Part shown: one piece after another, positions 1-64,000 of the stretch
Layout of the letters: each line of letters opens with the position of its first letter
How positions within the stretch are numbered: the first letter of the stretch is position 1
Source of the DNA: Yersinia frederiksenii ATCC 33641
Lineage (GTDB): Bacteria; Pseudomonadota; Gammaproteobacteria; Enterobacterales; Enterobacteriaceae
NCBI RefSeq assembly: GCF_000754805.1
Contig: NZ_KN150731.1
Span: 2,343,886-2,407,885 of the forward strand
Direction of reading: 5' to 3'
Length of the DNA stretch: 64,000 nt
Position numbers and translations under genes: made by a program
Notes under the pieces: generated by a model
The model's input: the letters and a program-made list of their open reading frames with translations, nothing else
Databases searched by the model: none
What the model was told of the DNA's origin: nothing

Positions 1-30
1 AGTTTCTGGTTTAGCTGTGAAAGTTTTCAT
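1..30 (-). CDS. rplM: 50S ribosomal protein L13, first 10 codons (runs off the left edge)
   Basis: Reading leftwards from 30 the codons give M-K-T-F-T-A-K-P-E-T, the conserved enterobacterial start of ribosomal protein L13. Only the N-terminus lies in the window. L13 is an early-assembling 50S protein and, from work in E. coli, the autogenous repressor of the rplM-rpsI operon. The position immediately downstream of zapE on the same strand is the E. coli arrangement and supports the call despite the short stretch. Confidence 0.93.
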   Translation of the reverse strand, partial: MKTFTAKPET

Positions 31-202
31 TATAAAAGCTTACCCAATTAATAAGTTACACGTTGGTGAACACCCAAACGTTCAAAAACAGTTGAGGCTC
101 ACACGACCATCAGTCCAGCAAACCTACCCCTTCGAATAGCCAATGCTGGCACTATCAAAGTTTTTGGGAAAAAAAAACTTTGTTGTAACGTGGGGTCGCA
201 AG
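31..202 (-). promoter_or_regulatory. rplM-rpsI leader RNA (L13 autoregulatory 5' UTR)
   Basis: About 165 bases separate the predicted transcription start (near 196) from the rplM start codon at 30. The leader opens with a strong hairpin: CAAAGTTTTT at 156-165 pairs perfectly with AAAAACTTTG at 173-182 (10 bp, 7-base loop). A long structured leader is expected for the autogenously controlled L13 operon. The hairpin is seen directly; the regulatory role is inferred from E. coli. Confidence 0.65.
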
Positions 203-232
203 ATTATAGAGAAGTCGACGTTAAAGATCGAA
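203..232 (-). promoter_or_regulatory. rplM-rpsI promoter
   Basis: On the minus strand there is a perfect -10 box TATAAT (203-208) preceded by a weak -35 TTCGAT (227-232) with 18-bp spacing, and followed by a GC-rich discriminator. A GC-rich discriminator after a strong -10 is typical of stringently controlled ribosomal promoters. It lies between zapE and rplM, so rplM need not depend on read-through from zapE. Confidence 0.6.
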
Positions 233-274
233 CTGTTTTTGACGAGAAAGGTATAAATTAAACATGTTAAGTAA

Positions 275-293
275 GGGCGAAGGACGATCGCCC
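275..293 (-). terminator. possible weak zapE terminator hairpin
   Basis: GGGCGA (275-280) pairs with TCGCCC (288-293) across a 7-base loop, 56 bases past the zapE stop. The minus-strand sequence that follows is only moderately T-rich (TTACTT), so termination may be partial. Confidence 0.3.
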
Positions 294-348
294 ACAACAG
301 AGTAGCATTTTAACAGGTAAAAAGTGAATAACAGCAGTGCAGATATCG

Positions 349-1476
349 TTACGGCAAATGCGGTAAAGAGAGATATTCTTCACTCTGCATCTCTTGTAGC
401 CTCGATAAACAGCGCTGATATTCAAATTTAAGACGTTCACCGCAATAGATCTCAAACATGGATGTTTCAGCAGCAATAATCAGTTTTACCCGCCGCTCAT
501 AAAACTCATCGACTAACGCCAGAAAACGTCGCGCGGTATTCTCATCTTTTGTCGCCATCCGGTGAACATTGTGCAGCAATACCGTGTGATAGAGCTTGGA
601 GAGCGCAATATAATCCAGCTGGCTGCGCGCCTCTTCACATAAAGTATGAAAATCTACCGCCAGAACCCCTTGTGCCGAGCAAATCGCCGGTAAGGAACGG
701 TGATTAACCTCAAGTACGGGGGCTTGTTCCCCTTCTTTACCAGCCAATTTGACGAAAATGTCCTTCATGGCTTGCTCGGTTTGCGAACTCAACGGAGTCA
801 GATAGAGATTGGCTTGAGTCAAGGTGCGTAAGCGGTAATCGATTCCCGCATCAACATTCATTACATCACAATATTGCTTAATGAGTGCGATGGCGGGCAG
901 AAAACGAGCTCGCTGCAAACCGTTATGGTACAGATCATCTGGCGGAATATTAGATGTAGCCACTAGTGTGATACCACGGGCAAAGAGTGCTTCCAACAGT
1001 GTTGCCAGCAACATGGCGTCAGTGATGTCTGAAACAAAAAACTCATCAAAACACAGCACATCAGTCTGTTCCTTGAAGCCATCCGCAATAATTTCTAATG
1101 GATCTTCATGCCCCTGCAACACCATCAACTCTTGCTGTACCCGCAACATAAAGCGGTGAAAATGCAGACGAAGTTTGCGCTCACCTGGCAAACTGTGGAA
1201 AAACATATCCATCAGCCAGGTTTTACCGCGCCCAACGCCGCCCCACATATATAAACCCTGAGCCGGGTGAATTAATGTTCGCGGGGTCGAACGGCCTAGC
1301 AAACGCCCCAAACGTCTGCGCAAACCAGCGCGGGCCGGTGGCGTATTCTGGCGTTGATTCAGCTCCTGATATAGGGTGTCGAGCCGTGTTACAGTGCGCC
1401 GCTGCACATCATCGGGTTGGTAATCACCGGCATCAAGTGCCTGCTGGTAAAGTGCTATAGGTGAACTCGGTTGCAT
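349..1476 (-). CDS. zapE: cell division protein ZapE (AFG1-like ATPase)
   Basis: 375-residue AAA-type ATPase of the AFG1/ZapE family. ZapE interacts with FtsZ at the constricting ring and is needed for division under low oxygen and at high temperature. The Walker A motif GGVGRGKT is at residues 79-86 and Walker B VLCFDE at about 140-145, followed by the arginine-rich DELYHNGLQRARFLP-type region characteristic of the family. I start at the ATG at 1476 (M-Q-P-S), which matches the E. coli start; a TTG four codons upstream is in frame. It is divergent from zapG and upstream of rplM, as in E. coli. Confidence 0.95.
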   Translation of the reverse strand: MQPSSPIALYQQALDAGDYQPDDVQRRTVTRLDTLYQELNQRQNTPPARAGLRRRLGRLLGRSTPRTLIHPAQGLYMWGGVGRGKTWLMDMFFHSLPGERKLRLHFHRFMLRVQQELMVLQGHEDPLEIIADGFKEQTDVLCFDEFFVSDITDAMLLATLLEALFARGITLVATSNIPPDDLYHNGLQRARFLPAIALIKQYCDVMNVDAGIDYRLRTLTQANLYLTPLSSQTEQAMKDIFVKLAGKEGEQAPVLEVNHRSLPAICSAQGVLAVDFHTLCEEARSQLDYIALSKLYHTVLLHNVHRMATKDENTARRFLALVDEFYERRVKLIIAAETSMFEIYCGERLKFEYQRCLSRLQEMQSEEYLSLPHLP

Positions 1477-1699
1477 GTTTATCAACAATCCCTGATAAAA
1501 TAGTTATCTACTTTTTGCGGTACTTTCTTGCTGATTTATCGGACAATCGCAGCATTTACCGACGCTGATATTGCGGAAAAAGCCTGATAACCATAGGCAA
1601 AGTTGCATCAGGATTCCACTCGGACAAGGTTAACGGTTATAGTGGGTATTATTAAGTGAAAAAGTCCTGCTGAACAATGAAGTCAAAAAAGGAGTCATC

Positions 1700-2104
1700 A
1701 TGACCTGGGAGTATGCGCTTATTGGGTTAGTTGTTGGTGTTGTGATTGGCGCGGTAGCTATGCGCTTTGGCAACCGCAAATTGCGTCAGCAGCAAGTGCT
1801 GCAAAATGAGCTGGAGAAGAGCAAAACAGATCTGGAAGAGTACCGTCAGGAACTGGTTGGGCACTTTGCCCGCAGTGCTGAGCTGTTGGATAACATGGCT
1901 CGTGACTATCGCCAGCTTTATCAGCATATGGCGAAAAGCTCTAATAACTTACTGCCGGACTTGCCGTTGCAGGATAATCCATTCCGCTATCGTCTGACAG
2001 AATCTGAAGCTGATAATGATCAGGCACCGGTTAAAATGCCACCTCGTGACTATTCTGAAGGGGCATCCGGTTTGTTACGCCCAGAGCATCAGACCCGCGA
2101 TTAA
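1700..2104 (+). CDS. zapG: Z-ring associated protein ZapG (YhcB, DUF1043)
   Basis: 134-residue inner-membrane protein of the DUF1043 family. A single N-terminal transmembrane helix (about residues 4-22) is followed by a charged, coiled-coil-forming stretch (about 28-85) and a Pro-rich polar tail. E. coli YhcB/ZapG links cell division, elongation and envelope synthesis. A good ribosome site (AAAGGAG) sits 8 bases before the ATG. It diverges from zapE and precedes degQ, the conserved enterobacterial order. Confidence 0.93.
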   Translation: MTWEYALIGLVVGVVIGAVAMRFGNRKLRQQQVLQNELEKSKTDLEEYRQELVGHFARSAELLDNMARDYRQLYQHMAKSSNNLLPDLPLQDNPFRYRLTESEADNDQAPVKMPPRDYSEGASGLLRPEHQTRD

Positions 2105-2366
2105 GCACATACCTATCATGCTGACTACGGTAGAGCTCCCGCTCTATCGTGCTCAGCACATTTACACTTCTATACTTACCTCTCCTTGAATTGCTTTACC
2201 GCGGCCCTTATATCAAGCGATATCTTAGGATGCTTATTTTTAGAACAGCAGTAGCCTTTTGAAATAAGTGAATTTTTCAGCTAATTCAGAGTCTGAATTT
2301 ACAATGGGCCTGTAACAGCCATCCACCCTATTCATTCACCGTTAGGTATTGAGAGAGTTTAAATCA

Positions 2367-3740
2367 ATGAAGAAAAAGTCATTATTTCTTAGTGCGCTGG
2401 CAATGAGTGTCGGCTTAGGTCTCGCGTCGGTTCCTATGGTGAACGCAGCAGCACTCCCTGCAGCCGTGGCTGGGCAATCAGTCCCTAGCCTGGCACCGAT
2501 GCTGGAAAAAGTTTTGCCTGCGGTAGTCAGTGTTCACGTCTCTGGTACTCAAGCCCAGCAGCAACGTTTGCCAGAAGAGTTCAAATTCTTCTTTGGCCCG
2601 AATGCACCGACGGGTAAAGAGAGCAACCGTCCTTTTGAAGGTTTGGGTTCTGGCGTCATCATTAACGCCGAGAAAGGCTATGTGTTGACGAACAATCACG
2701 TTATCAATAACGCCGATAAAATTCGTGTTCAGCTCAATGATGGCCGTGAATATGATGCCAAACTGCTTGGTCGTGACGAACAAACCGATATCGCGCTATT
2801 ACAGCTAACTGATGCCAAAAATCTGACCGCGATCAAAATGGCAGACTCAGATAATCTGCGGGTAGGTGACTTTGCTGTTGCCGTAGGTAACCCATTTGGT
2901 CTGGGACAAACCGCAACCTCCGGTATTATTTCAGCTCTGGGCCGCAGTGGCCTGAATCTGGAAGGATTAGAAAACTTTATCCAGACCGATGCCTCTATCA
3001 ACCGGGGTAATTCTGGTGGTGCTTTAGTTAACCTGAATGGCGAATTGATCGGGATTAACACCGCCATTCTGGCTCCAGGTGGCGGCAACATCGGTATCGG
3101 CTTCGCTATTCCAAGTAACATGGCGCAGAACCTTAGCCAGCAGTTGATTGAGTTTGGCGAAGTGAAACGCGGCCTGTTGGGCATCCGGGGTAGCGAAATG
3201 ACCGCAGATATCGCGAAAGCCTTTAATATTGATGCTCAACGTGGTGCATTTGTCAGCGAAGTGTTGCCAAAATCAGCGGCTTCTAAAGCGGGTATTAAAG
3301 CTGGCGACGTACTGGTTTCCGTTGATGGTAAAGCTATCAGTAGCTTCGCAGAGTTGCGCGCCAAAGTTGGCACTACCGGTCCGGGTAAAGCCATTAAAGT
3401 TGGCTTACTCCGTGATGGGAAACCACTTGAAGTCACTGTAACGTTAGAGAACAGCAGCCCAACTTCAACCAGCGCTGATACTTTGTCGCCATCATTGCAG
3501 GGCGCATCCCTGAGCAATGGCGAAATCAAAGGTGGCAGCAAAGGAGTCAAAGTTGAAAGTGTGACAAAAGGCTCGCCTGCTGCCCAATCTGGCTTGCAGA
3601 AAGACGATGTCATTATCGCCGTAAACCGTGTACGGGTGCAGGATATCGCGGAGCTGCGCAAAACCATCGATACTAAACCTGCAGTGATTGCACTGAATAT
3701 TGTGCGCGGTGAAGAGAATATTTATCTGTTAATACGTTAA
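2367..3740 (+). CDS. degQ: periplasmic serine endoprotease DegQ
   Basis: 457-residue HtrA-family protease/chaperone of the periplasm. A signal peptide (Lys-rich start, hydrophobic core, cleavage after VNA near residue 27) leads to a trypsin-like domain with catalytic His111, Asp141 and Ser216 (in GNSGG), then two PDZ domains (roughly 260-350 and 375-455). The ATG at 2367 has a GAGAG ribosome site; an in-frame TTG at 2349 is less likely. DegQ degrades unfolded envelope proteins and resembles DegP but has a shorter LA loop. It is followed 88 bases later by degS, as in E. coli. Confidence 0.94.
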   Translation: MKKKSLFLSALAMSVGLGLASVPMVNAAALPAAVAGQSVPSLAPMLEKVLPAVVSVHVSGTQAQQQRLPEEFKFFFGPNAPTGKESNRPFEGLGSGVIINAEKGYVLTNNHVINNADKIRVQLNDGREYDAKLLGRDEQTDIALLQLTDAKNLTAIKMADSDNLRVGDFAVAVGNPFGLGQTATSGIISALGRSGLNLEGLENFIQTDASINRGNSGGALVNLNGELIGINTAILAPGGGNIGIGFAIPSNMAQNLSQQLIEFGEVKRGLLGIRGSEMTADIAKAFNIDAQRGAFVSEVLPKSAASKAGIKAGDVLVSVDGKAISSFAELRAKVGTTGPGKAIKVGLLRDGKPLEVTVTLENSSPTSTSADTLSPSLQGASLSNGEIKGGSKGVKVESVTKGSPAAQSGLQKDDVIIAVNRVRVQDIAELRKTIDTKPAVIALNIVRGEENIYLLIR

Positions 3741-3753
3741 TTTGCAGAAAAAT

Positions 3754-3778
3754 CGGACACAGCACAATGCTGTGTCCG
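3754..3778 (+). repeat. perfect 11-bp hairpin between degQ and degS
   Basis: CGGACACAGCA (3754-3764) pairs perfectly with TGCTGTGTCCG (3768-3778) around a CAA loop, 13 bases after the degQ stop. No T-run follows on the plus strand, but read from the minus strand it is followed by ATTTTTC, so as an intrinsic terminator it points against the genes. On the plus strand it may protect the degQ mRNA 3' end. Confidence 0.7.
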
Positions 3779-3828
3779 CCAAACTCATGCTATCCTCGCG
3801 TTATCTATTCATTCATGCCTTAAACTTC

Positions 3829-4917
3829 ATGTTTCTTAAGCTATTGCGTTCTATTATTTTGGGGCTAATTGTCGCCGGTATTTTGCTGGTCGCAATACCT
3901 ATGCTCCGTAGTCCGGGTCACTTTTTTTCCGGCAACGCCAATAGTGTCGATGAAGAGGCTCCTGCCAGTTACAATCAGGCAGTGCGCCGGGCGGCTCCAG
4001 CGGTTGTTAACGTCTACAACCGTAGCCTAAGTCCCAATCAGGAAGGGTTAGCCATTCGAACATTGGGTTCTGGCGTAATCATGAGTGATAAGGGCTATAT
4101 CCTAACTAACAAGCACGTTATCAATAATGCTGAACAGATCATTGTGGCATTACAAAATGGCCGCATTTCTGAAGCATTGCTGGTCGGTTCGGATAACTTG
4201 ACTGATTTAGCTGTCTTGAAAATCGATGCCGTCAATCTACCTGTCATTCCCATCAATATTAATCGTACTCCCCATATTGGTGATGTTGTACTGGCAATCG
4301 GCAACCCTTACAACCTCGGGCAAACAGTGACTCAGGGGATTATCAGTGCCACTGGGCGTATTGGGTTAAGTGATTCCGGGCGGCAAAACTTCCTCCAGAC
4401 CGATGCCTCCATCAACCAGGGGAACTCTGGTGGTGCGTTAGTCAATACCTTGGGTGAGTTGATGGGGATTAACACTTTATCCTTTGATAAAAGCAGCAAC
4501 GGTGAGACACCGGAAGGTATTGGTTTTGCTATTCCGACCGCACTTGCCACTAAAGTGATGGAAAAGCTGATTCGTGATGGACGAGTCATTCGTGGCTATA
4601 TCGGTATTACCGGTGAGGAATATCCACCATTCAATGCCAGCAGCAATGGCGGCGATCGAATTCATGGTATTAAGGTGAATAAAATATCCCCCAACGGCCC
4701 AGCTGCGAATGCTGATTTACAAGTGGGTGATATCATTCTCAGTGTGAATAACAAGCCAGCGACATCAGTAATAGAAACCATGGACCAAGTAGCAGAAATT
4801 CGCCCAGGGACCACTATTCCGGTGCTGTTGCTGCGCAATGGTCAGCAAATCACGGTACAAATTACTATCACCGAATTAGATCAAAATGAAGTTCTTGGCC
4901 AGCAGCCTGCACAGTAA
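3829..4917 (+). CDS. degS: outer-membrane stress sensor protease DegS
   Basis: 362-residue inner-membrane-anchored HtrA protease that starts the sigma-E response. Exposed C-termini of misassembled porins bind its PDZ domain and it then cleaves RseA. An N-terminal membrane anchor (about 5-27) is followed by the protease domain with His96, Asp126 and Ser200 (GNSGG), then one PDZ domain (about 260-350). The ATG at 3829 (M-F-L-K-L-L-R-S) matches the E. coli start; the open frame extends upstream to a TTG at 3742 but that segment has no family similarity. The ribosome site is weak. Confidence 0.95.
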   Translation: MFLKLLRSIILGLIVAGILLVAIPMLRSPGHFFSGNANSVDEEAPASYNQAVRRAAPAVVNVYNRSLSPNQEGLAIRTLGSGVIMSDKGYILTNKHVINNAEQIIVALQNGRISEALLVGSDNLTDLAVLKIDAVNLPVIPININRTPHIGDVVLAIGNPYNLGQTVTQGIISATGRIGLSDSGRQNFLQTDASINQGNSGGALVNTLGELMGINTLSFDKSSNGETPEGIGFAIPTALATKVMEKLIRDGRVIRGYIGITGEEYPPFNASSNGGDRIHGIKVNKISPNGPAANADLQVGDIILSVNNKPATSVIETMDQVAEIRPGTTIPVLLLRNGQQITVQITITELDQNEVLGQQPAQ

Positions 4918-4982
4918 TCGCTCTGTTTTGCTGCGTGATAAATTCGCTATTAAAAACACTCTTACTATCTGCCCGCATAAAA

Positions 4983-5012
4983 AATGCCAGCTCGAAAATA
5001 TCGGCTGGCATT
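4983..5012 (-). terminator. terminator of the ibaG-murA transcript (bidirectional between degS and murA)
   Basis: AATGCCAGC (4983-4991) and GCTGGCATT (5004-5012) form a 9-bp stem. On the minus strand the stem runs straight into T6, a canonical intrinsic terminator for murA. On the plus strand only a short pyrimidine tract follows, so it is a weaker stop for degS. Confidence 0.85.
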
Positions 5013-5059
5013 CTTCACATATTCAGCGAGTTATACACCAAAAATAATGAATAAGGGGG

Positions 5060-6343
<1,284 letters not shown>

Positions 6344-6428
6344 TCAATTCGAATTCACTGCCCGCCTTCGTAACTGCCTATCAATACAGTAAAAAACTGA
6401 CCTGATGACAATTCTGGAGCCAACAGCA

Positions 6429-6683
6429 TTAAAAGCCGTTTAGTTTGCGATCCCGCTGCCACTCTTGTGGCGTATAGGCCTTGATGGATAAGGCATGAAT
6501 ACGGTTATCAGCAATATATTCCATTAAAGGCGCATACACCGCTTGCTGTTTTTTCACCCGACTCATATCAGCAAATAGCTCACCAACAGCAATCACCTGA
6601 AAGTGGCTGCCATCACCGGTAACATGCGCTTCTTGTAATGCCAATGCTTGCATCAGCACGTCTTTAATTTCGTTGGTATCCAT
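6429..6683 (-). CDS. ibaG: BolA-family protein IbaG (YrbA)
   Basis: 84-residue BolA-like protein, acid-stress associated in E. coli. The family binds monothiol glutaredoxins and [2Fe-2S] clusters. The helix-turn-helix-like motif [12 protein letters not shown] and the His in the SIKAY region fit the family. The chosen ATG at 6683 (M-D-T-N-E-I) aligns with E. coli M-E-N-N-E-I; another in-frame ATG is three codons upstream at 6692 and neither has a strong ribosome site. It is directly upstream of murA on the same strand. Confidence 0.9.
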
Positions 6684-6762
6684 AAGATTCATTCTATTTT
6701 AAGAGGATAGTAATCAGTTGAACATATTAGTGGAATACGGCTTTCTCTGAAACTAAAGAAAA

Positions 6763-6791
6763 GCCCCTGTTTTGCTATTATGCACAGGGGC
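6763..6791 (-). terminator. terminator between mlaB and ibaG
   Basis: GCCCCTGT (6763-6770) pairs with ACAGGGGC (6784-6791) around a 13-base loop. On the minus strand it is followed by TTTTCTTT. This should separate the mlaFEDCB transcript from ibaG-murA, at least partly. Confidence 0.8.
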
Positions 6792-6873
6792 TTGAAAACT
6801 TTAGCTTTTTAAAAAAAACGTTTTTTGCTTTGATCATAAACGGCACAAGAGAGAACCGGCTTAAATCCAAGGG

Positions 6874-7209
6874 CTATATGTTGGCTGTTTTTATTAAGGT
6901 TACTGTTTCCACCGGGATGACTTGCCGAAGATTATACAGCTCTATCAAGGTTGACAGCCGATCACTAACACCAGCAATAGCGAGTGAGACACCCTGCTGA
7001 CTCCGCAACTCACGAAAGTGAACCAGCAGCGCCAAGCCGGAGGAGTCGACACGCTGTAATTGGCTGACATCAATGCGCGTCTTGTCTGACAATAAAGCTT
7101 CACGCTGTTGCCACAAAGGCAACAGGGTTTCACGGTCCAATTCACCTTGCAGTACCAGCGTTTCCTGCTGTGACTGCCAGCTCAGTTCACCTGACATAAT
7201 ATCCATCAT
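6874..7209 (-). CDS. mlaB: MlaB, STAS-domain subunit of the Mla lipid ABC transporter
   Basis: Cytoplasmic STAS-domain protein that stabilises the MlaF ATPase in the MlaFEDB complex. The STAS phosphorylation-type motif is visible as RVDSSGLALL. The ATG at 7209 overlaps the mlaC stop as TAATG, which suggests coupling. However, M-S-G-E-L-S-W starting at 7197 aligns better with the E. coli N-terminus and has GGA upstream, so the true protein may be 107 rather than 111 residues. It is the last gene of the mla run. Confidence 0.88.
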   Translation of the reverse strand: MMDIMSGELSWQSQQETLVLQGELDRETLLPLWQQREALLSDKTRIDVSQLQRVDSSGLALLVHFRELRSQQGVSLAIAGVSDRLSTLIELYNLRQVIPVETVTLIKTANI

Positions 7210-7835
7210 TACTGTTTATCTAATGTGATTGGCTGTTTCGCTGCAATCAGCAGTTGCTGAGTTAAACCATCAACCCCTTTCTGGCGCAGGATAGATGCCC
7301 ACTCATTCTGCTTGGTGCTGATCATGCTGACGCCTTCGGCAATCATGTCATAGGCCTGCCATGCACCCGTTTGGCTGTTCTTACGCCATTGGAAATCCAA
7401 ACGTACTGGTGGGCGGCCATTAGGGTCAAAGATAGTGACGCGAATGGCGATAATGTTGGCATCACCCAGCGGTTGGTCTGGTGCAACGTCGTAAGTTTGA
7501 CCGTGATACAACGCCAATGCCTGACCATAGGCTTGTTCCAGATATTGGCTGAAAGCATTGAAATACGCCTCGCGCTGTGCAGGTGTTGCCGCTTTGTAGT
7601 AACTGCCCAGAACCAGCGCTCCAGCATACTTAATCTGGACAAACGGTAGCAGTTCTTCACGGACGATAGTGCGCAAATAGTCAGGGTTTTGCTTAATTTT
7701 CGGCTGTTCGGTTTTCAGGCGCGTAAATGTTCTTTGCGCTGCTTCATCCATCAAACGGTATGGATTGGTTTGATCGACAGCATTTGCCAATGGTGCAACC
7801 ACCAACAACGCGACCATAAGTAAACGTTTAAACAT
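7209..7835 (-). CDS. mlaC: MlaC, periplasmic phospholipid shuttle
   Basis: 208-residue soluble periplasmic lipid carrier of the Tol_Tol_Ttg2 family that moves phospholipid between the outer-membrane MlaA-porin complex and MlaD. A signal peptide spans about residues 1-19 (cleavage near ANA-V). The conserved core includes [22 protein letters not shown] and the C-terminal [16 protein letters not shown] segment. Its stop overlaps the mlaB start and it lies 11 bases after mlaD. Confidence 0.95.
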
Positions 7836-7846
7836 TCGATACCCTC

Positions 7847-8404
7847 TTAAGGATGTTGAGTTGCAGGCAAGCTACCCGTTGCTGCAGGTGCCGCAGCAGC
7901 TGTAGGTTGGCTCGCAGGTGCATCAGAATTACCATTACCGTCGCTTTTGTACAAGAACTGGCCGATAAGGTCTTCCAGAACCAATGCAGATTTGGTGTCT
8001 TGAATGACGCCACCATCTTTCAAGATACTGGTGCCCATATCTGGATCTTCAAAACCGACATTCAGCGCCAGAAACTGCTCACCCAATAAGCCGGAAGTAC
8101 GCACTGCTAATGAGCTGGTATCCGGAATATGGTTATAACGTTGCTGAATATCCATTGCCACTCGTGGGCTATAATTTTGAGTGTCTAAGGTAATTTCCGC
8201 CACCCGACCCACTACAACACCACCAATTTTCACTGGAGAATTGCTTTTCAAGCCACCAATATTGTCAAAGTTTGCGTAAATCCGGTAAGTCGGCTGATTG
8301 CCCACTGATTTGATATCCGCAACTTTCAGGCAGAGGAATATGACTGCCAGAATAGCGATCAGTATAAACACTCCTACCCAAACTTCACTTTTCTTCGTTT
8401 GCAT
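7847..8404 (-). CDS. mlaD: MlaD, membrane-anchored MCE protein
   Basis: 185-residue inner-membrane protein with one N-terminal helix (about 8-28) and a single MCE domain (about 38-115; [19 protein letters not shown] is diagnostic). It forms the hexameric periplasmic ring of the MlaFEDB complex that binds lipid. The C-terminal tail is Ala/Pro-rich and low-complexity. The ATG at 8404 (M-Q-T-K-K) matches E. coli and lies 4 bases after the mlaE stop. Confidence 0.95.
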
Positions 8405-8408
8405 CGAC

Positions 8409-9191
8409 TCAGTTCCCAAACATCAGTGCTGTCAGCACAAAATCTAATCCCAATACCGCCAGTGACGAATGCACGACAGTACGGGTCGTTGCCCGGCTAA
8501 TCCCCTCAGATGTTGGGATCGCATCATAACCATTGAACAGCGCAATCCAGGTCACGGTAATAGCAAATACCAAGCTCTTAATCAGGCAGTTCAGTAAATC
8601 TGTGCGCCACTCAACGGCACTTTGCATGGCTGACCAGAAAAAGCCGCCATCAATTCCTTTCCAATCGACACCCACCACAGAACCGCCCCAGATACCCACG
8701 GCGACAAAGATAGCGGTCAATAATGGCATGCTGATAAGACCGGCCCAGAACCGAGGTGCAACCACGCGCCGCAGAGGGTCTATAGCCATCATCTCCAGAC
8801 TGGAAATCTGCTCAGTGGCCTTCATCAGCCCAATCTCTGCCGTTAGGGCTGAACCGGCACGACCAGCAAATAACAGCGCCGTGACAACCGGCCCGAGCTC
8901 ACGCAGCAGTGATAGAGAAACCATCATGCCAAGGCTGGCTTCTGCACTGTAGGTCGTTAGAATCAAAAAGCCCTGCAATCCCAGAACCATGCCGATAAAC
9001 AGGCCAGAAACCACGATAATCAATAGGGATTGCACCCCAACGCTATATAGCTGCTTGAGCAGTAATGGCCATTGCTTTCGTGGTTCAGGCCGCCCGACCA
9101 GCGCATTAAACAGCATTAAACCTGCGCGACCAAAGGATGCGCAGACATTAATGCCCTTGCGTCCTAAAGACGCTAACGCCTGTACTAACAT
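8409..9191 (-). CDS. mlaE: MlaE, permease of the phospholipid ABC transporter
   Basis: 260-residue permease of the MlaE family with about five membrane helices. The family signature is [24 protein letters not shown], containing the coupling region that meets MlaF. With MlaF, MlaD and MlaB it forms the inner-membrane transporter maintaining outer-membrane lipid asymmetry. It has the same length as the E. coli protein and is 10 bases downstream of mlaF. Confidence 0.96.
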
Positions 9192-9201
9192 GAAGACTCC
9201 A

Positions 9202-10011
9202 TCACTTTGCGTCTAACAATTCAGTTTTATAATCCCCAGCCGGGAAACGGAAAGGCACCGGCCCGTCGGCAATACCATCGAGGAACTGACGTACCCGCGG
9301 ATCATCATTGGCTTGCAACTGCTCAGGTGTTCCTTCAGCAATAACATGTTGATCAGCAACGATATAAGCATAATCAGCAATGCTTAGCACTTCAGGCACA
9401 TCATGGGACACCACCACGCAGGTGACACCCAGAGCATGATTCAGCTCATCAATCAGTTTTACCAAGACCCCCATGGTAATAGGGTCCTGACCGACAAACG
9501 GCTCATCAAACATAATCAATTCGGGATCAAGAGCAATTGCCCGCGCCAACGCCGCACGGCGTGCCATACCACCGGAAAGCTCGGCGGGCATCAAATTGGC
9601 AGCGCCACGAAGCCCAACAGCTTCTAGCTTCATCATTACCGTGCTGTGCAGCAACTCCTCCGGTAAACGACTATGTTCACGTAATGGAAAAGCCACGTTC
9701 TCAAACACGGTTAAATCGGTAAATAAAGCGCCAGATTGAAACAGCATGCTCATTTTCTTGCGCACATCATACAAACGCTGGCGTGAAAGCGTTGGAATAT
9801 TATCACCATCAAACCAGATTTCACCGGTATCGGGTGTCAGTTGCCCACCAATCAGGCGCAGCAATGTAGTTTTACCAATCCCTGATGGCCCCATAATCGC
9901 GGTAACTTTGCCACGCGGGACTGTCAGGTTGATATCAGCGAATATTGGACGCTCACCACGGGTAAAACTCATCCCGCGGATCTCTATCAAATTTGGCGCC
10001 AGTTGGTTCAT
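9202..10011 (-). CDS. mlaF: MlaF, ATPase of the phospholipid ABC transporter
   Basis: 269-residue ABC ATPase. Walker [10 protein letters not shown], signature [16 protein letters not shown], Walker B LIMFDEPF and the switch His in VVSHD are all intact. The C-terminus ends in the MlaF-specific [21 protein letters not shown] segment that contacts MlaB. Two in-frame ATGs lie at 10017 and 10011; AAGGG is 4 or 10 bases upstream respectively, and I prefer 10011. It is the first gene of the operon and diverges from yrbG. Confidence 0.95.
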
Positions 10012-10252
10012 TATCATTCGTCCCTTAGGCCTTTTTTACTCATATAACTGCCAATGCTACAGCAAATGGCGGTAACGAGCGCAATTGGGAAGTATTTTGG
10101 CAACTTATTAACGTTTTTTCGTAGCCAAAGTTGCCATAAGTTTTACTTTTCTGGCACTCACGGTCAAAATTAGGATGTAATTAAAAAGAGCGTAAAGCAT
10201 TTTCAATGATGTTGACCAACGGATCGGGATTATACCTAATAAAGGACTCTGC

Positions 10253-11227
10253 ATGTTTCTTGCGATAACACTATTAATCATTGGCTTGGTTTTACTGGTA
10301 TACGGTGCCGATCGATTAGTTTACGGCGCGGCCGTGTTATCCCGTTCTTTCGGTATTCCGCCACTTATCATCGGGATGACCATTGTCGGTATTGGCACGT
10401 CACTGCCAGAACTGATTGTTTCGGTTACTGCGGCACTGAATAACCAAACCGATATGGCGGTCGGTAATGTGCTGGGTTCCAATATTACCAATTTATTATT
10501 AATTGTTGGCGGTGCGGCTCTGATACGGCCACTTACCGTGCGTTCTGAGATTTTACGCCGCGAATTACCCTTAATGTTGGTCGTAACGGTACTGTGTGGT
10601 TTTCTGCTGGCTGATAATCATCTTAGCCGCGGGGATGGCGTTATTTTGCTGCTTGCGGCAGCCGCTTTTATTATCCTGATGCTAAAAATTGCCCGTCTGG
10701 CCCATGCCGAGGGAAATGATATTCTAACCCGAGAGCAGCTAGCTGAATTACCGCAAGACAGTAACAATACCGTCGCATTACTGTGGCTGGTGCTGGCATT
10801 CATTATTTTGCCTCTGTCAGCCAAAATGATTATCGACAATGCCACGGTGATTGCCCGAGTCGCTGGCGTCAGTGAACTGGTTATCGGGCTGACGGTGATT
10901 GCCATTGGTACCAGCTTACCAGAACTGGCTACTTTCATTGCCGGTGCATTGAAAGGGGAAGATGATATGGCAGTCGGCAATATCATCGGTTCAAATATTT
11001 TTAATATTGTTATTGTGTTAGGCGTTCCCGCACTGTTATCCCCAGGGGATATCAACCCCGAAGCTTTCCAACGTGACTATTGGGTCATGCTCGGAGTCAG
11101 TGTGGTATTCACTGTGCTTTGTCTGGGGCGTAAACATAGAATCGGTCATGTGGCGGGCGCTCTGTTATTATGTGGCTTTATCGCGTATCTCGCGGTGCTA
11201 TTTTGGGCGCCATTGAGCGCAGCGTAA
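10253..11227 (+). CDS. yrbG: inner-membrane Na+/Ca2+ exchanger-family protein YrbG
   Basis: 324-residue membrane protein of the CaCA superfamily with two inverted alpha-repeat motifs, GIGTSLPEL at about residues 47-55 and AIGTSLPEL at about 221-229. Each sits in a hydrophobic half of about five helices, the classic antiporter topology. Substrate and direction are unproven in bacteria. AAAGGA precedes the ATG. It opens the plus-strand run into kdsD. Confidence 0.93.
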   Translation: MFLAITLLIIGLVLLVYGADRLVYGAAVLSRSFGIPPLIIGMTIVGIGTSLPELIVSVTAALNNQTDMAVGNVLGSNITNLLLIVGGAALIRPLTVRSEILRRELPLMLVVTVLCGFLLADNHLSRGDGVILLLAAAAFIILMLKIARLAHAEGNDILTREQLAELPQDSNNTVALLWLVLAFIILPLSAKMIIDNATVIARVAGVSELVIGLTVIAIGTSLPELATFIAGALKGEDDMAVGNIIGSNIFNIVIVLGVPALLSPGDINPEAFQRDYWVMLGVSVVFTVLCLGRKHRIGHVAGALLLCGFIAYLAVLFWAPLSAA

Positions 11228-11263
11228 CCCATGTTGTTTACCAACATTGAGCGGGAACCAAGT

Positions 11264-12286
11264 ATGTCCTCTTTTAATTTACAGCCGGGCGTTAATTCAC
11301 AGTCAGATGTTGATTCACAGCCAAAAATGAATTTTCAGCAGGCGGGTAAACAAGTATTACAAATTGAGCTCGAAGGGTTGGCACAACTCGATCAATATAT
11401 TAATGACGATTTCGCCAAAGCCTGTGAGGCAATATTTAACTGCCACGGCAAAGTGGTGGTGATGGGGATGGGGAAATCAGGCCATATTGGGTGCAAAATT
11501 GCCGCGACCTTTGCCAGCACAGGCACGCCGTCGTTCTTTGTCCACCCCGGCGAAGCCAGTCATGGTGACCTCGGCATGATCACCTCACAAGATATCGTGT
11601 TGGCCATCTCCAACTCAGGGGAGTCCAACGAAATCCTTGCATTGATCCCAGTACTCAAACGTCAGAAAATCCAGCTGATCTGTATGAGTAGTAACCCAGA
11701 CAGCACTATGGGTAAAGCTGCCGATATTCATATATGTATTAAAGTCCCGCAAGAAGCATGTTCACTGGGCTTGGCGCCAACCACCAGCACCACAGCCACA
11801 CTGGTGATGGGCGATGCGCTTGCCGTTGCGTTGTTACAAGCGCGAGGTTTCACTCAAGAAGATTTTGCGCTCTCCCACCCCGGCGGCGCACTGGGGCGCA
11901 AGTTACTGCTACGAATCAGCGATATCATGCACACTGGCGCTGATATCCCACATGTCAGTCCCGACGCATCGTTACGAGATGCATTACTGGAAATCACTCG
12001 GAAAAATCTGGGTTTAACCGTAATCTGTGACGACTTGATGATGATTAAAGGCATCTTTACCGACGGTGATTTACGCCGGGTATTTGATATGGGCGTAGAC
12101 TTGAATAACGCGAAAATTGCCGATGTGATGACCAGTGGCGGCATTCGAGTTCGTCCAACTATGTTGGCAGTCGATGCACTTAATCTGATGGAGTCACGTC
12201 ATATTACCGCAGTGTTGGTTGCCGATGGCGATCAATTGCTGGGCGTGGTGCATATGCACGACATGCTGAGAGCTGGCGTGGTTTAA
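11264..12286 (+). CDS. kdsD: D-arabinose 5-phosphate isomerase KdsD
   Basis: 340-residue enzyme converting ribulose 5-phosphate to arabinose 5-phosphate, the precursor of Kdo in LPS. An N-terminal SIS domain (about 40-180; GMGKSGHIG and SNSGESNE sugar-phosphate motifs) precedes two CBS domains (about 215-335). The ATG at 11264 matches the E. coli start; an upstream in-frame ATG at 11231 is unlikely. Compared with E. coli there is a roughly 12-residue Ser/Gln/Asp-rich insertion after L-Q-P-G, encoded by an imperfect 15-base direct repeat (11291-11305 and 11309-11323). Confidence 0.96.
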   Translation: MSSFNLQPGVNSQSDVDSQPKMNFQQAGKQVLQIELEGLAQLDQYINDDFAKACEAIFNCHGKVVVMGMGKSGHIGCKIAATFASTGTPSFFVHPGEASHGDLGMITSQDIVLAISNSGESNEILALIPVLKRQKIQLICMSSNPDSTMGKAADIHICIKVPQEACSLGLAPTTSTTATLVMGDALAVALLQARGFTQEDFALSHPGGALGRKLLLRISDIMHTGADIPHVSPDASLRDALLEITRKNLGLTVICDDLMMIKGIFTDGDLRRVFDMGVDLNNAKIADVMTSGGIRVRPTMLAVDALNLMESRHITAVLVADGDQLLGVVHMHDMLRAGVV

Positions 12287-12299
12287 TTAAGGGTAAATT

Positions 12300-12863
12300 A
12301 TGAGCAGTACCGTTTATCTGGATACCTGTTATGGACCCGTAGCTAACAGCGTCATGCTGCGTGCGGCAAATATTCGCCTACTGATTTGTGATGTGGATGG
12401 AGTGATGTCCGATGGCCTGATTTATATGGGTAATCAGGGCGAAGAGCTGAAAGCATTCAACGTGCGCGATGGCTATGGTATCCGCTGCCTGATAACCTCA
12501 GGCATTGAAGTGGCCATTATTACCGGTCGCCGCGCCAAATTAGTGGAAGACCGCGCCAACACCTTAGGCATTACCCACCTTTATCAGGGGCAATCTGATA
12601 AGCTGGTCGCCTATAACGAGTTATTGACAGCATTAAAATGCCAGCCTGAGCAAGTGGCTTATATTGGTGATGACCTGATTGATTGGCCCGTCATGGCCCA
12701 AGTGGGGTTATCTGTCGCAGTAGCCGATGCCCATCCATTGCTCATTCCCAAGGCGCATTATGTTACGCATATTAATGGCGGACGCGGTGCAGTACGCGAG
12801 ATATGTGATTTGATATTATTGGCCCAAGGTAAACTCGAAGGTGCCAAAGGATTGTCGATATGA
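12300..12863 (+). CDS. kdsC: Kdo 8-phosphate phosphatase KdsC
   Basis: 187-residue cytoplasmic HAD phosphatase that dephosphorylates Kdo-8-P. The nucleophile motif is DVDGVMSDG and the metal motif GDDLIDWPVM; there is no cap domain, as in the C0 tetrameric KdsC group. It starts 13 bases after kdsD and its TGA overlaps the lptC ATG (ATGA), indicating translational coupling. Confidence 0.96.
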   Translation: MSSTVYLDTCYGPVANSVMLRAANIRLLICDVDGVMSDGLIYMGNQGEELKAFNVRDGYGIRCLITSGIEVAIITGRRAKLVEDRANTLGITHLYQGQSDKLVAYNELLTALKCQPEQVAYIGDDLIDWPVMAQVGLSVAVADAHPLLIPKAHYVTHINGGRGAVREICDLILLAQGKLEGAKGLSI

Positions 12864-13423
12864 GTAAAACAAGACTATGGATAACCCTATCCTTAGCACT
12901 GATTGCGTTAGCATTGATTGGCTGGAATATGTCAGGTTTTAATCAGCAAGCCACTCAAACTGTGGTTGATGATACGGAGCCCTCATCACAAAGCCAGCAT
13001 ACCGTGACCGTAGTCTTTAATCCGGTTGGGCAGCTCAATTATAAATTGGTGGCAGAAGAGGTTCAGAACTTCGCAACACAGGAACTAACCTGGTTTACCC
13101 GGCCAGTGATGACCATGTTTGATGAGAACGCTGTCGCCACCTGGACAGTTCGGGCGGATCGCGCCAAGCTGACCAATGATAAAATGCTTTATTTGTATGG
13201 TCACGTTGAGGTTGATAGCCTGACCCCAGACGCCCAGTTACAAAAAATTAGAACCGATAACGCCCAGGTTAATTTGATCACTCAGGATGTATCCTCAGAC
13301 GATGAAGTTACCCTCTTTGGTGTTGGATTCACATCTAACGGCATGAAAATGCGTGGGAACTTGCGGGATAAAACCGCCGAGCTGATTGAAAAGGTTAAAA
13401 CCTCTTATGAAATCCAAAAATAA
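12860..13423 (+). CDS. lptC: LptC, LPS export inner-membrane protein
   Basis: 187-residue bitopic protein with one N-terminal helix (about 7-24) and a periplasmic beta-jellyroll that receives LPS from LptB2FG and passes it to LptA. The conserved core FDENAVATWTVRADRAKLTNDK fits the family. It overlaps kdsC by 4 bases and lptA by 17 bases. Confidence 0.95.
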   Translation: MSKTRLWITLSLALIALALIGWNMSGFNQQATQTVVDDTEPSSQSQHTVTVVFNPVGQLNYKLVAEEVQNFATQELTWFTRPVMTMFDENAVATWTVRADRAKLTNDKMLYLYGHVEVDSLTPDAQLQKIRTDNAQVNLITQDVSSDDEVTLFGVGFTSNGMKMRGNLRDKTAELIEKVKTSYEIQK

Positions 13424-13952
13424 AATTTGTCATTTTTTGCTTGCCAGCTCACTTTTGGCCGCAAGCTTGCCTGCATTGGCTTTAACCGGTGATTCAGACC
13501 AACCCGTTCTGGTCGACTCGGTCAAACAAGCATTAGATATGACGGCGAATACCGTCACATTTACTGATAATGTGGTTATCAAGCAAGGTACCATTGAGAT
13601 TAAGGCTGATAAAGTTGTTGTGACTCGGCCGGGCGGTGATCAAAACAAAATGGTCATCGAAGGTTTTGGTAACCCGGTGACTTTTTATCAGATGCAAGAC
13701 AGTGGTAAACCCGTCAAAGGCCACGGGCAGAAACTGCGTTACGAGGTCGCTAACGACTTAGTCATATTGACCGGTAATGCCTATCTGGAGCAGCTTGATA
13801 GCAATATCAAAGGTGATCGCATCACGTATCTGGTGAAAAAACAGCAGATGGAAGCCTTTAGTAACAAAGGCAATCGCGTCACTACCGTACTGTTACCGTC
13901 CCAATTACAAGACAAAGGGCCAGCAGCTTCAGGCCAAAAGAAGAGTAAGTAA
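13407..13952 (+). CDS. lptA: LptA, periplasmic LPS bridge protein
   Basis: 181-residue periplasmic beta-jellyroll protein that polymerises into the LPS bridge between LptC and LptD. A signal peptide covers about residues 1-26 (cleavage after ALA near L-T-G-D). The OstA-N domain is seen as QALDMTANTVTFTDNVVIKQG. The ATG at 13407 lies inside the lptC end; a longer in-frame start at 13386 would spoil the signal peptide. The C-terminus is Lys/Ser-rich. Confidence 0.95.
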   Translation: MKSKNKICHFLLASSLLAASLPALALTGDSDQPVLVDSVKQALDMTANTVTFTDNVVIKQGTIEIKADKVVVTRPGGDQNKMVIEGFGNPVTFYQMQDSGKPVKGHGQKLRYEVANDLVILTGNAYLEQLDSNIKGDRITYLVKKQQMEAFSNKGNRVTTVLLPSQLQDKGPAASGQKKSK

Positions 13953-13958
13953 TCATTT

Positions 13959-14684
13959 ATGGCAACATTAATCGCAGAAAAACTGGCTAAGGCGTACAAA
14001 GGCCGTAAAGTGGTCGAAGACGTTAGCCTGACAGTAAAGTCCGGTGAGATTGTCGGCCTGCTTGGGCCGAATGGGGCGGGTAAAACCACCACTTTTTACA
14101 TGGTCGTCGGCATTGTCCAGCGTGACGCCGGGCGTATTGTGATTGATGACGAAGATATCAGCCTCTTGCCGCTCCATGAGCGCGCCCTGCGCGGGATTGG
14201 CTATTTACCGCAAGAAGCCTCTATCTTCCGCCGCCTGAGTGTATTTAACAATCTGATGGCGGTACTGGAAATCCGTAAAGATCTCTCATCTGAACAACGT
14301 CAAGAACGTGCTGATGAGTTGATGGAAGAGTTCCATATTACTCATTTACGTGACAGTCTGGGCCAATCGCTTTCCGGTGGTGAACGCCGCCGGGTTGAAA
14401 TTGCCCGTGCACTGGCGGCAAATCCTAAGTTTATTCTGTTGGATGAGCCTTTCGCCGGGGTTGACCCGATTTCGGTTATTGATATCAAAAAAATTATTGA
14501 GCATCTGCGTGACAGCGGCCTTGGAGTACTGATTACCGACCATAACGTCCGTGAAACATTAGACGTTTGTGAGCGGGCTTATATTGTAAGTCAAGGGCAT
14601 TTAATTGCTCACGGCACACCACAGGAAATTTTGGCTGACGAACAAGTTAAGCGTGTTTATCTGGGTGAAGAGTTCCGTCTCTAA
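13959..14684 (+). CDS. lptB: LptB, ATPase of the LPS exporter
   Basis: 241-residue ABC ATPase powering LPS extraction with LptF/LptG. Walker [10 protein letters not shown], signature [16 protein letters not shown], Walker [14 protein letters not shown] and switch His in ITDHN are intact. It has the same length as in E. coli, lies 6 bases after lptA and 52 bases before rpoN. Confidence 0.97.
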
Positions 14685-14736
14685 TCTTCACTCGAAAGCC
14701 GTTTCGTCACCCATTAAGGGAAATTGATACCGTATT

Positions 14737-16170
14737 ATGAAGCAAGGTTTGCAACTCAAGTTTAGCCAACAACTGGCAATGACTCCGCAGCTTCAACAGG
14801 CTATTCGTCTGTTGCAGCTTTCTACGCTTGAGCTCCAGCAGGAGATTCAGTTAGCGCTGGAGAGTAACCCCCTGCTTGAGCAAACTGATCTTCATGAAGA
14901 GGTTGATGCCAAAGAAACGGTAGACAGTGAATCGCTCGACACTCGCGAGGCGCTGGAACAAAAAGATATGCCGGAAGAGCTACCGCTAGATGCCACCTGG
15001 GATGAGATTTACACCGCAGGTACGCCATCAGGTATGGGCAATGATTACAGTGATGACGAACTACCGGTCTATCAGGGGGAAACCACCCAAACACTGCAAG
15101 ATTATCTGATGTGGCAAGTAGATTTGACTCCCTTCTCAGAAACGGATGCTGCGATTGCAACCTCTATCGTCGATGCAGTTGATGAAACGGGTTATCTTAC
15201 TGTTCCATTGGAAGATATTCTGGAAAGTATGGGGGATGAAAACGTCGCGCTGGATGAAGTTGAGGCCGTGCTTAAACGCATACAACACTTTGATCCTATT
15301 GGTGTTGCAGCTCGCAATCTGCGCGAATGTTTATTGGTGCAGTTGTCGCAATATGCTAAAGATACCCCTTATCTTGCCGAAGCGCGCTTGGTCATTAGCG
15401 ATTATCTGGACTTGCTGGGTAACCACGATTTCCGCACGATGATCCGCTTAAGTCGGCTAAAAGAAGATACACTTAAAGAAGCCATCGCCCTGATTCAGTC
15501 ATTGGATCCGCGCCCAGGCCAGTCTATCAATACCGGAGAGTCAGAGTACGTCATTCCCGATGTTCTAGTGCGTAAAGACAAAGGGCACTGGACGGTCGAG
15601 CTTAATGCCGATAGCATTCCACGCCTGAAAATTAACCAGCAATATGCAGCAATGGGTAACAATACCCGCAATGATAGCGACGGACAGTTTATCCGCAGCA
15701 ATCTGCAAGAAGCAAAATGGTTGATAAAAAGCCTTGAAAGCCGCAATGAAACGTTGCTGAAAGTAGCGCGTTGTATTGTCGAGCAGCAAGTGGCGTTCTT
15801 TGACAGTGGGCCTGAATTTATGAAACCTATGGTACTGGCTGACATTGCTCAGGCCGTGGATATGCATGAATCGACAATCTCCCGCGTGACCACGCAGAAG
15901 TTCCTGCACAGTCCTCGGGGGATTTTCGAGCTGAAATATTTCTTCTCCAGCCACGTTAATACCGATAGCGGAGGTGAAGCTTCTTCTACCGCGATTCGTG
16001 CGCTGGTGAAAAAATTGGTTGCGGCAGAAAATCCTGCCAAGCCACTGAGTGACAGTAAGCTGACCACACTATTATGTGAACAAGGCATTATGGTGGCACG
16101 CCGCACTGTTGCTAAGTACCGAGAGTCGTTATCCATCCCGCCGTCAAATCAACGTAAACAGTTGGTTTGA
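14737..16170 (+). CDS. rpoN: RNA polymerase sigma-54 factor RpoN
   Basis: 477-residue sigma-54. Region I is Gln/Leu-rich ([27 protein letters not shown]-type start, about 1-50), region II is acidic (about 50-115), and the C-terminal DNA-binding part holds a helix-turn-helix ([11 protein letters not shown]) and the RpoN box [10 protein letters not shown] near the end. It directs nitrogen, formate and other enhancer-dependent promoters. Its linkage to hpf, ptsN, rapZ and ptsO is conserved in Enterobacterales. Confidence 0.97.
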
Positions 16171-16193
16171 CCTGAACTGAGAAGGAAGACACT

Positions 16194-16481
16194 ATGCAGC
16201 TCAATATTACCGGACATCATGTCGAAATAACCGAAGCATTACGCGAGTTTGTTACCACTAAATTTGCCAAACTTGAGCAATATTTTGATCGAATTAACCA
16301 AGTGTATGTGGTTTTAAGTATCGAAAAAGTAAAACAAATTGCAGAAGCCACGGTGCATGTGAATGGGGGCGAGTTGCACGCAAGCTCAGAGCAGGAGGAT
16401 ATGTACGCCGCAATTGATATTTTGGTTGATAAACTGGCCCGCCAGTTGAACAAGCATAAAGATAAATTGAAACAACATTAA
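16194..16481 (+). CDS. hpf: ribosome hibernation promoting factor
   Basis: 95-residue short HPF of the YfiA/RaiA family that binds the 30S A/P-site region and promotes 100S dimers with RMF. The beta-alpha-beta-beta-beta-alpha pattern and the basic C-terminal helix DKLARQLNKHKDKLKQH fit short HPF. A strong ribosome site (GAAGGAAG) precedes the ATG. It lies 23 bases after rpoN. Confidence 0.95.
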   Translation: MQLNITGHHVEITEALREFVTTKFAKLEQYFDRINQVYVVLSIEKVKQIAEATVHVNGGELHASSEQEDMYAAIDILVDKLARQLNKHKDKLKQH

Positions 16482-16582
16482 CCGATAAAGGTTCTACACT
16501 CGCTACATAATCTGATCCGGCGGTGGAGAGAAAATTTCCCCGCTGGTATCAGGTCTAAAACAGCGCTTAAGTGAAAGATGAG

Positions 16583-17065
16583 ATGATCAACGATCCAGCA
16601 TTGCAATTAAGCTCGGTATTAAATATCGAGTGCACCAAAAGCTCCGTACATTGCTCAAGTAAAAAACGGGCTTTGGAAATTATCAGCGAGTTAGCTGCCA
16701 AACAGCTTAACCTGCCGTCACAGGTCGTTTTCGATGCTGTATTGACCCGCGAACGTATGGGCAGCACAGGTATTGGTAGTGGTATCGCGATACCTCATGG
16801 CAAGTTGGAAGAAGATACTCTGCGTGCCGTAGGTGTATTTATCCGTTTGGAACAGCCGATCGCTTTCGATGCGATTGATAACCAACCGGTTGACCTATTA
16901 TTTGCCTTGTTGGTTCCAGCAGATCAATGTAAAACTCACTTACACACTTTGTCTTTAGTGGCCAAGCGATTAGCTGATAAAACAGTGTGTCGCCGTCTTC
17001 GTGCGGCACAAAGTGATGAAGAGCTTTATCAGATAATTACTGAGTTACCACCAGAGACGGCGTAA
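16583..17065 (+). CDS. ptsN: nitrogen PTS enzyme IIA-Ntr
   Basis: 160-residue EIIA of the fructose/mannitol fold, phosphorylated by NPr on the His in the loop GSGIAIPHGK (about residue 70). It regulates K+ transport, phosphate sensing and other processes and does not transport sugar. I start at the ATG at 16583 (M-I-N-D-P); a GTG four codons upstream is also possible. An ERIC repeat follows it before rapZ. Confidence 0.95.
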   Translation: MINDPALQLSSVLNIECTKSSVHCSSKKRALEIISELAAKQLNLPSQVVFDAVLTRERMGSTGIGSGIAIPHGKLEEDTLRAVGVFIRLEQPIAFDAIDNQPVDLLFALLVPADQCKTHLHTLSLVAKRLADKTVCRRLRAAQSDEELYQIITELPPETA

Positions 17066-17100
17066 TCGTGCGAAACACCCTGCACTTCAAGAACGCAGGA

Positions 17101-17230
<130 letters not shown>

Positions 17231-17253
17231 AGATACCAAGGGGAGTCACTCAC

Positions 17254-18105
17254 ATGGTGCTGATGATTGTCAGCGGCCGTTCCGGTTCAGGGAAGTCTGT
17301 TGCTTTGCGCGCATTAGAAGATATGGGCTTTTATTGCGTTGATAACTTGCCTGTGGTTCTGCTGCCGCAATTGGCTAGTACACTTGCCGAGAGGAATATC
17401 TCCGCCGCAGTGAGCATTGACGTGCGCAATATGCCTGAGTCTCCTGAGGTATTTGAACATGCTATGACTCAGTTGCCAGATAGCTTCTCACCGCAATTGC
17501 TGTTTTTGGATGCTGATCGCAATACCCTGATTCGTCGCTACAGTGATACCCGTCGTCTGCACCCGCTGTCGACTAAAAACCTGTCATTAGAAAGTGCTAT
17601 TGATGAAGAGAGCGTTCTGCTAGAACCTTTACGCTCACGGGCTGATTTGATCATTGATACCTCAGAAATGTCAGTCCATGAGTTGGCTGAAATGTTGCGC
17701 ACCCGTCTGTTGGGTAAACGCGAGCGCGAGCTGACAATGGTGTTTGAATCCTTTGGCTTTAAACATGGTATTCCCATTGATGCGGATTATGTCTTTGATG
17801 TGCGCTTCCTGCCAAACCCACATTGGGATCCCAAATTACGCCCAATGACAGGTTTAGATAAGCCGGTAATCTCCTTCCTTGATCGCCATACAGAAGTGCA
17901 TAACTTTGTTTATCAAACTCGCAGCTATCTGGAACTGTGGCTGCCGATGCTGGAAACCAATAACCGTAGTTATCTGACGGTTGCTATCGGGTGTACCGGT
18001 GGTAAACACCGCTCAGTCTATGTTGCCGAACAATTAGCTGATTATTTCCGCGCCCGCGGCAAGAATGTCCAATCACGTCATCGTACTCTGGAAAAGCGTA
18101 AATAA
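17254..18105 (+). CDS. rapZ: RNase adapter protein RapZ
   Basis: 283-residue GTPase-like protein that delivers the small RNA GlmZ to RNase E and so controls GlmS and amino-sugar supply. Walker A GRSGSGKS is at residues 8-15; the C-terminal sugar-phosphate-binding domain contains GCTGGKHRS and ends in RHRTLEKRK, the basic RNA-binding tail. The ATG at 17254 with AAGGGGAG upstream is the family start; the frame stays open through the ERIC but that part is not protein-like. Confidence 0.96.
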
Positions 18106-18377
18106 TGACCGTCAAACAGACCGTTGAGATCAAAAACAAGTTGGGAATGCACGCCAGACCCGCCATGAAATTGTTCGAGCTGGTTCAGAGTTTTGATGCT
18201 GAAGTGATGTTACGCAATGACAGTGGTACCGAAGCCGAAGCCAGCAGTGTGATTGCACTGCTGATGCTTGATTCCGCCAAAGGTCGCCAGATTGAAGTGG
18301 AAGCCACCGGGCCTGATGAGATTCAAGCACTGACTGCGGTTATTGAGTTGTTTAATTCCGGGTTTGATGAGGATTAA
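18105..18377 (+). CDS. ptsO: phosphocarrier protein NPr
   Basis: 90-residue HPr-like phosphocarrier of the nitrogen PTS. The phosphorylated residue is His16 in GMHARPA and the regulatory Ser lies in SSVIALLML. It relays phosphate from EI-Ntr to PtsN. Its ATG overlaps the rapZ stop by one base (TAATG), indicating coupling. It ends the rpoN-region operon. Confidence 0.95.
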
Positions 18378-18421
18378 GGTTCTCCATTCACATAACCGGT
18401 GATGGGCGAGGTTAGTTCAGA

Positions 18422-18446
18422 TTTCGGTTGCTATTAGTTTAGTGCG
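18422..18446 (+). repeat. copy of a TTTCGGTTG intergenic repeat end
   Basis: The 24-base string starting TTTCGGTTG and ending GTTTAGTGC matches the left end of the element at 32911 with two mismatches. It lies just downstream of ptsO. No matching right end is seen nearby, so this is a fragment or a diverged copy. The remainder of 18447-18580 shows no gene. Confidence 0.55.
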
Positions 18447-18580
18447 ATGAGTGCTCGGTTCAGTTGTCCAAATACTGGATCACGTTTCCAAACCACCACA
18501 ACCCACCTAATTAAATTTATTTAAAATCAAAACAGACTAAGTAATCGTTTGCTAATCATAAAAAATGCAGTGTTCCCCCC

Positions 18581-18621
18581 TTGCGGAGAAATCACACGCG
18601 AGTATAATTCGCCACAATTTG
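18581..18621 (+). promoter_or_regulatory. pyrBI promoter with UTP-sensitive start
   Basis: TTGCGG (18581-18586) and a perfect TATAAT (18603-18608) are spaced by 16 bp. The predicted start is at 18616 in the sequence AATTTG. This initial transcribed sequence is the one in E. coli pyrBI where high UTP causes reiterative U addition and abortive release, so the promoter itself should sense UTP. Confidence 0.85.
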
Positions 18622-18630
18622 CCGGGAGAT

Positions 18631-18759
18631 ATGATGAAAAGCCAAGTGCGTTTTGTTGAAAATGACCCTATCTATGGTCGACAAAATTGCCTGCCAGCAG
18701 GCAGCCAGCTGCCGTTCTTTCTCCCGTTGCTAAACCGATCCTGTAAGGCCCCTCATTGA
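18631..18759 (+). CDS. pyrL: pyrBI leader peptide PyrL
   Basis: 42-residue leader peptide with a good ribosome site (GGGAG) before tandem ATGs at 18631 and 18634. Its last codons and stop lie inside the attenuator stem. Ribosomes that stay close behind the polymerase block hairpin formation, and the pyrimidine-rich stretch around 18711-18730 is where polymerase is expected to pause when UTP is low. The sequence is not closely similar to E. coli PyrL, but the layout is the same. Confidence 0.85.
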
Positions 18760-18772
18760 GGGGCTTTTTTTT
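18748..18772 (+). terminator. pyrBI attenuator
   Basis: GCCCCTC (18748-18754) and GAGGGGC (18758-18764) with an ATT loop are followed by T8 (18765-18772). The pyrL stop codon (18757-18759) sits in the loop and the first bases of the descending stem. This is an intrinsic terminator controlled by coupling of transcription and translation. Confidence 0.93.
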
Positions 18773-18863
18773 GTCTACTGATCGGTGCCAAATTCAACAC
18801 TATGACAACTGATTAAAAATTCAGGTAGCCCGAGACCACGGGCAGCCACAGAGGAGAGCGAAA

Positions 18864-19799
18864 ATGGCCAACCCGTTGTATCACAAACATATCATCTCAA
18901 TTAACGACTTATGTCGCGAGGAACTGGAACTGGTACTGCGCACTGCTGCCAGCCTAAAAAGCCATCCGCAACCTGAGTTGTTGAAACATAAAGTGATCGC
19001 CAGTTGCTTTTTCGAAGCCTCAACCCGCACCCGTTTGTCATTTGAAACTTCCATTCACCGCCTGGGCGCCTCGGTCGTGGGTTTTTCTGACAGCAGCAAT
19101 ACTTCGCTTGGGAAGAAAGGCGAAACCTTGGCAGATACCATGTCTGTCATCAGCACCTATGTTGATGCCATCGTCATGCGCCACCCACAAGAAGGCGCTT
19201 CTCGCCTGGCTGCCCAGTTCTCAGGTAATGTGCCAGTAGTGAATGCCGGTGATGGTGCAAACCAACATCCGACCCAAACGCTACTCGATTTATTCACCAT
19301 TCAAGAAACTCAAGGGCGGCTGGATAACATCAATATCGCCATGGTCGGTGATCTAAAATATGGCCGCACGGTACACTCACTGACGCAAGCGCTGGCAAAA
19401 TTCAACGGTAACCGCTTCTTCTTCATCGCCCCAGATGCTCTGGCAATGCCTGCTTATATCTTGCAAATGCTGGAGGAAAAAGGTATCGAATACAGCCTGC
19501 ACGAAAGTATTGAAGAAGTGGTACCGGAATTAGACATTCTCTACATGACCCGCGTACAAAAAGAGCGCTTAGACCCATCAGAGTACGCCAACGTCAAAGC
19601 GCAGTTTGTCCTACGTGCCGCGGACTTGAATGGCGCACGGGATAATCTCAAAGTGCTGCACCCACTGCCGCGGATTGATGAAATCACCACCGATGTCGAC
19701 AAAACCCCTTATGCCTACTATTTCCAACAGGCTGGTAATGGGATTTTTGCTCGTCAGGCGCTGCTGGCACTGGTATTAAACCAAGAATTGGCTCTTTAA
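18864..19799 (+). CDS. pyrB: aspartate carbamoyltransferase catalytic chain
   Basis: 311-residue catalytic subunit, forming c6r6 with PyrI, that makes carbamoyl-aspartate in pyrimidine synthesis. Carbamoyl-phosphate-binding STRTR is at residues 53-57, the Lys of the 80s loop is in SLGKKGETL, and [10 protein letters not shown] is intact. It has the same length as the E. coli chain. A strong ribosome site (GAGGAG) precedes the ATG, and pyrI follows 13 bases later. Confidence 0.97.
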
Positions 19800-19812
19800 G
19801 GGGGGATTGAAT

Positions 19813-20277
19813 ATGACTCAGGATTATAAACTACAGGTTGAAGCGATTAAATGCGGCACCGTGATTGACCACATTCCGGCGCAAATCGGGTTCAAATTGT
19901 TATCGCTGTTCAAATTGACCGCAACTGACCAGCGCATTACTATCGGGCTGAATCTGCCGTCAAAACGCTCAGGCCGTAAAGATTTGATTAAAATAGAAAA
20001 TACCTTCCTGACAGAACAACAAGCCAACCAATTAGCAATGTATGCACCAGATGCGACCGTTAACCGCATCGACAACTACGAAGTGGTGAAGAAGCTAACA
20101 CTTAGCCTGCCAGAACATATTGACGCAGTACTCACTTGCCCTAACAGCAACTGTATTAGCCATAATGAGCCGGTGGATTCCAGCTTCAAAGTGACTGCTA
20201 AGCAGGGTGACATCTACCTTAAATGCAAATATTGCGAGAAAGAGTTCGACCATCAGGTGGTGCTACAAGCCGATTAA
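19813..20277 (+). CDS. pyrI: aspartate carbamoyltransferase regulatory chain
   Basis: 154-residue regulatory subunit binding CTP/UTP and ATP. The zinc site is complete with Cys109, Cys114, Cys138 and Cys141 (CPNSNC and CKYC), the same numbering as E. coli. The N-terminal allosteric part ([17 protein letters not shown]) is conserved, with Cys14 where E. coli has Arg. Start is the ATG at 19813; a TTG two codons upstream is in frame. Confidence 0.97.
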
Positions 20278-20301
20278 TCCCCAACCCGGATGAATACTGC
20301 T

Positions 20302-20327
20302 GCCCGTAAATATTTACAGTTACGGGC
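20302..20327 (+). terminator. hairpin after pyrI
   Basis: GCCCGTAA (20302-20309) pairs perfectly with TTACGGGC (20320-20327). No T-run follows, so it may be an mRNA 3'-end stabiliser or a weak terminator rather than a full stop before ridA. Confidence 0.4.
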
Positions 20328-20431
20328 TATAAGCAAACTTAGCCCGAGTGGGTTGCCGTAATCCCCCTCATCTTTATAATGGTGGAGATAATTCTTACCC
20401 CCCTACCATTACACGTAAATCAGGAGTCTAC

Positions 20432-20818
20432 ATGTCACGCATTATCAGCACTGAGCTCGCCCCTGCAGCTATTGGCCCTTATGTTCAGGGTGTCGATCTG
20501 GGCAGCATGATCATCACTTCCGGTCAGATCCCGGTTGATCCAAAAACCGGTCTGGTCGCCGATGACGTTTCAGCTCAGGCGCGTCAGTCACTGGAAAACG
20601 TGAAAGCCATCGTCGAAGCGGCAGGCCTGAAAGTTGCCGATATCGTGAAAACCACGGTGTTCGTTAAAGATCTGAATGATTTCAGTACAGTTAACGCCAC
20701 TTACGAAGCTTTCTTCACTGAACACAGTGCGCCATTCCCTGCGCGCTCATGTGTTGAAGTTGCTCGTCTGCCAAAAGATGTCAAAATCGAGATCGAAGCT
20801 ATCGCAGTGCGTCGTTAA
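20432..20818 (+). CDS. ridA: 2-iminobutanoate/2-iminopropanoate deaminase RidA
   Basis: 128-residue trimeric YjgF/YER057c/UK114 protein that hydrolyses reactive enamine/imine products of PLP enzymes such as IlvA. The active-site Arg is in PARSCVEVARLPKD and the family signature is intact. CAGGAG precedes the ATG at 20432; the upstream open extension is not family-like. Adjacent to pyrI as in E. coli. Confidence 0.96.
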   Translation: MSRIISTELAPAAIGPYVQGVDLGSMIITSGQIPVDPKTGLVADDVSAQARQSLENVKAIVEAAGLKVADIVKTTVFVKDLNDFSTVNATYEAFFTEHSAPFPARSCVEVARLPKDVKIEIEAIAVRR

Positions 20819-20832
20819 TTCTGATGTCACAG

Positions 20833-20859
20833 GGCTGGTAATCTGATTACCAGCCATTT
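20833..20859 (+). terminator. ridA terminator
   Basis: GGCTGGTAAT (20833-20842) and ATTACCAGCC (20846-20855) form a perfect 10-bp stem with a 3-base loop, then ATTT. It lies 14 bases after the ridA stop. Confidence 0.75.
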
Positions 20860-21072
20860 GCTAATATTTCCTCGCTACCTTTCTCAATGCGCTATTGCAG
20901 ATCATAATGATCAGTATGTGGCAATTTCCTGCTCAGTAATAAAGCACCCTGCTCACTACATGCACCCTAATAGTGCTGAAATCGCCCTAATTCCCCTTAT
21001 TTTGCCTGTTTGACGAGCTGGCACAGTTTATGCGTGATCCCGAATACAGCCTGTTCTGTTAGCGAGGTGAGA

Positions 21073-22509
21073 ATGCTGAACATCGACCTTTCCGTATCCA
21101 GATTTTTCGATGAAATGTTACTGGCTGAAGGGAAACACCGAGGCCATTACGACGCCTACTGGCAATGGTTGCAACAGGCCGATCAGCTCACCATTGCGCG
21201 CAAACGCGAAGAAGCGGCGCTGCTGTTCCACCGGGTGGGCATTACCTTTAACGTGTACGGTGACGATGACGGTGCAGAGCGGTTAATCCCGTTCGACAGT
21301 GTGCCGCGCATTATTCCCGCCAGCGAATGGCAAATGCTTGACCGTGGCATTCGCCAACGTGTTCAGGCGCTCAATGCTTTTCTGCATGATATTTACCACG
21401 AACAGCATATTCTCAAAGCGGGCATTATTCCGGCCGAACAAGTCTTGGCTAATGACCAATATCAGCCCTGTATGCAGGGAGTGAATCTGCATCGCAACAT
21501 CTATGCACATATTATTGGCGTGGATATGGTGCGTAATAGTGATGGCCTCTATTACGTGCTGGAAGATAACCTGCGCACGCCATCCGGCGTCTCTTATATG
21601 CTGGAAAACCGTAAAATGATGATGCGACTCTACCCGGAACTGTTCGCTGAACAGCGCATCGCACCGGTTGAACGCTACCCTTCTCATCTGTTGCAAACCC
21701 TGCGTGAAAGCACGCCAGTTAACTCACCGACCGTGGTAGTCCTGACTCCGGGGCGCTTTAATAGCGCTTACTTTGAGCACAGCTTCCTAGCACAACAGAT
21801 GGGCGTCGAACTGGTTGAAAGTGCCGATCTGTTCGTCAAAGAAGGGGCGGTATTTATGCGCACCACCGCCGGCCCTTGTAAGATTGATGTTATCTATCGG
21901 CGAGTTGACGATGCCTTCCTTGATCCACTGGCCTTCCGCCCTGATTCGATGCTAGGGGTTCCCGGATTGTTATCGGTATATCGGGCTGGCGGGGTGGTAT
22001 TAGCCAATGCTATAGGTACCGGTGTCGCAGATGATAAATCTATCTATCCTTATGTGCCGGAGATGATTCGTTTTTATCTTTCCGAAGAGCCTATTCTAGC
22101 GAATGTTCCCACCTGGCAATGCCGCCAACCTGCTGATCTTTCTTATGTATTAGCCAATCTTGAAACCATGGTCGTCAAAGAAGTTCATGGTGCCGGAGGC
22201 TATGGCATGTTGATTGGCCCAGCGGCAACACAAGCTGAAATTGCCCAATTCCGCCAATTGCTACTGGCACGGCCACAAAACTACATTGCACAAGAGACCC
22301 TTGCACTCTCCACCTGCCCCACATTTGTTAACAGCGGGCTGGCTCCGCGCCACATTGATTTACGTCCTTTTGCTCTGTCTGGTGCGGAGATTCGCCTGGT
22401 TCCAGGCGGCTTGACTCGCGTGGCGCTGGCGCAAGGTTCGCTGGTGGTTAACTCCTCGCAAGGCGGTGGAACTAAGGATACCTGGGTATTGGAGGACGAT
22501 GCATGCTAA
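21073..22509 (+). CDS. circularly permuted ATP-grasp protein of the Anbu cluster
   Basis: 478-residue protein of the circularly permuted ATP-grasp (DUF404/DUF407) family. The diagnostic segment DNLRTPSGVSYMLENR is at about residues 175-190, and the C-terminal half carries the conserved VVKEVHGAGGYGMLIGP, DLRPFAL and GGLTRVAL segments. Such enzymes are predicted amide/peptide ligases using ATP; no substrate is known. GAGGTGAG precedes the ATG at 21073. Its stop overlaps the next start by 7 bases, the first link in a four-gene run ending with the Anbu peptidase. Confidence 0.88.
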   Translation: MLNIDLSVSRFFDEMLLAEGKHRGHYDAYWQWLQQADQLTIARKREEAALLFHRVGITFNVYGDDDGAERLIPFDSVPRIIPASEWQMLDRGIRQRVQALNAFLHDIYHEQHILKAGIIPAEQVLANDQYQPCMQGVNLHRNIYAHIIGVDMVRNSDGLYYVLEDNLRTPSGVSYMLENRKMMMRLYPELFAEQRIAPVERYPSHLLQTLRESTPVNSPTVVVLTPGRFNSAYFEHSFLAQQMGVELVESADLFVKEGAVFMRTTAGPCKIDVIYRRVDDAFLDPLAFRPDSMLGVPGLLSVYRAGGVVLANAIGTGVADDKSIYPYVPEMIRFYLSEEPILANVPTWQCRQPADLSYVLANLETMVVKEVHGAGGYGMLIGPAATQAEIAQFRQLLLARPQNYIAQETLALSTCPTFVNSGLAPRHIDLRPFALSGAEIRLVPGGLTRVALAQGSLVVNSSQGGGTKDTWVLEDDAC

Positions 22510-23432
22510 GCCGAACAGCCAGCGAGCTTTATTGGATGGCCCGTTATCTCGAGCGGGCAGAAAACATCACCCGGGTACTGGATGTCACCAACCGGCTGTC
22601 GATGATGCCCACCAGCAATCGCGTGAATTTTGATTTACTGGTGCCGCTTAGCTTGAGTAATACCCAAGCGCTTTTTGCCGAGCACTATCCGCAGGTCTCG
22701 ATGACCCACCTGCTGAACTTTTTCGTGCTCGATAGCAATAATCCCAGCAGTATTTTCAGCTGTTTACAAATGGCGTGGAATAACGCCCATGCGGTGCGGG
22801 GTAGCTTGTCATCTGAAGTGTGGGAAAGCATTAACGCCACTTGGATTGAGATGAAGCAGTTACGTCGTCAAGGGATCAGCGCCGCCGGAATTGATGCCTT
22901 TTTTGATTGGGTTAAGGAGCGCTCACACCTGTTTCGTGGTGCGGTGTATGGCACCTTGCTGCGCAGCGATGCGCTCTATTTTATTCGTCTGGGTACCTTG
23001 ATTGAGCGGGCTGACAGTACCGCCCGTCTGTTGGATGTGAAAAATCAATTGTTGGACAGTGACGATGATCCGGTGCGCGAATATTACCGAATGGACACCC
23101 TGCTGCGAGCTGTCAGTGCCCGTGAGGCTTACCACAGTTTGTATAAGCAACAACTGAGTCGGGAAGCCATTGCTGAGCTGCTGATTTTACGTAATGAAAT
23201 CCCACGATCTCTGTTGGCCTGTATCAATGATATGGAGCAACAGTTGGCATTGATTGGTGGCAATCGTAGCAATCAGCCTCGGCGATTAGTCAGTATCTTG
23301 CTTGCTGAGTTACGTTTTAGCAGCATCACGGATGTCATGGCCGATGGCCTGCACGTCTATCTGATGGATTTTTTAGGCAAGATAAATGCTATTGCTGACA
23401 GTATTCGTCAAACCTATCTGGAGGTCCAATGA
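22503..23432 (+). CDS. alpha-E domain protein of the Anbu cluster
   Basis: 309-residue all-helical protein of the alpha-E family (MLSRTASELYWMARYLERAENITR-type start is diagnostic). No enzymatic motif is recognised; in other genomes it is nearly always next to circularly permuted ATP-grasp and transglutaminase genes, sometimes fused, so a scaffold or co-ligase role is inferred. It overlaps both neighbours (7 bases upstream, ATGA downstream), implying coordinated synthesis in fixed amounts. Confidence 0.88.
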   Translation: MLSRTASELYWMARYLERAENITRVLDVTNRLSMMPTSNRVNFDLLVPLSLSNTQALFAEHYPQVSMTHLLNFFVLDSNNPSSIFSCLQMAWNNAHAVRGSLSSEVWESINATWIEMKQLRRQGISAAGIDAFFDWVKERSHLFRGAVYGTLLRSDALYFIRLGTLIERADSTARLLDVKNQLLDSDDDPVREYYRMDTLLRAVSAREAYHSLYKQQLSREAIAELLILRNEIPRSLLACINDMEQQLALIGGNRSNQPRRLVSILLAELRFSSITDVMADGLHVYLMDFLGKINAIADSIRQTYLEVQ

Positions 23433-24250
23433 GACTGAATGTCGATCACAGCACCCATTACACTTATGCACAATTGGTGCAGCACAGTACTCAGTATTTG
23501 CGTCTAACTCCGCAGGATTCAGCCCATCAGCGAATTTTGTCTTGGCAATTAACCTTGCCGGAAGATGCTATTTGTACCACTGATGCTTTCGGCAATGTAC
23601 TGCATGTGCTGACCTTGGATAAGCCACATCAGGCCATAACCATTCAAGCTCAGGGCGTAGTAGACATTGAAGACAATGTTGAGGATGACAGCGGCGACCA
23701 TCTCTCCCCACTGGTCTTTTTACGCCATAGCCCACTAACTCAACCCGACTCGGCCATCCGTCAATTTGCCGCAGGTTATTGTCGGGGCGTCACCAGTGCA
23801 GATGCGCAATTGGATTGTCTGACCCAAATGATGGGAGAGCTGCTGGCTAAAATGCCCTACAGCCCAGGCACGACAACAGTGCAAGACAGTGCAGCTCAAG
23901 CTTTTGCTGCCGAACAGGGGGTCTGTCAGGATCACACCCACGTCTTTCTTGCCTGTTGCCGAAGTTTAAATATTCCAGCACGCTATGTTAGCGGCTATCT
24001 TTATACAGAATCCTCTAGTCATGTGGCGACCCATGCTTGGGCAGAAGTGTGGCTGAATGGGCATTGGCAGAGTTTTGATGTCACCAATAATACCTGCAAA
24101 CCGAATCAGCATCTAAAGCTGGCGGTGGGCATAGATTATCTGGATGCTTGCCCAGTGCGCGGAATCCGCCGTGGCGGTGGTTATGAAGATATGCAAACCA
24201 TTGCTGCTGTGCATATGTTATCTCACCCGCGACAAGATATGTCGCAATAA
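23429..24250 (+). CDS. transglutaminase-like cysteine protease of the Anbu cluster
   Basis: 273-residue protein with an N-terminal bacterial transglutaminase-like beta domain (about 1-90) and a papain-like transglutaminase core. The catalytic triad is visible: Cys166 (GVCQDHTH), His202 (THAWAEVWL) and Asp217 (SFDVTNN). There is no signal peptide, so it acts in the cytoplasm. It probably cleaves or ligates the peptide product handled by the ATP-grasp protein; that is inference from the conserved cluster. Confidence 0.9.
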   Translation: MRLNVDHSTHYTYAQLVQHSTQYLRLTPQDSAHQRILSWQLTLPEDAICTTDAFGNVLHVLTLDKPHQAITIQAQGVVDIEDNVEDDSGDHLSPLVFLRHSPLTQPDSAIRQFAAGYCRGVTSADAQLDCLTQMMGELLAKMPYSPGTTTVQDSAAQAFAAEQGVCQDHTHVFLACCRSLNIPARYVSGYLYTESSSHVATHAWAEVWLNGHWQSFDVTNNTCKPNQHLKLAVGIDYLDACPVRGIRRGGGYEDMQTIAAVHMLSHPRQDMSQ

Positions 24251-24296
24251 ACGCGCTTCTGACGGCCAATAACCAAATAGAAAAGGGTATCGTATT

Positions 24297-25031
24297 ATGA
24301 CCTACTGTGTGGCCATGCGGCTGTCGTCCGGGTTAGTGTTTGCTTCAGATTCTCGCACCAATGCTGGAGTGGATCATATTTCCACTTTCCGCAAATTGCA
24401 TCTCTTTCAGCAAGATGGGGAACGAACGCTGGTGGTGCAAAGTGCAGGTAATCTGGCCACCACACAGAGTATTATTAGCCTGCTACAACGTCGCTGTTTG
24501 GACTCAGAACAAACTAACCTGATGAACGTGCATTCTATATACGAAGCCGCCACATTGGTGGGCGAGACAGTGAGGGAGGTGATTAACCGTGACAGTGGTG
24601 CACAACAAAACAGCGGCGGGACAGATTTCAACTGTAACTTGTTGTTAGGTGGTCAGATTAAAGGTGAAGGGCTACGGCTATTTCATATTTATCCGCAAGG
24701 TAATTTTATTGAAGCCACGCAGGATACACCCTATTTTCAGATTGGCGAAAGCAAGTATGGCAAGCCGATTATTGACCGCGTGTTAGGCTATGACACCGAC
24801 TTGGAGCAAGCAATGCAGTGCGCGTTGATCTCGATGGATTCAACCTTGCGCAGTAATTTGTCAGTGGGGTTGCCATTGGACGTGATGATCTACCCACTCG
24901 ACAGCTTTAGCACCCACCAGCAGTATCGGATCACCGAAGATCACCCCTATTTTATGATGATCCGCAAAGGCTGGGGCGAGGGGCTGGTCAGTATCTTTTC
25001 TCAGTTACCGCCACTAAAACTGGGGGCGTGA
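24297..25031 (+). CDS. Anbu, proteasome-related peptidase
   Basis: 244-residue Ntn-hydrolase of the proteasome/HslV superfamily, the 'ancestral beta-subunit' (Anbu/BPH) group. After removal of Met1, Thr1 becomes the N-terminal nucleophile; Asp17 (ASDSRT) and a Lys at position 32 (FRKL) occupy the places of proteasome Asp17 and Lys33. GGQIKGEGLRLFHIYPQGNF is a typical proteasome-fold strand pair. Anbu lacks a dedicated unfoldase, and none is encoded here. It is 46 bases after the transglutaminase gene, without overlap. Confidence 0.88.
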   Translation: MTYCVAMRLSSGLVFASDSRTNAGVDHISTFRKLHLFQQDGERTLVVQSAGNLATTQSIISLLQRRCLDSEQTNLMNVHSIYEAATLVGETVREVINRDSGAQQNSGGTDFNCNLLLGGQIKGEGLRLFHIYPQGNFIEATQDTPYFQIGESKYGKPIIDRVLGYDTDLEQAMQCALISMDSTLRSNLSVGLPLDVMIYPLDSFSTHQQYRITEDHPYFMMIRKGWGEGLVSIFSQLPPLKLGA

Positions 25032-25218
25032 TAATGGACGAGGCCTCTAGAGTTTAGTGGTGGTGACCAAGTTCGATGGTTAAAGCTTCACGGCTCACCT
25101 TATCTAGGATGAAGCAACCGCCAAAGGGGCCGGCTTGCTCTCCTGTTCGATTGAGGCGACGAAGCCTGCAAAAAGAACCCACCTCACATCAACCGAAACC
25201 TGATCCGAGCTGAACGAA
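25032..25218. other. convergent intergenic region with a repeat-end motif
   Basis: 187 bases between the Anbu gene and treC. No gene is seen. TCAACCGAAAC at 25189-25199 is identical to the right end of the element at 33076-33086, and GTTTAGTG at 25052-25059 is a short match to its left part. No clear intrinsic terminator for either flanking gene was found. Confidence 0.5.
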
Positions 25219-26880
25219 TCAACCTCGAAGCCAATAAATCCCCTCATACGCCCGCAGTGTCATCTCTTGCGGCTGGAAAGCACTTTCGCCGTAGCTACTC
25301 ATCAACAATTGCCAGTTACCATCCCGTTCAATCCCCTCTGGTAACCATTGCTGTGGTTGAGCACTCAGATTCGCCACCACCAACAGCTGCTTACCTTGCC
25401 AACTGCGTAAATAGCACCATAAATCAGGGTGCTGCGGGCAAAGATCCTGATAGTCACCCAAGGTGAACACATCATGCTGTTTGCGCAGGGCGATAAGATA
25501 TTGGTAGGCATAAAACACCGAGTCAGCATCAGCCAGGGCGGCATCGACGTTAATCTCAGTATAATGACTGCAAGGTTCAATCCACGGTGTCCCTTGACTA
25601 AATCCAGCATTACGGCTGCGATCCCATTGCATTGGCGTACGGCCATTATCACGGGATTTCGTCGCCAAAATCGCCAGTAACTCGTCAGGATCGCGCCCTT
25701 GGGCACTTAACTCAGCAAACATATTCAAACTTTCAACATCACGGTATTGATCAATCGAGCTGAAGTTTGGATTGGTCATCCCAATCTCTTCGCCTTGATA
25801 AATATAGGGCGTGCCCTGCATCCCATGCAGCACCATCGCCAGCATCTTGGCCGCAGGTAGGCGCAGCGCCCCTTCATCACCAAAACGCGACACAATGCGC
25901 GGCTGGTCGTGGTTACACCAGAACAACGCATTCCATGCCCGGTTATGCATGCCCTGCTGCCACTGGTTAAAAATCTGTTTTAACTCAACACGATCCGGTG
26001 GCATCAACGACCATTTTTCGCCATTGAGATAGTCCACTTTCAAATGGTGGAAATTAAAAGTCATCGACAGCTCATCACCCCCTAAGGCAGCATACCGCTG
26101 ACAATGTTCAAGGCGGGTGGAGGACATCTCGCCCACGGTCATCAGACCACGCGGTTGAAACACATCGCGGCTCATTTCTTGCAGAAATTCGTGGATACGT
26201 GGGCCATCGGTATAAAAACGGCGGCCATCTCCTTCAAAGTCGTCTGGGAAATCTTGCTGTTTAGACACCAGATTGATGACGTCTAACCGCAGGCCATCTA
26301 CACCGATATCAGCCCAAAACTCACACACTTTTTTCAGTTCGTCGCGCACCGGCTGGTGCTCCCAGTTCAGATCAGCCTGCTCGGTGGCGAATAAATGCAG
26401 ATAATATTGACCACTGGCGGCGTGCCATTGCCAGGCATTCCCCCCAAATTTTGAACGCCAGTTATTCGGTAAGTTATCGCCCTCACCATCACGCCAAATA
26501 TAAAACTGGCGATAGGGGCTGTTGCGGTCTTGCGATGCTTTAAACCAGGCATGTTCCGTGGAGGTATGGTTAAACACCATATCCATCACGATCCGGATAC
26601 CACGTTGATGGGCTTGTGCCACCAGATGTTTAAAATCATCTAAAGTACCGTACGCCGGATCAATCGCGCAGTAATCCGCAACGTCATAGCCATTATCCAC
26701 TTGCGGCGAGACATAAACCGGTGTCAACCAAATGGCATCAATACCCAGTTTTTGCAGATAATCCAACCGTTGCGTCACTCCCGCCAGATCACCGAAACCA
26801 TTGCCAGTACTGTCCTGAAAACTCTTCGGGTAAATTTGATAAATGACGCCGTTTTGCCACCAAGGGATAGGATTATTCAT
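25219..26880 (-). CDS. treC: trehalose-6-phosphate hydrolase TreC
   Basis: 553-residue GH13 alpha-amylase-fold enzyme that splits trehalose 6-phosphate into glucose and glucose 6-phosphate in the cytoplasm. Visible family regions are DMVFNHTS, the nucleophile region DGLRLDVINL, the general acid region TVGEMSS and FWCNHDQPR. Oligo-1,6-glucosidases are close relatives; the treB neighbour settles the assignment. It is 66 bases downstream of treB, with a terminator-like hairpin in between. Confidence 0.96.
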   Translation of the reverse strand: MNNPIPWWQNGVIYQIYPKSFQDSTGNGFGDLAGVTQRLDYLQKLGIDAIWLTPVYVSPQVDNGYDVADYCAIDPAYGTLDDFKHLVAQAHQRGIRIVMDMVFNHTSTEHAWFKASQDRNSPYRQFYIWRDGEGDNLPNNWRSKFGGNAWQWHAASGQYYLHLFATEQADLNWEHQPVRDELKKVCEFWADIGVDGLRLDVINLVSKQQDFPDDFEGDGRRFYTDGPRIHEFLQEMSRDVFQPRGLMTVGEMSSTRLEHCQRYAALGGDELSMTFNFHHLKVDYLNGEKWSLMPPDRVELKQIFNQWQQGMHNRAWNALFWCNHDQPRIVSRFGDEGALRLPAAKMLAMVLHGMQGTPYIYQGEEIGMTNPNFSSIDQYRDVESLNMFAELSAQGRDPDELLAILATKSRDNGRTPMQWDRSRNAGFSQGTPWIEPCSHYTEINVDAALADADSVFYAYQYLIALRKQHDVFTLGDYQDLCPQHPDLWCYLRSWQGKQLLVVANLSAQPQQWLPEGIERDGNWQLLMSSYGESAFQPQEMTLRAYEGIYWLRG

Positions 26881-26901
26881 AGCAGACTCTTATTGGTAGA
26901 A

Positions 26902-26938
26902 AAAAATCCCTCCGTCAGGTCATGGCCACTGGCGGAGG
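26902..26938 (-). terminator. terminator-like hairpin between treB and treC
   Basis: On the minus strand CCTCCGCCAG pairs with CTGACGGAGG (one mismatch, 10-base loop) and is followed by GATTTTTTT. This is a near-canonical intrinsic terminator inside the operon, which should lower treC relative to treB. Confidence 0.7.
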
Positions 26939-26946
26939 TTCATAAC

Positions 26947-28362
26947 TTAGACCGGCAATTCGCCGCGGCTATCTTTACGTTTATAAACCAAGATGGTCAG
27001 CACCAACGGCACCACAATGGCCACGAGCATCGCCAGAGCATAAATCGCCCAGAATTGCGGTTTGATGGACAAAATACCCGGCAGCCCACCCACACCAATC
27101 CCGTTAGCCATCACGCCAGTTAGCCCGCAAATCAGGCCAGCCAGGGCAGAACCAATCATGGCGCACAACATTGGGAAGCGGTATTTCAAATTAATACCGT
27201 ACATGGCTGGCTCTGTCACACCGAGATAAGCCGAAATTGCCGCCGGAACAGAGATTTCGCGCTCATTAACCTTACGGCTGATAATGATAATGCCCAGTAC
27301 TGCAGAAGCCTGCGCGATATTCGACAAGGCAATCAATGGCCAAACCGGTGTTCCGCCCATGCTCTGAATCATCTGCATATCAATGGCCAGCGTGGTTTGA
27401 TGCACCCCAGTAATGACTAATGGCGCATACAGGAAGCCAAACAGTGCCGCCCCAATAGGTGCGAAACTGCCGGTCATCACCGCTTTCACGCCCCATGCCA
27501 CGCCATCACCAATCATGCGGCCAAATGGCCCTATCAGAGTGTGGGCAAGGAACACCGCCAGTAGCAGGGAAACCACCGGCACTACGACCAGATACAGATA
27601 AGCGGGAATAATTTTTTTCAGATTGGTTTCAATCCAGCCCAGTGCTAAGCCCGCCAGAATCGAGGGGATAACCTGTGCCTGATAGCCCACTTTTTCAATG
27701 GTGAACCAGCCAAAATTCCACACCTCTGGAATTTGTTGCCCCAGCAGATAGGAGTTCATTAACTGTGGTGAAACCAAGGTGATACCCAGCACAATCCCTA
27801 ATACTGGCGTGCCGCCCATTTTCTTCACTGTCGACCAGCAAATCGCAACAGGTAGGTAGAAGAAGATGGCTTCACCCAGTAACCAAAGGAAGTCGTAAAT
27901 GGTTTTCCACGCCGGATACATTTGTGCCAGCGTTTTGCCATCAGACATGGGAATGTCGCCGATCACATTCCTGAAACCGAGAATCAAGCCCCCACTAATC
28001 AGTGCCGGTAACAGTGGGAAGAAGATCTCGGCAAAGTGAGATATACCGCGCTCAAACCACGTCATATTCTGCCGTGCAGCCAGTTTGGTCTGCTCTTTAT
28101 CCACTTCATTCAAGCCAATTTTAGCAATCAATGCTTGGTAGTAATCATCGACCTCTGGCCCGATAACCACCTGAAATTGGCCGGCATTGGTAAAGCAACC
28201 TTTGACCATCGAGAGCTTTTCAATCTCTTTAGGAAAAGCTTTCGATGGGTCATTTAACACAAAACGTAACCGGGTAATACAGTGACTGACGGTGGCAATA
28301 TTCTCTCTGCCCCCCACCAATACGATCAACTGATCGATGTCTTGTTGTTTTACTTTGCTCAT
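26947..28362 (-). CDS. treB: PTS trehalose-specific EIIBC component TreB
   Basis: 471-residue PTS permease that takes up trehalose as trehalose 6-phosphate. An N-terminal EIIB domain with the phospho-Cys in SHCITRLRF (about residue 29) is followed by a glucose-family EIIC domain with about 8-10 membrane helices. There is no EIIA domain, so it uses EIIA-Glc, as in E. coli. I start at the ATG at 28362, which has AAGGT 9 bases upstream; an upstream in-frame start at 28395 is unsupported. Confidence 0.96.
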   Translation of the reverse strand: MSKVKQQDIDQLIVLVGGRENIATVSHCITRLRFVLNDPSKAFPKEIEKLSMVKGCFTNAGQFQVVIGPEVDDYYQALIAKIGLNEVDKEQTKLAARQNMTWFERGISHFAEIFFPLLPALISGGLILGFRNVIGDIPMSDGKTLAQMYPAWKTIYDFLWLLGEAIFFYLPVAICWSTVKKMGGTPVLGIVLGITLVSPQLMNSYLLGQQIPEVWNFGWFTIEKVGYQAQVIPSILAGLALGWIETNLKKIIPAYLYLVVVPVVSLLLAVFLAHTLIGPFGRMIGDGVAWGVKAVMTGSFAPIGAALFGFLYAPLVITGVHQTTLAIDMQMIQSMGGTPVWPLIALSNIAQASAVLGIIIISRKVNEREISVPAAISAYLGVTEPAMYGINLKYRFPMLCAMIGSALAGLICGLTGVMANGIGVGGLPGILSIKPQFWAIYALAMLVAIVVPLVLTILVYKRKDSRGELPV

Positions 28363-28517
28363 TTCAACGTACCTTTCGTAAAGGTGGAGTAGCATGCTGA
28401 GTGGTAAGGTTCTTTTTGAAATCTATCTGTTCTGGCTTAAATAAAAACAAATTAAAAATAATGGCCGATTAAATATTCAGCTCATTAAAGATTAGCTATG
28501 TATTTATTTTTATGGAA

Positions 28518-28531
28518 TGGGAACGTTCCCA
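28518..28531 (-). promoter_or_regulatory. TreR operator
   Basis: The perfect 14-bp palindrome TGGGAACGTTCCCA lies between treR and treB. It matches the TreR operator known upstream of enterobacterial treB, and the LacI family binds this kind of CG-centred palindrome. It is 156 bases upstream of treB, within the promoter region. Confidence 0.85.
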
Positions 28532-28534
28532 ACT

Positions 28535-28550
28535 TGAGTTGAAGATCACA
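28535..28550 (-). promoter_or_regulatory. possible CRP site upstream of treB
   Basis: Read on the minus strand, a perfect TGTGA half-site is followed after 6 bases by ACTCA, a poor match to TCACA. It sits just upstream of the TreR operator. CRP activation of treB is known in E. coli; the site here is half-conserved, so this is tentative. Confidence 0.4.
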
Positions 28551-28663
28551 ATTTGACAATTTTTTGTACAATTCTTCATCGGAAACGTAGGGTTGCACGA
28601 CCACCAGCCACTCCCACCACTCAGGATGGGACTGTCAGCAACTTCAGGCAGAGAAAAGAGCAA

Positions 28664-29611
28664 TTAAGCCAGTTGGCCGGGAATGATAATCTGTTGAATT
28701 TCTTGTCTATTATTGAGTTGACCTAACAGCTGTTGCGCAGCTTTAACCCCAGCGCTGCCATAGCCTAGCTCGACGGACAGGCTATTGGGGAACAAAAAGT
28801 GCAATAGTGGTGTATTACCGATACCGCAAACCTGAATATGTTGTTGCCCTTGCTGCTGCAAGTACTTACTTACCCCCATGGCGATGGTGTCAGAGGCACA
28901 GACTAACGCCGAGGTATCCGGTTTTATCACTTGCGGCGCTAACTGAAAGCCACTCTGATAACTCAACTCACCCAGTGCAACTGTGGGTATTAGGCCATGT
29001 TGTTGACTGTAATTGAGATAAGATTGGTGACGGCGCATACCGGTAGTCGCATCAGTTGGCTGCACACCGATATAGCTAATATGGCGATGCCCAGCCTGAC
29101 GCAGCTTATCCATCAACAAGCGCACCGCACCTTCATCGTCATAACAAACAGAAGAAAAACCCTCATATTCCCGCGCTAATACCACCATTTTTTCCTGCCA
29201 CGGTGACAGCATTTCGGCAGTTAAACCAGTGAAACCAAATAGAATCACACCATCGACATTACGCTGTTGCAGCATATGCAGATGCTCGCTAACAAGAGCG
29301 GGATCAAATTGGCTCTCCATCAGAATCGGGTCGTAACCTTGCTGATAGAACAGCGGCAACATGGTGCGCACCGCCTGATTTTCGGAGGGAGAATCCAGAC
29401 GGGAGACAATAATCCCCACCACTTTGTCGCTCTGCCCCCGCATAGCACGGGCCGATTTAGACGGCGTAAAACCCTGCTGGCGAATCACCGCCTCGACTCG
29501 CTCGCGCGTCTGCGGGCTGACACTGCCTTCATTATTGAGTACCCGCGAAACCGTGGATTTTCCAACTCCACTCATGCGAGCAATGTCCTTAATAGTCAAA
29601 CGGTTTTGCAT
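28664..29611 (-). CDS. treR: trehalose operon repressor TreR
   Basis: 315-residue LacI/GalR-family repressor, the same length as E. coli TreR. The N-terminal helix-turn-helix (LTIKDIARMSGVGKSTVSRVLN, about 4-25) is followed by a hinge and a periplasmic-binding-protein-like domain that senses trehalose 6-phosphate. It has its own promoter region upstream of 29611 and precedes treB by about 300 bases with the operator between them. Confidence 0.95.
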   Translation of the reverse strand: MQNRLTIKDIARMSGVGKSTVSRVLNNEGSVSPQTRERVEAVIRQQGFTPSKSARAMRGQSDKVVGIIVSRLDSPSENQAVRTMLPLFYQQGYDPILMESQFDPALVSEHLHMLQQRNVDGVILFGFTGLTAEMLSPWQEKMVVLAREYEGFSSVCYDDEGAVRLLMDKLRQAGHRHISYIGVQPTDATTGMRRHQSYLNYSQQHGLIPTVALGELSYQSGFQLAPQVIKPDTSALVCASDTIAMGVSKYLQQQGQQHIQVCGIGNTPLLHFLFPNSLSVELGYGSAGVKAAQQLLGQLNNRQEIQQIIIPGQLA

Positions 29612-29799
29612 GGTTTACCTAATGTTTAGGTTTGGATGCATATAATAAACTGATTATTTAAATAGCCAAAGTCGCGGCAAGTCTCGAATGCGTAGAATCA
29701 GACCCAGCGCATGATATCCCAGCGACCAGCAACATGTTGTTACCCTAACGGATGATATTACCGTCAGGGTGATTTCTGCCGTAGCCGCTATAGTAATGC

Positions 29800-29834
29800 G
29801 GTTTAGAGTTTGTATAGCTGTTTGAGTGTTCTAT
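29800..29834 (+). promoter_or_regulatory. PhoP box and mgtA promoter
   Basis: GGTTTA (29800-29805), 5 bases, then TGTATA (29811-29816) matches the PhoP direct repeat (G/T)GTTTA-N5-(G/T)GTTTA with one mismatch. Exactly 12 bases downstream is TTCTAT (29829-29834), a plausible -10 box. This is the standard geometry of PhoP-activated promoters and puts transcription start near 29841, about 260 bases before mgtA. Confidence 0.8.
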
Positions 29835-29855
29835 CCCCAAACAACCTGTTTTTCA

Positions 29856-30102
29856 CTTACCGGAGGTTAATGACCCAGTGGACCCTGTTCCCATAACCTA
29901 CACCCTTTGGGTGGGCCGGTAAGGTCAATCCCCGCCTGACGTGGTTGCCTTATCGGATAACAATCTGATAGGCAGTCACTGCGCACTTCTCTCGCGTTGG
30001 TTTCTGCTGCTGATTTTTGCCCTTGCTACGGCAGGTTTGCCGTGGGCGCAACTTGAAATAGTCCAAAACACGATTTCAGGGAATGACAGTAAGGTTTGAA
30101 CC
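29856..30102 (+). promoter_or_regulatory. mgtA leader RNA with alternative stems
   Basis: A roughly 260-base leader precedes mgtA. CTTACCGG (29856-29863) pairs perfectly with CCGGTAAG (29916-29923), a stem that would cover part of the leader ribosome site GGAGG (29862-29866). Inside it CACCC/GGGTG (29901-29913) forms a small hairpin. Downstream, GCCTTATC and GATAGGC (about 29948-29974) form another stem. In E. coli and Salmonella the mgtA leader controls Rho-dependent termination through mgtL translation and Mg2+; the same logic is likely here. Confidence 0.65.
29878..29922 (+). CDS. candidate MgtL-like leader peptide
   Basis: A 14-codon frame from GTG at 29878 encodes M-D-P-V-P-I-T-Y-T-L-W-V-G-R. 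Its start resembles MgtL (M-E-P-D-P...), where Pro codons slow the ribosome and couple translation to mgtA expression. GGAGG is 11 bases upstream. A competing 8-codon frame (ATG at 29870, M-T-Q-W-T-L-F-P) begins only 3 bases after GGAGG. Which one is translated cannot be decided by eye. Confidence 0.4.
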   Translation: MDPVPITYTLWVGR

Positions 30103-32835
30103 ATGCCAGTTAAAAATTTCACCCGGCAGTTGCTCAACGTATTGAGTCGTAACCTGCCCCGCCGCCTGATCCGCCGGGAAACCATGCTAGAAGGAGTTTC
30201 AGCGGGAAGTGCAGCTAAAGATATCCCCGCCGACCTGACTCGGCAGCGTTTGCTATGCGCCAATGCAACGCCACCGCAACTTTATCAACGTTTTCAAAGC
30301 CATCCGGAAGGGCTAACCGAGCAGGAAGCTGAAGCCATTCGCTTGGTCAGTGGCAGTAATCTGATTGAAAATCAGCAAGCTGTCAGTGGGTGGGTTCACC
30401 TATGGCACTGTTATCGCAACCCGTTTAACTTGCTATTGACTATTCTGGCACTGATTTCCTATGCCACTGAAGACCTCACTGCTGCGCTAGTGATTGGTGC
30501 CATGGTGCTAATTTCTACCCTAATGCATTTTATTCAGGAAGCTCGCTCCAACCGCGCAGCCGATGCCTTAAAAGCCATGGTCAGCAATACTGCCACGGTG
30601 ATCCGCAGTGATGCCCATACCGGTAAGAGCGAGCACCACGAGCTGCCTATCTCCCAATTGGTGCCTGGCGATATTATCAAGCTCTCCGCTGGCGACATGA
30701 TCCCGGCAGATTTACGGATTCTGTTTGCCAAAGACCTGTTTATCAGCCAGGCCGCCTTGACCGGTGAATCCCTGCCGGTGGAGAAAGTCGCGCAATGCCG
30801 TGAGTGTGACGAACAGAACCCACTTGAGCGAGATACGCTCTGCTTTATGGGCACCAATGTGGTGAGTGGCTCGGCACTGGCCATCGTTATCGGAACCGGT
30901 AACCAAACTTATTTTGGTTTATTGGCTGAGCGCGTGACTCATCAGGATGAGCAACCCAATGCCTTTCAAAGTGGCATCAGTAAAGTCAGTTGGTTGCTGA
31001 TCCGATTTATGCTGGTCATGACGCCGATTGTGTTGCTGATCAATGGGTTTACCAAAGGTGACTGGTGGGAAGCGGCGCTATTTGCTCTCTCCGTCGCGGT
31101 AGGTTTGACCCCAGAAATGTTGCCAATGATTGTCACATCGACATTGGCAAAAGGGGCTGTAAAGCTGTCAAAACAGAAAGTTATCGTCAAACGGCTGGAT
31201 GCTATCCAGAACTTTGGGGCGATGGATATTCTGTGTACCGATAAGACCGGAACTCTCACACAAGACAAAATCGTGTTGGAGAGCCATATCGACGTATTTG
31301 GTGCCAATTGTGAGCGAGTGCTGCGCTATGCCTGGCTCAATAGCTATTACCAAACCGGGCTAAAAAATCTTCTGGATGTGGCGGTGCTTTCTTCGATGAC
31401 CGACTCCGACATCGCGAAATCTCAGTCGACCGATACTCTGGCGGGTTATCGTAAAATCGATGAGATTCCCTTCGATTTTGAGCGCCGTCGTATGTCCGTG
31501 GTCGTCAGCGATCAGTCTGATTATCATGAGCTTATCTGCAAAGGGGCGTTGGAAGAGATGCTGTCTATTTGCCGCCATGTCCGACAAGGGGATGACGTTA
31601 TCCCAATGACGGATGCATTGATGGCCCGTATCCGTCGTATTACTGATGAGCAAAACCAGCAAGGGTTGCGAGTTGTGGCGGTTGCCACCCGAATTTTACC
31701 GGCTTATCAGCGAAATTATGCTGTTATCGACGAATATGACCTTATTCTTGAGGGATATATTGCCTTCCTTGACCCGCCCAAAGAGAGTACCGCACCGGCA
31801 CTTCTGGCGTTGAAAAAGAATGGCATCAACGTCAAAATTCTTACTGGTGACAATGAGTTAGTAGCACGTAAAGTCTGTAAAGATGTTGGGCTATCGGTTG
31901 ACCGAGTCTTGCGAGGCAATGATATTGAACAGATGAGCGAAGCTGAACTGACGCAAGCCACCCGCACCACAACCGTGTTCGCCAAGTTGACCCCAATGCA
32001 CAAAGAACGCATCGTAAAAAACATGCGGGATGCGGGCCATGTGGTCGGCTTTATGGGGGACGGCATCAATGATGCCCCAGCCTTGCGGGCCGCGGATATT
32101 GGGATCTCAGTCGATTCCGCAGTCGATATCGCCAAGGAAGCCGCTGATATTATTTTGCTGGAAAAGAGCCTGATGGTGTTGGAACAAGGAGTGATAGAAG
32201 GCCGTCGCACCTTTGCCAACATGCTGAAATACATAAAAATGACCGCCAGTTCCAACTTTGGTAACGTCTTCAGCGTGTTGATTGCCAGTGCATTTTTACC
32301 CTTCCTGCCCATGCTGCCACTGCATCTGTTGATCCAGAACTTGCTGTACGATATTTCTCAGATTGCCATTCCGTTTGATAATGTCGACGAAGAGCAACTG
32401 ACCAAACCACAGCGCTGGAACGCCGGTGATTTGGGGCGTTTTATGGTGTTCTTTGGCCCGATAAGCTCCATTTTTGACGTTTTGACCTTTAGCCTGATGT
32501 GGTGGGTATTTAAGGCTAATACACCAGAAATGCAGACACTGTTCCAATCTGGTTGGTTCGTCGAGGGGCTACTGTCTCAAACATTGATTGTGCATATGAT
32601 TCGTACTCGTAAGATTCCATTTATCCAGAGCCGCGCCTCATGGCCACTGTGTCTGATGACACTGGCGGTCGTTGTCGTCGGTATCGGGCTGACCTTCTCA
32701 CCACTGGCTGGGTTCCTGCAATTACAGGCGCTGCCACTCTCCTACTTCCCATGGCTGATTATGATTCTGGCGGGGTATATGGTAACAACGCAGTTAGTGA
32801 AGGGATGGTTTGTCAGGAGATATGGGTGGCAGTGA
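30103..32835 (+). CDS. mgtA: magnesium-transporting P-type ATPase MgtA
   Basis: 910-residue P3B-type ATPase that imports Mg2+ into the cytoplasm under low Mg2+. The phosphorylated Asp380 lies in DKTGTLTQDK, the actuator motif is LTGES, and the hinge is VVGFMGDGINDAPALRAADIG. About ten membrane helices are spread as in MgtA. The N-terminal region (about 1-80) is basic and less conserved. Regulation by PhoP and leader RNA is suggested by upstream sites. In E. coli mgtA is also adjacent to treR. Confidence 0.96.
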   Translation: MPVKNFTRQLLNVLSRNLPRRLIRRETMLEGVSAGSAAKDIPADLTRQRLLCANATPPQLYQRFQSHPEGLTEQEAEAIRLVSGSNLIENQQAVSGWVHLWHCYRNPFNLLLTILALISYATEDLTAALVIGAMVLISTLMHFIQEARSNRAADALKAMVSNTATVIRSDAHTGKSEHHELPISQLVPGDIIKLSAGDMIPADLRILFAKDLFISQAALTGESLPVEKVAQCRECDEQNPLERDTLCFMGTNVVSGSALAIVIGTGNQTYFGLLAERVTHQDEQPNAFQSGISKVSWLLIRFMLVMTPIVLLINGFTKGDWWEAALFALSVAVGLTPEMLPMIVTSTLAKGAVKLSKQKVIVKRLDAIQNFGAMDILCTDKTGTLTQDKIVLESHIDVFGANCERVLRYAWLNSYYQTGLKNLLDVAVLSSMTDSDIAKSQSTDTLAGYRKIDEIPFDFERRRMSVVVSDQSDYHELICKGALEEMLSICRHVRQGDDVIPMTDALMARIRRITDEQNQQGLRVVAVATRILPAYQRNYAVIDEYDLILEGYIAFLDPPKESTAPALLALKKNGINVKILTGDNELVARKVCKDVGLSVDRVLRGNDIEQMSEAELTQATRTTTVFAKLTPMHKERIVKNMRDAGHVVGFMGDGINDAPALRAADIGISVDSAVDIAKEAADIILLEKSLMVLEQGVIEGRRTFANMLKYIKMTASSNFGNVFSVLIASAFLPFLPMLPLHLLIQNLLYDISQIAIPFDNVDEEQLTKPQRWNAGDLGRFMVFFGPISSIFDVLTFSLMWWVFKANTPEMQTLFQSGWFVEGLLSQTLIVHMIRTRKIPFIQSRASWPLCLMTLAVVVVGIGLTFSPLAGFLQLQALPLSYFPWLIMILAGYMVTTQLVKGWFVRRYGWQ

Positions 32836-32910
32836 TTTGAGTTTTATTTCAAATTTACAGGGAGAGACTCAGTTTAGTTATCTGGTTCGGTTGCTAGGTA
32901 TTGGAGCTAT

Positions 32911-33085
32911 TTTCGGTTGATATTCGTTTAGTGCTCAACATCAAAATCCAAAAACATGGTTTTGACCTTCATGTTTAAAAACACATTTGAGCAGCCGAGT
33001 GAAGAGTGTAGCTAGGGCAACCCGCCATGGACGGCGGGTTGAGGCATCAGAGGTGAGATAACCGCTAATCTTATGTCAACCGAAA
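32911..33085. repeat. MITE-like intergenic element with terminal inverted repeats
   Basis: TTTCGGTTGA (32911-32920) and TCAACCGAAA (33076-33085) form a perfect 10-bp terminal inverted repeat bounding 175 bases without a gene. Inside is a GC-rich hairpin, CAACCCGCC (33018-33026) with GGCGGGTTG (33033-33041), that could terminate transcription of mgtA and of the minus-strand regulator. Its left end recurs at 18422 and its right end at 25189. It resembles small non-autonomous elements but the family was not identified. Confidence 0.6.
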
Positions 33086-33092
33086 CAAAAAT

Positions 33093-35021
33093 CTAAATTC
33101 GACTCAAACAATCAATCGCAATAGCCTTAAAACTATCAAAATGCTGGCTACTCAATAAACGGCTCATCGAGCGCTCGCGCACAAAGGTCACGAACAGATC
33201 GTAAATCGCCATGGCTTCTTCATAATCGGTTTTACTGATAGCCAGCAGGAAAATAACATGTGCGACTTCGCCATCCCCCCAGGCGATACCATTGGGAGCC
33301 AGTAAAGTGACGACCACGGTTTTCTTGGCTAATAGGCCCAGTGAATGTGGCAGCGCAATTCCCTCGCCTAACATGGTAGATACAATCGCCTCGCGCTCGA
33401 CCACTGAGGGGTAAAAATCCGCATCGACAAACCCTTCTTCTTCCAACTGATGACAGACTTTTTTGAACAACTGCTCCTGAGTCATCGGCTGGTCGATAAT
33501 CATAAAATGGTGACTATCAAAAAACTTTTCCAGCATGTAAGGCCGGGTGCGATCAACCAAAACTAGCTTACCCAACTGCTCCAACTGATATTCCGTCGGG
33601 AATGGCGACATCACCACCACCGGCTTGTTCTTTTCAGCTAAGCGAGAGTTAGAAATAATAAAATCTTCGTCGATATGGTCAAGATTTTCGTATTCACGCA
33701 GGGAAATAGTCTGTGTCATCACAATCTGCGGATACTTACGGGAAATCTGCGCCTGAATCATACGAGTGGTAGAATTGCCCGTGTCACACACCAACATCAC
33801 CTGCGGATGGCGTTGATAACCAATATTATAATGACGCTCCAGCCCGACCCCGATATGTAACACCAGATAGCCAATTTCATTTTCACTCAGACTGTAAGGG
33901 GTATATTTCCCCCAACTGGAAACCGCTGCCAATGTCACATCATAAGCCATCGGATAGTGCTGTTTAATATTAGATAACAGTGGGTTGGGAATGGTAATTT
34001 GATATTTCACCCTAGTTATCATGGTCTTGATATGGGTGAGTAAATCAATCCGCAGTTGCTTATCGCCCTGCAAATTATAGTTATAGTGATCATTGATATA
34101 CGAGAGGATGTAATCCACCAGCGTCTCTTCGTCATCGGCATTGATTTCACTGGGGCGGCTGGTACTGGCCTGACTGGCCTGCACCCGGCGAGCCGCAATA
34201 TTGACACGCAGGTAAGCCTCTTCTGCCGCCGAAATATCTTTACCCGATAAGAGTTTGAGCTCATTAGCCAGACGGCCAGACGCCAACTTAACTGCTTCAT
34301 CCACATCTTCTGCATCAAAATCAGATAATGGATAACCATCAGTGATGCGTTTTATCGCCACTGCGCAGTAGAAAATCAGGTATTGCTCACCTTCGTCGGT
34401 TAACCGTACGGCATATTGCGCTAATAATGCGTGCAATAATCCAGTCAATTCCGGGATGGTTTGGATACTGAGAAACTCATTTTTTAATAATGGGTTATCG
34501 GCGTCTTGCAGTTGCAATTGGAACAATAAATCTGTCAGGCAGGTCCGAATCGCCAATTCGGTACCAAACAATTTCATGCCATAACGTGGTTTAGTTTCAA
34601 TTGTCAGATGGTAGCGGTTTAGCCTTTCTCTCACCTCAGCCATATCATTTTGTAATGTGCCACGGCTGACAAACCATTCATCGGCTAAATCTTCCAGCTT
34701 CAATGAAAAAGCAGAGGTCAGAAAACGAATTAACAGATAGTGAACCCGCTCATTGGCAGTGCGTGGAGTCAGGTGCATTTTGCGATTTTGTTGCTGTAAA
34801 GCACGAAAGCGCTCGGCGTCATCAACCCTTAGCCGGTAGCCGAAGCCCCGGTTATGCACAAAGTGCGCGCCATAATGCTCAAGGATCTCATTCAACGCCG
34901 TGATATCTGCCCGTACAGTACGTGTCGAGACCGCAAAACGTTTCGCCAACTCCTCCTGAGGCAGCGTTTCCGATTGCAGTGCATCGAACATATAGGCCAG
35001 ACGTTGATAGGGAAATCTCAC
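33093..35021 (-). CDS. BglG/MtlR-type transcription regulator with PRD, EIIB and EIIA domains
   Basis: 642-residue PTS-controlled activator. In order: two helix-turn-helix domains (about 1-60 and 90-150; ELAKRFAVSTRTVRADI is the first), two PRDs (about 190-290 and 300-405), an EIIB-Gat-like domain with Cys412 in VCDTGNSTT, and a fructose/mannitol-type EIIA domain with His559 in IALPHSLG. It starts with GTG, with CGGAG 7 bases before it. As the terminal regulator of the adjacent sugar-acid cluster it probably activates it in response to PTS phosphorylation. Confidence 0.85.
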   Translation of the reverse strand: MRFPYQRLAYMFDALQSETLPQEELAKRFAVSTRTVRADITALNEILEHYGAHFVHNRGFGYRLRVDDAERFRALQQQNRKMHLTPRTANERVHYLLIRFLTSAFSLKLEDLADEWFVSRGTLQNDMAEVRERLNRYHLTIETKPRYGMKLFGTELAIRTCLTDLLFQLQLQDADNPLLKNEFLSIQTIPELTGLLHALLAQYAVRLTDEGEQYLIFYCAVAIKRITDGYPLSDFDAEDVDEAVKLASGRLANELKLLSGKDISAAEEAYLRVNIAARRVQASQASTSRPSEINADDEETLVDYILSYINDHYNYNLQGDKQLRIDLLTHIKTMITRVKYQITIPNPLLSNIKQHYPMAYDVTLAAVSSWGKYTPYSLSENEIGYLVLHIGVGLERHYNIGYQRHPQVMLVCDTGNSTTRMIQAQISRKYPQIVMTQTISLREYENLDHIDEDFIISNSRLAEKNKPVVVMSPFPTEYQLEQLGKLVLVDRTRPYMLEKFFDSHHFMIIDQPMTQEQLFKKVCHQLEEEGFVDADFYPSVVEREAIVSTMLGEGIALPHSLGLLAKKTVVVTLLAPNGIAWGDGEVAHVIFLLAISKTDYEEAMAIYDLFVTFVRERSMSRLLSSQHFDSFKAIAIDCLSRI

Positions 35022-35101
35022 TGCTCCACTCCGTTGTTTAGAAAATCATTATTCAGAAGATAGCCCCTGCCAGCATCACTGTCGGGGGCGCATCTCTCAT
35101 A

Positions 35102-36343
35102 TCACTTTTTCTGCACCGGCGGCACAAACACCATTTGTGATGGACTGCCGACGGCGGTATAGCCTGGAACAAAGGTCAATTTGCCACTTTGCTGATCAAC
35201 TTTAAAGCGGGTTATGTTATCGCTACGTTGATTCATCGCGTACAGGTAGTGGCCTGTCGGATCGAGTACCAATGTGCGTGGGTAATCGCCCCGCGTCCAC
35301 ACCTCTTCCACTGGTTTAAATTTACCGTCACCCGTCACCGCAAACTGGCCGATACTGTTGTGCAGACGGTTCGCCACGTATAAGAATTTTCCGTCTTTCG
35401 ATAACGTCAAACCCGCAGCAAAGCTAGTCCCACGATAATCTGCCGGTAATGACGATACTGTATTTAACGGTTTCAACGTGCCTTTTTGTGGGTCTAGTTG
35501 ATAGCTGGTCAGGGTTGAGGCTTCTTCATTAATTAAGAATAGCGTCTTGCCGTTAGGATGGAACACAAAATGACGTGGGCCAGCGCCCGCTGATGATGCA
35601 CTGATATACGGTGGGTCATTAGCTATCAACTGGCCATTGTCTGCATCAAAGCGGTATTGATAAATCCTATCCAGCCCCAGATCGGTGGAAAATACAAATT
35701 TACCGTTGGGGGAGCTGGCAACCATATGTGCATGGGGGCCATTGTGATCACTGATGGCAAAACTCCCTTCCACTGCTGCTGCCGGTTTTGCTGCACCCGC
35801 CGGGCCTTCATCTTGCTGTACAGCGCTGGCATCAGACAGTTTACCGCCACTTTGCACCGGGAAAACGGCCACCGAACCACTGATATAGTTTGCCACCAAC
35901 AAATGGCTGCCAGAGGGCGTCAACGAGAGGTATACCGGCCCCGCCCCTTGAGAATCCACCTGATTAATCAGTGTCAAACTACCATCGACAGGGTTAATGC
36001 TGTATGCCGCAATAGCACCGTGCTTACCGCCATTGTAGTCAGCCACTTCGCTGGCAACATATAGCGTCTTGCCCTGAGCATCCACCACTAACTGTGCCGG
36101 ATTGGCCAATGAGCTGACCAAGGTTTTCCCGGTCAATTCACCGGTTTTGGTATCGACTTGTAGGCGATAAACGCCTTCACCATTCGGATTATAAGTACCG
36201 ACATAAGCGAATGATTGATTAGCTGTTTGCTCGGCATGTGCCAGCGGATTAAACAATGCCACCGTTGCCAGTGCGATACCCGCTGATAGGCTTTTTAAGC
36301 CAGTCAGGTCGGTTAAACCAGAATCTGTTGAGCTGCTATGCAT
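35102..36343 (-). CDS. exported beta-propeller lactonase-like protein
   Basis: 413-residue protein of the 6-phosphogluconolactonase/YbhE (cyclase) beta-propeller family, with repeated motifs such as FVFHPNGKTLFLINE, LTLSKDGKFLYVANR and LVLDPTGHYLYAMNQ. Unlike cytoplasmic Pgl it carries an N-terminal export signal (hydrophobic stretch about 20-36, cleavage near AHA). A periplasmic aldonolactone hydrolase feeding the neighbouring sugar-acid genes is plausible but unproven. It is 164 bases downstream of the aldolase gene, perhaps separately transcribed. Confidence 0.75.
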   Translation of the reverse strand: MHSSSTDSGLTDLTGLKSLSAGIALATVALFNPLAHAEQTANQSFAYVGTYNPNGEGVYRLQVDTKTGELTGKTLVSSLANPAQLVVDAQGKTLYVASEVADYNGGKHGAIAAYSINPVDGSLTLINQVDSQGAGPVYLSLTPSGSHLLVANYISGSVAVFPVQSGGKLSDASAVQQDEGPAGAAKPAAAVEGSFAISDHNGPHAHMVASSPNGKFVFSTDLGLDRIYQYRFDADNGQLIANDPPYISASSAGAGPRHFVFHPNGKTLFLINEEASTLTSYQLDPQKGTLKPLNTVSSLPADYRGTSFAAGLTLSKDGKFLYVANRLHNSIGQFAVTGDGKFKPVEEVWTRGDYPRTLVLDPTGHYLYAMNQRSDNITRFKVDQQSGKLTFVPGYTAVGSPSQMVFVPPVQKK

Positions 36344-36507
36344 ATGGATCCTTACTCATAGGGAATGGCTATCGAATGGTATGGAACTATCCAACCTCAC
36401 AGTCAGGGCACCCGGTTGGGCACCCTGTGGACACTGACTTTCCGTCAAACTTTATTCTAATAAATCAAAATGTTATCGCCAGACAATCGCGCTACCAGAG
36501 CAGGCAG

Positions 36508-37248
36508 TTACGGCACAATCCGCTTCACGATATCCATTAGGGTTTTCACATCTTCCGGGCGAGTATTGCCAGTTTTACTATCAATAATGGAGCTATAAAT
36601 ATGTGGAATAATTTTTGTCACGCCGGCATCCAACGCGATTTGTAGGATTTGCTCGAAATTCTCCAGATCAATGCCACCGGTGGGCTCTAGCCAGAAACCG
36701 GTAGCGGCGCAAGCCTCGGCGACATAACGATATTCGTCGATAGAATCCAGCCCGTTCATTGGGAAGAATTTCACTGAGCTGCCGCCCATATCTTTCAGCA
36801 TGGCAATCGCTGTGGTGATGGGTACAATGGCGTCTTTCTGTTGTGAACTGAGCGGGCCGGTAGAAATCTTCACGTAACCCACTTTAGTGGTCGGTGAAAT
36901 CAGGCCATTGACGACAGTATCGTTCTGGCCCAGCAAGGCTCGACTCGCGCCAACACCGGTAAAAACCTGGTTCACATGTTGTGGTTGAACCTGCTGCGAA
37001 ATCTGGCTGACCATTACCGATTGCTTAGGGTCACCGGCTCCCAGACCAACAGACAAAGCATTATCGATAAGTGCGGCATACTCGCGCATATCTTTGACAG
37101 CGCTGTCGACATCCGGGTAATTCTTCGATAACACACCCACCAACACATGGCCTTCAGCAGCCTGATAAATCTCGCGCGCATTCTCTTTTGAACCGGCCAG
37201 CACATTCAGGCATACCCGGTCACGATAATAATTTGGCGTCAATTTCAT
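36508..37248 (-). CDS. KDPG-type aldolase (DgaF/EF_0839 family)
   Basis: 246-residue TIM-barrel aldolase of the family that includes DgaF. The reaction in the dga pathway is cleavage of 2-keto-3-deoxygluconate 6-phosphate to pyruvate and glyceraldehyde 3-phosphate. The likely Schiff-base residue is Lys160 in SSVKFFPMNGL, followed by a phosphate-binding PTGGIDLENF segment. Three bases separate it from the upstream SelA-like gene. It ends the enzyme part of the cluster. Confidence 0.85.
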   Translation of the reverse strand: MKLTPNYYRDRVCLNVLAGSKENAREIYQAAEGHVLVGVLSKNYPDVDSAVKDMREYAALIDNALSVGLGAGDPKQSVMVSQISQQVQPQHVNQVFTGVGASRALLGQNDTVVNGLISPTTKVGYVKISTGPLSSQQKDAIVPITTAIAMLKDMGGSSVKFFPMNGLDSIDEYRYVAEACAATGFWLEPTGGIDLENFEQILQIALDAGVTKIIPHIYSSIIDSKTGNTRPEDVKTLMDIVKRIVP

Positions 37249-37251
37249 GAC

Positions 37252-38364
37252 TCAGGCTCCCTTAACCAAATGGTTAATACAGGTATAAATCGTCTCAAGT
37301 TGCGGTGGCGTCACACTGCGCACATCGACTTCAATCTTGCCTTCGTTGGCTTTATAGGCGCGGAAATAAATCGCAATATCACCATTTTTGAGCGCCTCAA
37401 CCAATTCTGGCGTTGAACGACCAATTTTGGCTTCATCAAAACTGATTTCAGTCCGCGCAATATCACGCCCAGCCGCATCCCAAACCACTTGGGCTGAAAT
37501 ACCGTCGATGGTATTTAACTGACTGATAAACGGTGTCATTTTCTCAACCATTTGCTGGCCAGTTTCTTTCTCCAATGTCATGTAACTTTCAATGGCGCGG
37601 GTTAGGCCAAGAATACCCTCTTTGCCCACTTTCATCGCCCGACCAATGCCACTGGATTGCAACTTCACCCATTCGACATAGGTTTTCTTGCCTAATACCA
37701 AGCCACTGGTTGGCCCTTCAATGGCTTTAGCGCCGCTGTATATCACTAAATCAGCACCCATTTGGTAGTAACACTGCAAGTCTTCTTCTGCTGCCGCATC
37801 GACAATTAATGGCAATTGATGTTTGCGTGCGATAACCACTGCTTGTTCGACTGATAAAATGCTTTTTTGTACCGAATGGTGGGATTTTATGTACAGGATC
37901 GCCGCAGTATTCGGCGTAATCGCAGCTTCTAGCTGTTCAGGCAGGCACTCATTGGCATAACCAGCTTCTACCACTTTACCGCCACCCAATGTCACCATAG
38001 TATCGACTGGCGCACCAAAGTTAACGTTATGGCCTTTCGGCAGCACGATTTCATGGGGCACAGTGCGAGGGGCTGCATGCAGATTAACCAGTAAATTCGC
38101 ATTGTCTTTGATAATCACGGCGGCAACCGATTGGGCAATCCCGGCCGATGCACAGGACACGACCACCGCACTTTCAACATTCAGTAAACCCGCAATGTAA
38201 GCACCGGTTTTATTCACCAGATCTTTCATTTCAAAGTAATGATTCAGCCCCAATTCCATGGCCTCGATCACATCTTGTCGTGGCGTCGAAACGCCCAGCA
38301 TTGTCATGCGGCCAGAAGCATTAATCACCTGCTTTAACTGGTATTTTTCATAGACTGAAGACAT
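37252..38364 (-). CDS. SelA-like PLP enzyme (DgaE family, D-glucosaminate-6-P ammonia-lyase type)
   Basis: 370-residue fold-type I PLP enzyme of the SelA-like group that includes Salmonella DgaE. DgaE removes ammonia from D-glucosaminate 6-phosphate to give KDPG. The PLP Lys213 is in VIYSGAKAIEGPTSG and the PLP-ring/phosphate region is around VDAAAEEDLQ. Its start overlaps the amidohydrolase end by 17 bases. The substrate here is inferred from the family and the downstream aldolase. Confidence 0.83.
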   Translation of the reverse strand: MSSVYEKYQLKQVINASGRMTMLGVSTPRQDVIEAMELGLNHYFEMKDLVNKTGAYIAGLLNVESAVVVSCASAGIAQSVAAVIIKDNANLLVNLHAAPRTVPHEIVLPKGHNVNFGAPVDTMVTLGGGKVVEAGYANECLPEQLEAAITPNTAAILYIKSHHSVQKSILSVEQAVVIARKHQLPLIVDAAAEEDLQCYYQMGADLVIYSGAKAIEGPTSGLVLGKKTYVEWVKLQSSGIGRAMKVGKEGILGLTRAIESYMTLEKETGQQMVEKMTPFISQLNTIDGISAQVVWDAAGRDIARTEISFDEAKIGRSTPELVEALKNGDIAIYFRAYKANEGKIEVDVRSVTPPQLETIYTCINHLVKGA

Positions 38365-39517
38365 CTTTTAACTTCCCTTCGTCAGTTAATACTAAGTCAC
38401 CGGCAACGACCGCAGCCAGTGGCACCAGATACTTTTCACCGGTTACCGATTTGCCTTCTGAATCATTGAATACCTGAGGCTGCTGTTTCAGCTCAAAAAT
38501 AGTCAGATCAGCGTCATAGCCCACATCCAATACCCCTTTATGGGTGAGACGCAGTGCCTGGGCGGCATTTTCTGTTACACAACCAATGACTTGCTCAAGA
38601 CTCAAGCCGATGGTGAAAAATTTGGACATCACAGTCGCGAGGCTATGCACCGGTCCGCTAATACGGTTGCGGCAATAGATGTCGGAACTGATGGTGTGTG
38701 GGTAAATACCTTGCTTGATAGCAAGTTCTGCGACCTCGAAACTGAAGCTGGCACTGCCATGGCCAACATCTAATAATACGCCGCGTTTAAGTGCGCGTTG
38801 GATAGACTCACGCAAGGTACCTGCGGGGGTTAAAATTCGATTTGGCTTGCCGTTGTAGCAGTGGGTAATAATGTCGCCCTGTGTCAATAAATCGGCAATT
38901 TCATCCAGATCCGGCGGGTTATTACCAATATGCACCATGAGCGGTAATTGATTATTTTCTTGCTGAATTTCTTTAGCGCGTACCAGTGGTTTGATGCCGT
39001 TTTTACCCACTACACTGCTGCTCATTCGCGCTTTTATCCCAATAATAAAACCGGGATTACGGGCTATCGCCTGACTGACCGCTTGCTTATCAATCTGCGC
39101 CATATCGGCTAATTCGTTTTGCGTAACAATGCCGGTTTTTGCAATATTCAGGAAAGCATAAACGTGAGTTTTGGCAGCCCGAGTTAAGCGGTAAAAATCA
39201 TCCACATCGTTGGAACCAGTACTACCCGCATCAACAACCGTAGTGACGCCGCTGGCAACGCCGACTAAATCAGCTTCATCATGATAAATAGGCGAAGCGG
39301 GATAACAGTGAACATGAGAATCAATCCAACCCGCACTGAGGTAATATTTCCCGGCCAGATCCAGCACTTTCCTGGCCGAACAAATCGGAGATTTTGTTTG
39401 ATTGTCTTTATCCGCAGAAATAACGGCATTGATTGCCACTATTTTTCCGTCATTAATTGCGATATCAACCTGACGACCGTCAACTAATACCGCCCCGGTG
39501 ATAATAAAGTCATACAT
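38348..39517 (-). CDS. amidohydrolase/deacetylase-family metallohydrolase
   Basis: 389-residue amidohydrolase-superfamily TIM barrel. The metal-site residues are recognisable: His68 and His70 (DSHVH), a carbamylated-Lys candidate Lys162 (GIKAR), His196 (MVHIG), His219 (THCYNG) and Asp279 (SSDIY). Relatives sit in the same clusters in Enterococcus and Aeromonas. Deacetylation of an N-acyl amino-sugar acid before the lyase step is the natural guess. It overlaps the lyase gene and is separated from the membrane genes by a 12-bp hairpin. Confidence 0.82.
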   Translation of the reverse strand: MYDFIITGAVLVDGRQVDIAINDGKIVAINAVISADKDNQTKSPICSARKVLDLAGKYYLSAGWIDSHVHCYPASPIYHDEADLVGVASGVTTVVDAGSTGSNDVDDFYRLTRAAKTHVYAFLNIAKTGIVTQNELADMAQIDKQAVSQAIARNPGFIIGIKARMSSSVVGKNGIKPLVRAKEIQQENNQLPLMVHIGNNPPDLDEIADLLTQGDIITHCYNGKPNRILTPAGTLRESIQRALKRGVLLDVGHGSASFSFEVAELAIKQGIYPHTISSDIYCRNRISGPVHSLATVMSKFFTIGLSLEQVIGCVTENAAQALRLTHKGVLDVGYDADLTIFELKQQPQVFNDSEGKSVTGEKYLVPLAAVVAGDLVLTDEGKLKDVFSL

Positions 39518-39548
39518 TATCTTATCCCTTTTTTACTTGACGCCGCAG

Positions 39549-39584
39549 CGGGGTAAATATCCAGTTATTTGAATATTTACCCCG
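39549..39584 (-). repeat. perfect 12-bp intercistronic hairpin in the sugar-acid operon
   Basis: CGGGGTAAATAT (39549-39560) pairs perfectly with ATATTTACCCCG (39573-39584) around a 12-base loop, between the DUF4310 and amidohydrolase genes. No T-run follows on the minus strand, so it is probably an mRNA stabiliser or processing site rather than a terminator. Confidence 0.75.
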
Positions 39585-39588
39585 TAGT

Positions 39589-40242
39589 TCAGGAGATCGC
39601 GACTGGGAAAATAGAGCCTAAAATCATAGCTCCCAAAATTGCACCACCGGTGATAGGTTTATTCCACAGATAAAACAGTAATGCGCCAGCTAAAGAACCA
39701 ATCCCAATAGGAATAGATGCGGTAATAGCTGACAGAATAATCAGTGGACCTAAGAAACGACCAGATGAATTACCTGCACCCATCATGACATCCGCACCGT
39801 ATGTCGAATTACTTTGGTTAATCGTGAATTTACGCGCCAAAATAATCAGATAACCGATTGCTAAACCAATAACCAGACCGGTTACCAAGGATGCAGCAAA
39901 GTTAGCCACCGGGAACACAAACCCTGCACCCAGTAATAATGCTGGCACACCCAGACCAACCCCAGTCTGAATTGCACCACCGATATCCAAAATACCAACC
40001 AGTGAACCTTCAATAATACGAGCAAATAAGAAACTGGCACCAAACGCAGCCACTGCGCCATAAACCCCAGTATCCATTCCTGCCCGTAACATTGAAACAA
40101 AGGCCACTTCGTTAAATGCGCCAATACCATATAGGTAGTACATATGGGTACCAGCAAATACGCCGGAGGATAATAATCCTACAAAGATCGGAAATGACCA
40201 GTCGGCATACCAGAAATTATTCTTGGTTTGTTCATCCATCAT
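39589..40242 (-). CDS. DUF4310-family membrane protein (EF_0833 family)
   Basis: 217-residue hydrophobic protein with about five to six membrane segments, Gly/Ala-rich, of the uncharacterised DUF4310 family. A short polar N-terminus leads to DWSFPIFVGLLSSGVFAGTH. It pairs with the DUF4311 gene 18 bases upstream, and the two are taken to form a membrane complex, most likely a transporter; that is inference from the cluster. Tandem ATGs at 40242 and 40239 follow GAGGAG. Confidence 0.8.
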   Translation of the reverse strand: MMDEQTKNNFWYADWSFPIFVGLLSSGVFAGTHMYYLYGIGAFNEVAFVSMLRAGMDTGVYGAVAAFGASFLFARIIEGSLVGILDIGGAIQTGVGLGVPALLLGAGFVFPVANFAASLVTGLVIGLAIGYLIILARKFTINQSNSTYGADVMMGAGNSSGRFLGPLIILSAITASIPIGIGSLAGALLFYLWNKPITGGAILGAMILGSIFPVAIS

Positions 40243-40260
40243 CAAGCTCCTCTCGCTGTG

Positions 40261-41037
40261 TTATTTTCCGCTCAATGCGTTATGAATAGTTTCAAGCCAC
40301 ACTGGTGCACTCAGACTGAATGACTCCAGGAATTTCATATCGAATCCGCGGAAGAAACCACTAAGCACGAATAACAAAACAATGACTGTCATCATGATTT
40401 TAGTGACTTTATTCCAGCCGCTTTCTTCAACACCTTTACCAATTAAAATACCTAAAACCAGGCCCGGTACTGCGTTGCCCATAATCAACTGTGCCAAGCC
40501 GCCAAAAATAGTGGCCCAGAAGCCGGAACGTCGCCCTGCATCAATGGCCGCCAGCCAGAAAATAACAGGCATCACAGTGTTAACCAGAATATTCGCCGCT
40601 GGGACCAATACTTTAATTGCAGTGACCTGTAATGCCGCCGGAACCGCCGATGCAGTGGTATTTAGGAAGCTAACAACAATGACCCCAATAATCCCACAAG
40701 CAATCGCCATTTTTTTCGGGTTATGCATTGTCTCCGCCACATTGCGATTTTTAATCATCAATGCTGCGGCACCCCAGTTAGGAATAATGCGGTGGTCAAC
40801 GTCCTGAGTAAAAGCACCTGCAGCAACTGAAGAGGCCCAGGCGTTGAAGAAGAACCCTAATCCAAAGGAGAAATGCGAAGCTGGATCACCCTCACACGAG
40901 TTCAACTCGCCCAAGGTACGAAACGCCCCCATTCCCTGTATGGTGGGCGCATGGAACATACGGGCGGCCCCAACACCAACCCCCACGCCAACCAGTCCGC
41001 CGATAATAATCGACTTAAAAAGAATGATTAGAAACAT
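40261..41037 (-). CDS. DUF4311-family membrane protein (EF_0832 family)
   Basis: 258-residue protein with about six membrane helices, of the uncharacterised DUF4311 family. The first helix holds the Gly-Val repeat GGLVGVGVGVGAA. The ATG at 41037 has AAGGA 7 bases before it; the open frame continues upstream to 41133 but would then overlap DUF4312 and lacks a ribosome site. Presumed partner of DUF4310 in uptake of the cluster's substrate. No nucleotide-binding or PTS EIIC motif is visible. Confidence 0.8.
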   Translation of the reverse strand: MFLIILFKSIIIGGLVGVGVGVGAARMFHAPTIQGMGAFRTLGELNSCEGDPASHFSFGLGFFFNAWASSVAAGAFTQDVDHRIIPNWGAAALMIKNRNVAETMHNPKKMAIACGIIGVIVVSFLNTTASAVPAALQVTAIKVLVPAANILVNTVMPVIFWLAAIDAGRRSGFWATIFGGLAQLIMGNAVPGLVLGILIGKGVEESGWNKVTKIMMTVIVLLFVLSGFFRGFDMKFLESFSLSAPVWLETIHNALSGK

Positions 41038-41113
41038 CAGTATATCCTTTTCGCTAATCGCAATAATCCAATGTTTTGGAATTGCGGCTTCAAGAATGAA
41101 GGTTGCATTGTTT

Positions 41114-41410
41114 TTATTTAGAAACGAAAACAACCTTATCTGTATTAATGATTGTTACGTTCACGGTAATATCGAGTTCAACGCTGTACGTCTTTCTTTC
41201 CCGAGGCAGAAAAAAGAATAAAAACTTTTCATTTTTTACTGATAATTCTGCTTTTAATACTTTTACGTCTTGTGGTTCAATCCGCAGTAAAATATTTTGT
41301 GTCGACTTCAACACAGTATTCTGGACATTACCGAGTGCATTGGCGAAGGCTTTGGCTTTAGTATCGCCTTTGCCTTTGACCTGCACTTGGGTGGTATATT
41401 GCTCTTTCAT
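41114..41410 (-). CDS. DUF4312-family small protein (EF_0831 family)
   Basis: 98-residue soluble protein of the DUF4312 family. It has a beta-rich N-terminus with a basic KGKGDTKAKAFANALGNVQ segment and ends in a long strand-rich half. It has no signal peptide or membrane helix. Its ATG overlaps the stop of the SFCGS gene (TAATG). Function unknown; always found with the DUF4310/4311 pair as far as I recall, so a cytoplasmic subunit of that system is likely. Confidence 0.78.
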   Translation of the reverse strand: MKEQYTTQVQVKGKGDTKAKAFANALGNVQNTVLKSTQNILLRIEPQDVKVLKAELSVKNEKFLFFFLPRERKTYSVELDITVNVTIINTDKVVFVSK

Positions 41411-41775
41411 TATGGCTGACCATATTTCTTGATATAGGCTTCCACTAACTTCTGTCCTAATTCCTCTTTATCCATAAAGCCAAAGCCCAGTACTTTGCAG
41501 CCTTCATTTATTGCCGTCACACCTTCTTCGACTGAACGCATGCCGTACTTTGCTTTGTAACCATATTTATTTTGGGCGGTAATAGCACCGGCACCACCAC
41601 TGCCACAGAATGAAATACCGAAATCTGCTTTTTCGCTATTCATCACATCACCCAATTTCATATCTGCGGCAACACCGGGAATAACCACCACGCGGCCACC
41701 AGCTAATTCAACGCCTTGCCCAACTTTCTGGCCTTTTCCTAAACGGTCGCCAATCACAACGGTAATTTGACTCAT
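41410..41775 (-). CDS. glycine-rich SFCGS-family protein, RpiB/LacAB-like
   Basis: 121-residue protein of the SFCGS (EF_0830) family, annotated elsewhere only as glycine-rich. The stretch around Cys57 (DFGISFCGSGGAG, then ITAQNKYGYKAKYG and KVLGFG) lines up well with the active-site loop and following strands of ribose-5-phosphate isomerase B (ICGTGVGISIAANKFAGIRA, NVLAFG). That suggests a sugar-phosphate isomerase-like fold with the catalytic Cys kept. The role is inference. It lies 23 bases after the PRD gene. Confidence 0.78.
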   Translation of the reverse strand: MSQITVVIGDRLGKGQKVGQGVELAGGRVVVIPGVAADMKLGDVMNSEKADFGISFCGSGGAGAITAQNKYGYKAKYGMRSVEEGVTAINEGCKVLGFGFMDKEELGQKLVEAYIKKYGQP

Positions 41776-41798
41776 AGTCTCTTCTCCAGATCAGTATT

Positions 41799-42143
41799 TT
41801 ATGGGTTATTATCTTTCGCTACTTCAAAATGCACCGACAACAAATAAGCTTCTTCAATAGGTAAATTGGCAAATTTATCGACCACCTGCTGCGCCATTTG
41901 CATCGAATGTGCTGAAATCTCATCAAATAATGATTTCTCCACTTCAGGTAATGGTTCGCCAGTTATTGAACGCAGCACCATGGCCCGAATATGTGATGTC
42001 AACATTTGCTGCTGAACGGCATTAGTAAAAATATTCTCGGCATTTAACATCGCGGTAATTTCAGCTAATACCCGCTCGGTGATGATAATTGCTTCCTCCA
42101 TTCCAGGGTTCTCGGCTGCATTCAATGCGGCTACATCATTCAC
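41799..42143 (-). CDS. single-PRD protein (EF_0829 family), first gene of the cluster
   Basis: 114-residue protein that consists of one PTS regulation domain, with the two phosphorylatable His candidates at His51 (LTSHIRAMVLR) and His105 (LLSVHFEVA). There is no DNA- or RNA-binding domain, so it may titrate or relay phosphate to the large regulator at 33-35 kb. It starts with GTG at 42143, with GAGG 9 bases upstream. It leads the minus-strand operon; no convincing promoter was picked out in 42144-42480. Confidence 0.75.
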   Translation of the reverse strand: MNDVAALNAAENPGMEEAIIITERVLAEITAMLNAENIFTNAVQQQMLTSHIRAMVLRSITGEPLPEVEKSLFDEISAHSMQMAQQVVDKFANLPIEEAYLLSVHFEVAKDNNP

Positions 42144-42484
42144 GCTGGCAATCCTCTATTCCTTGCTGCTACCACTTTCTGACTACAAAGATAAGTTCAG
42201 TTATTTATCTGTCGTCCCTTGCCTCTGCGCTATAACATCACCCTACCCGCAAGCGGAATAGGTGTGTAGCGGCATTTTTTCCAGTTCAAAGTGGAAATGT
42301 AATGTACCGGTGGGATCACTTTCGCAAAATACAGATGTTAGATAGCTAACTTAATCATTAACAACAAAATAACTTTCATATAAATACCCGATGAAAGCTG
42401 GCAGCGGAAAAAAGTTCGTGATCCGGATCTCTTTCTTTTCTAGCCGGAAGCGCCTAATATCAGATTAACATTAAGCTATTTTCT

Positions 42485-42521
42485 AACACCCCCTCTCCTA
42501 TGGCGTGGGGGTGTTGTTTTT
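42485..42521 (+). terminator. terminator-like hairpin in the rnk leader
   Basis: AACACCCCC (42485-42493) pairs perfectly with GGGGGTGTT (42507-42515), followed by GTTTTTA. It is oriented like a plus-strand intrinsic terminator but lies 30-odd bases before rnk with no plus-strand gene upstream, so it may act as an attenuator of rnk. The rest of 42144-42484 contains no gene I can see. Confidence 0.6.
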
Positions 42522-42552
42522 ATGTTTTGCTGAAATTGAATTGGAGAGTGGT

Positions 42553-42963
42553 ATGACCAAGCCAACCATCACGATTAACGAGCTAGATGCTGAACGTTTG
42601 GATGCGTTACTGGCGCAACCGGCTTTTGCCGGTTCTGTGGTCGCAACAGCGCTCAATGAAGAACTGGATCGTGCAGAAATCCTACCACCTAACGCCATTC
42701 CGGCTGATGTGGTGACCATGAACAGTCGCGTTCGTTTTCGCGATCTGAACAGCCAGGAAGAGCATATTCGCACATTGGTTTATCCCGCATCGCTGAAAGA
42801 CAGTAACGAGCAACTCTCAGTTATGGCCCCATTAGGTGCCGCACTGCTGGGGCTGCACGTCAATGACGAAATTAGCTGGAAACTGCCGGGTGGGGATGAA
42901 GCCCGTATTACCGTGCTGGAATTGCTGTATCAGCCGGAAGCCGCTGGCGAGTATCACCGCTAA
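42553..42963 (+). CDS. rnk: nucleoside diphosphate kinase regulator Rnk
   Basis: 136-residue GreA/GreB-family protein that binds RNA polymerase near the secondary channel; a short N-terminal coiled coil (about 5-45) precedes the C-terminal FKBP-like domain ([20 protein letters not shown], and the final YQPEAAGEY). The short coiled coil lacks the acidic tip needed for cleavage. It affects Ndk levels in E. coli by an unclear route. The ATG at 42553 has GGAGAG upstream. Convergent with cybC. Confidence 0.93.
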
Positions 42964-43017
42964 ATCTGGCAAGCTATGAGTAGAGGGAATATCTATCCTA
43001 TTTATAGCCAGCTAAAG

Positions 43018-43045
43018 AAGGGTAATGGCGATTGCTATTACCCTT
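43018..43045. terminator. shared rnk/cybC terminator hairpin
   Basis: AAGGGTAAT (43018-43026) pairs perfectly with ATTACCCTT (43037-43045) between the convergent genes. On the minus strand it continues with CTTT, so it works better for cybC. Confidence 0.65.
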
Positions 43046-43066
43046 GATGGCTAGGCTAGATTGAGG

Positions 43067-43453
43067 TTAACGGTATTTTTTATGGTAGGTATCGCGAGTG
43101 ACTTTAAAGCCCTGCGCCGCTTTTTTTGCTTCATCCAGTTTGCCTTGATCCGCTAATGCCTTCGCCTGATCAATTTCGCCAATCAACAGATCTAAACCAT
43201 GACGAAAATCTTTCACCTCTGCACTGCCTTCACCCAAACTTTTTAACTTAGTTGGGATGCCTTTCTGTGCATCCAGAGCCGCAGCCCGCATCGCAGCTAA
43301 ACCTTGCTTCATCACATCAGTGGAGTCGGCTTTAAGTACCTTGCCATAATTCTCGGCAATGGTATCCATATTATCGGCCACACTGGCCGCCATCGCTAAA
43401 CTGCTGGCGCTGAGTAATACTGCCGCCATTAACGCCATCATTTTCTTACCCAT
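43067..43453 (-). CDS. cybC: soluble cytochrome b562
   Basis: 128-residue periplasmic four-helix haem b protein. A signal peptide (about 1-22, cleavage after AMA) gives a mature start A-S-V-A-D-N-M that places the haem ligand at Met7, and the second ligand His is in DTYHKKYR at the C-terminus. There is no CxxCH, so haem is not covalently bound. AAGGA is 8 bases before the ATG at 43453; a GTG two codons upstream is too close to it. In E. coli cybC also neighbours pmbA. Confidence 0.94.
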   Translation of the reverse strand: MGKKMMALMAAVLLSASSLAMAASVADNMDTIAENYGKVLKADSTDVMKQGLAAMRAAALDAQKGIPTKLKSLGEGSAEVKDFRHGLDLLIGEIDQAKALADQGKLDEAKKAAQGFKVTRDTYHKKYR

Positions 43454-43659
43454 GCTCACATTCCTTATATACCCTTCGCTTTGGCGCTACCTGATTGTGG
43501 CGCCAATGACTCTGGGTAGGGTTATTGTTATCAGATCATTGGTACATTGCTCATACTTAACATAGGCAATGGATGGCAAAACTGACAACGATTTTTTATT
43601 GCCAGTTGAAAACGAGGGAATTATACAAATGAGGCAAAAGGTGAGAGAGGAGTTAGATA

Positions 43660-44298
43660 TCAGCAATAAGCAGCAATTTTTTCTCTATTTTCCGCGATTA
43701 AGATGACGCCCCATTGAGTTGTATCGGGATGCTTGCTCCAGATTTTATCTTCTGGAATGCTGGCCCCATTATAAGGAACTCGATCGCCGCTATAGGGGTA
43801 AAACTCGCCGACTTCAGAATCGAGAATAAACACTGCCAGCTTATCTGACTCCCGTGCAATTTTCTGCCACAGCGCCTGACCGGCTTCATATTGTTTATTG
43901 TCGCTCATTAAAATAATACCGCACTTAAGCACTAAGACTTCATAAAATAGTGTTGCAAGCCCTTGACCACGTTCCTCCAGCTCAACCACCATCCCTTCTA
44001 CTTGAAAGAGCCTGGAATCCTCCCAAAACCGCTTAACAGCAAGGGTTTTTTCACCAAACTCTTGCCTGGCTACCAGATCAAGACCCGCAATAACCCGATG
44101 ACGCGGTATACCGTTAAAATCCTCCATTTTCATACGGATAATGGCTGCTTTCGGTACTTTTTCGTCAAAAATAACGCCATATTCTGTATTAGATAACTCA
44201 AATTCATGAATTAACGTAAATTCTCTGGCAACGGTTGCTGGGCTATAAGTACTTGGCATCACAATCATATTTGAACTTCCCCGCATCAATACCGGCAT
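43660..44298 (-). CDS. GNAT-like protein of unknown function
   Basis: About 212 residues, not assigned to a named gene. The middle contains a GNAT-like acetyl-CoA loop (ERGQGLA, near residue 110) followed by a helix and strand, then MSDNKQYEAGQALWQKI, a pattern common in acetyltransferases where a late Gly/Ala helix follows. I start at the ATG at 44298 because AAGGG is 9 bases upstream; the frame is open to 44400 but that stretch is the pmbA terminator. A later ATG at 44268 also has a purine-rich site. It lies between pmbA and cybC, which are adjacent in E. coli, so it is an insertion. Confidence 0.55.
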   Translation of the reverse strand: MPVLMRGSSNMIVMPSTYSPATVAREFTLIHEFELSNTEYGVIFDEKVPKAAIIRMKMEDFNGIPRHRVIAGLDLVARQEFGEKTLAVKRFWEDSRLFQVEGMVVELEERGQGLATLFYEVLVLKCGIILMSDNKQYEAGQALWQKIARESDKLAVFILDSEVGEFYPYSGDRVPYNGASIPEDKIWSKHPDTTQWGVILIAENREKIAAYC

Positions 44299-44367
44299 AA
44301 TCATTATCCCTTTGACTATAAAACATCCATTTAAGTTGGGGAAGATTAGCATGTCAGGGAAATGAAC

Positions 44368-44397
44368 AAACAAAACCGCCAGTATTGCTACTGGCGG
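44368..44397 (-). terminator. pmbA terminator
   Basis: CCGCCAGTA (44376-44384) and TACTGGCGG (44389-44397) form a perfect 9-bp stem with a 4-base loop. On the minus strand it is followed by TTTTGTTTGTT, a canonical intrinsic terminator 32 bases after the pmbA stop. Confidence 0.9.
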
Positions 44398-44428
44398 CAT
44401 ATGGCACGAGAATATGACAGATAGGTTA

Positions 44429-45769
44429 TTATTCGCCTGCTATCTTCATGGCGGGTAATAAGATAGAACCGCACTGAATGTTACTGCGGGTTTCAATATC
44501 ACTGCCTATGCTGACGATATTGCGCAGCATGTCTTTCAGATTACCGGCGATGGTTATCTCACTCACCGGATACTGAATTTCACCGTTTTCAACCCAGAAA
44601 CCTGCCGCACCACGGGAATAATCACCGGTAACGGTGCTAACCCCCTGGCCCATTAGTTCAGTCACGACCAAGCCTTTATCGAGCTGCTTAAGCATACCCG
44701 CGAAATCCTGCCCTTGACCGGCAATGCGCCAATTATGGATGCCACCTGCGTGCCCAGTGCTTTGTAGCCCCAACTTACGGGCAGAATAGCTGGTTAGCAG
44801 ATAAGTTTGCAGCACCCCGTCCTTGACGATTTCCCGCTGCACCGTGCGCACACCTTCACTGTCAAATGGCGTTGAGGCCAAGCCGCGCAGTAAATGTGGA
44901 TGCTCTTCGATAGTTAACCACTCTGGCAGAATTTGCTTGCCGAGATGGTCGAGCAGGAAGGTTGATTTGCGATAGATATTGCCGCCGCTGATGGCCGAAA
45001 CCAAGTGACCAAACAGCCCAGTGGCAACTTCAGCAGCAAACAGTACTGGCGACTGCATAGTCGGTAATTTACGCGGTGATAAGCGAGATAAGGTACGACG
45101 GGCGCACTCTTCACCAACCCATTCCGGGCTGGTTAAATCTTCTATCCGCCGACCAATGGTATAGGCGTAGTCGCGCTCCATATCACCATTGTGCTCGGCA
45201 ATAACACTGCTAGACAGGGAATGGCGGCTCGAACAATAGCTCTGCAGCATGCCGTGGCTATTACCAAAGACCTTGATGCCATAGTGACTGTTAAAACTGC
45301 CACCTTCCGTATTGGTAATCCGCTTATCTGCTTGCAATGCCGCCTGCTCTGCTCGAGCAGCTAACAAGATACCTTGCTCGGCATCTAAATCGCTCGGATG
45401 GAACAAATCCAGATCCGGAGCATCAAAGGCCAGCAAAGATTTTTCAGCCGGGCCGGCATAAGGATCTGGTGAGGTATAGCGAGCAATATCTAATGCCGCC
45501 TGCACCGTACGAGCTACTGCGTCTGGGTTTAAATCAGTGGTAGACGCACTGCCTTTACGCTGCTGGTGATAAACGGTAATACCCAGCGCGCCATCGCTGT
45601 TGAACTCCACGTTTTCCACTTCACCAAAGCGAGTGCTGACGCTGATTCCGGTGGTTTTGCTTACGGCTACTTCGGCCGCATCAGAACCCGCGCGGGCCAA
45701 TTCCAAAGCCTGTGCAACTGCTTGTTCCAGCGTTTTACGCTGTTGTGCAACTTGAGTGACTACTTTCAT
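44429..45769 (-). CDS. pmbA: TldE/PmbA metalloprotease subunit
   Basis: 446-residue partner of TldD. The TldD/TldE heterodimer degrades unfolded peptides, matures microcin B17 and destabilises CcdA. TldE lacks the metal-binding HExxxH, as expected for this subunit. Conserved blocks [28 protein letters not shown] and [12 protein letters not shown] are present. The ATG at 45769 matches the E. coli start; 44 further codons upstream are open but not family-like. Its partner tldD is in the same window at 53.4 kb. Confidence 0.95.
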
Positions 45770-45937
45770 CAGTCTGCCATAATTAATGAGATAATCGTTC
45801 AGGAAAGTGTCGTAATACGACCACTTACACGGATAAAATAGAGAACACCATGGTTCTGAGTCTATCAGAGATCTTTGTACAATTTCGCAGAAAGCCAACA
45901 ACCTGCTACGATTAGCCTCTTTTTAAGGAATTTGACC

Positions 45938-46486
45938 ATGAACAAACAGCCCGAAGACTGGCTAGATGAAGTCCCAGAAGATAAAAACGACGATGACGAT
46001 GAGATCATCTGGGTCAGTAAAAGTGAAATTAAACGTGATGCCGAAGCGCTAAAAGACTTGGGTACCGAGCTGGTTGAGCTAGGTAAAAACGCTCTGGAGA
46101 AGATCCCATTGGATGAGGATCTGCTCGCAGCTATTGAACTGGCGCAGAAGATTAAGAAAGAAGGTCGCCGTCGCCAGATCCAGCTCATTGGTAAAATGCT
46201 GCGCGCTCGTGATGTAGAACCGATTCAAACGGCATTGGATAAGCTGAAAAACCGCCATAACCAACAAGTTTCGCTGTTCCATAAACTGGAAACACTGCGC
46301 GACCGTTTGGTTGAAGAAGGTGATGATGCCATCCCAACTGTATTGGAATTGTATCCAGATGCTGACCGCCAGCAGCTGCGCAGCTTGGTACGTAATGCTC
46401 AGAAAGAGCAAGCCACCAACAAGCCGCCGAAATCATTCCGTCAGATCTTCCAGTATCTGCGTGAATTAGCAGAGAAGCAGCAGTAA
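45938..46486 (+). CDS. darP: ribosome assembly factor DarP (YjgA)
   Basis: 182-residue DUF615 protein that binds late pre-50S particles in E. coli. Acidic N-terminus (DDDDE about 15-20), then [17 protein letters not shown] and the strongly conserved [32 protein letters not shown] precedes the ATG at 45938. Divergent from pmbA, as in E. coli. Confidence 0.94.
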
Positions 46487-46518
46487 TTGGGCAACAGATA
46501 GAATCTATTTATTAGGCG

Positions 46519-46639
46519 CTATTTTCGCAGACAGCTTGGGCACGGACAGCGCGCAGAACCCAGAGCGTACATATGGTCTTATCAAACCTGAGTACGTGAG
46601 GCGTTCGAGCACTGCCCAAGCTCAAGAGGGTAAAAATAG
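46519..46639. repeat. 121-base palindromic intergenic element
   Basis: Terminal CTATTTT (46519-46525) and AAAATAG (46633-46639), inner AGCTTGGGCA (46533-46542) and TGCCCAAGCT (46613-46622), and a central GTAC pair form an interrupted palindrome that occupies nearly the whole gap between the convergent darP and barstar genes. It could act as a bidirectional terminator and looks like a mobile palindromic repeat; the family was not identified. Confidence 0.65.
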
Positions 46640-46644
46640 GCTAA

Positions 46645-46911
46645 TCAGGCAATATTAAACCGTAAACTGCCCGCCAACTCTTCTTCGGCTTCTTCCAACA
46701 GCAGCACAATGGCCCCAAAACGGCGTTTCCGGCGGTGATTGAAATGGATAAACTCAATCTCTACCGGTAAAGCTATCTCGCCGGTTACGACATCCCACAA
46801 CGCATCCAGATTGGCACCAAAACCTTCGTTCAGCGCAAACTGTTGGGAAAATGCGCGGTAAAATGCAGGAAGGTCCGGTATATGGTCAAAATCGAATACC
46901 ACCTTTACCAT
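46645..46911 (-). CDS. barstar-family ribonuclease inhibitor
   Basis: 88-residue barstar fold. The barnase-binding helix is clear (FGANLDALWDVVTG), with Asp36 and Asp40 at the positions of barstar Asp35 and Asp39, the latter being the residue that inserts in the barnase active site. It has no signal peptide and should protect the cytoplasm. Four bases separate it from the ribonuclease gene, so the pair is co-translated. E. coli has a related orphan (yhcO) without a barnase. Confidence 0.92.
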   Translation of the reverse strand: MVKVVFDFDHIPDLPAFYRAFSQQFALNEGFGANLDALWDVVTGEIALPVEIEFIHFNHRRKRRFGAIVLLLEEAEEELAGSLRFNIA

Positions 46912-46915
46912 CTTT

Positions 46916-47389
46916 TCACTCCATCCGAATGAAATGCTTGTAGTGATCCTGAGTCAGATAAATCAGGCCGTCATTGGAGTAAAGCAAACGATCACTACCA
47001 CGATGCCCACAACGATAATTCACATCAGCTTCACGCCAATTACGGCCTTTAGCTTCGGGTAATTGACGTTCACGATTAGAAAAACGATCACCGCCAATTG
47101 CTCTGCCCGGTAACACTTTGCACAAATTACCATCCTTGGGATTCCAGCCCTTTTCACGCGCTTGTTGCTTGGTAATATAAAAGTCCGGCAGGCGATGATG
47201 CGCTTGCAAATATTTTGCAACCTGCTGGTGCTGGGTGAGTTGCTCAATAGAAACCGGGACCGATGACCGCGAGCGCTCCAGATCCGGAGACTGGCCGATG
47301 TCACGTGCCGTGACACCGTCAATACCCTGAAATGCGGCCACCGCCAGCAGCAGTATTGCCCCCAGAATAGTGATAAGTCGCTTATTCAT
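46916..47389 (-). CDS. barnase-family guanyl-preferring ribonuclease
   Basis: 157 residues: an N-terminal signal or anchor (about 5-22), a linker (about 25-50) and a complete barnase domain (about 53-157). Catalytic residues align exactly: Glu120 (WREAD; barnase Glu73), Arg134 (SDR; Arg87) and His149 (DHY; His102), with the same 14- and 15-residue spacings. The enzyme is therefore probably active and exported to the periplasm or beyond. The adjacent barstar would protect the producer before export. Confidence 0.93.
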   Translation of the reverse strand: MNKRLITILGAILLLAVAAFQGIDGVTARDIGQSPDLERSRSSVPVSIEQLTQHQQVAKYLQAHHRLPDFYITKQQAREKGWNPKDGNLCKVLPGRAIGGDRFSNRERQLPEAKGRNWREADVNYRCGHRGSDRLLYSNDGLIYLTQDHYKHFIRME

Positions 47390-47448
47390 GGTTCTCCTTA
47401 ACCCTCAAGCTGCTACTCATTGCCATAATCTATGCCGTATCATCTGAT

Positions 47449-48918
47449 TTATAAATTGCCCAGATGCAGAGTTTTAACTTCCATAAATTCATCTAAACCC
47501 AGCACCGAACCTTCACGACCCAGACCAGATTCTTTCACACCGCCGAAAGGAGCCAGTTCGGTAGACACCGAGCTTTCATTGACACCAATCATACCGCTTT
47601 CCAACGCATCTGAAACCCGAAATACCCGCTGCAAGTTCTGAGTATAGAAGTAAGCCGCCAGCCCGAATGGCGTGTTATTTGCCCGCTTGATCACTTCATC
47701 TTCGGTCTTGAAACGGAAACAGGCCGCCAGCGGGCCAAATGTCTCTTCAGAAGCCACTTTCATTTGCTCTGTTGCATCGGCAATCACCGTCGGCTGGAAG
47801 AAGTTTCCACCTAACTCATGACGACTGCCACCGGCTAACAACCGGCCGCCCTTCTCCAAAGCATCTTTTACGTGGTCTTCCACCTTCTCAACACCTGCCA
47901 GGTTGATAAGTGGCCCCATGTTGACGTCTTGGTCCATGCCATTGCCCACTTTCAGCTTGTTAACTTCGGCTGCCAAGCGGTTAACAAACTCGTCGTAAAT
48001 ACCATCTTGAATATAGAAGCGGTTGACACAAACACAGACTTGCCCGGCATTGCGGAATTTACAGGCCATGGCTCCGGCAAGTGCGGCATCCAAATCGGCA
48101 TCATCAAACACGATATAGGGAGCATTCCCACCCAGTTCCATGGAGATTTTCTTCATGGTAGCTGCGGCATTGCGCATCAGAGTTTTGCCCACTTCAGTCG
48201 AGCCGGTAAAGGAGATTTTACGCACTTCAGGGCTGGCCATGATGGCGTCGCTGATAGCCTGGGTATCACCGGCAACCCCATTCAGAACCCCCGCAGGTAC
48301 GCCTGCCTGCTGTGCCAATGCCAGCAAAGCAAAAGCAGATAATGGCGTATTGTTGGCCGGTTTAATCAACCCGGTACAGCCAGCAGCCAGTGCAGGCCCT
48401 AATTTGCGGGTAAGCATCGCCAGTGGGAAATTCCAGGGAGTGATGGCAGCCACGACGCCAACTGGCTCACGAGTTGCCAGAATGCGGGCTCCTTCTTTGG
48501 CAGGTGGAATGATTTCACCATTGGCACGCTTAGCTTGCTCACTAAACCATTGAATAAAGCTGGCGGCATAAGCAACCTCGCCTAATGCTTCTTTCAATGG
48601 TTTACCTTGCTCAGAAACCATCAGCTCAGCCAATGATTGCTGGTGCTCCATGATCAGTAAATACCAACGCTGGAGAATCTCTGCCCGTTGTTTCGCTGGG
48701 GTTTTGCGCCAGGCGGGGAATGCCTCGCTGGCGGCTTTAATCGCGGCTTCTGTTTCTGTTTTACCGGATTTCGCCACTCTCGCCACCAATACGCCAGTGG
48801 CCGGATTGCGAACCTCGAAAGTGCCTTGCGCCTGATGCCAGGAACCTCCGACAAAATAGCCGATATGATAAACACCGTCGCTCTGTTGTTGGCTTTGTAA
48901 TGGGTTTTGTGCTGACAT
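47449..48918 (-). CDS. NAD(P)-dependent aldehyde dehydrogenase, succinate-semialdehyde dehydrogenase type
   Basis: 489-residue ALDH. The catalytic Cys lies in FRNAGQVCVC and the general-base Glu in SMELGGNAP; ITPWNFPLAM and the FTGSTEVGK cofactor loop are typical. It is similar to GabD along its length, but the residue set deciding NAD versus NADP and the substrate was not checked. It lacks the usual gabT/gabP neighbours and lies 121 bases after aaeB on the same strand. GGAGG is 8 bases before the ATG. Confidence 0.85.
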   Translation of the reverse strand: MSAQNPLQSQQQSDGVYHIGYFVGGSWHQAQGTFEVRNPATGVLVARVAKSGKTETEAAIKAASEAFPAWRKTPAKQRAEILQRWYLLIMEHQQSLAELMVSEQGKPLKEALGEVAYAASFIQWFSEQAKRANGEIIPPAKEGARILATREPVGVVAAITPWNFPLAMLTRKLGPALAAGCTGLIKPANNTPLSAFALLALAQQAGVPAGVLNGVAGDTQAISDAIMASPEVRKISFTGSTEVGKTLMRNAAATMKKISMELGGNAPYIVFDDADLDAALAGAMACKFRNAGQVCVCVNRFYIQDGIYDEFVNRLAAEVNKLKVGNGMDQDVNMGPLINLAGVEKVEDHVKDALEKGGRLLAGGSRHELGGNFFQPTVIADATEQMKVASEETFGPLAACFRFKTEDEVIKRANNTPFGLAAYFYTQNLQRVFRVSDALESGMIGVNESSVSTELAPFGGVKESGLGREGSVLGLDEFMEVKTLHLGNL

Positions 48919-49039
48919 CTTGTCGACCTCCTGAGGGAAATGATGCCCCCCATCAATGGAAGGCTAGGAAGGATGGTTCCAGATTCAGTATAGCCCTTGA
49001 TAAAGCTATGGGAACAGCTTAGCCCCTGTCAATCCGCGA

Positions 49040-50995
49040 TTATATCAGCGCACTCTGATAACGGTGCAGCATATCCGCCAGCCGTTTTACTGGACGAGTG
49101 ACTGAGTCAGGAGTCTGATAATCAACCAATTTTTGCTGATACTGATCCAGCTCCTGCAGCAATCGGGCGAAGTAATAGCGCCGTTTCTGGGAGTTTTTCG
49201 CATTGATCACTCTATCAGCGGTATAGCGGATTTGCTTATGGAAAGCACTCAGTTCAGCATTAAGCGGAATTTCCGTCTTATTGAGCCGTTGATGAGCGAT
49301 AATCAAGGTTAATGCCAGCCGATATTTGTCGATGTCGCCGGGAAACATCATTAATAACTGGTTGAGTTGCTGATACAAAGCCGGTAAATGATTTTCACTG
49401 CGCTGGGCTTTATTGGTGGTCAGAGCGGATACCGCGCTGTAAACAAAGCGGTTCAGTAAGGTTCTGCCAGTTCGCTCTTTGGCATTATCACGGATCAGCA
49501 GCAAAACAATCAGGGAAACGAAGCAGCCCACAATTTGGCCTAATGCGCTGTCGAGAAACAGACTGACATTGAACTCCATCGGGTTACTCAACACCATAAT
49601 ATTGATGGTGCTGGCTAATGTCCCCAGCGAACCCAAGCGCCGCTTTTGTACTTCAATACCAATAATGAACGCCAGCAACCCTAAACTAATACACAGCAAT
49701 AACATGCTCTGTTGAGTAGCGGGAATGATAAACATAAAGTAAAGCGCCCCGATGGGCAGCGCCATAATCACGCCCAACAGGAAGTCTATCGCCACCATCC
49801 GCGGATTTGGGGTGCGCATCGCCAGCGATGTCACCACGGCGATCATCACCATACAACCCGCTCCTGATGTCCAGCCGGTCCATAACCAGAACAAACCGCC
49901 GATAGCGGTAGCGATACCGGTACGCAGGCCATTAATCATGGCGTGATGACCTTCTGCGGAGACATGCTTCACCGGGACATCTGAGGCCAGAATGTCTTCC
50001 TCTACCCGGCTGATACTACTGTTTGTGTGAATACCTTTCGATAGCAATAAATAGCGAGTTGCTGCGCCCACCCAGCTGCTGATGGTATGCGGGATAGCGT
50101 CACTGTGGCTGGCCCCTATAAACTGGCGCAGTTTTTTCATCCGCTGATGAATGTCCGCCGGTGTTTGTGCCGGTTCACTCAGCATCGACTTCAATTGTTC
50201 GGTTAATATGTCGGGATGATTGACTAGCACCAGATAAGTTTCGCACGCTTGGGTTATCAGCGTTAATGACTCGGCATGTAATACCCGCAAACGGCGATTA
50301 CAGCGTTGCCAGCGGGAAGACTCCATCATTAAATAGCTGCGCATCCCGTTGAGTGCAGTGGTGTTTTTGACTAAATCATTCCAGGCACGATCAATATCGG
50401 TTTTCTCTGCTTGATGTATACACAGTTGCAGAAGCTGGTATTGATCCACCAAGACTTTGTCTACCAGCCGATCAATATCCTGCTTAATAGATCGCGGTGA
50501 AAACAGCAGGTCAGCCATAACTGCACAGACGATCCCCAACACAATCTCACTACAGCGCTCCACCGCAAATTGGGGAGTTAGCAGCGGAGTTTCGCCGGTC
50601 GTCACAATGATGATAAGTGCGGTATAACCTGCTAAACCAAAGGCATAAGAGTTTTCCACCCGCACCAATGATGAGATCCAAGTACACAGCCCAGCCCACA
50701 AGCAGCAGAGCATCAGCGTCAATACCGGCGCTCTGATGGTCAGAACAATGATAATCAAGCCGCCAATACAGCCGATAAATGTTCCGATAATACGCAACCA
50801 GCCACGGTGGCGGATCGCACCGGAGAAAGGTTCTCCGCCCGCGGCAAAAGCTGGGCCTGCAGCAACAATCGCCGCTGTTAGCACCGACCAACGCGGCGTT
50901 TCCAATTGCAAATGAAAGCCCAGAAACAGCGCGGCCACAATGGCAAAACTGAGCTTAAAAGCAAAACGCAGGCGAATGAAAGTCGGGCTGCTCAT
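49040..50995 (-). CDS. aaeB: p-hydroxybenzoic acid efflux subunit AaeB
   Basis: 651-residue FUSC/aromatic-acid exporter family permease with two membrane bundles (about 10-170 and 360-510) and cytoplasmic segments. The motif [21 protein letters not shown] is diagnostic. With AaeA it exports aromatic carboxylic acids. Start is the ATG at 50995, two bases after the aaeA stop; a TTG upstream is in frame. It ends in [14 protein letters not shown] as in E. coli. Confidence 0.94.
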
Positions 50996-50996
50996 C

Positions 50997-51932
50997 TTAG
51001 CCAAACTCGCGCAGACGATGCATCAGCTTAATCATTGGCGATACCTGATTGGGATCGCGATCATTCGATCCGGTGATAACCACCGTTGCGGTCGTCCCTG
51101 CCGGATAGGGATGCTGTTGATCCTCATCATCCAAGCGGATCTTCACTGGCACACGCTGCGCCAGGCGAACCCATTCCAGATTATTATCAATAGTCGCCAG
51201 CCCTTTGCTATCTATACTGCTGCTGCTGTTGGTGACACCTGCAGAGATACTGTCGACGGTGCCATGCAGAATACGGTTACTACCAAGTGGGGTAATTTCT
51301 GCCCGATGCCCCGGTTTAACCCCTTCCAGCTTGGTTTCTTCCAGGTAGGCTAAAATATAGAAAGTATCTTTTTTCACCAAGGCAACGGCCGTTGCACCGC
51401 GGTTAATAAACTCGCCGGCATGAACATTCAGGTTGGTCACCCAGCCTTCTGCAGGCGCGCGCACCACAGTTCGCTCCAAATCAAGTTGAGCTAAATCACG
51501 CACCGCGATAGCTTTTGCCAGTTGATGACGGACGGTTTGCAGCACATTGCTAGATTGGTCAATCTCTTCTTGTGACAGAGCCTGAACCCCTAAACGTTGA
51601 CGTCGGCCAGATTCACGCTGTTTTTCAGCCGCCAGTGTTTGGTAATAAGCCACATCAGCTTGCGCTTCGGCCAGAGCCTGTTTATAGCGCGGCTGGTCAA
51701 TGACCAATAGGATTTGGCCTTTCTGCACCAATTGGTTGTCCTTAACCGGGACATCGGTCAGCAAGCCGCTGACGTCCGGTGCAATAGCAACAACATCTGC
51801 GGTAAATTTAGCATCACGGGTCCAGGGTGATTCGGTGTAAAAGGCCCAGACCTTGAAGACAGCAACAATAGCCAGTAAAACCACCAATAAGGTGATGCCG
51901 ATGCGGATTATTTTTAATGAAAAAGTACTCAC
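50997..51932 (-). CDS. aaeA: p-hydroxybenzoic acid efflux subunit AaeA
   Basis: 311-residue membrane-fusion (HlyD-like) protein: one N-terminal helix (about 7-27), a split lipoyl domain ([17 protein letters not shown] and [14 protein letters not shown]), and a coiled coil (about 85-150). It bridges AaeB to the periplasm. It follows aaeX by 7 bases. Confidence 0.95.
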
Positions 51933-51939
51933 GGCGACC

Positions 51940-52143
51940 TCAGGAAAAAAGACGAGATATTAAGTAAAAAAGACAACCGTACAGTGCAGTATTAAAGAGT
52001 GCCGGATGCCAGACAAACTCATAAATACCGGTGGGTTGTAACACACGGCGCAGAACAAAAAAGAGTGCCAGCGAGAGCAGCAGCTCAACAAATATCGGTG
52101 GAAAAGAAAGGCCGAAAATCACCATCACCGGAAGCAAACTCAT
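51940..52143 (-). CDS. aaeX: AaeX, small membrane protein of the aae operon
   Basis: 67-residue DUF1656 protein with two membrane helices (about 5-30 and 45-65), nearly identical in length and layout to E. coli AaeX, including [21 protein letters not shown]. Function in the pump is unknown. AAAGGA lies before the ATG at 52143; the frame extends upstream but without support. First gene of aaeXAB. Confidence 0.93.
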
Positions 52144-52403
52144 GTTTAAATCCTTTCTGTTGTAGGGTGTCGGTGAGTACGCCCAGATGAATAATCTGAC
52201 AGCTAACTGAAACACATCCAACCACAATAGCCACGGCGAAAAGCACCAGCCATAAGACTGACTTATAGGTTAAACTTGGTTGATTAGTATGACTGCAGCT
52301 TGCCATGAGATGAGAAAACAGTTCGGCTACGTGGTTTTCAAGCTTTGGACACTTCTCCCGACAGCTGTATATTAGCCTGCTTATTATCAAGTTATCTACA
52401 ATG

Positions 52404-52419
52404 TGTGATCTAAATCACT
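52404..52419. promoter_or_regulatory. CRP-like site between aaeX and aaeR
   Basis: TGTGA-TCTAAA-TCACT matches the CRP consensus TGTGA-N6-TCACA at nine of ten core positions, in the 328-base divergent region 52144-52471, 52 bases before the aaeR start codon. No other gene is seen in the region; AaeR sites are expected there but I could not identify them. Confidence 0.6.
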
Positions 52420-52471
52420 TTTAAGCCAGAGTTAACAATCCCTCTCGCTAACAATCCACATAGAGCAAACT

Positions 52472-53383
52472 ATGGAAAGATTAAAACGAATGTCAGTCTT
52501 TGCCAAAGTTGTTGAGTGCGGTTCCTTTACCGGTGCAGCACGGCAACTGGCAATGAGTGTTTCGTCGATAAGTCAGACAGTGTCAAAGTTGGAAACGGAG
52601 CTGAATGTTAAGTTACTTAACCGCAGTACCCGACGTATTGGTTTAACCGAGGCTGGCCGCATTTACTATCAAGGGTGTCGGCGCATGCTGCAGGAAGTGC
52701 AGGAAGTCCATGAACAGCTGTATGCATTTAACAATACGCCGACAGGAACGCTGCGGATCGGTTGCTCATCGACGATGGCGCAAAACGTGCTCGCCACCAT
52801 GACCGCGGAGATGCTGAAAGAATACCCTGGGCTATCGGTTAATTTGGTCACTGGTATACCGGCACCGGACCTGATTGCTGATGGTTTGGATGTGGTGATT
52901 CGTGTCGGGGCTTTGCAAGATTCAGGGTTGTTTTCCCGCCGTCTGGGTTCCATGCCAATGGTGGTGTGCGCGGCCAAATCCTATCTCGCACAGTACGGCA
53001 CGCCAGAGAAACCCTCGGATATGGTCAATTTCTCCTGGCTGGAATACAGTGTCAGGCCGGACAGTAATTTTGAATTGATTGCGCCGGAAGGTATTACCAC
53101 ACAGATATCCCCGCAGGGGCGTTTTGTGACCAATGACTCGCAAACCATGATCCGTTGGCTCAACGCTGGCGCGGGTATTGCCTATGCGCCATTAATGTGG
53201 GTCATTGAGGAGATTAAACGTGGTGAAGTGGAAGTGCTTTTCAAAAAATATCATTCTGATCCGCGCCCAGTTTATGCACTGTATACCGAGAAAGACAAAA
53301 TGCCGCTCAAAGTCCAAGTCTGTATCGACTACTTAACCGAATACTTTAAGCGGGTTGCAGAGGTATATCAGGGCTACCGATAA
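52472..53383 (+). CDS. aaeR: LysR-family activator AaeR
   Basis: 303-residue LysR-type regulator. The winged helix-turn-helix (GSFTGAARQLAMSVSSISQTVSKLE, about 17-41) precedes the effector-binding domain (about 90-300). Divergent from aaeXAB, which in E. coli it activates in response to p-hydroxybenzoate and related acids. It ends in a hairpin shared with tldD. Confidence 0.93.
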   Translation: MERLKRMSVFAKVVECGSFTGAARQLAMSVSSISQTVSKLETELNVKLLNRSTRRIGLTEAGRIYYQGCRRMLQEVQEVHEQLYAFNNTPTGTLRIGCSSTMAQNVLATMTAEMLKEYPGLSVNLVTGIPAPDLIADGLDVVIRVGALQDSGLFSRRLGSMPMVVCAAKSYLAQYGTPEKPSDMVNFSWLEYSVRPDSNFELIAPEGITTQISPQGRFVTNDSQTMIRWLNAGAGIAYAPLMWVIEEIKRGEVEVLFKKYHSDPRPVYALYTEKDKMPLKVQVCIDYLTEYFKRVAEVYQGYR

Positions 53384-53397
53384 GATGAGCATAGTTA

Positions 53398-53432
53398 TTG
53401 GGTGCTCAATTCGACTTAAACTGAACACCCAA
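53398..53432. terminator. hairpin between convergent aaeR and tldD
   Basis: TTGGGTG (53398-53404) pairs with CACCCAA (53426-53432) with further TCA/TGA pairing inside. It lies in the 65-base gap between convergent genes. No strong T-run on either strand. Confidence 0.45.
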
Positions 53433-53448
53433 AATGCTGTATCTCTTC

Positions 53449-54894
53449 TTACGCGGTACCACCCACGGTGAGATTATCCAACTTCAGAGTCGGTTGGCCG
53501 ACACCCACCGGTAGGCTTTGGCCTTCTTTGCCGCAAACCCCAACACCCTTATCCAGCGCCAGATCGTTGCCGACCATAGAAATCTGCTGCATCGCTTCAA
53601 TACCCGAGCCAATCAAAGTGGCACCTTTCACCGCATGGGTGATTTTGCCTTTTTCAATTAAGTAAGCTTCAGAAGTAGAGAAGACAAACTTGCCGGAGGT
53701 TATATCCACCTGACCGCCACCAAAATTAGGCGCATAAAGGCCATATTCCACACTGGCGATGATCTCTTCTGGCGTGGATTTACCGGCCAGCATATAAGTA
53801 TTGGTCATGCGCGGCATCGGCAAATGTGCATAAGATTCACGGCGACCATTGCCGGTTGGTGCCACACCCATCAGGCGGGCATTGAGCTTATCCTGCATAT
53901 AACCTTTCAGAATACCGTTTTCAATCAGCACGTTATATTGGCCAGGCACCCCTTCATCGTCGATGGCAAGAGAGCCACGGCGACCTTGCATGGTACCGTC
54001 ATCAACCACGGTACACAGCTCAGAAGCCACTAACTTACCCATTTGCCCGCTGAATACGGAGCTACCACGACGGTTGAAATCACCTTCCAGTCCATGGCCA
54101 ACGGCTTCGTGCAGCAACACGCCCGGCCAACCGGCCCCTAATACCACTGGCATGGCACCGGCCGGTGCTGCAATGGCAGACAAATTCACTAATGCCATTC
54201 TGACGGCTTCATTAGCAAAATTATCGGCACGCACTTCACCGTCAACCATCTCCAGGAAGTAGTCATAGCCAAAACGGCCGCCACCACCACTGGCACCGCG
54301 TTCGCGTTTGCCATTCTCTTCAACCAATACACTGACCGACAGGCGCACCAGTGGGCGCACATCTGCCGCTAGCGTACCATCAGTGGCTGCGACTAGAATC
54401 TGCTCATACACACCGGTCAGACTGGCACTCACCTCCTGCACTCGCTGGTCGGCAGCACGAGCCACTTTGTCTACCCGGTGCAGCAGTGCAATTTTGTCTT
54501 CTCGAGAGAGGCTTTGCAGTGGGTCGAGTAATGGATACAGCGCCTTATGGCTAATTTCACCCAAGGTATGCACTTTACCGTTGCCGCTATCACGCACAAT
54601 GCTGCGCGCAGCATGGGCACTTTGCTGTAAAGCATTCAGGGTTATCTGGTCTGCATAGGCAAAACCGGTCTTTTCACCACTGACCGCCCGCACCCCTACA
54701 CCCTGATCAATATTGTAAGAGCCATCTTTAATGATGCTGTCTTCCAACACCCAGGCCTCGTGGTAGCTGGACTGGAAATACAGGTCAGCATAATCGAGGC
54801 GGCGCTCTGCCAACTGCCCCAATACTGAGAACAAGTCCTGATGGTTCAGCTTGTTAGCAGCGAGTAACTGCTCACTGACAAACGAGAGGCTCAT
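53449..54894 (-). CDS. tldD: TldD metalloprotease subunit
   Basis: 481-residue catalytic subunit of the TldD/TldE protease. The zinc motif HEAVGH is at residues 262-267 (His262, Glu263, His267), with a further Cys-containing [13 protein letters not shown] near the C-terminus. ATG at 54894 (M-S-L-S-F-V) matches E. coli; three more codons are open upstream. It ends the yhdP-amidase-tldD run. Confidence 0.96.
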
Positions 54895-54921
54895 AGTTTT
54901 CACTCTTTATTTAGATGATTA

Positions 54922-55779
54922 TCATGAAGTAGATGATAGCTTATTCGATGGCGGCACCAGCGACGCAAGGAAGCGATTATGCTGCAATACCGGCATCTGG
55001 TTACGAATAGTCTTCAAACCTGTGGTTTCAATTTTGACTTTTAAAGCAGCAACCGCATCTGGGTTTTGCCCAATAATTTTACCCCAGGCATCAACCGCCA
55101 TGGTATGGCCCCAAGTCCGGCGAGTGGCACCATGACGCCCCACCTGTGCTGCGGCTAATATCACGCACTGATTTTCAATCGCCCGTGCGCGCAATAAAAT
55201 TTCCCAGTGAGCTTCACCCGTGACTTTGGTAAAGGCCGAAGGTACTGAAATAATCTCTGCACCCTGCGCACGCAAAGCCTGGAACAAACCGGGGAAACGC
55301 AGATCATAGCAAATCGTCATACCAAGGCGGCCCACAGGCGTATCAACTACCGTCAATTGCTGGCCCGGCTGATAAGTATCAGACTCACGGTAATGGCTAT
55401 GAAGGTCATTTATATCCACATCAAACATATGGATTTTATCGTAGCGGGCTTTAAGCTCACCCTGATCATCAAACAGCAAGCTGCTGGTGGTGATAAGGTC
55501 CGGCGATTCACGGCTGATCAGCGGCATCGAGCCTACTTGGATCCAGACCCCGTATCTACGCGCCATCTCACGCACTTCCTGCTGCAATGGCCCATCGTTG
55601 TGCTGTTCGGCATGGTGGCGATATGAGGCGGCATTAGCAAATAACAAGGCATTTTCCGGCGTCATAACCAGTTGAATACCTGAGTTTAACTGTTTGATCT
55701 GCTGCTCAATTTGAGCCAGATTGTCACGGGTATTTTCACCGCTACATAACTGTAATAATGCGACATTGGCATTTTTCAT
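54922..55779 (-). CDS. nitrilase-superfamily amidase (Nit1/deaminated-glutathione amidase type)
   Basis: 285-residue carbon-nitrogen hydrolase with the Glu-Lys-Cys triad at Glu42 (TPENALLF), Lys115 (YDKIHMFDVD) and Cys157 (MTICYDLRFP). The sequence is closest in style to Nit1/YbeM enzymes that destroy deaminated glutathione formed by transaminase side reactions. The ATG overlaps the yhdP stop (ATGA). In E. coli K-12 the yhdP-tldD gap lacks this gene as far as I recall. Confidence 0.85.
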   Translation of the reverse strand: MKNANVALLQLCSGENTRDNLAQIEQQIKQLNSGIQLVMTPENALLFANAASYRHHAEQHNDGPLQQEVREMARRYGVWIQVGSMPLISRESPDLITTSSLLFDDQGELKARYDKIHMFDVDINDLHSHYRESDTYQPGQQLTVVDTPVGRLGMTICYDLRFPGLFQALRAQGAEIISVPSAFTKVTGEAHWEILLRARAIENQCVILAAAQVGRHGATRRTWGHTMAVDAWGKIIGQNPDAVAALKVKIETTGLKTIRNQMPVLQHNRFLASLVPPSNKLSSTS

Positions 55780-58700
55780 GGCGCCTTACTCTCCTTTAGC
55801 TGGCGTAATACTTCATGGATGGCTGGTTGATCCAGGCTACCGGTAATCTGATAGCGAATCAGCGAGACCTTACTCCATAACGGCCCTAAAATCTTGGAGG
55901 CAGCAAATACTGCCGCCCCCACCACCGGGTTAATCGCGAAAGCCGTTGCGACACCGACAGTGGCTGAAATTTCTGGGGTGATGACCGCTTCCATGGCTAT
56001 CTGGCGTCTCACCAAATCAACATTTCCGCTCATGGCAATATCGGCCGCCAACCCATCAATCACTAAATCACTGGTATGCATCACGCCATTTTTGATATTG
56101 GCGCTGCCGCGAATAGAATCAAACGCGAAGTCACGACTAAACGTATCACTAAAATCGAGTTGGAGCTTACGTAATAGTGCGTCAAAACTCACTAAGCGCA
56201 ATAACTGGCCCGCACGGCCACCACCAAGGTCAGTGAGTAACCCGCGACCCAGCCGGCTCTTTAACGTCCCATTTAGGCTATCAATTTGTGGTTGCCACGG
56301 GACGCCGCGCCAATGTACGTCAGCATTGATATCAAATGAAGCGTCTTTAATTGGGGTTATCAGGCCAAAAAACGAGAGAGTTTCATCTATTTTTGGCCCA
56401 CTCAATGCAACATTAAGCGAAGTTTTGTCACCCAAATGGTCTTGTTGCCACTGCCCGGAAATCTTCGCCCGCCCATTACCGGCTTCAATCAACCCATTCG
56501 ACAGCGTCAGCACCGAACCTTTAGGGGTGAGATCCGCGTTCACCCGCCCGACATTTTGCCCCAAAATCCAACAAGCTTTACATCGCAGTTGCAAAGCAGG
56601 CCAATTATTGAATGAGATAGCACTAGGGCTTTGCGGCTCCTGCAATGCCGCTTTTGCCAGCGGGTCATTCTTCTCACTCCCCGCCCATTGCGGATTGTAA
56701 TAGAGGTAATCAATATCGGCATGCCATGGCCCACTGTCAGACATCAACAGACTACCATCCACTTCTTGCCCCTTGGCCGTGACTTTGGTACCTGCCAGTA
56801 AAGGTTCTAGCTGTAATGTCAGGTCATGCCAGGCTTGACCGCCGATTAGCAACTGCGGCGTTTGTAATATCAGCCGATTAGGGAAAATGACATTGGAGGT
56901 GTTCCCTTGCATTTTGGGCTGAACGCCCGAGGCAAAAGGCGCACTCCCGGCTGAAAATTCAGGGGCCAGCAACGTCAGCCAGCGCTCACCATCCAAATTA
57001 GGCAGCTTGAGGACTAGCCCTTTATCATCCGGTAATGACGGGATTTTTTTGCTATCGGTTTGCCAGATAGCCCGCGCCAGCTCCACCTGATCCTTTTGCA
57101 GCAGCCACTGACTATTAAACGTATTATTGCCACCGGCGCTACCCGACAGTGTAAAGTTATCCAGCCCACCGACCACTTTGACCTGCAATGGTAAGCTTTG
57201 ACCGCTGGCTTTATCGAGCGGTGAAGGTAAGTGACTGCTCACTTTCTTAAGATCAGCCGTGACATCAATTTTGTAATCCGGCTTACCGTTTTTAGGCAAC
57301 TGCACGGCAACTTTACCTTGCCAGTTGGCGCTACCACTCAGCAATTTAGCCACATCGTCCGGTACACCAGGCAATTTAGCTGGCAGCCAGTCGCCGTGTA
57401 ACCCGACGTTTACCAAAAAGTTCTTAGGTTGTTCTTCGGTAGTAAAATCAACCGTTAACGGCTGCCCGAACCAGTTGGCTGACAGAGTATCACTATCCAG
57501 ATTGCCATTATTGAAGCGGAATTTACCGCTGATATTTTCCAATTGGCTTTGTAATGGCTGGACCAACAGGCTGTTATTCTTCAACGTCACTTCACCGCTG
57601 GCATGAGTAATGCGGTTCTCTTCCAAGGGGATATCAAGGTGTAAGCGCCCACTAACTTTACCGCCCACCTGCAACTGTTCAAGTGTCTCAGCCACCGAAT
57701 CATTGAGTGGTGTCTTGGTAAAGTAGTCATGGACATCACGCCCTTCGCCAGCCACTTCGGCATCGACATACAGTTTCTCTTTCAGATAATCCGGAATGAT
57801 GGCGCTGATATTGCTGCCGGTGACCTTGCCCAACATGGCATGAGGCGCATTCATCCACAGACCTTCATTGAGGAAATCGAGGTCGATAGCTAAATTCTCT
57901 AATGCAGGCCAATCTGGCTGGAATGCAAAAGTCGCGTTACGTAGCGGCACATAGACTTGGAACTGGCCCTCTTTATGTTTATAAGGAAAATCATGAGGAT
58001 TGCCGTTATAAATCAGCGTGGCATTATCCACTTGCCCACCCTGTAACGCCTCGGTCAGATAATCAGCCAGTTTATTGCCCATTAATGGCACGGGGAAATA
58101 GCGCCAGGCGTCGGTTGCATCATACAGGCGAATACCAGTCAGAATCTTAAGCCACGGTTGCCCTTTATCCGGTTGCATATAGCGGAAACTGCCATTGCCC
58201 CACAAGGATTTCGCCCTGACATCTAGCTGGTCGCTCCAGAGTTCCCAACCGTTATCATCAACCTGCCAGTTTACCGTGCCGCTGGCCTGACTCACCTCTA
58301 ATGGGGCGCGGAACATCTCACCATAAGGCAATGTACTGTCTTTAAGATTGATATCCAGCTGCCCAAGCTCAGCAGTACCGCTCAACACACCCGCAAAGTT
58401 ATTCACGCCAGGCAGCAAATCCCAATGCTGCCAGCTGATATTGTGCCATTTAGCTTGGAAACGTGTTCTTTGCAGTTGGTTGATAGGAATATCCAATGCG
58501 AGGGCATCGACAATCCCCTGCGGCCGTAAATCAGCCCAGCGTTTCATCAACTCAGGTGTAAAAAGTGACAGGGTTGGCAATAGCGGCCCAACACGTTCGA
58601 GCTGAATATTGGTGGCGCGAATACGTAATTCTTGGGATTGGTCTGGGCCGATGAATTGTGTATTTTCAGGTAGCCACAAAGCTGACAAGTGGCCTTTCGG

Positions 58701-59633
58701 CCAAGCCTGGCCATCCGTTTTGAGGCTCAACTCTGGCGCATCAATTTGCCAGCCATTGCCCTGACGGCGGCCTTCCAGTACAAAGTTATCCACTGCTAGC
58801 TGATGGGATTGCTCACCCACCGTCCAGTTAGCCTGCCCCTGACTGAGCAGAACATTGCCACTGTAGATTTCACCACTTTTAATGCTTAGCCAAGCGGCCA
58901 GACTGAATTCGGCACTGTCCAACCCGGTATTATTGTGCAACCAGCGGCTAATCCAAGGTTTCAGGTCGATATTGTCGGCCTGCATATAAACCGTGCCATT
59001 ATTTAAAATGCCTTGATTATCATGTAGATCTATACGCACCATCACCACACCATGCTGGCCATTGATGGTCGAAAGGCTGATTTGACCTTCAGCGCGGTGC
59101 CGGCTAGGGGAGTTAAGCCAGGTCAGTTGTGGGATCTCTAATTCGGCACGTGGGCCTGATGGGGTCAAAAATGAAATGCGGCTGTTGCGCAGGTCAAAAT
59201 GGTCTAATTGACGTAAGAAGATATCGGTAATGTTGCTGGCTTCAAGGCTACTGTTATTGCTCTGCTGCCTATCCAGTGTGGTGTGCAGGTCCAGCTGTAA
59301 CTGATAAAAGGTCATATCACGGAATTGCCAGCGCCAATGCAGCAAGGATTGCCAGACATCGAGCGCAAGAGTCACCCGTTGCACCTGCCAGTCGGCTTTC
59401 GGCAATTGAGCTCGAATATCACGCAATTCCAACGTCGGACCAAAGGTTTCCCACGTCCCTTGCATGAACCCCACTTCCAATGGGATACCGCTAATGGACT
59501 GAACCTTGGTCACGATTTGCGAACGATAGTCGTTGATGAGAGGCAGCATCATGCGTAGCCCACTGACCAACAGTGCCACCACAACAATTATTGTGGCGCC
59601 TGTCGCAAACATTATCCTGGGCAGTCGCCTCAC
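55776..59633 (-). CDS. yhdP: AsmA-like envelope protein YhdP
   Basis: 1285-residue inner-membrane-anchored, periplasm-spanning protein of the AsmA-like family. One N-terminal helix (about 8-30) is followed by a long beta-rich groove and a C-terminal AsmA_2/DUF3971 region. With TamB and YdbH it moves phospholipid to the outer membrane. It starts with GTG at 59633, with GAGGAG 6 bases before it, and continues the rng operon 38 bases downstream. Confidence 0.94.
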   Translation of the reverse strand: MRRLPRIMFATGATIIVVVALLVSGLRMMLPLINDYRSQIVTKVQSISGIPLEVGFMQGTWETFGPTLELRDIRAQLPKADWQVQRVTLALDVWQSLLHWRWQFRDMTFYQLQLDLHTTLDRQQSNNSSLEASNITDIFLRQLDHFDLRNSRISFLTPSGPRAELEIPQLTWLNSPSRHRAEGQISLSTINGQHGVVMVRIDLHDNQGILNNGTVYMQADNIDLKPWISRWLHNNTGLDSAEFSLAAWLSIKSGEIYSGNVLLSQGQANWTVGEQSHQLAVDNFVLEGRRQGNGWQIDAPELSLKTDGQAWPKGHLSALWLPENTQFIGPDQSQELRIRATNIQLERVGPLLPTLSLFTPELMKRWADLRPQGIVDALALDIPINQLQRTRFQAKWHNISWQHWDLLPGVNNFAGVLSGTAELGQLDINLKDSTLPYGEMFRAPLEVSQASGTVNWQVDDNGWELWSDQLDVRAKSLWGNGSFRYMQPDKGQPWLKILTGIRLYDATDAWRYFPVPLMGNKLADYLTEALQGGQVDNATLIYNGNPHDFPYKHKEGQFQVYVPLRNATFAFQPDWPALENLAIDLDFLNEGLWMNAPHAMLGKVTGSNISAIIPDYLKEKLYVDAEVAGEGRDVHDYFTKTPLNDSVAETLEQLQVGGKVSGRLHLDIPLEENRITHASGEVTLKNNSLLVQPLQSQLENISGKFRFNNGNLDSDTLSANWFGQPLTVDFTTEEQPKNFLVNVGLHGDWLPAKLPGVPDDVAKLLSGSANWQGKVAVQLPKNGKPDYKIDVTADLKKVSSHLPSPLDKASGQSLPLQVKVVGGLDNFTLSGSAGGNNTFNSQWLLQKDQVELARAIWQTDSKKIPSLPDDKGLVLKLPNLDGERWLTLLAPEFSAGSAPFASGVQPKMQGNTSNVIFPNRLILQTPQLLIGGQAWHDLTLQLEPLLAGTKVTAKGQEVDGSLLMSDSGPWHADIDYLYYNPQWAGSEKNDPLAKAALQEPQSPSAISFNNWPALQLRCKACWILGQNVGRVNADLTPKGSVLTLSNGLIEAGNGRAKISGQWQQDHLGDKTSLNVALSGPKIDETLSFFGLITPIKDASFDINADVHWRGVPWQPQIDSLNGTLKSRLGRGLLTDLGGGRAGQLLRLVSFDALLRKLQLDFSDTFSRDFAFDSIRGSANIKNGVMHTSDLVIDGLAADIAMSGNVDLVRRQIAMEAVITPEISATVGVATAFAINPVVGAAVFAASKILGPLWSKVSLIRYQITGSLDQPAIHEVLRQLKESKAP

Positions 59634-59671
59634 ACTTCTCTCCTCGCCATCCCTGTAAGGCCGGGAGGCAC

Positions 59672-61141
59672 TTACATCATCACCACATCAAACTGTTCTT
59701 GGTTATACAGTGGCTCAATCTGAACTTTCACCTGCTTACCGACGAAAATTTCCACTTCAGCCAGTGCGTGAGACTCTTCGCCTTTCAGCGCCTCACCGAC
59801 AGCTGGAGAAGCATAGACCAAGAAGCGGTCAGAATCATAAGCATGGTGAACACGAACAATTTCACGCAAGATTTCATAGCACACGGTTTCGACCGATTTG
59901 ACGGTGCCACGGCCACGACAGGTTGGGCATTCGTTGCATAGCACATGCTCGATGCTTTCCCGCGTGCGCTTGCGCGTCATTTCCACTAAGCCTAGCTGAG
60001 AGAAACCGTTAATACTGGTTTTTACTCGATCTTTACTCAGTGCCTGCTCCAGTGAATGTAATACGCGCCGACGATGCTCTTCATTACTCATGTCGATGAA
60101 ATCAATAATGATAATCCCACCCAGATTGCGCATCCGCAGTTGGCGGGCAATAGCCTGAGTCGCCTCAATATTGGTATTGAAAATGGTCTCGTCAAGATTA
60201 CGATGCCCGACAAAAGCCCCAGTATTGATATCTACTGTGGTCATGGCTTCGGTCTGGTCAATAATCAGGTAACCGCCTGATTTTAACTCAACTTTGCGCT
60301 CCAGGGATCGCTGAATTTCATTTTCGACATCATAGAGATCGAAAATCGGCTGTTTACCGGCATACAGCTCCAACTTTTCAGTCATTTCTGGAATATATTC
60401 GCTGGTAAACTCCACCAGCAAATCATAGGTCAATTTGGAGTCAACGCGGATTTTATCCAGTGCCGCACCGGCAAAATCACGTAGCACGCGCTGCGCCAGA
60501 GCCATCTCGCCATACAATTTATATTTAGTGATATTGCGTTTTTTCCGCTCCTGAACCTTGGTCCACAAGCGTTTGAGGAAAGCGGCATCAGCAGCAAGTT
60601 CCTCTTCGCCAATTCCCTCGGCAGCCGTGCGAATAATAAAACCGCCCTGCTCATCACAGTACTCTGCCACGGTTTTTTTCAGGCGTTCACGTTCCGCTTC
60701 ACTTTCTATACGCTGAGAAACCCCCACATGGGCGGCCCCTGGCATTAACACCAGATAACGGGAAGGAAGGGTGATATCGGTGGTCAAACGTGCGCCTTTA
60801 GTGCCGAGCGGGTCTTTTACCACCTGCACCATTAAATCCTGCCCCTGACGAACCAGTTCAGCAATATCGCGCACATTGAAGTTTTTCTGCTCATCCCCAG
60901 CCACGCATTCGGTGTGGGGCATGATATCGGAAGCATGGAGGAAAGCTGCCTTATCCAAACCGATATCCACAAAAGCCGCTTGCATGCCCGGTAAAACTCG
61001 GCTGACACGACCCTTATAGATATTGCCAACAATCCCTCTTTTGGCTTCACGTTCGATATGTATCTCTTGCAGGATGCCACCGTCAATGTAGGCAACCCGC
61101 GTTTCAGACGGTGTAATATTGACCAGTAATTCAGCTGTCAT
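59672..61141 (-). CDS. rng: ribonuclease G
   Basis: 489-residue endoribonuclease of the RNase E/G family, same length as E. coli. It holds an S1-like domain (about 35-130), the DNase I-like catalytic domain with the metal Asp in VDINTG and IIDFIDM, and the zinc-link [11 protein letters not shown]. It processes the 5' end of 16S rRNA and some mRNAs. Its start overlaps the end of maf by 11 bases. Confidence 0.97.
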
Positions 61142-61724
61142 GTATTCCTCTCACATTACGTAGCGCAATGAAATTACTTAGTAATTCATGGGTTTCTACC
61201 AACGGCAATCCCACCACCGCATGATAACTGCCGGTAATGGACCTGACGAAACAACCACCTTTCCCCTGAATACCGTACGCGCCCGCTTTGTCCATGGGTT
61301 CACCGGTAGCAATATAGTCACTGATTTCCAACTGGGATAACACGCGGAATGTCACATCTGTCACAACCATGGCAGATAATACGTCTTGTCGGTCAGCCAG
61401 TGACACCGCGGTAATAACTTGATGTTGTTGGCCGGACAATGCGCTCAATATTTGTTGCGCATGTACTTTATCTCGTGGCTTTTCTAATACTTGCCCATTT
61501 AGCACCACGATAGTATCTGCCCCTAAAACAGGCAAATCCTGTGGTGCGACCCTTACCCCTGCCTGTGCTTTATCTTGTGCCAAACGCCGGACATATTCTT
61601 GTGCACTCTCTTCAGGACGGCGTTGCTCTTCAACCTCAGTTTTTAGCACCTCAAAAGGTACATCGAGCAAGGTTAGTAATTCACGGCGACGCGGAGAGCC
61701 AGAAGCGAGGTACAGGGCGGTCAT
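61131..61724 (-). CDS. yhdE: Maf-family dTTP/UTP pyrophosphatase YhdE
   Basis: 197-residue nucleotide pyrophosphatase of the Maf family, YhdE subgroup (dTTP, UTP and modified uridine nucleotides). Motifs [36 protein letters not shown] and KAGAYGIQG are intact. ATG at 61724 aligns with E. coli; nine codons upstream are open but unlikely. Between mreD and rng as in E. coli. Confidence 0.95.
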
Positions 61725-61737
61725 GAGTCTTAAGTCC

Positions 61738-62226
61738 TTATTGCACCGCAAATTGGCGGCGAATTTTACGCATTAACAAAAATAGCCAAGGCCATAAAAT
61801 GCCGTTGACTACACTACTCCAGAATACTTCAGGTCGGAATGAGACATTACTGACTAAAAACTCGGACCAGAACACCACCACATCCATCGTCAGCGAAAGC
61901 AGCATCACAATGAGTGCCTGCTGCCACAATGCCATATTGCGGAATAGTTGAAATTTAAACGCCACCAGATAAGCGATAATGCTAAGCGCCAGAGCCCGGA
62001 CCCCGAGTGTTGACCCCAAAATGAGGTCCATAATCAGCCCGAGAATAAAGCCAGTGCCAACATTCACCCGATGCGGTAATGCCATCACCCAATAAATTAA
62101 GACTAATGCCAGCCATGAAGGCCGGAACATATAAATCTGTTCAGGCCACGGCATAATTTGCAGCACCATGGCAATTAGGAAGGACAACCAGATAACCCAA
62201 CGGCCATTGCTGCTGTAACGGTTCAT
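61738..62226 (-). CDS. mreD: rod shape-determining protein MreD
   Basis: 162-residue inner-membrane protein with about five helices, partner of MreC in the elongasome. The pattern [23 protein letters not shown] near residues 24-46 is typical. Start overlaps the mreC stop (ATGA). Confidence 0.95.
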
Positions 62227-63209
62227 GGTGATACTCCCGGAGCAGTCACTGCTGGTGGTGTTGTCGCCACAGGTGGCGCCGGTGGCCCCATAGCATCTGC
62301 GGCTGGCAATACTTGCGACATCATGGGAGCCAAGCGTTCATTTGCCACTCGGCGAACTTCATCTGGTGGCAACGGGATATCGCCATTACGATCAGCGCCC
62401 CACAAGAGCAACAGATAACGTAGGCGCTGCAAGTCGGCAGTTGGGTGGGCTTGAATCACCGTATAAGCACGCTGGTTGTCAACTTTGACCGACGAAACCA
62501 CAGCAACAGGATAGCCTTCAGGGAAACGCCCCCCCAAGCCGGACGTCACTAATACATCGCCGACACGAATATCTGTATTGCTAGGCAAGTGCTCTAATAA
62601 TAAGTCATCAGTACAACCACTACCGGCAGCAATGACCCGAATATCATTTCGCAGTACCTGAATAGGTAGCGCGTGGGAAGTATCGCAAATCAGTAATACA
62701 CGGCTGGTTAATTTACTCACCGCAACCACCTGACCTACGACGCCACGGTCACTGATAACCGGCTGGCCTTCGTACACACCATTGTTAGAGCCTTTATCGA
62801 TAACCACTTGGTCACTATATGGATCTGTCCCGCTGGACATCACCTGAGTAACCATTTTCTGTTCATCCTGACGCAGCGGAGATCCGAGCAATTCACGTAA
62901 GCGGTTATTTTCCTGCTTAAATTGCCCAAGTAACTGGAGATCAGTATTTTTCAGCAGCAGTTCTTGGCGCAATGCACGATTTTCCAGCTCCAATTGTTGA
63001 TGGGTAGCCAGAGTTTCAGAAACATTGTCGAGAACTTTTCGTGGCCCGTTGGCCAGAAAATAGAAAGGGCTAACGGCGGTGTCCATATAAGTACGTATTT
63101 TAACAAATGTACCTAATCGACTATCCGCTATAACTAAAATAATGGCTGCAAGAACGGCAAAAAATAACCGCAGTTGCAGGGATGGACCCCGGCTAAAAAT
63201 CGGCTTCAT
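62223..63209 (-). CDS. mreC: rod shape-determining protein MreC
   Basis: 328-residue bitopic elongasome scaffold: one N-terminal helix (about 12-30), a periplasmic coiled coil (about 65-112), the two beta-barrels (about 113-270) and a Pro/Ala-rich tail ending [11 protein letters not shown]. It connects PBP2/RodA to MreB. Separated from mreB by a 209-base gap containing an ERIC element. Confidence 0.96.
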
Positions 63210-63261
63210 AAATTATGGGTATTCCTTGACGGCATGAAGGAGGAAGCGCCAAATCTGAATC

Positions 63262-63383
63262 ACCCTGTCGTACTTGACGTTACAGCAGATGATGGCGACT
63301 CACCCGAATGACTGACTGATGTCAGCGCATTCGAATGTGCTTATTGCCTAGCTGTGACGCCAATAACTTCTTACCCTGGGTAT
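63262..63383 (-). repeat. diverged ERIC element between mreB and mreC
   Basis: In the minus orientation the blocks GCTAGGCAATAAG, ATTCGGGTGA and GTCAAGTACG..AGGGTG appear in the same order and spacing as in the ERIC at 17101-17230. The core palindrome is degraded (CTGACATCAGTCAGT). It would be part of the mreBCD mRNA between mreB and mreC. Confidence 0.75.
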
Positions 63384-63418
63384 CGATTTATACGACCGGC
63401 CCTTCTCCTTTTGGCTGA

Positions 63419-64000
<582 letters not shown>

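Follow-up and report, generated by a model that had tools for sequence, protein, structure and literature searches.

A ten-gene operon on the minus strand (33093–42143) of a 64,000-nucleotide window from Yersinia frederiksenii ATCC 33641 (the window being the whole stretch of DNA analysed) may import an N-acyl-2-amino-2-deoxy-aldonic acid in a PTS-linked manner and break it down. The likeliest substrate is N-acetyl-D-glucosaminate, the oxidised form of N-acetylglucosamine, and we give this reading close to an even chance. A periplasmic lactonase, where encoded, would open any lactone. DUF4311 and DUF4310 would constitute a membrane permease, with DUF4312, the cysteine protein SFCGS, and a small PRD protein as its helpers, and the cargo would be phosphorylated at C6 during or just after entry, with PEP as the donor via EI and HPr. 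An EF_0837-type enzyme would take off the acyl group and a DgaE-type enzyme the ammonia, yielding KDPG, which a DgaF-type aldolase would split into pyruvate and glyceraldehyde-3-phosphate, while a PRD/EIIA regulator would sense the phosphorylation state of the same PTS chain. The explanation is built on the observed families, gene order, and residues and on an HPr-EI fusion in Bartonella; from these we infer the transport, the substrate, and the phosphorylation steps.

Eight of the ten operon proteins score above the curated cut-offs of NCBI families, and seven of these eight belong to the uncharacterised set EF_0829–EF_0839, for which matches to TIGR03577, TIGR03578, TIGR03579, TIGR03580, TIGR03581, TIGR03582, TIGR03583, and TIGR01437 were found, each above its curated cut-off. 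The set itself is not new, being already in NCBI's family library. All of the gene content named in the original prediction (DgaE, DgaF, an amidohydrolase, DUF4310, DUF4311, DUF4312, and SFCGS) is recovered with Pfam and NCBIfam, and its remark that EIIC and EIID are missing also holds: no EIIC, EIID, or kinase family is found in the ten cluster proteins or in the five flanking ORFs (30103–32835 and 42505–45901), which encode a P-type ATPase, Rnk, cytochrome b562, a protein without a match, and PmbA. The eight genes from the small PRD protein to the aldolase are all present in 78 of 80 related loci, in a single order and on a single strand in 78/78, the two exceptions (L026 and L079) being interrupted by contig ends; the grouping is therefore not due to chance. 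No Rfam family reaches its gathering score in the window, no tRNA was found there, and promoter- and terminator-like sites are no more numerous than expected by chance.

The DgaF-type KDPG (KDGP) aldolase (36508–37248, minus strand; TIGR03581) passes the Dga equivalog cut-off (NF047796, 400 bits against 300) and is close to the solved structure 3lm7 (515 bits). The DgaE-family PLP ammonia-lyase (37252–38364, minus strand) matches TIGR01437 at 591 bits (cut-off 385) and misses the DgaE equivalog cut-off (NF047797, 361 of 600 bits). It was aligned to the Salmonella DGL structure 7lc0, and among the window protein and 71 deduplicated sequences from 81 relatives scoring at least 380 bits, Lys213, His163, and three phosphate-site arginines were found in 72/72 rows and His162 in 71/72; Lys213 was taken as the PLP lysine by its motif, and the accessible part of PMC9529869 prints Lys-217. 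The same part of that source places Arg 301, 332, and 346 of the Salmonella enzyme near the substrate phosphate by manual docking. The conserved triad is in keeping with a phosphorylated substrate; on the other side of the balance, the same three arginines also occur in 8t7j. The amidohydrolase/deacetylase of the EF_0837 family (38348–39517, minus strand; TIGR03583, 547 bits, cut-off 432) matches 2ics at 353 bits, and its His68, His70, Lys162, His196, His219, and Asp279 are invariant in 81 rows (the window and 80 deduplicated sequences from 82 relatives over the score limit); it is predicted to remove the N-acyl group. The route proposed earlier, from deacetylation through DgaE to DgaF, fits these families as a series of predicted steps.

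A lactonase gene (35102–36343, minus strand; seven-bladed propeller, PF10282, 352 bits), the first of the interval to which the original prediction referred, goes unmentioned in that prediction. The N-termini of 38 rows (37/37 relatives and the window), judged by eye, carry an apparent Sec export signal, and the protein is therefore probably periplasmic. It is an optional component, found in 36/80 loci.

The two predicted permease subunits are DUF4310 (39589–40245, minus strand; PF14187, 354 bits, and TIGR03579) and DUF4311 (40261–41133, minus strand; PF14188, 401 bits, and TIGR03580), both of which show hydrophobic segments. In DUF4311, which is 66.5% identical to its E. faecalis counterpart, the TIGR03580 match begins at residue 34, and the true start is probably near 41037. 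Neither protein has an EIIC or EIIB match in Pfam or NCBIfam (both at E 0.1 for the EIIC/EIID families) or among PDB sequences. Their AlphaFold2 models (DUF4311, mean pLDDT 45.5; DUF4310, mean pLDDT 58.2 and pTM 0.51) are too poor for fold comparison, so that the Foldseek result for DUF4310, no match at E 0.001, comes from a model too poor to judge an EIIC fold. The idea that the DUF4310–DUF4312 and SFCGS proteins stand in place of a mannose-type PTS permease agrees with the operon content. In E. coli and other genomes, DUF4311 also gave weak hits that fell short of the cut-off, and these were set aside: the single locus inspected (L094) appears to encode a J-domain protein, and that match is therefore probably due to chance. 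No relative was found in viral contigs searched with the E. faecalis DUF4311. For the small DUF4312 protein (41114–41410, minus strand; PF14189 and TIGR03578), a relationship to RecA offered by the PDB search was rejected as a repeated short match.

The SFCGS glycine-rich protein (41410–41775, minus strand; PF14272) has an invariant Cys57, and its cysteine motif is present in 95/95 sequences. It is possibly a distant relative of the RpiB/LacAB isomerases, with whose segment around the Cys loop it aligns, although it is shorter and lies below the Pfam cut-off (LacAB_rpiB, 16.6 bits for the window protein against 24.7). The same weak match is seen in 16/18 SFCGS members (best E 0.0012), but the same Pfam scan matches DUF1685 to 12/18 members (best E 0.0061), which weakens the RpiB reading, and DUF2620 to only 6/18 (best E 0.0024). 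With hhalign, SFCGS and RpiB align at P 3.2e-5, the RpiB alignment comprising three usable sequences; a PDB profile search with the SFCGS alignment gave no RpiB at E 1, and a single SFCGS sequence retrieved RpiB at E 0.32 only. SFCGS also aligns over most of its length with YhfU of E. coli (DUF2620), at P 0.00096 untrimmed and, tenfold weaker, at 0.0096 trimmed, against 0.20–0.62 for control comparisons of SFCGS and YhfU with four unrelated alignments. The yhfTUY genes of E. coli likewise combine a membrane protein (YhfT), a small cysteine protein (YhfU, with the Cys loop in 21/21 sequences), and a small PRD protein (YhfY). The enzymes differ, however, and homology of YhfT to DUF4311 or to DUF4310 is unsupported by sequence (P 0.29 each).

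The small PRD protein that the original prediction listed separately is indeed encoded at 41799–42143 (minus strand; TIGR03582, 130 bits, cut-off 69), and it scores 20.1 bits against Pfam PRD, under the cut-off of 23. Its His51 and His105 are invariant in an alignment of 20 rows (A5), and its two motifs are found in 95/95 and 94/95 sequences, the sole miss (L014) retaining the histidine. One bold reading, which we think rather unlikely, joins DUF4311 and DUF4310 to SFCGS, DUF4312, and the small PRD protein in a permease of a new class, which would work by PEP-dependent group translocation and have no sequence relationship to any known EIIC superfamily. A PRD histidine and the RpiB-like cysteine would relay phosphate to the incoming sugar acid; yhfTUY would then be a second branch with the same PRD–Cys pair and another membrane protein. 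Conversely, the five proteins could be a sensor or an enzyme complex bound to the membrane, while a general permease takes care of uptake. The weak similarity of SFCGS to sugar-phosphate isomerases would suit such a role, and the literature searched yielded no paper on the function of SFCGS; the idea is nevertheless improbable, given two highly conserved hydrophobic proteins at the permease position of an otherwise permease-less catabolic operon in 78/78 uncut loci.

The regulator (33093–35021, minus strand) sits just outside the interval originally considered (35102–42143). Of the PRD, EIIB, and EIIA domains attributed to it, PRD and EIIA_2 are confirmed by Pfam, along with HTH (HTH_11) and Mga, but EIIB is not detected, and that part is inferred from the motif around Cys412. 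In an alignment of the window with 77 deduplicated sequences from 82 relatives at 600 bits or more, a limit because of which the E. faecalis regulator is not among the rows, the EIIA His559 is kept in 78/78 and the EIIB-like Cys412 in 73/78. The operon's sole EIIA_2 is the one in this regulator; a dedicated EIIA and EIIB for the permease were not found within the operon.

Some support for a PTS link comes from other genomes. On two Bartonella plasmids, the order PRD–SFCGS–4312–4311–4310–deacetylase–DgaE–aldolase–regulator continues into an HPr-EI fusion, which scores 75 bits with PTS_HPr_family (cut-off 48) and 511 bits with PTS_I_fam (cut-off 342). Since the two fusions are 99.7% identical, they were counted as one event. 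No EII appears in the gene table of the Bartonella HY406 plasmid, and the best-ranked relative of the fusion outside Bartonella (H9) adjoins a gene annotated as glucose EIIBC. In the class to which these plasmids belong (that of G008, taken as Alphaproteobacteria from a GcrA match), DUF4311 was found in 0/385 genomes sampled. A further clue is the genome G677, which holds an intact set but has no canonical KDG kinase, its best KdgK match reaching 89 bits where the cut-off is 400. HPr-like genes near 12 other clusters (27–36 bits) were rejected as parts of the module: they look like the NPr gene that accompanies rpoN, and their proximity would then reflect synteny.

These data do not all point the same way. 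DUF4311 and DUF4310 might instead import the free acid by secondary, ion-driven transport, with the deacetylase and DgaE using unphosphorylated substrates, KdgK phosphorylating KDG, and PTS proteins acting on PRD regulators only, so as to control expression; the Bartonella HPr-EI could serve only such regulators. A PfkB-family kinase adjoins the aldolase in E. faecalis, and KdgK matches occur in 53/55 DUF4311-positive Enterobacteriaceae sampled (52 above the cut-off), and a free-acid route is therefore possible. It is, moreover, how the ong pathway operates, with an SSS transporter, according to the available text of PMC9537276, and it accords with the lack of an EIIC match for DUF4310 and DUF4311. 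Against it stand G677, the full HPr-EI on the Bartonella plasmids, and the docked phosphate-site arginine cluster kept in DgaE, and we regard it as a serious contender that is nonetheless somewhat doubtful. The suggestion of a phosphate-linked transporter thus retains the support of the same three observations but faces the E. faecalis kinase and the missing EIIC/EIIB homology, and the original interpretation as a whole is partly supported. In weighing PTS-linked uptake of N-acetyl-D-glucosaminate, we counted in its favour, besides those three, the families and operon order, the 0/385, the invariant SFCGS cysteine and PRD histidines, and an EIIC–GH170 pair in E. faecalis; against it, we counted both kinase observations, the ong route without prior phosphorylation, the arginines of 8t7j, the DgaE equivalog miss, the missing EIIC/EIIB match, and the lack of an LPMO association.

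The last of these concerns the substrate, a question separate from the mechanism. The route could be as proposed and the acid D-glucosaminate, N-acyl galactosaminate or mannosaminate, or one with a different N-acyl group; this is a substantial possibility, short of an even one, and its probability overlaps with those of the other readings. The DgaE score under the D-glucosaminate-6-P equivalog cut-off leaves room for another acid, as does the residue at the docked carboxylate position of DgaE (226), Lys in 45/72 rows and Arg in 27/72. A connection of the module to chitin through LPMOs was rejected: chitin LPMOs occur in 11/55 DUF4311-positive and 11/64 negative genomes (Fisher p 0.81), and none is present in the window's own genome. 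On the other hand, DgaF is above its own equivalog cut-off, and the E. faecalis set is accompanied by an EIIC of the lactose/cellobiose family together with a GH170/MupG enzyme, which points toward chitobiose-like sugars; the available text of PMC12791066 has L. paracasei requiring an EIIC and GH170-kind pair for N,N'-diacetylchitobiose. If a PTS-type permease were confirmed, it would be a new class of PEP-dependent transporter within a much-studied machinery, and four families so far uncharacterised would gain a function together. Were the carrier an ordinary one, the operon would still offer Serratia, Pantoea, Erwinia, Klebsiella, and related bacteria a pathway for degrading an oxidised amino sugar that can be put to the test.

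Among known systems, the closest is the set EF_0829–EF_0839/AHA_3910–3917 (TIGR03577–TIGR03583 and TIGR01437), with which the operon shares its families, eight of its ten proteins being above cut-off. The one E. faecalis locus examined directly differs in its extra EIIC, GH170/MupG, and PfkB-family genes, in that no lactonase was seen, and in a regulator that is only distantly alike (77 bits). A role in amino-sugar metabolism has been suggested for EF0839 in the available part of PMC7701990.

The Salmonella DgaABCDEF system has the DgaE-family lyase and the DgaF-type aldolase in common with the operon, but its mannose-type EIIABCD is absent here, the deacetylase is extra, and its regulator is of a different type from the PRD/EIIA regulator. 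D-glucosaminate enters Salmonella by a PTS, as described in the available text of PMC9529869, and PTS uptake is likewise what we propose for the operon. The Pseudoalteromonas ong pathway resembles the proposed route in its deacetylation, its deamination, and KDPG. It is set apart by its description in the accessible part of PMC9537276, which gives a D-aminoacylase-like OngB, the deaminase OngC, an SSS transporter, KdgK, and a MurR/RpiR regulator, with no early phosphorylation of N-acetylglucosaminate. An Aeromonas study that sought a route of the N-acetylglucosaminate type reports, in its available part, OngB and OngC matches that are only distant or none (PMC11653859); one Aeromonas record holds at least part of the EF_0829–EF_0839 set.

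The cluster comprises ten genes on the minus strand, from 42143 down to 33093, in the transcription order small PRD protein, SFCGS, DUF4312, DUF4311, DUF4310, EF_0837-type amidohydrolase (the deacetylase), DgaE-family PLP lyase, DgaF-type aldolase, lactonase and PRD/EIIA regulator, and so contains every gene listed in the original prediction, including the separate PRD protein. The SFCGS and DUF4312 ORFs overlap by 1 base and those of the deacetylase and DgaE by 17 bases, and 3 bases separate DgaE from the aldolase, which looks like the arrangement in a single operon. Seven of the proteins score above the cut-offs of TIGR03577-TIGR03583, uncharacterised NCBI families named from EF_0829-EF_0839 and AHA_3910-3917, and DgaE matches TIGR01437; the gene group is therefore already recognised as NCBI families, without a function. 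A literature search on DUF4310, DUF4311, DUF4312 and SFCGS returned, judged by title and abstract, no paper on the subject. For EF0839, part of one paper suggests a role in amino-sugar metabolism (PMC7701990), and part of another lists its promoter among those activated in urine (PMC2912369). The closest named relatives are from Yersinia, DUF4311 of Y. alsatica being 99% identical to that of the window, which is accordingly taken as Yersinia DNA. The 246-aa ORF at 43660-44400, flanked by the genes for cytochrome b562 and PmbA, matches no Pfam family at E 0.001.

Scanning species genomes at the protein level yielded 363 relatives, and counts from the best 80, all Enterobacterales by title, bear on that order. 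Among these 80, the five transporter-set genes (small PRD protein to DUF4310) and the three enzymes (deacetylase, DgaE and aldolase) are complete in 78, always in a single order on one strand (78/78), and the remaining two (L026 and L079) are truncated where their contigs end; 79 of the 80 have the regulator and 36 the lactonase. The small PRD protein keeps its first His in 95/95 sequences and its second in 94/95 by pattern, the sole miss, L014, still having the His itself. DUF4311 occurs in 55/119 sampled genomes of the window's family, including a decayed copy (G619) and a borderline fragment (G695), and in 12/398 of the phylum, all 12 within this family. Its identity between the window and E. 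faecalis (66.5%) or Bartonella (about 72%) is high for membrane proteins. In genome G700 (L139, 4893-7872), the aldolase is split into two pieces separated by about 1.4 kb, and the DgaE frame is short, as if the operon had been broken by an insertion; in the E. faecalis record (L096, 18591-19333), the aldolase is read as two overlapping ORFs of 163 and 84 aa, perhaps through a frameshift or a sequencing error.

Support for a link to the PTS comes from two Bartonella plasmids of about 56 kb from bat faeces, which carry the full set, the enzymes and the regulator and, next in line, a gene annotated ptsP. The product of this gene has an HPr domain at residues 9-86 (PF00381, 82 bits) together with the N, mobile and C PEP-utiliser domains of a complete EI; since the HY406 and HY761 products are 99.7% identical, the case is counted as one event. 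The nearest relatives outside Bartonella in the plasmid collection are from Caballeronia and Paraburkholderia (54-55% identity), and of three such neighbourhoods examined, one is annotated, and there ptsG adjoins the ptsP relative. A sugar-type EI/HPr thus accompanies the set, in a class in which DUF4311 is found in 0/385 sampled genomes (that of G008, which we take to be Alphaproteobacteria from the marker GcrA, whose control also matches in one archaeon). On the Bartonella plasmids (L097, L124 and L125), the operon has an inverted duplicate of rep/par genes nearby; HY406 also carries a set of type VI secretion genes, and HY761 shows part of such a set.

We tentatively favour, at somewhat under even odds, an operon that imports an N-acyl amino-aldonic acid in a PTS-dependent manner and breaks it down. 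The Bartonella EI/HPr could serve the regulators as well as a permease. The gene table of HY406, viewed over its whole length, lists no EII (such PLSDB tables can be incomplete; of HY761, 19.6 of 55.9 kb was viewed). The main rival, to which we give about one chance in three, is that an ion-driven carrier brings in the free acid, with PTS control limited to regulation. The substrate is a separate question from the mechanism, and the confidences therefore overlap.

In Salmonella DGL, manual docking described in part of PMC9529869 puts Arg301, Arg332 and Arg346 close to the phosphate of the substrate and Arg226 near the carboxylate, and His163 is the proton donor. The three arginines, His163 and Lys213 (taken as the PLP lysine by motif; Lys-217 is printed in that part of PMC9529869) are invariant across 72 DgaE sequences. 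At position 226, 45 of them have Lys and 27 have Arg, and His162 is replaced by Ala in one, from Bartonella. This conservation would back a phosphorylated substrate, as support rather than proof, because 8t7j, whose substrate is not known to us, carries the same three arginines. The original interpretation, a phosphate-linked transporter replacing a PTS permease, is sharpened by this triad and by the Bartonella HPr-EI, short of proof. The deacetylase retains the His residues, Lys162 and Asp279 that an amidohydrolase should have. The lactonase N-termini in the sequences listed resemble, by eye, export signals, and a periplasmic lactonase would fit an origin from a C1-oxidised sugar.

Of the 55 DUF4311-positive genomes, 53 have a KdgK match at E <=1e-60 (52 exceed the curated cut-off), so the absence of a kinase from the operon is not evidence by itself. 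In G677, the eight genes and the regulator are single frames and the best KdgK-family match reaches 89 bits, the cut-off being 400; this intact set without a canonical KdgK is a single genome and so weak evidence. The second genome without a match, G619, is 49% complete and its DUF4311 is decayed.

The Cys motif of SFCGS is kept in 95/95 sequences. Pfam LacAB_rpiB matches 16/18 members (best E 0.0012, below cut-off), several NCBIfam RpiB/LacB models match at E 0.0009-0.09, and hhalign aligns the Cys loops of SFCGS and RpiB (P 3.2e-5; unrelated controls 0.20-0.62). These observations amount to a weak resemblance to RpiB/LacAB, against which count the matches of DUF1685 to 12/18 members at a similar level and the failure of a PDB profile search to recover RpiB. 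Another, longer RpiB/LacAB-like protein, whose 230-residue frame contains a CGTG loop, is encoded in the window's genome (L110). SFCGS aligns over most of its length with E. coli YhfU (P 0.00096; 0.0096 after trimming), whose Cys loop is kept in 21/21 sequences and whose gene clusters with those for a membrane protein, yhfT, and a small PRD protein, yhfY. A grouping of PRD, Cys and membrane proteins may therefore occur twice; YhfT itself has no similarity to DUF4311 or DUF4310. A yhf-type cluster in the window's genome (L141 9578-14806; G000:C1:862000-881900) has matches to YhfT, YhfU, Php, YhfX, YhfY and YhfZ, and none to YhfS or YhfW in that stretch.

As to the source of the acid, LPMO_10 is found in 11/55 DUF4311-positive and 11/64 negative genomes (p 0.81) and is absent from the window's genome, which argues against chitin as a general source. 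Pseudoalteromonas is known to use N-acetyl-D-glucosaminate as a carbon source; according to part of PMC9537276, other enzymes there deacetylate and deaminate it, unphosphorylated until the KDG kinase. In the available part of an Aeromonas study, LPMO and KdgK homologues were found and OngB/OngC matches were distant or none (PMC11653859); the present set could supply these missing steps. The A. caviae record (L099) matches the PRD protein, SFCGS, DUF4312, DUF4311, aldolase and regulator, DUF4310 weakly, and neither deacetylase nor DgaE, the set being incomplete in that record as read. The E. faecalis set adds a lactose/cellobiose-family EIIC (TIGR00410, 393 bits, cut-off 236; below the cut-off of 434 of the narrower cellobiose model), a MupG/GH170 protein and a PfkB kinase below every KDG-kinase cut-off. 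In L. paracasei, N,N'-diacetylchitobiose requires a cellobiose-type PTS and a GH170 enzyme, as described in part of PMC12791066; by analogy, E. faecalis may also import oxidised chitobiose, phospho-hydrolysis of which would free the acid half, which would need a kinase.
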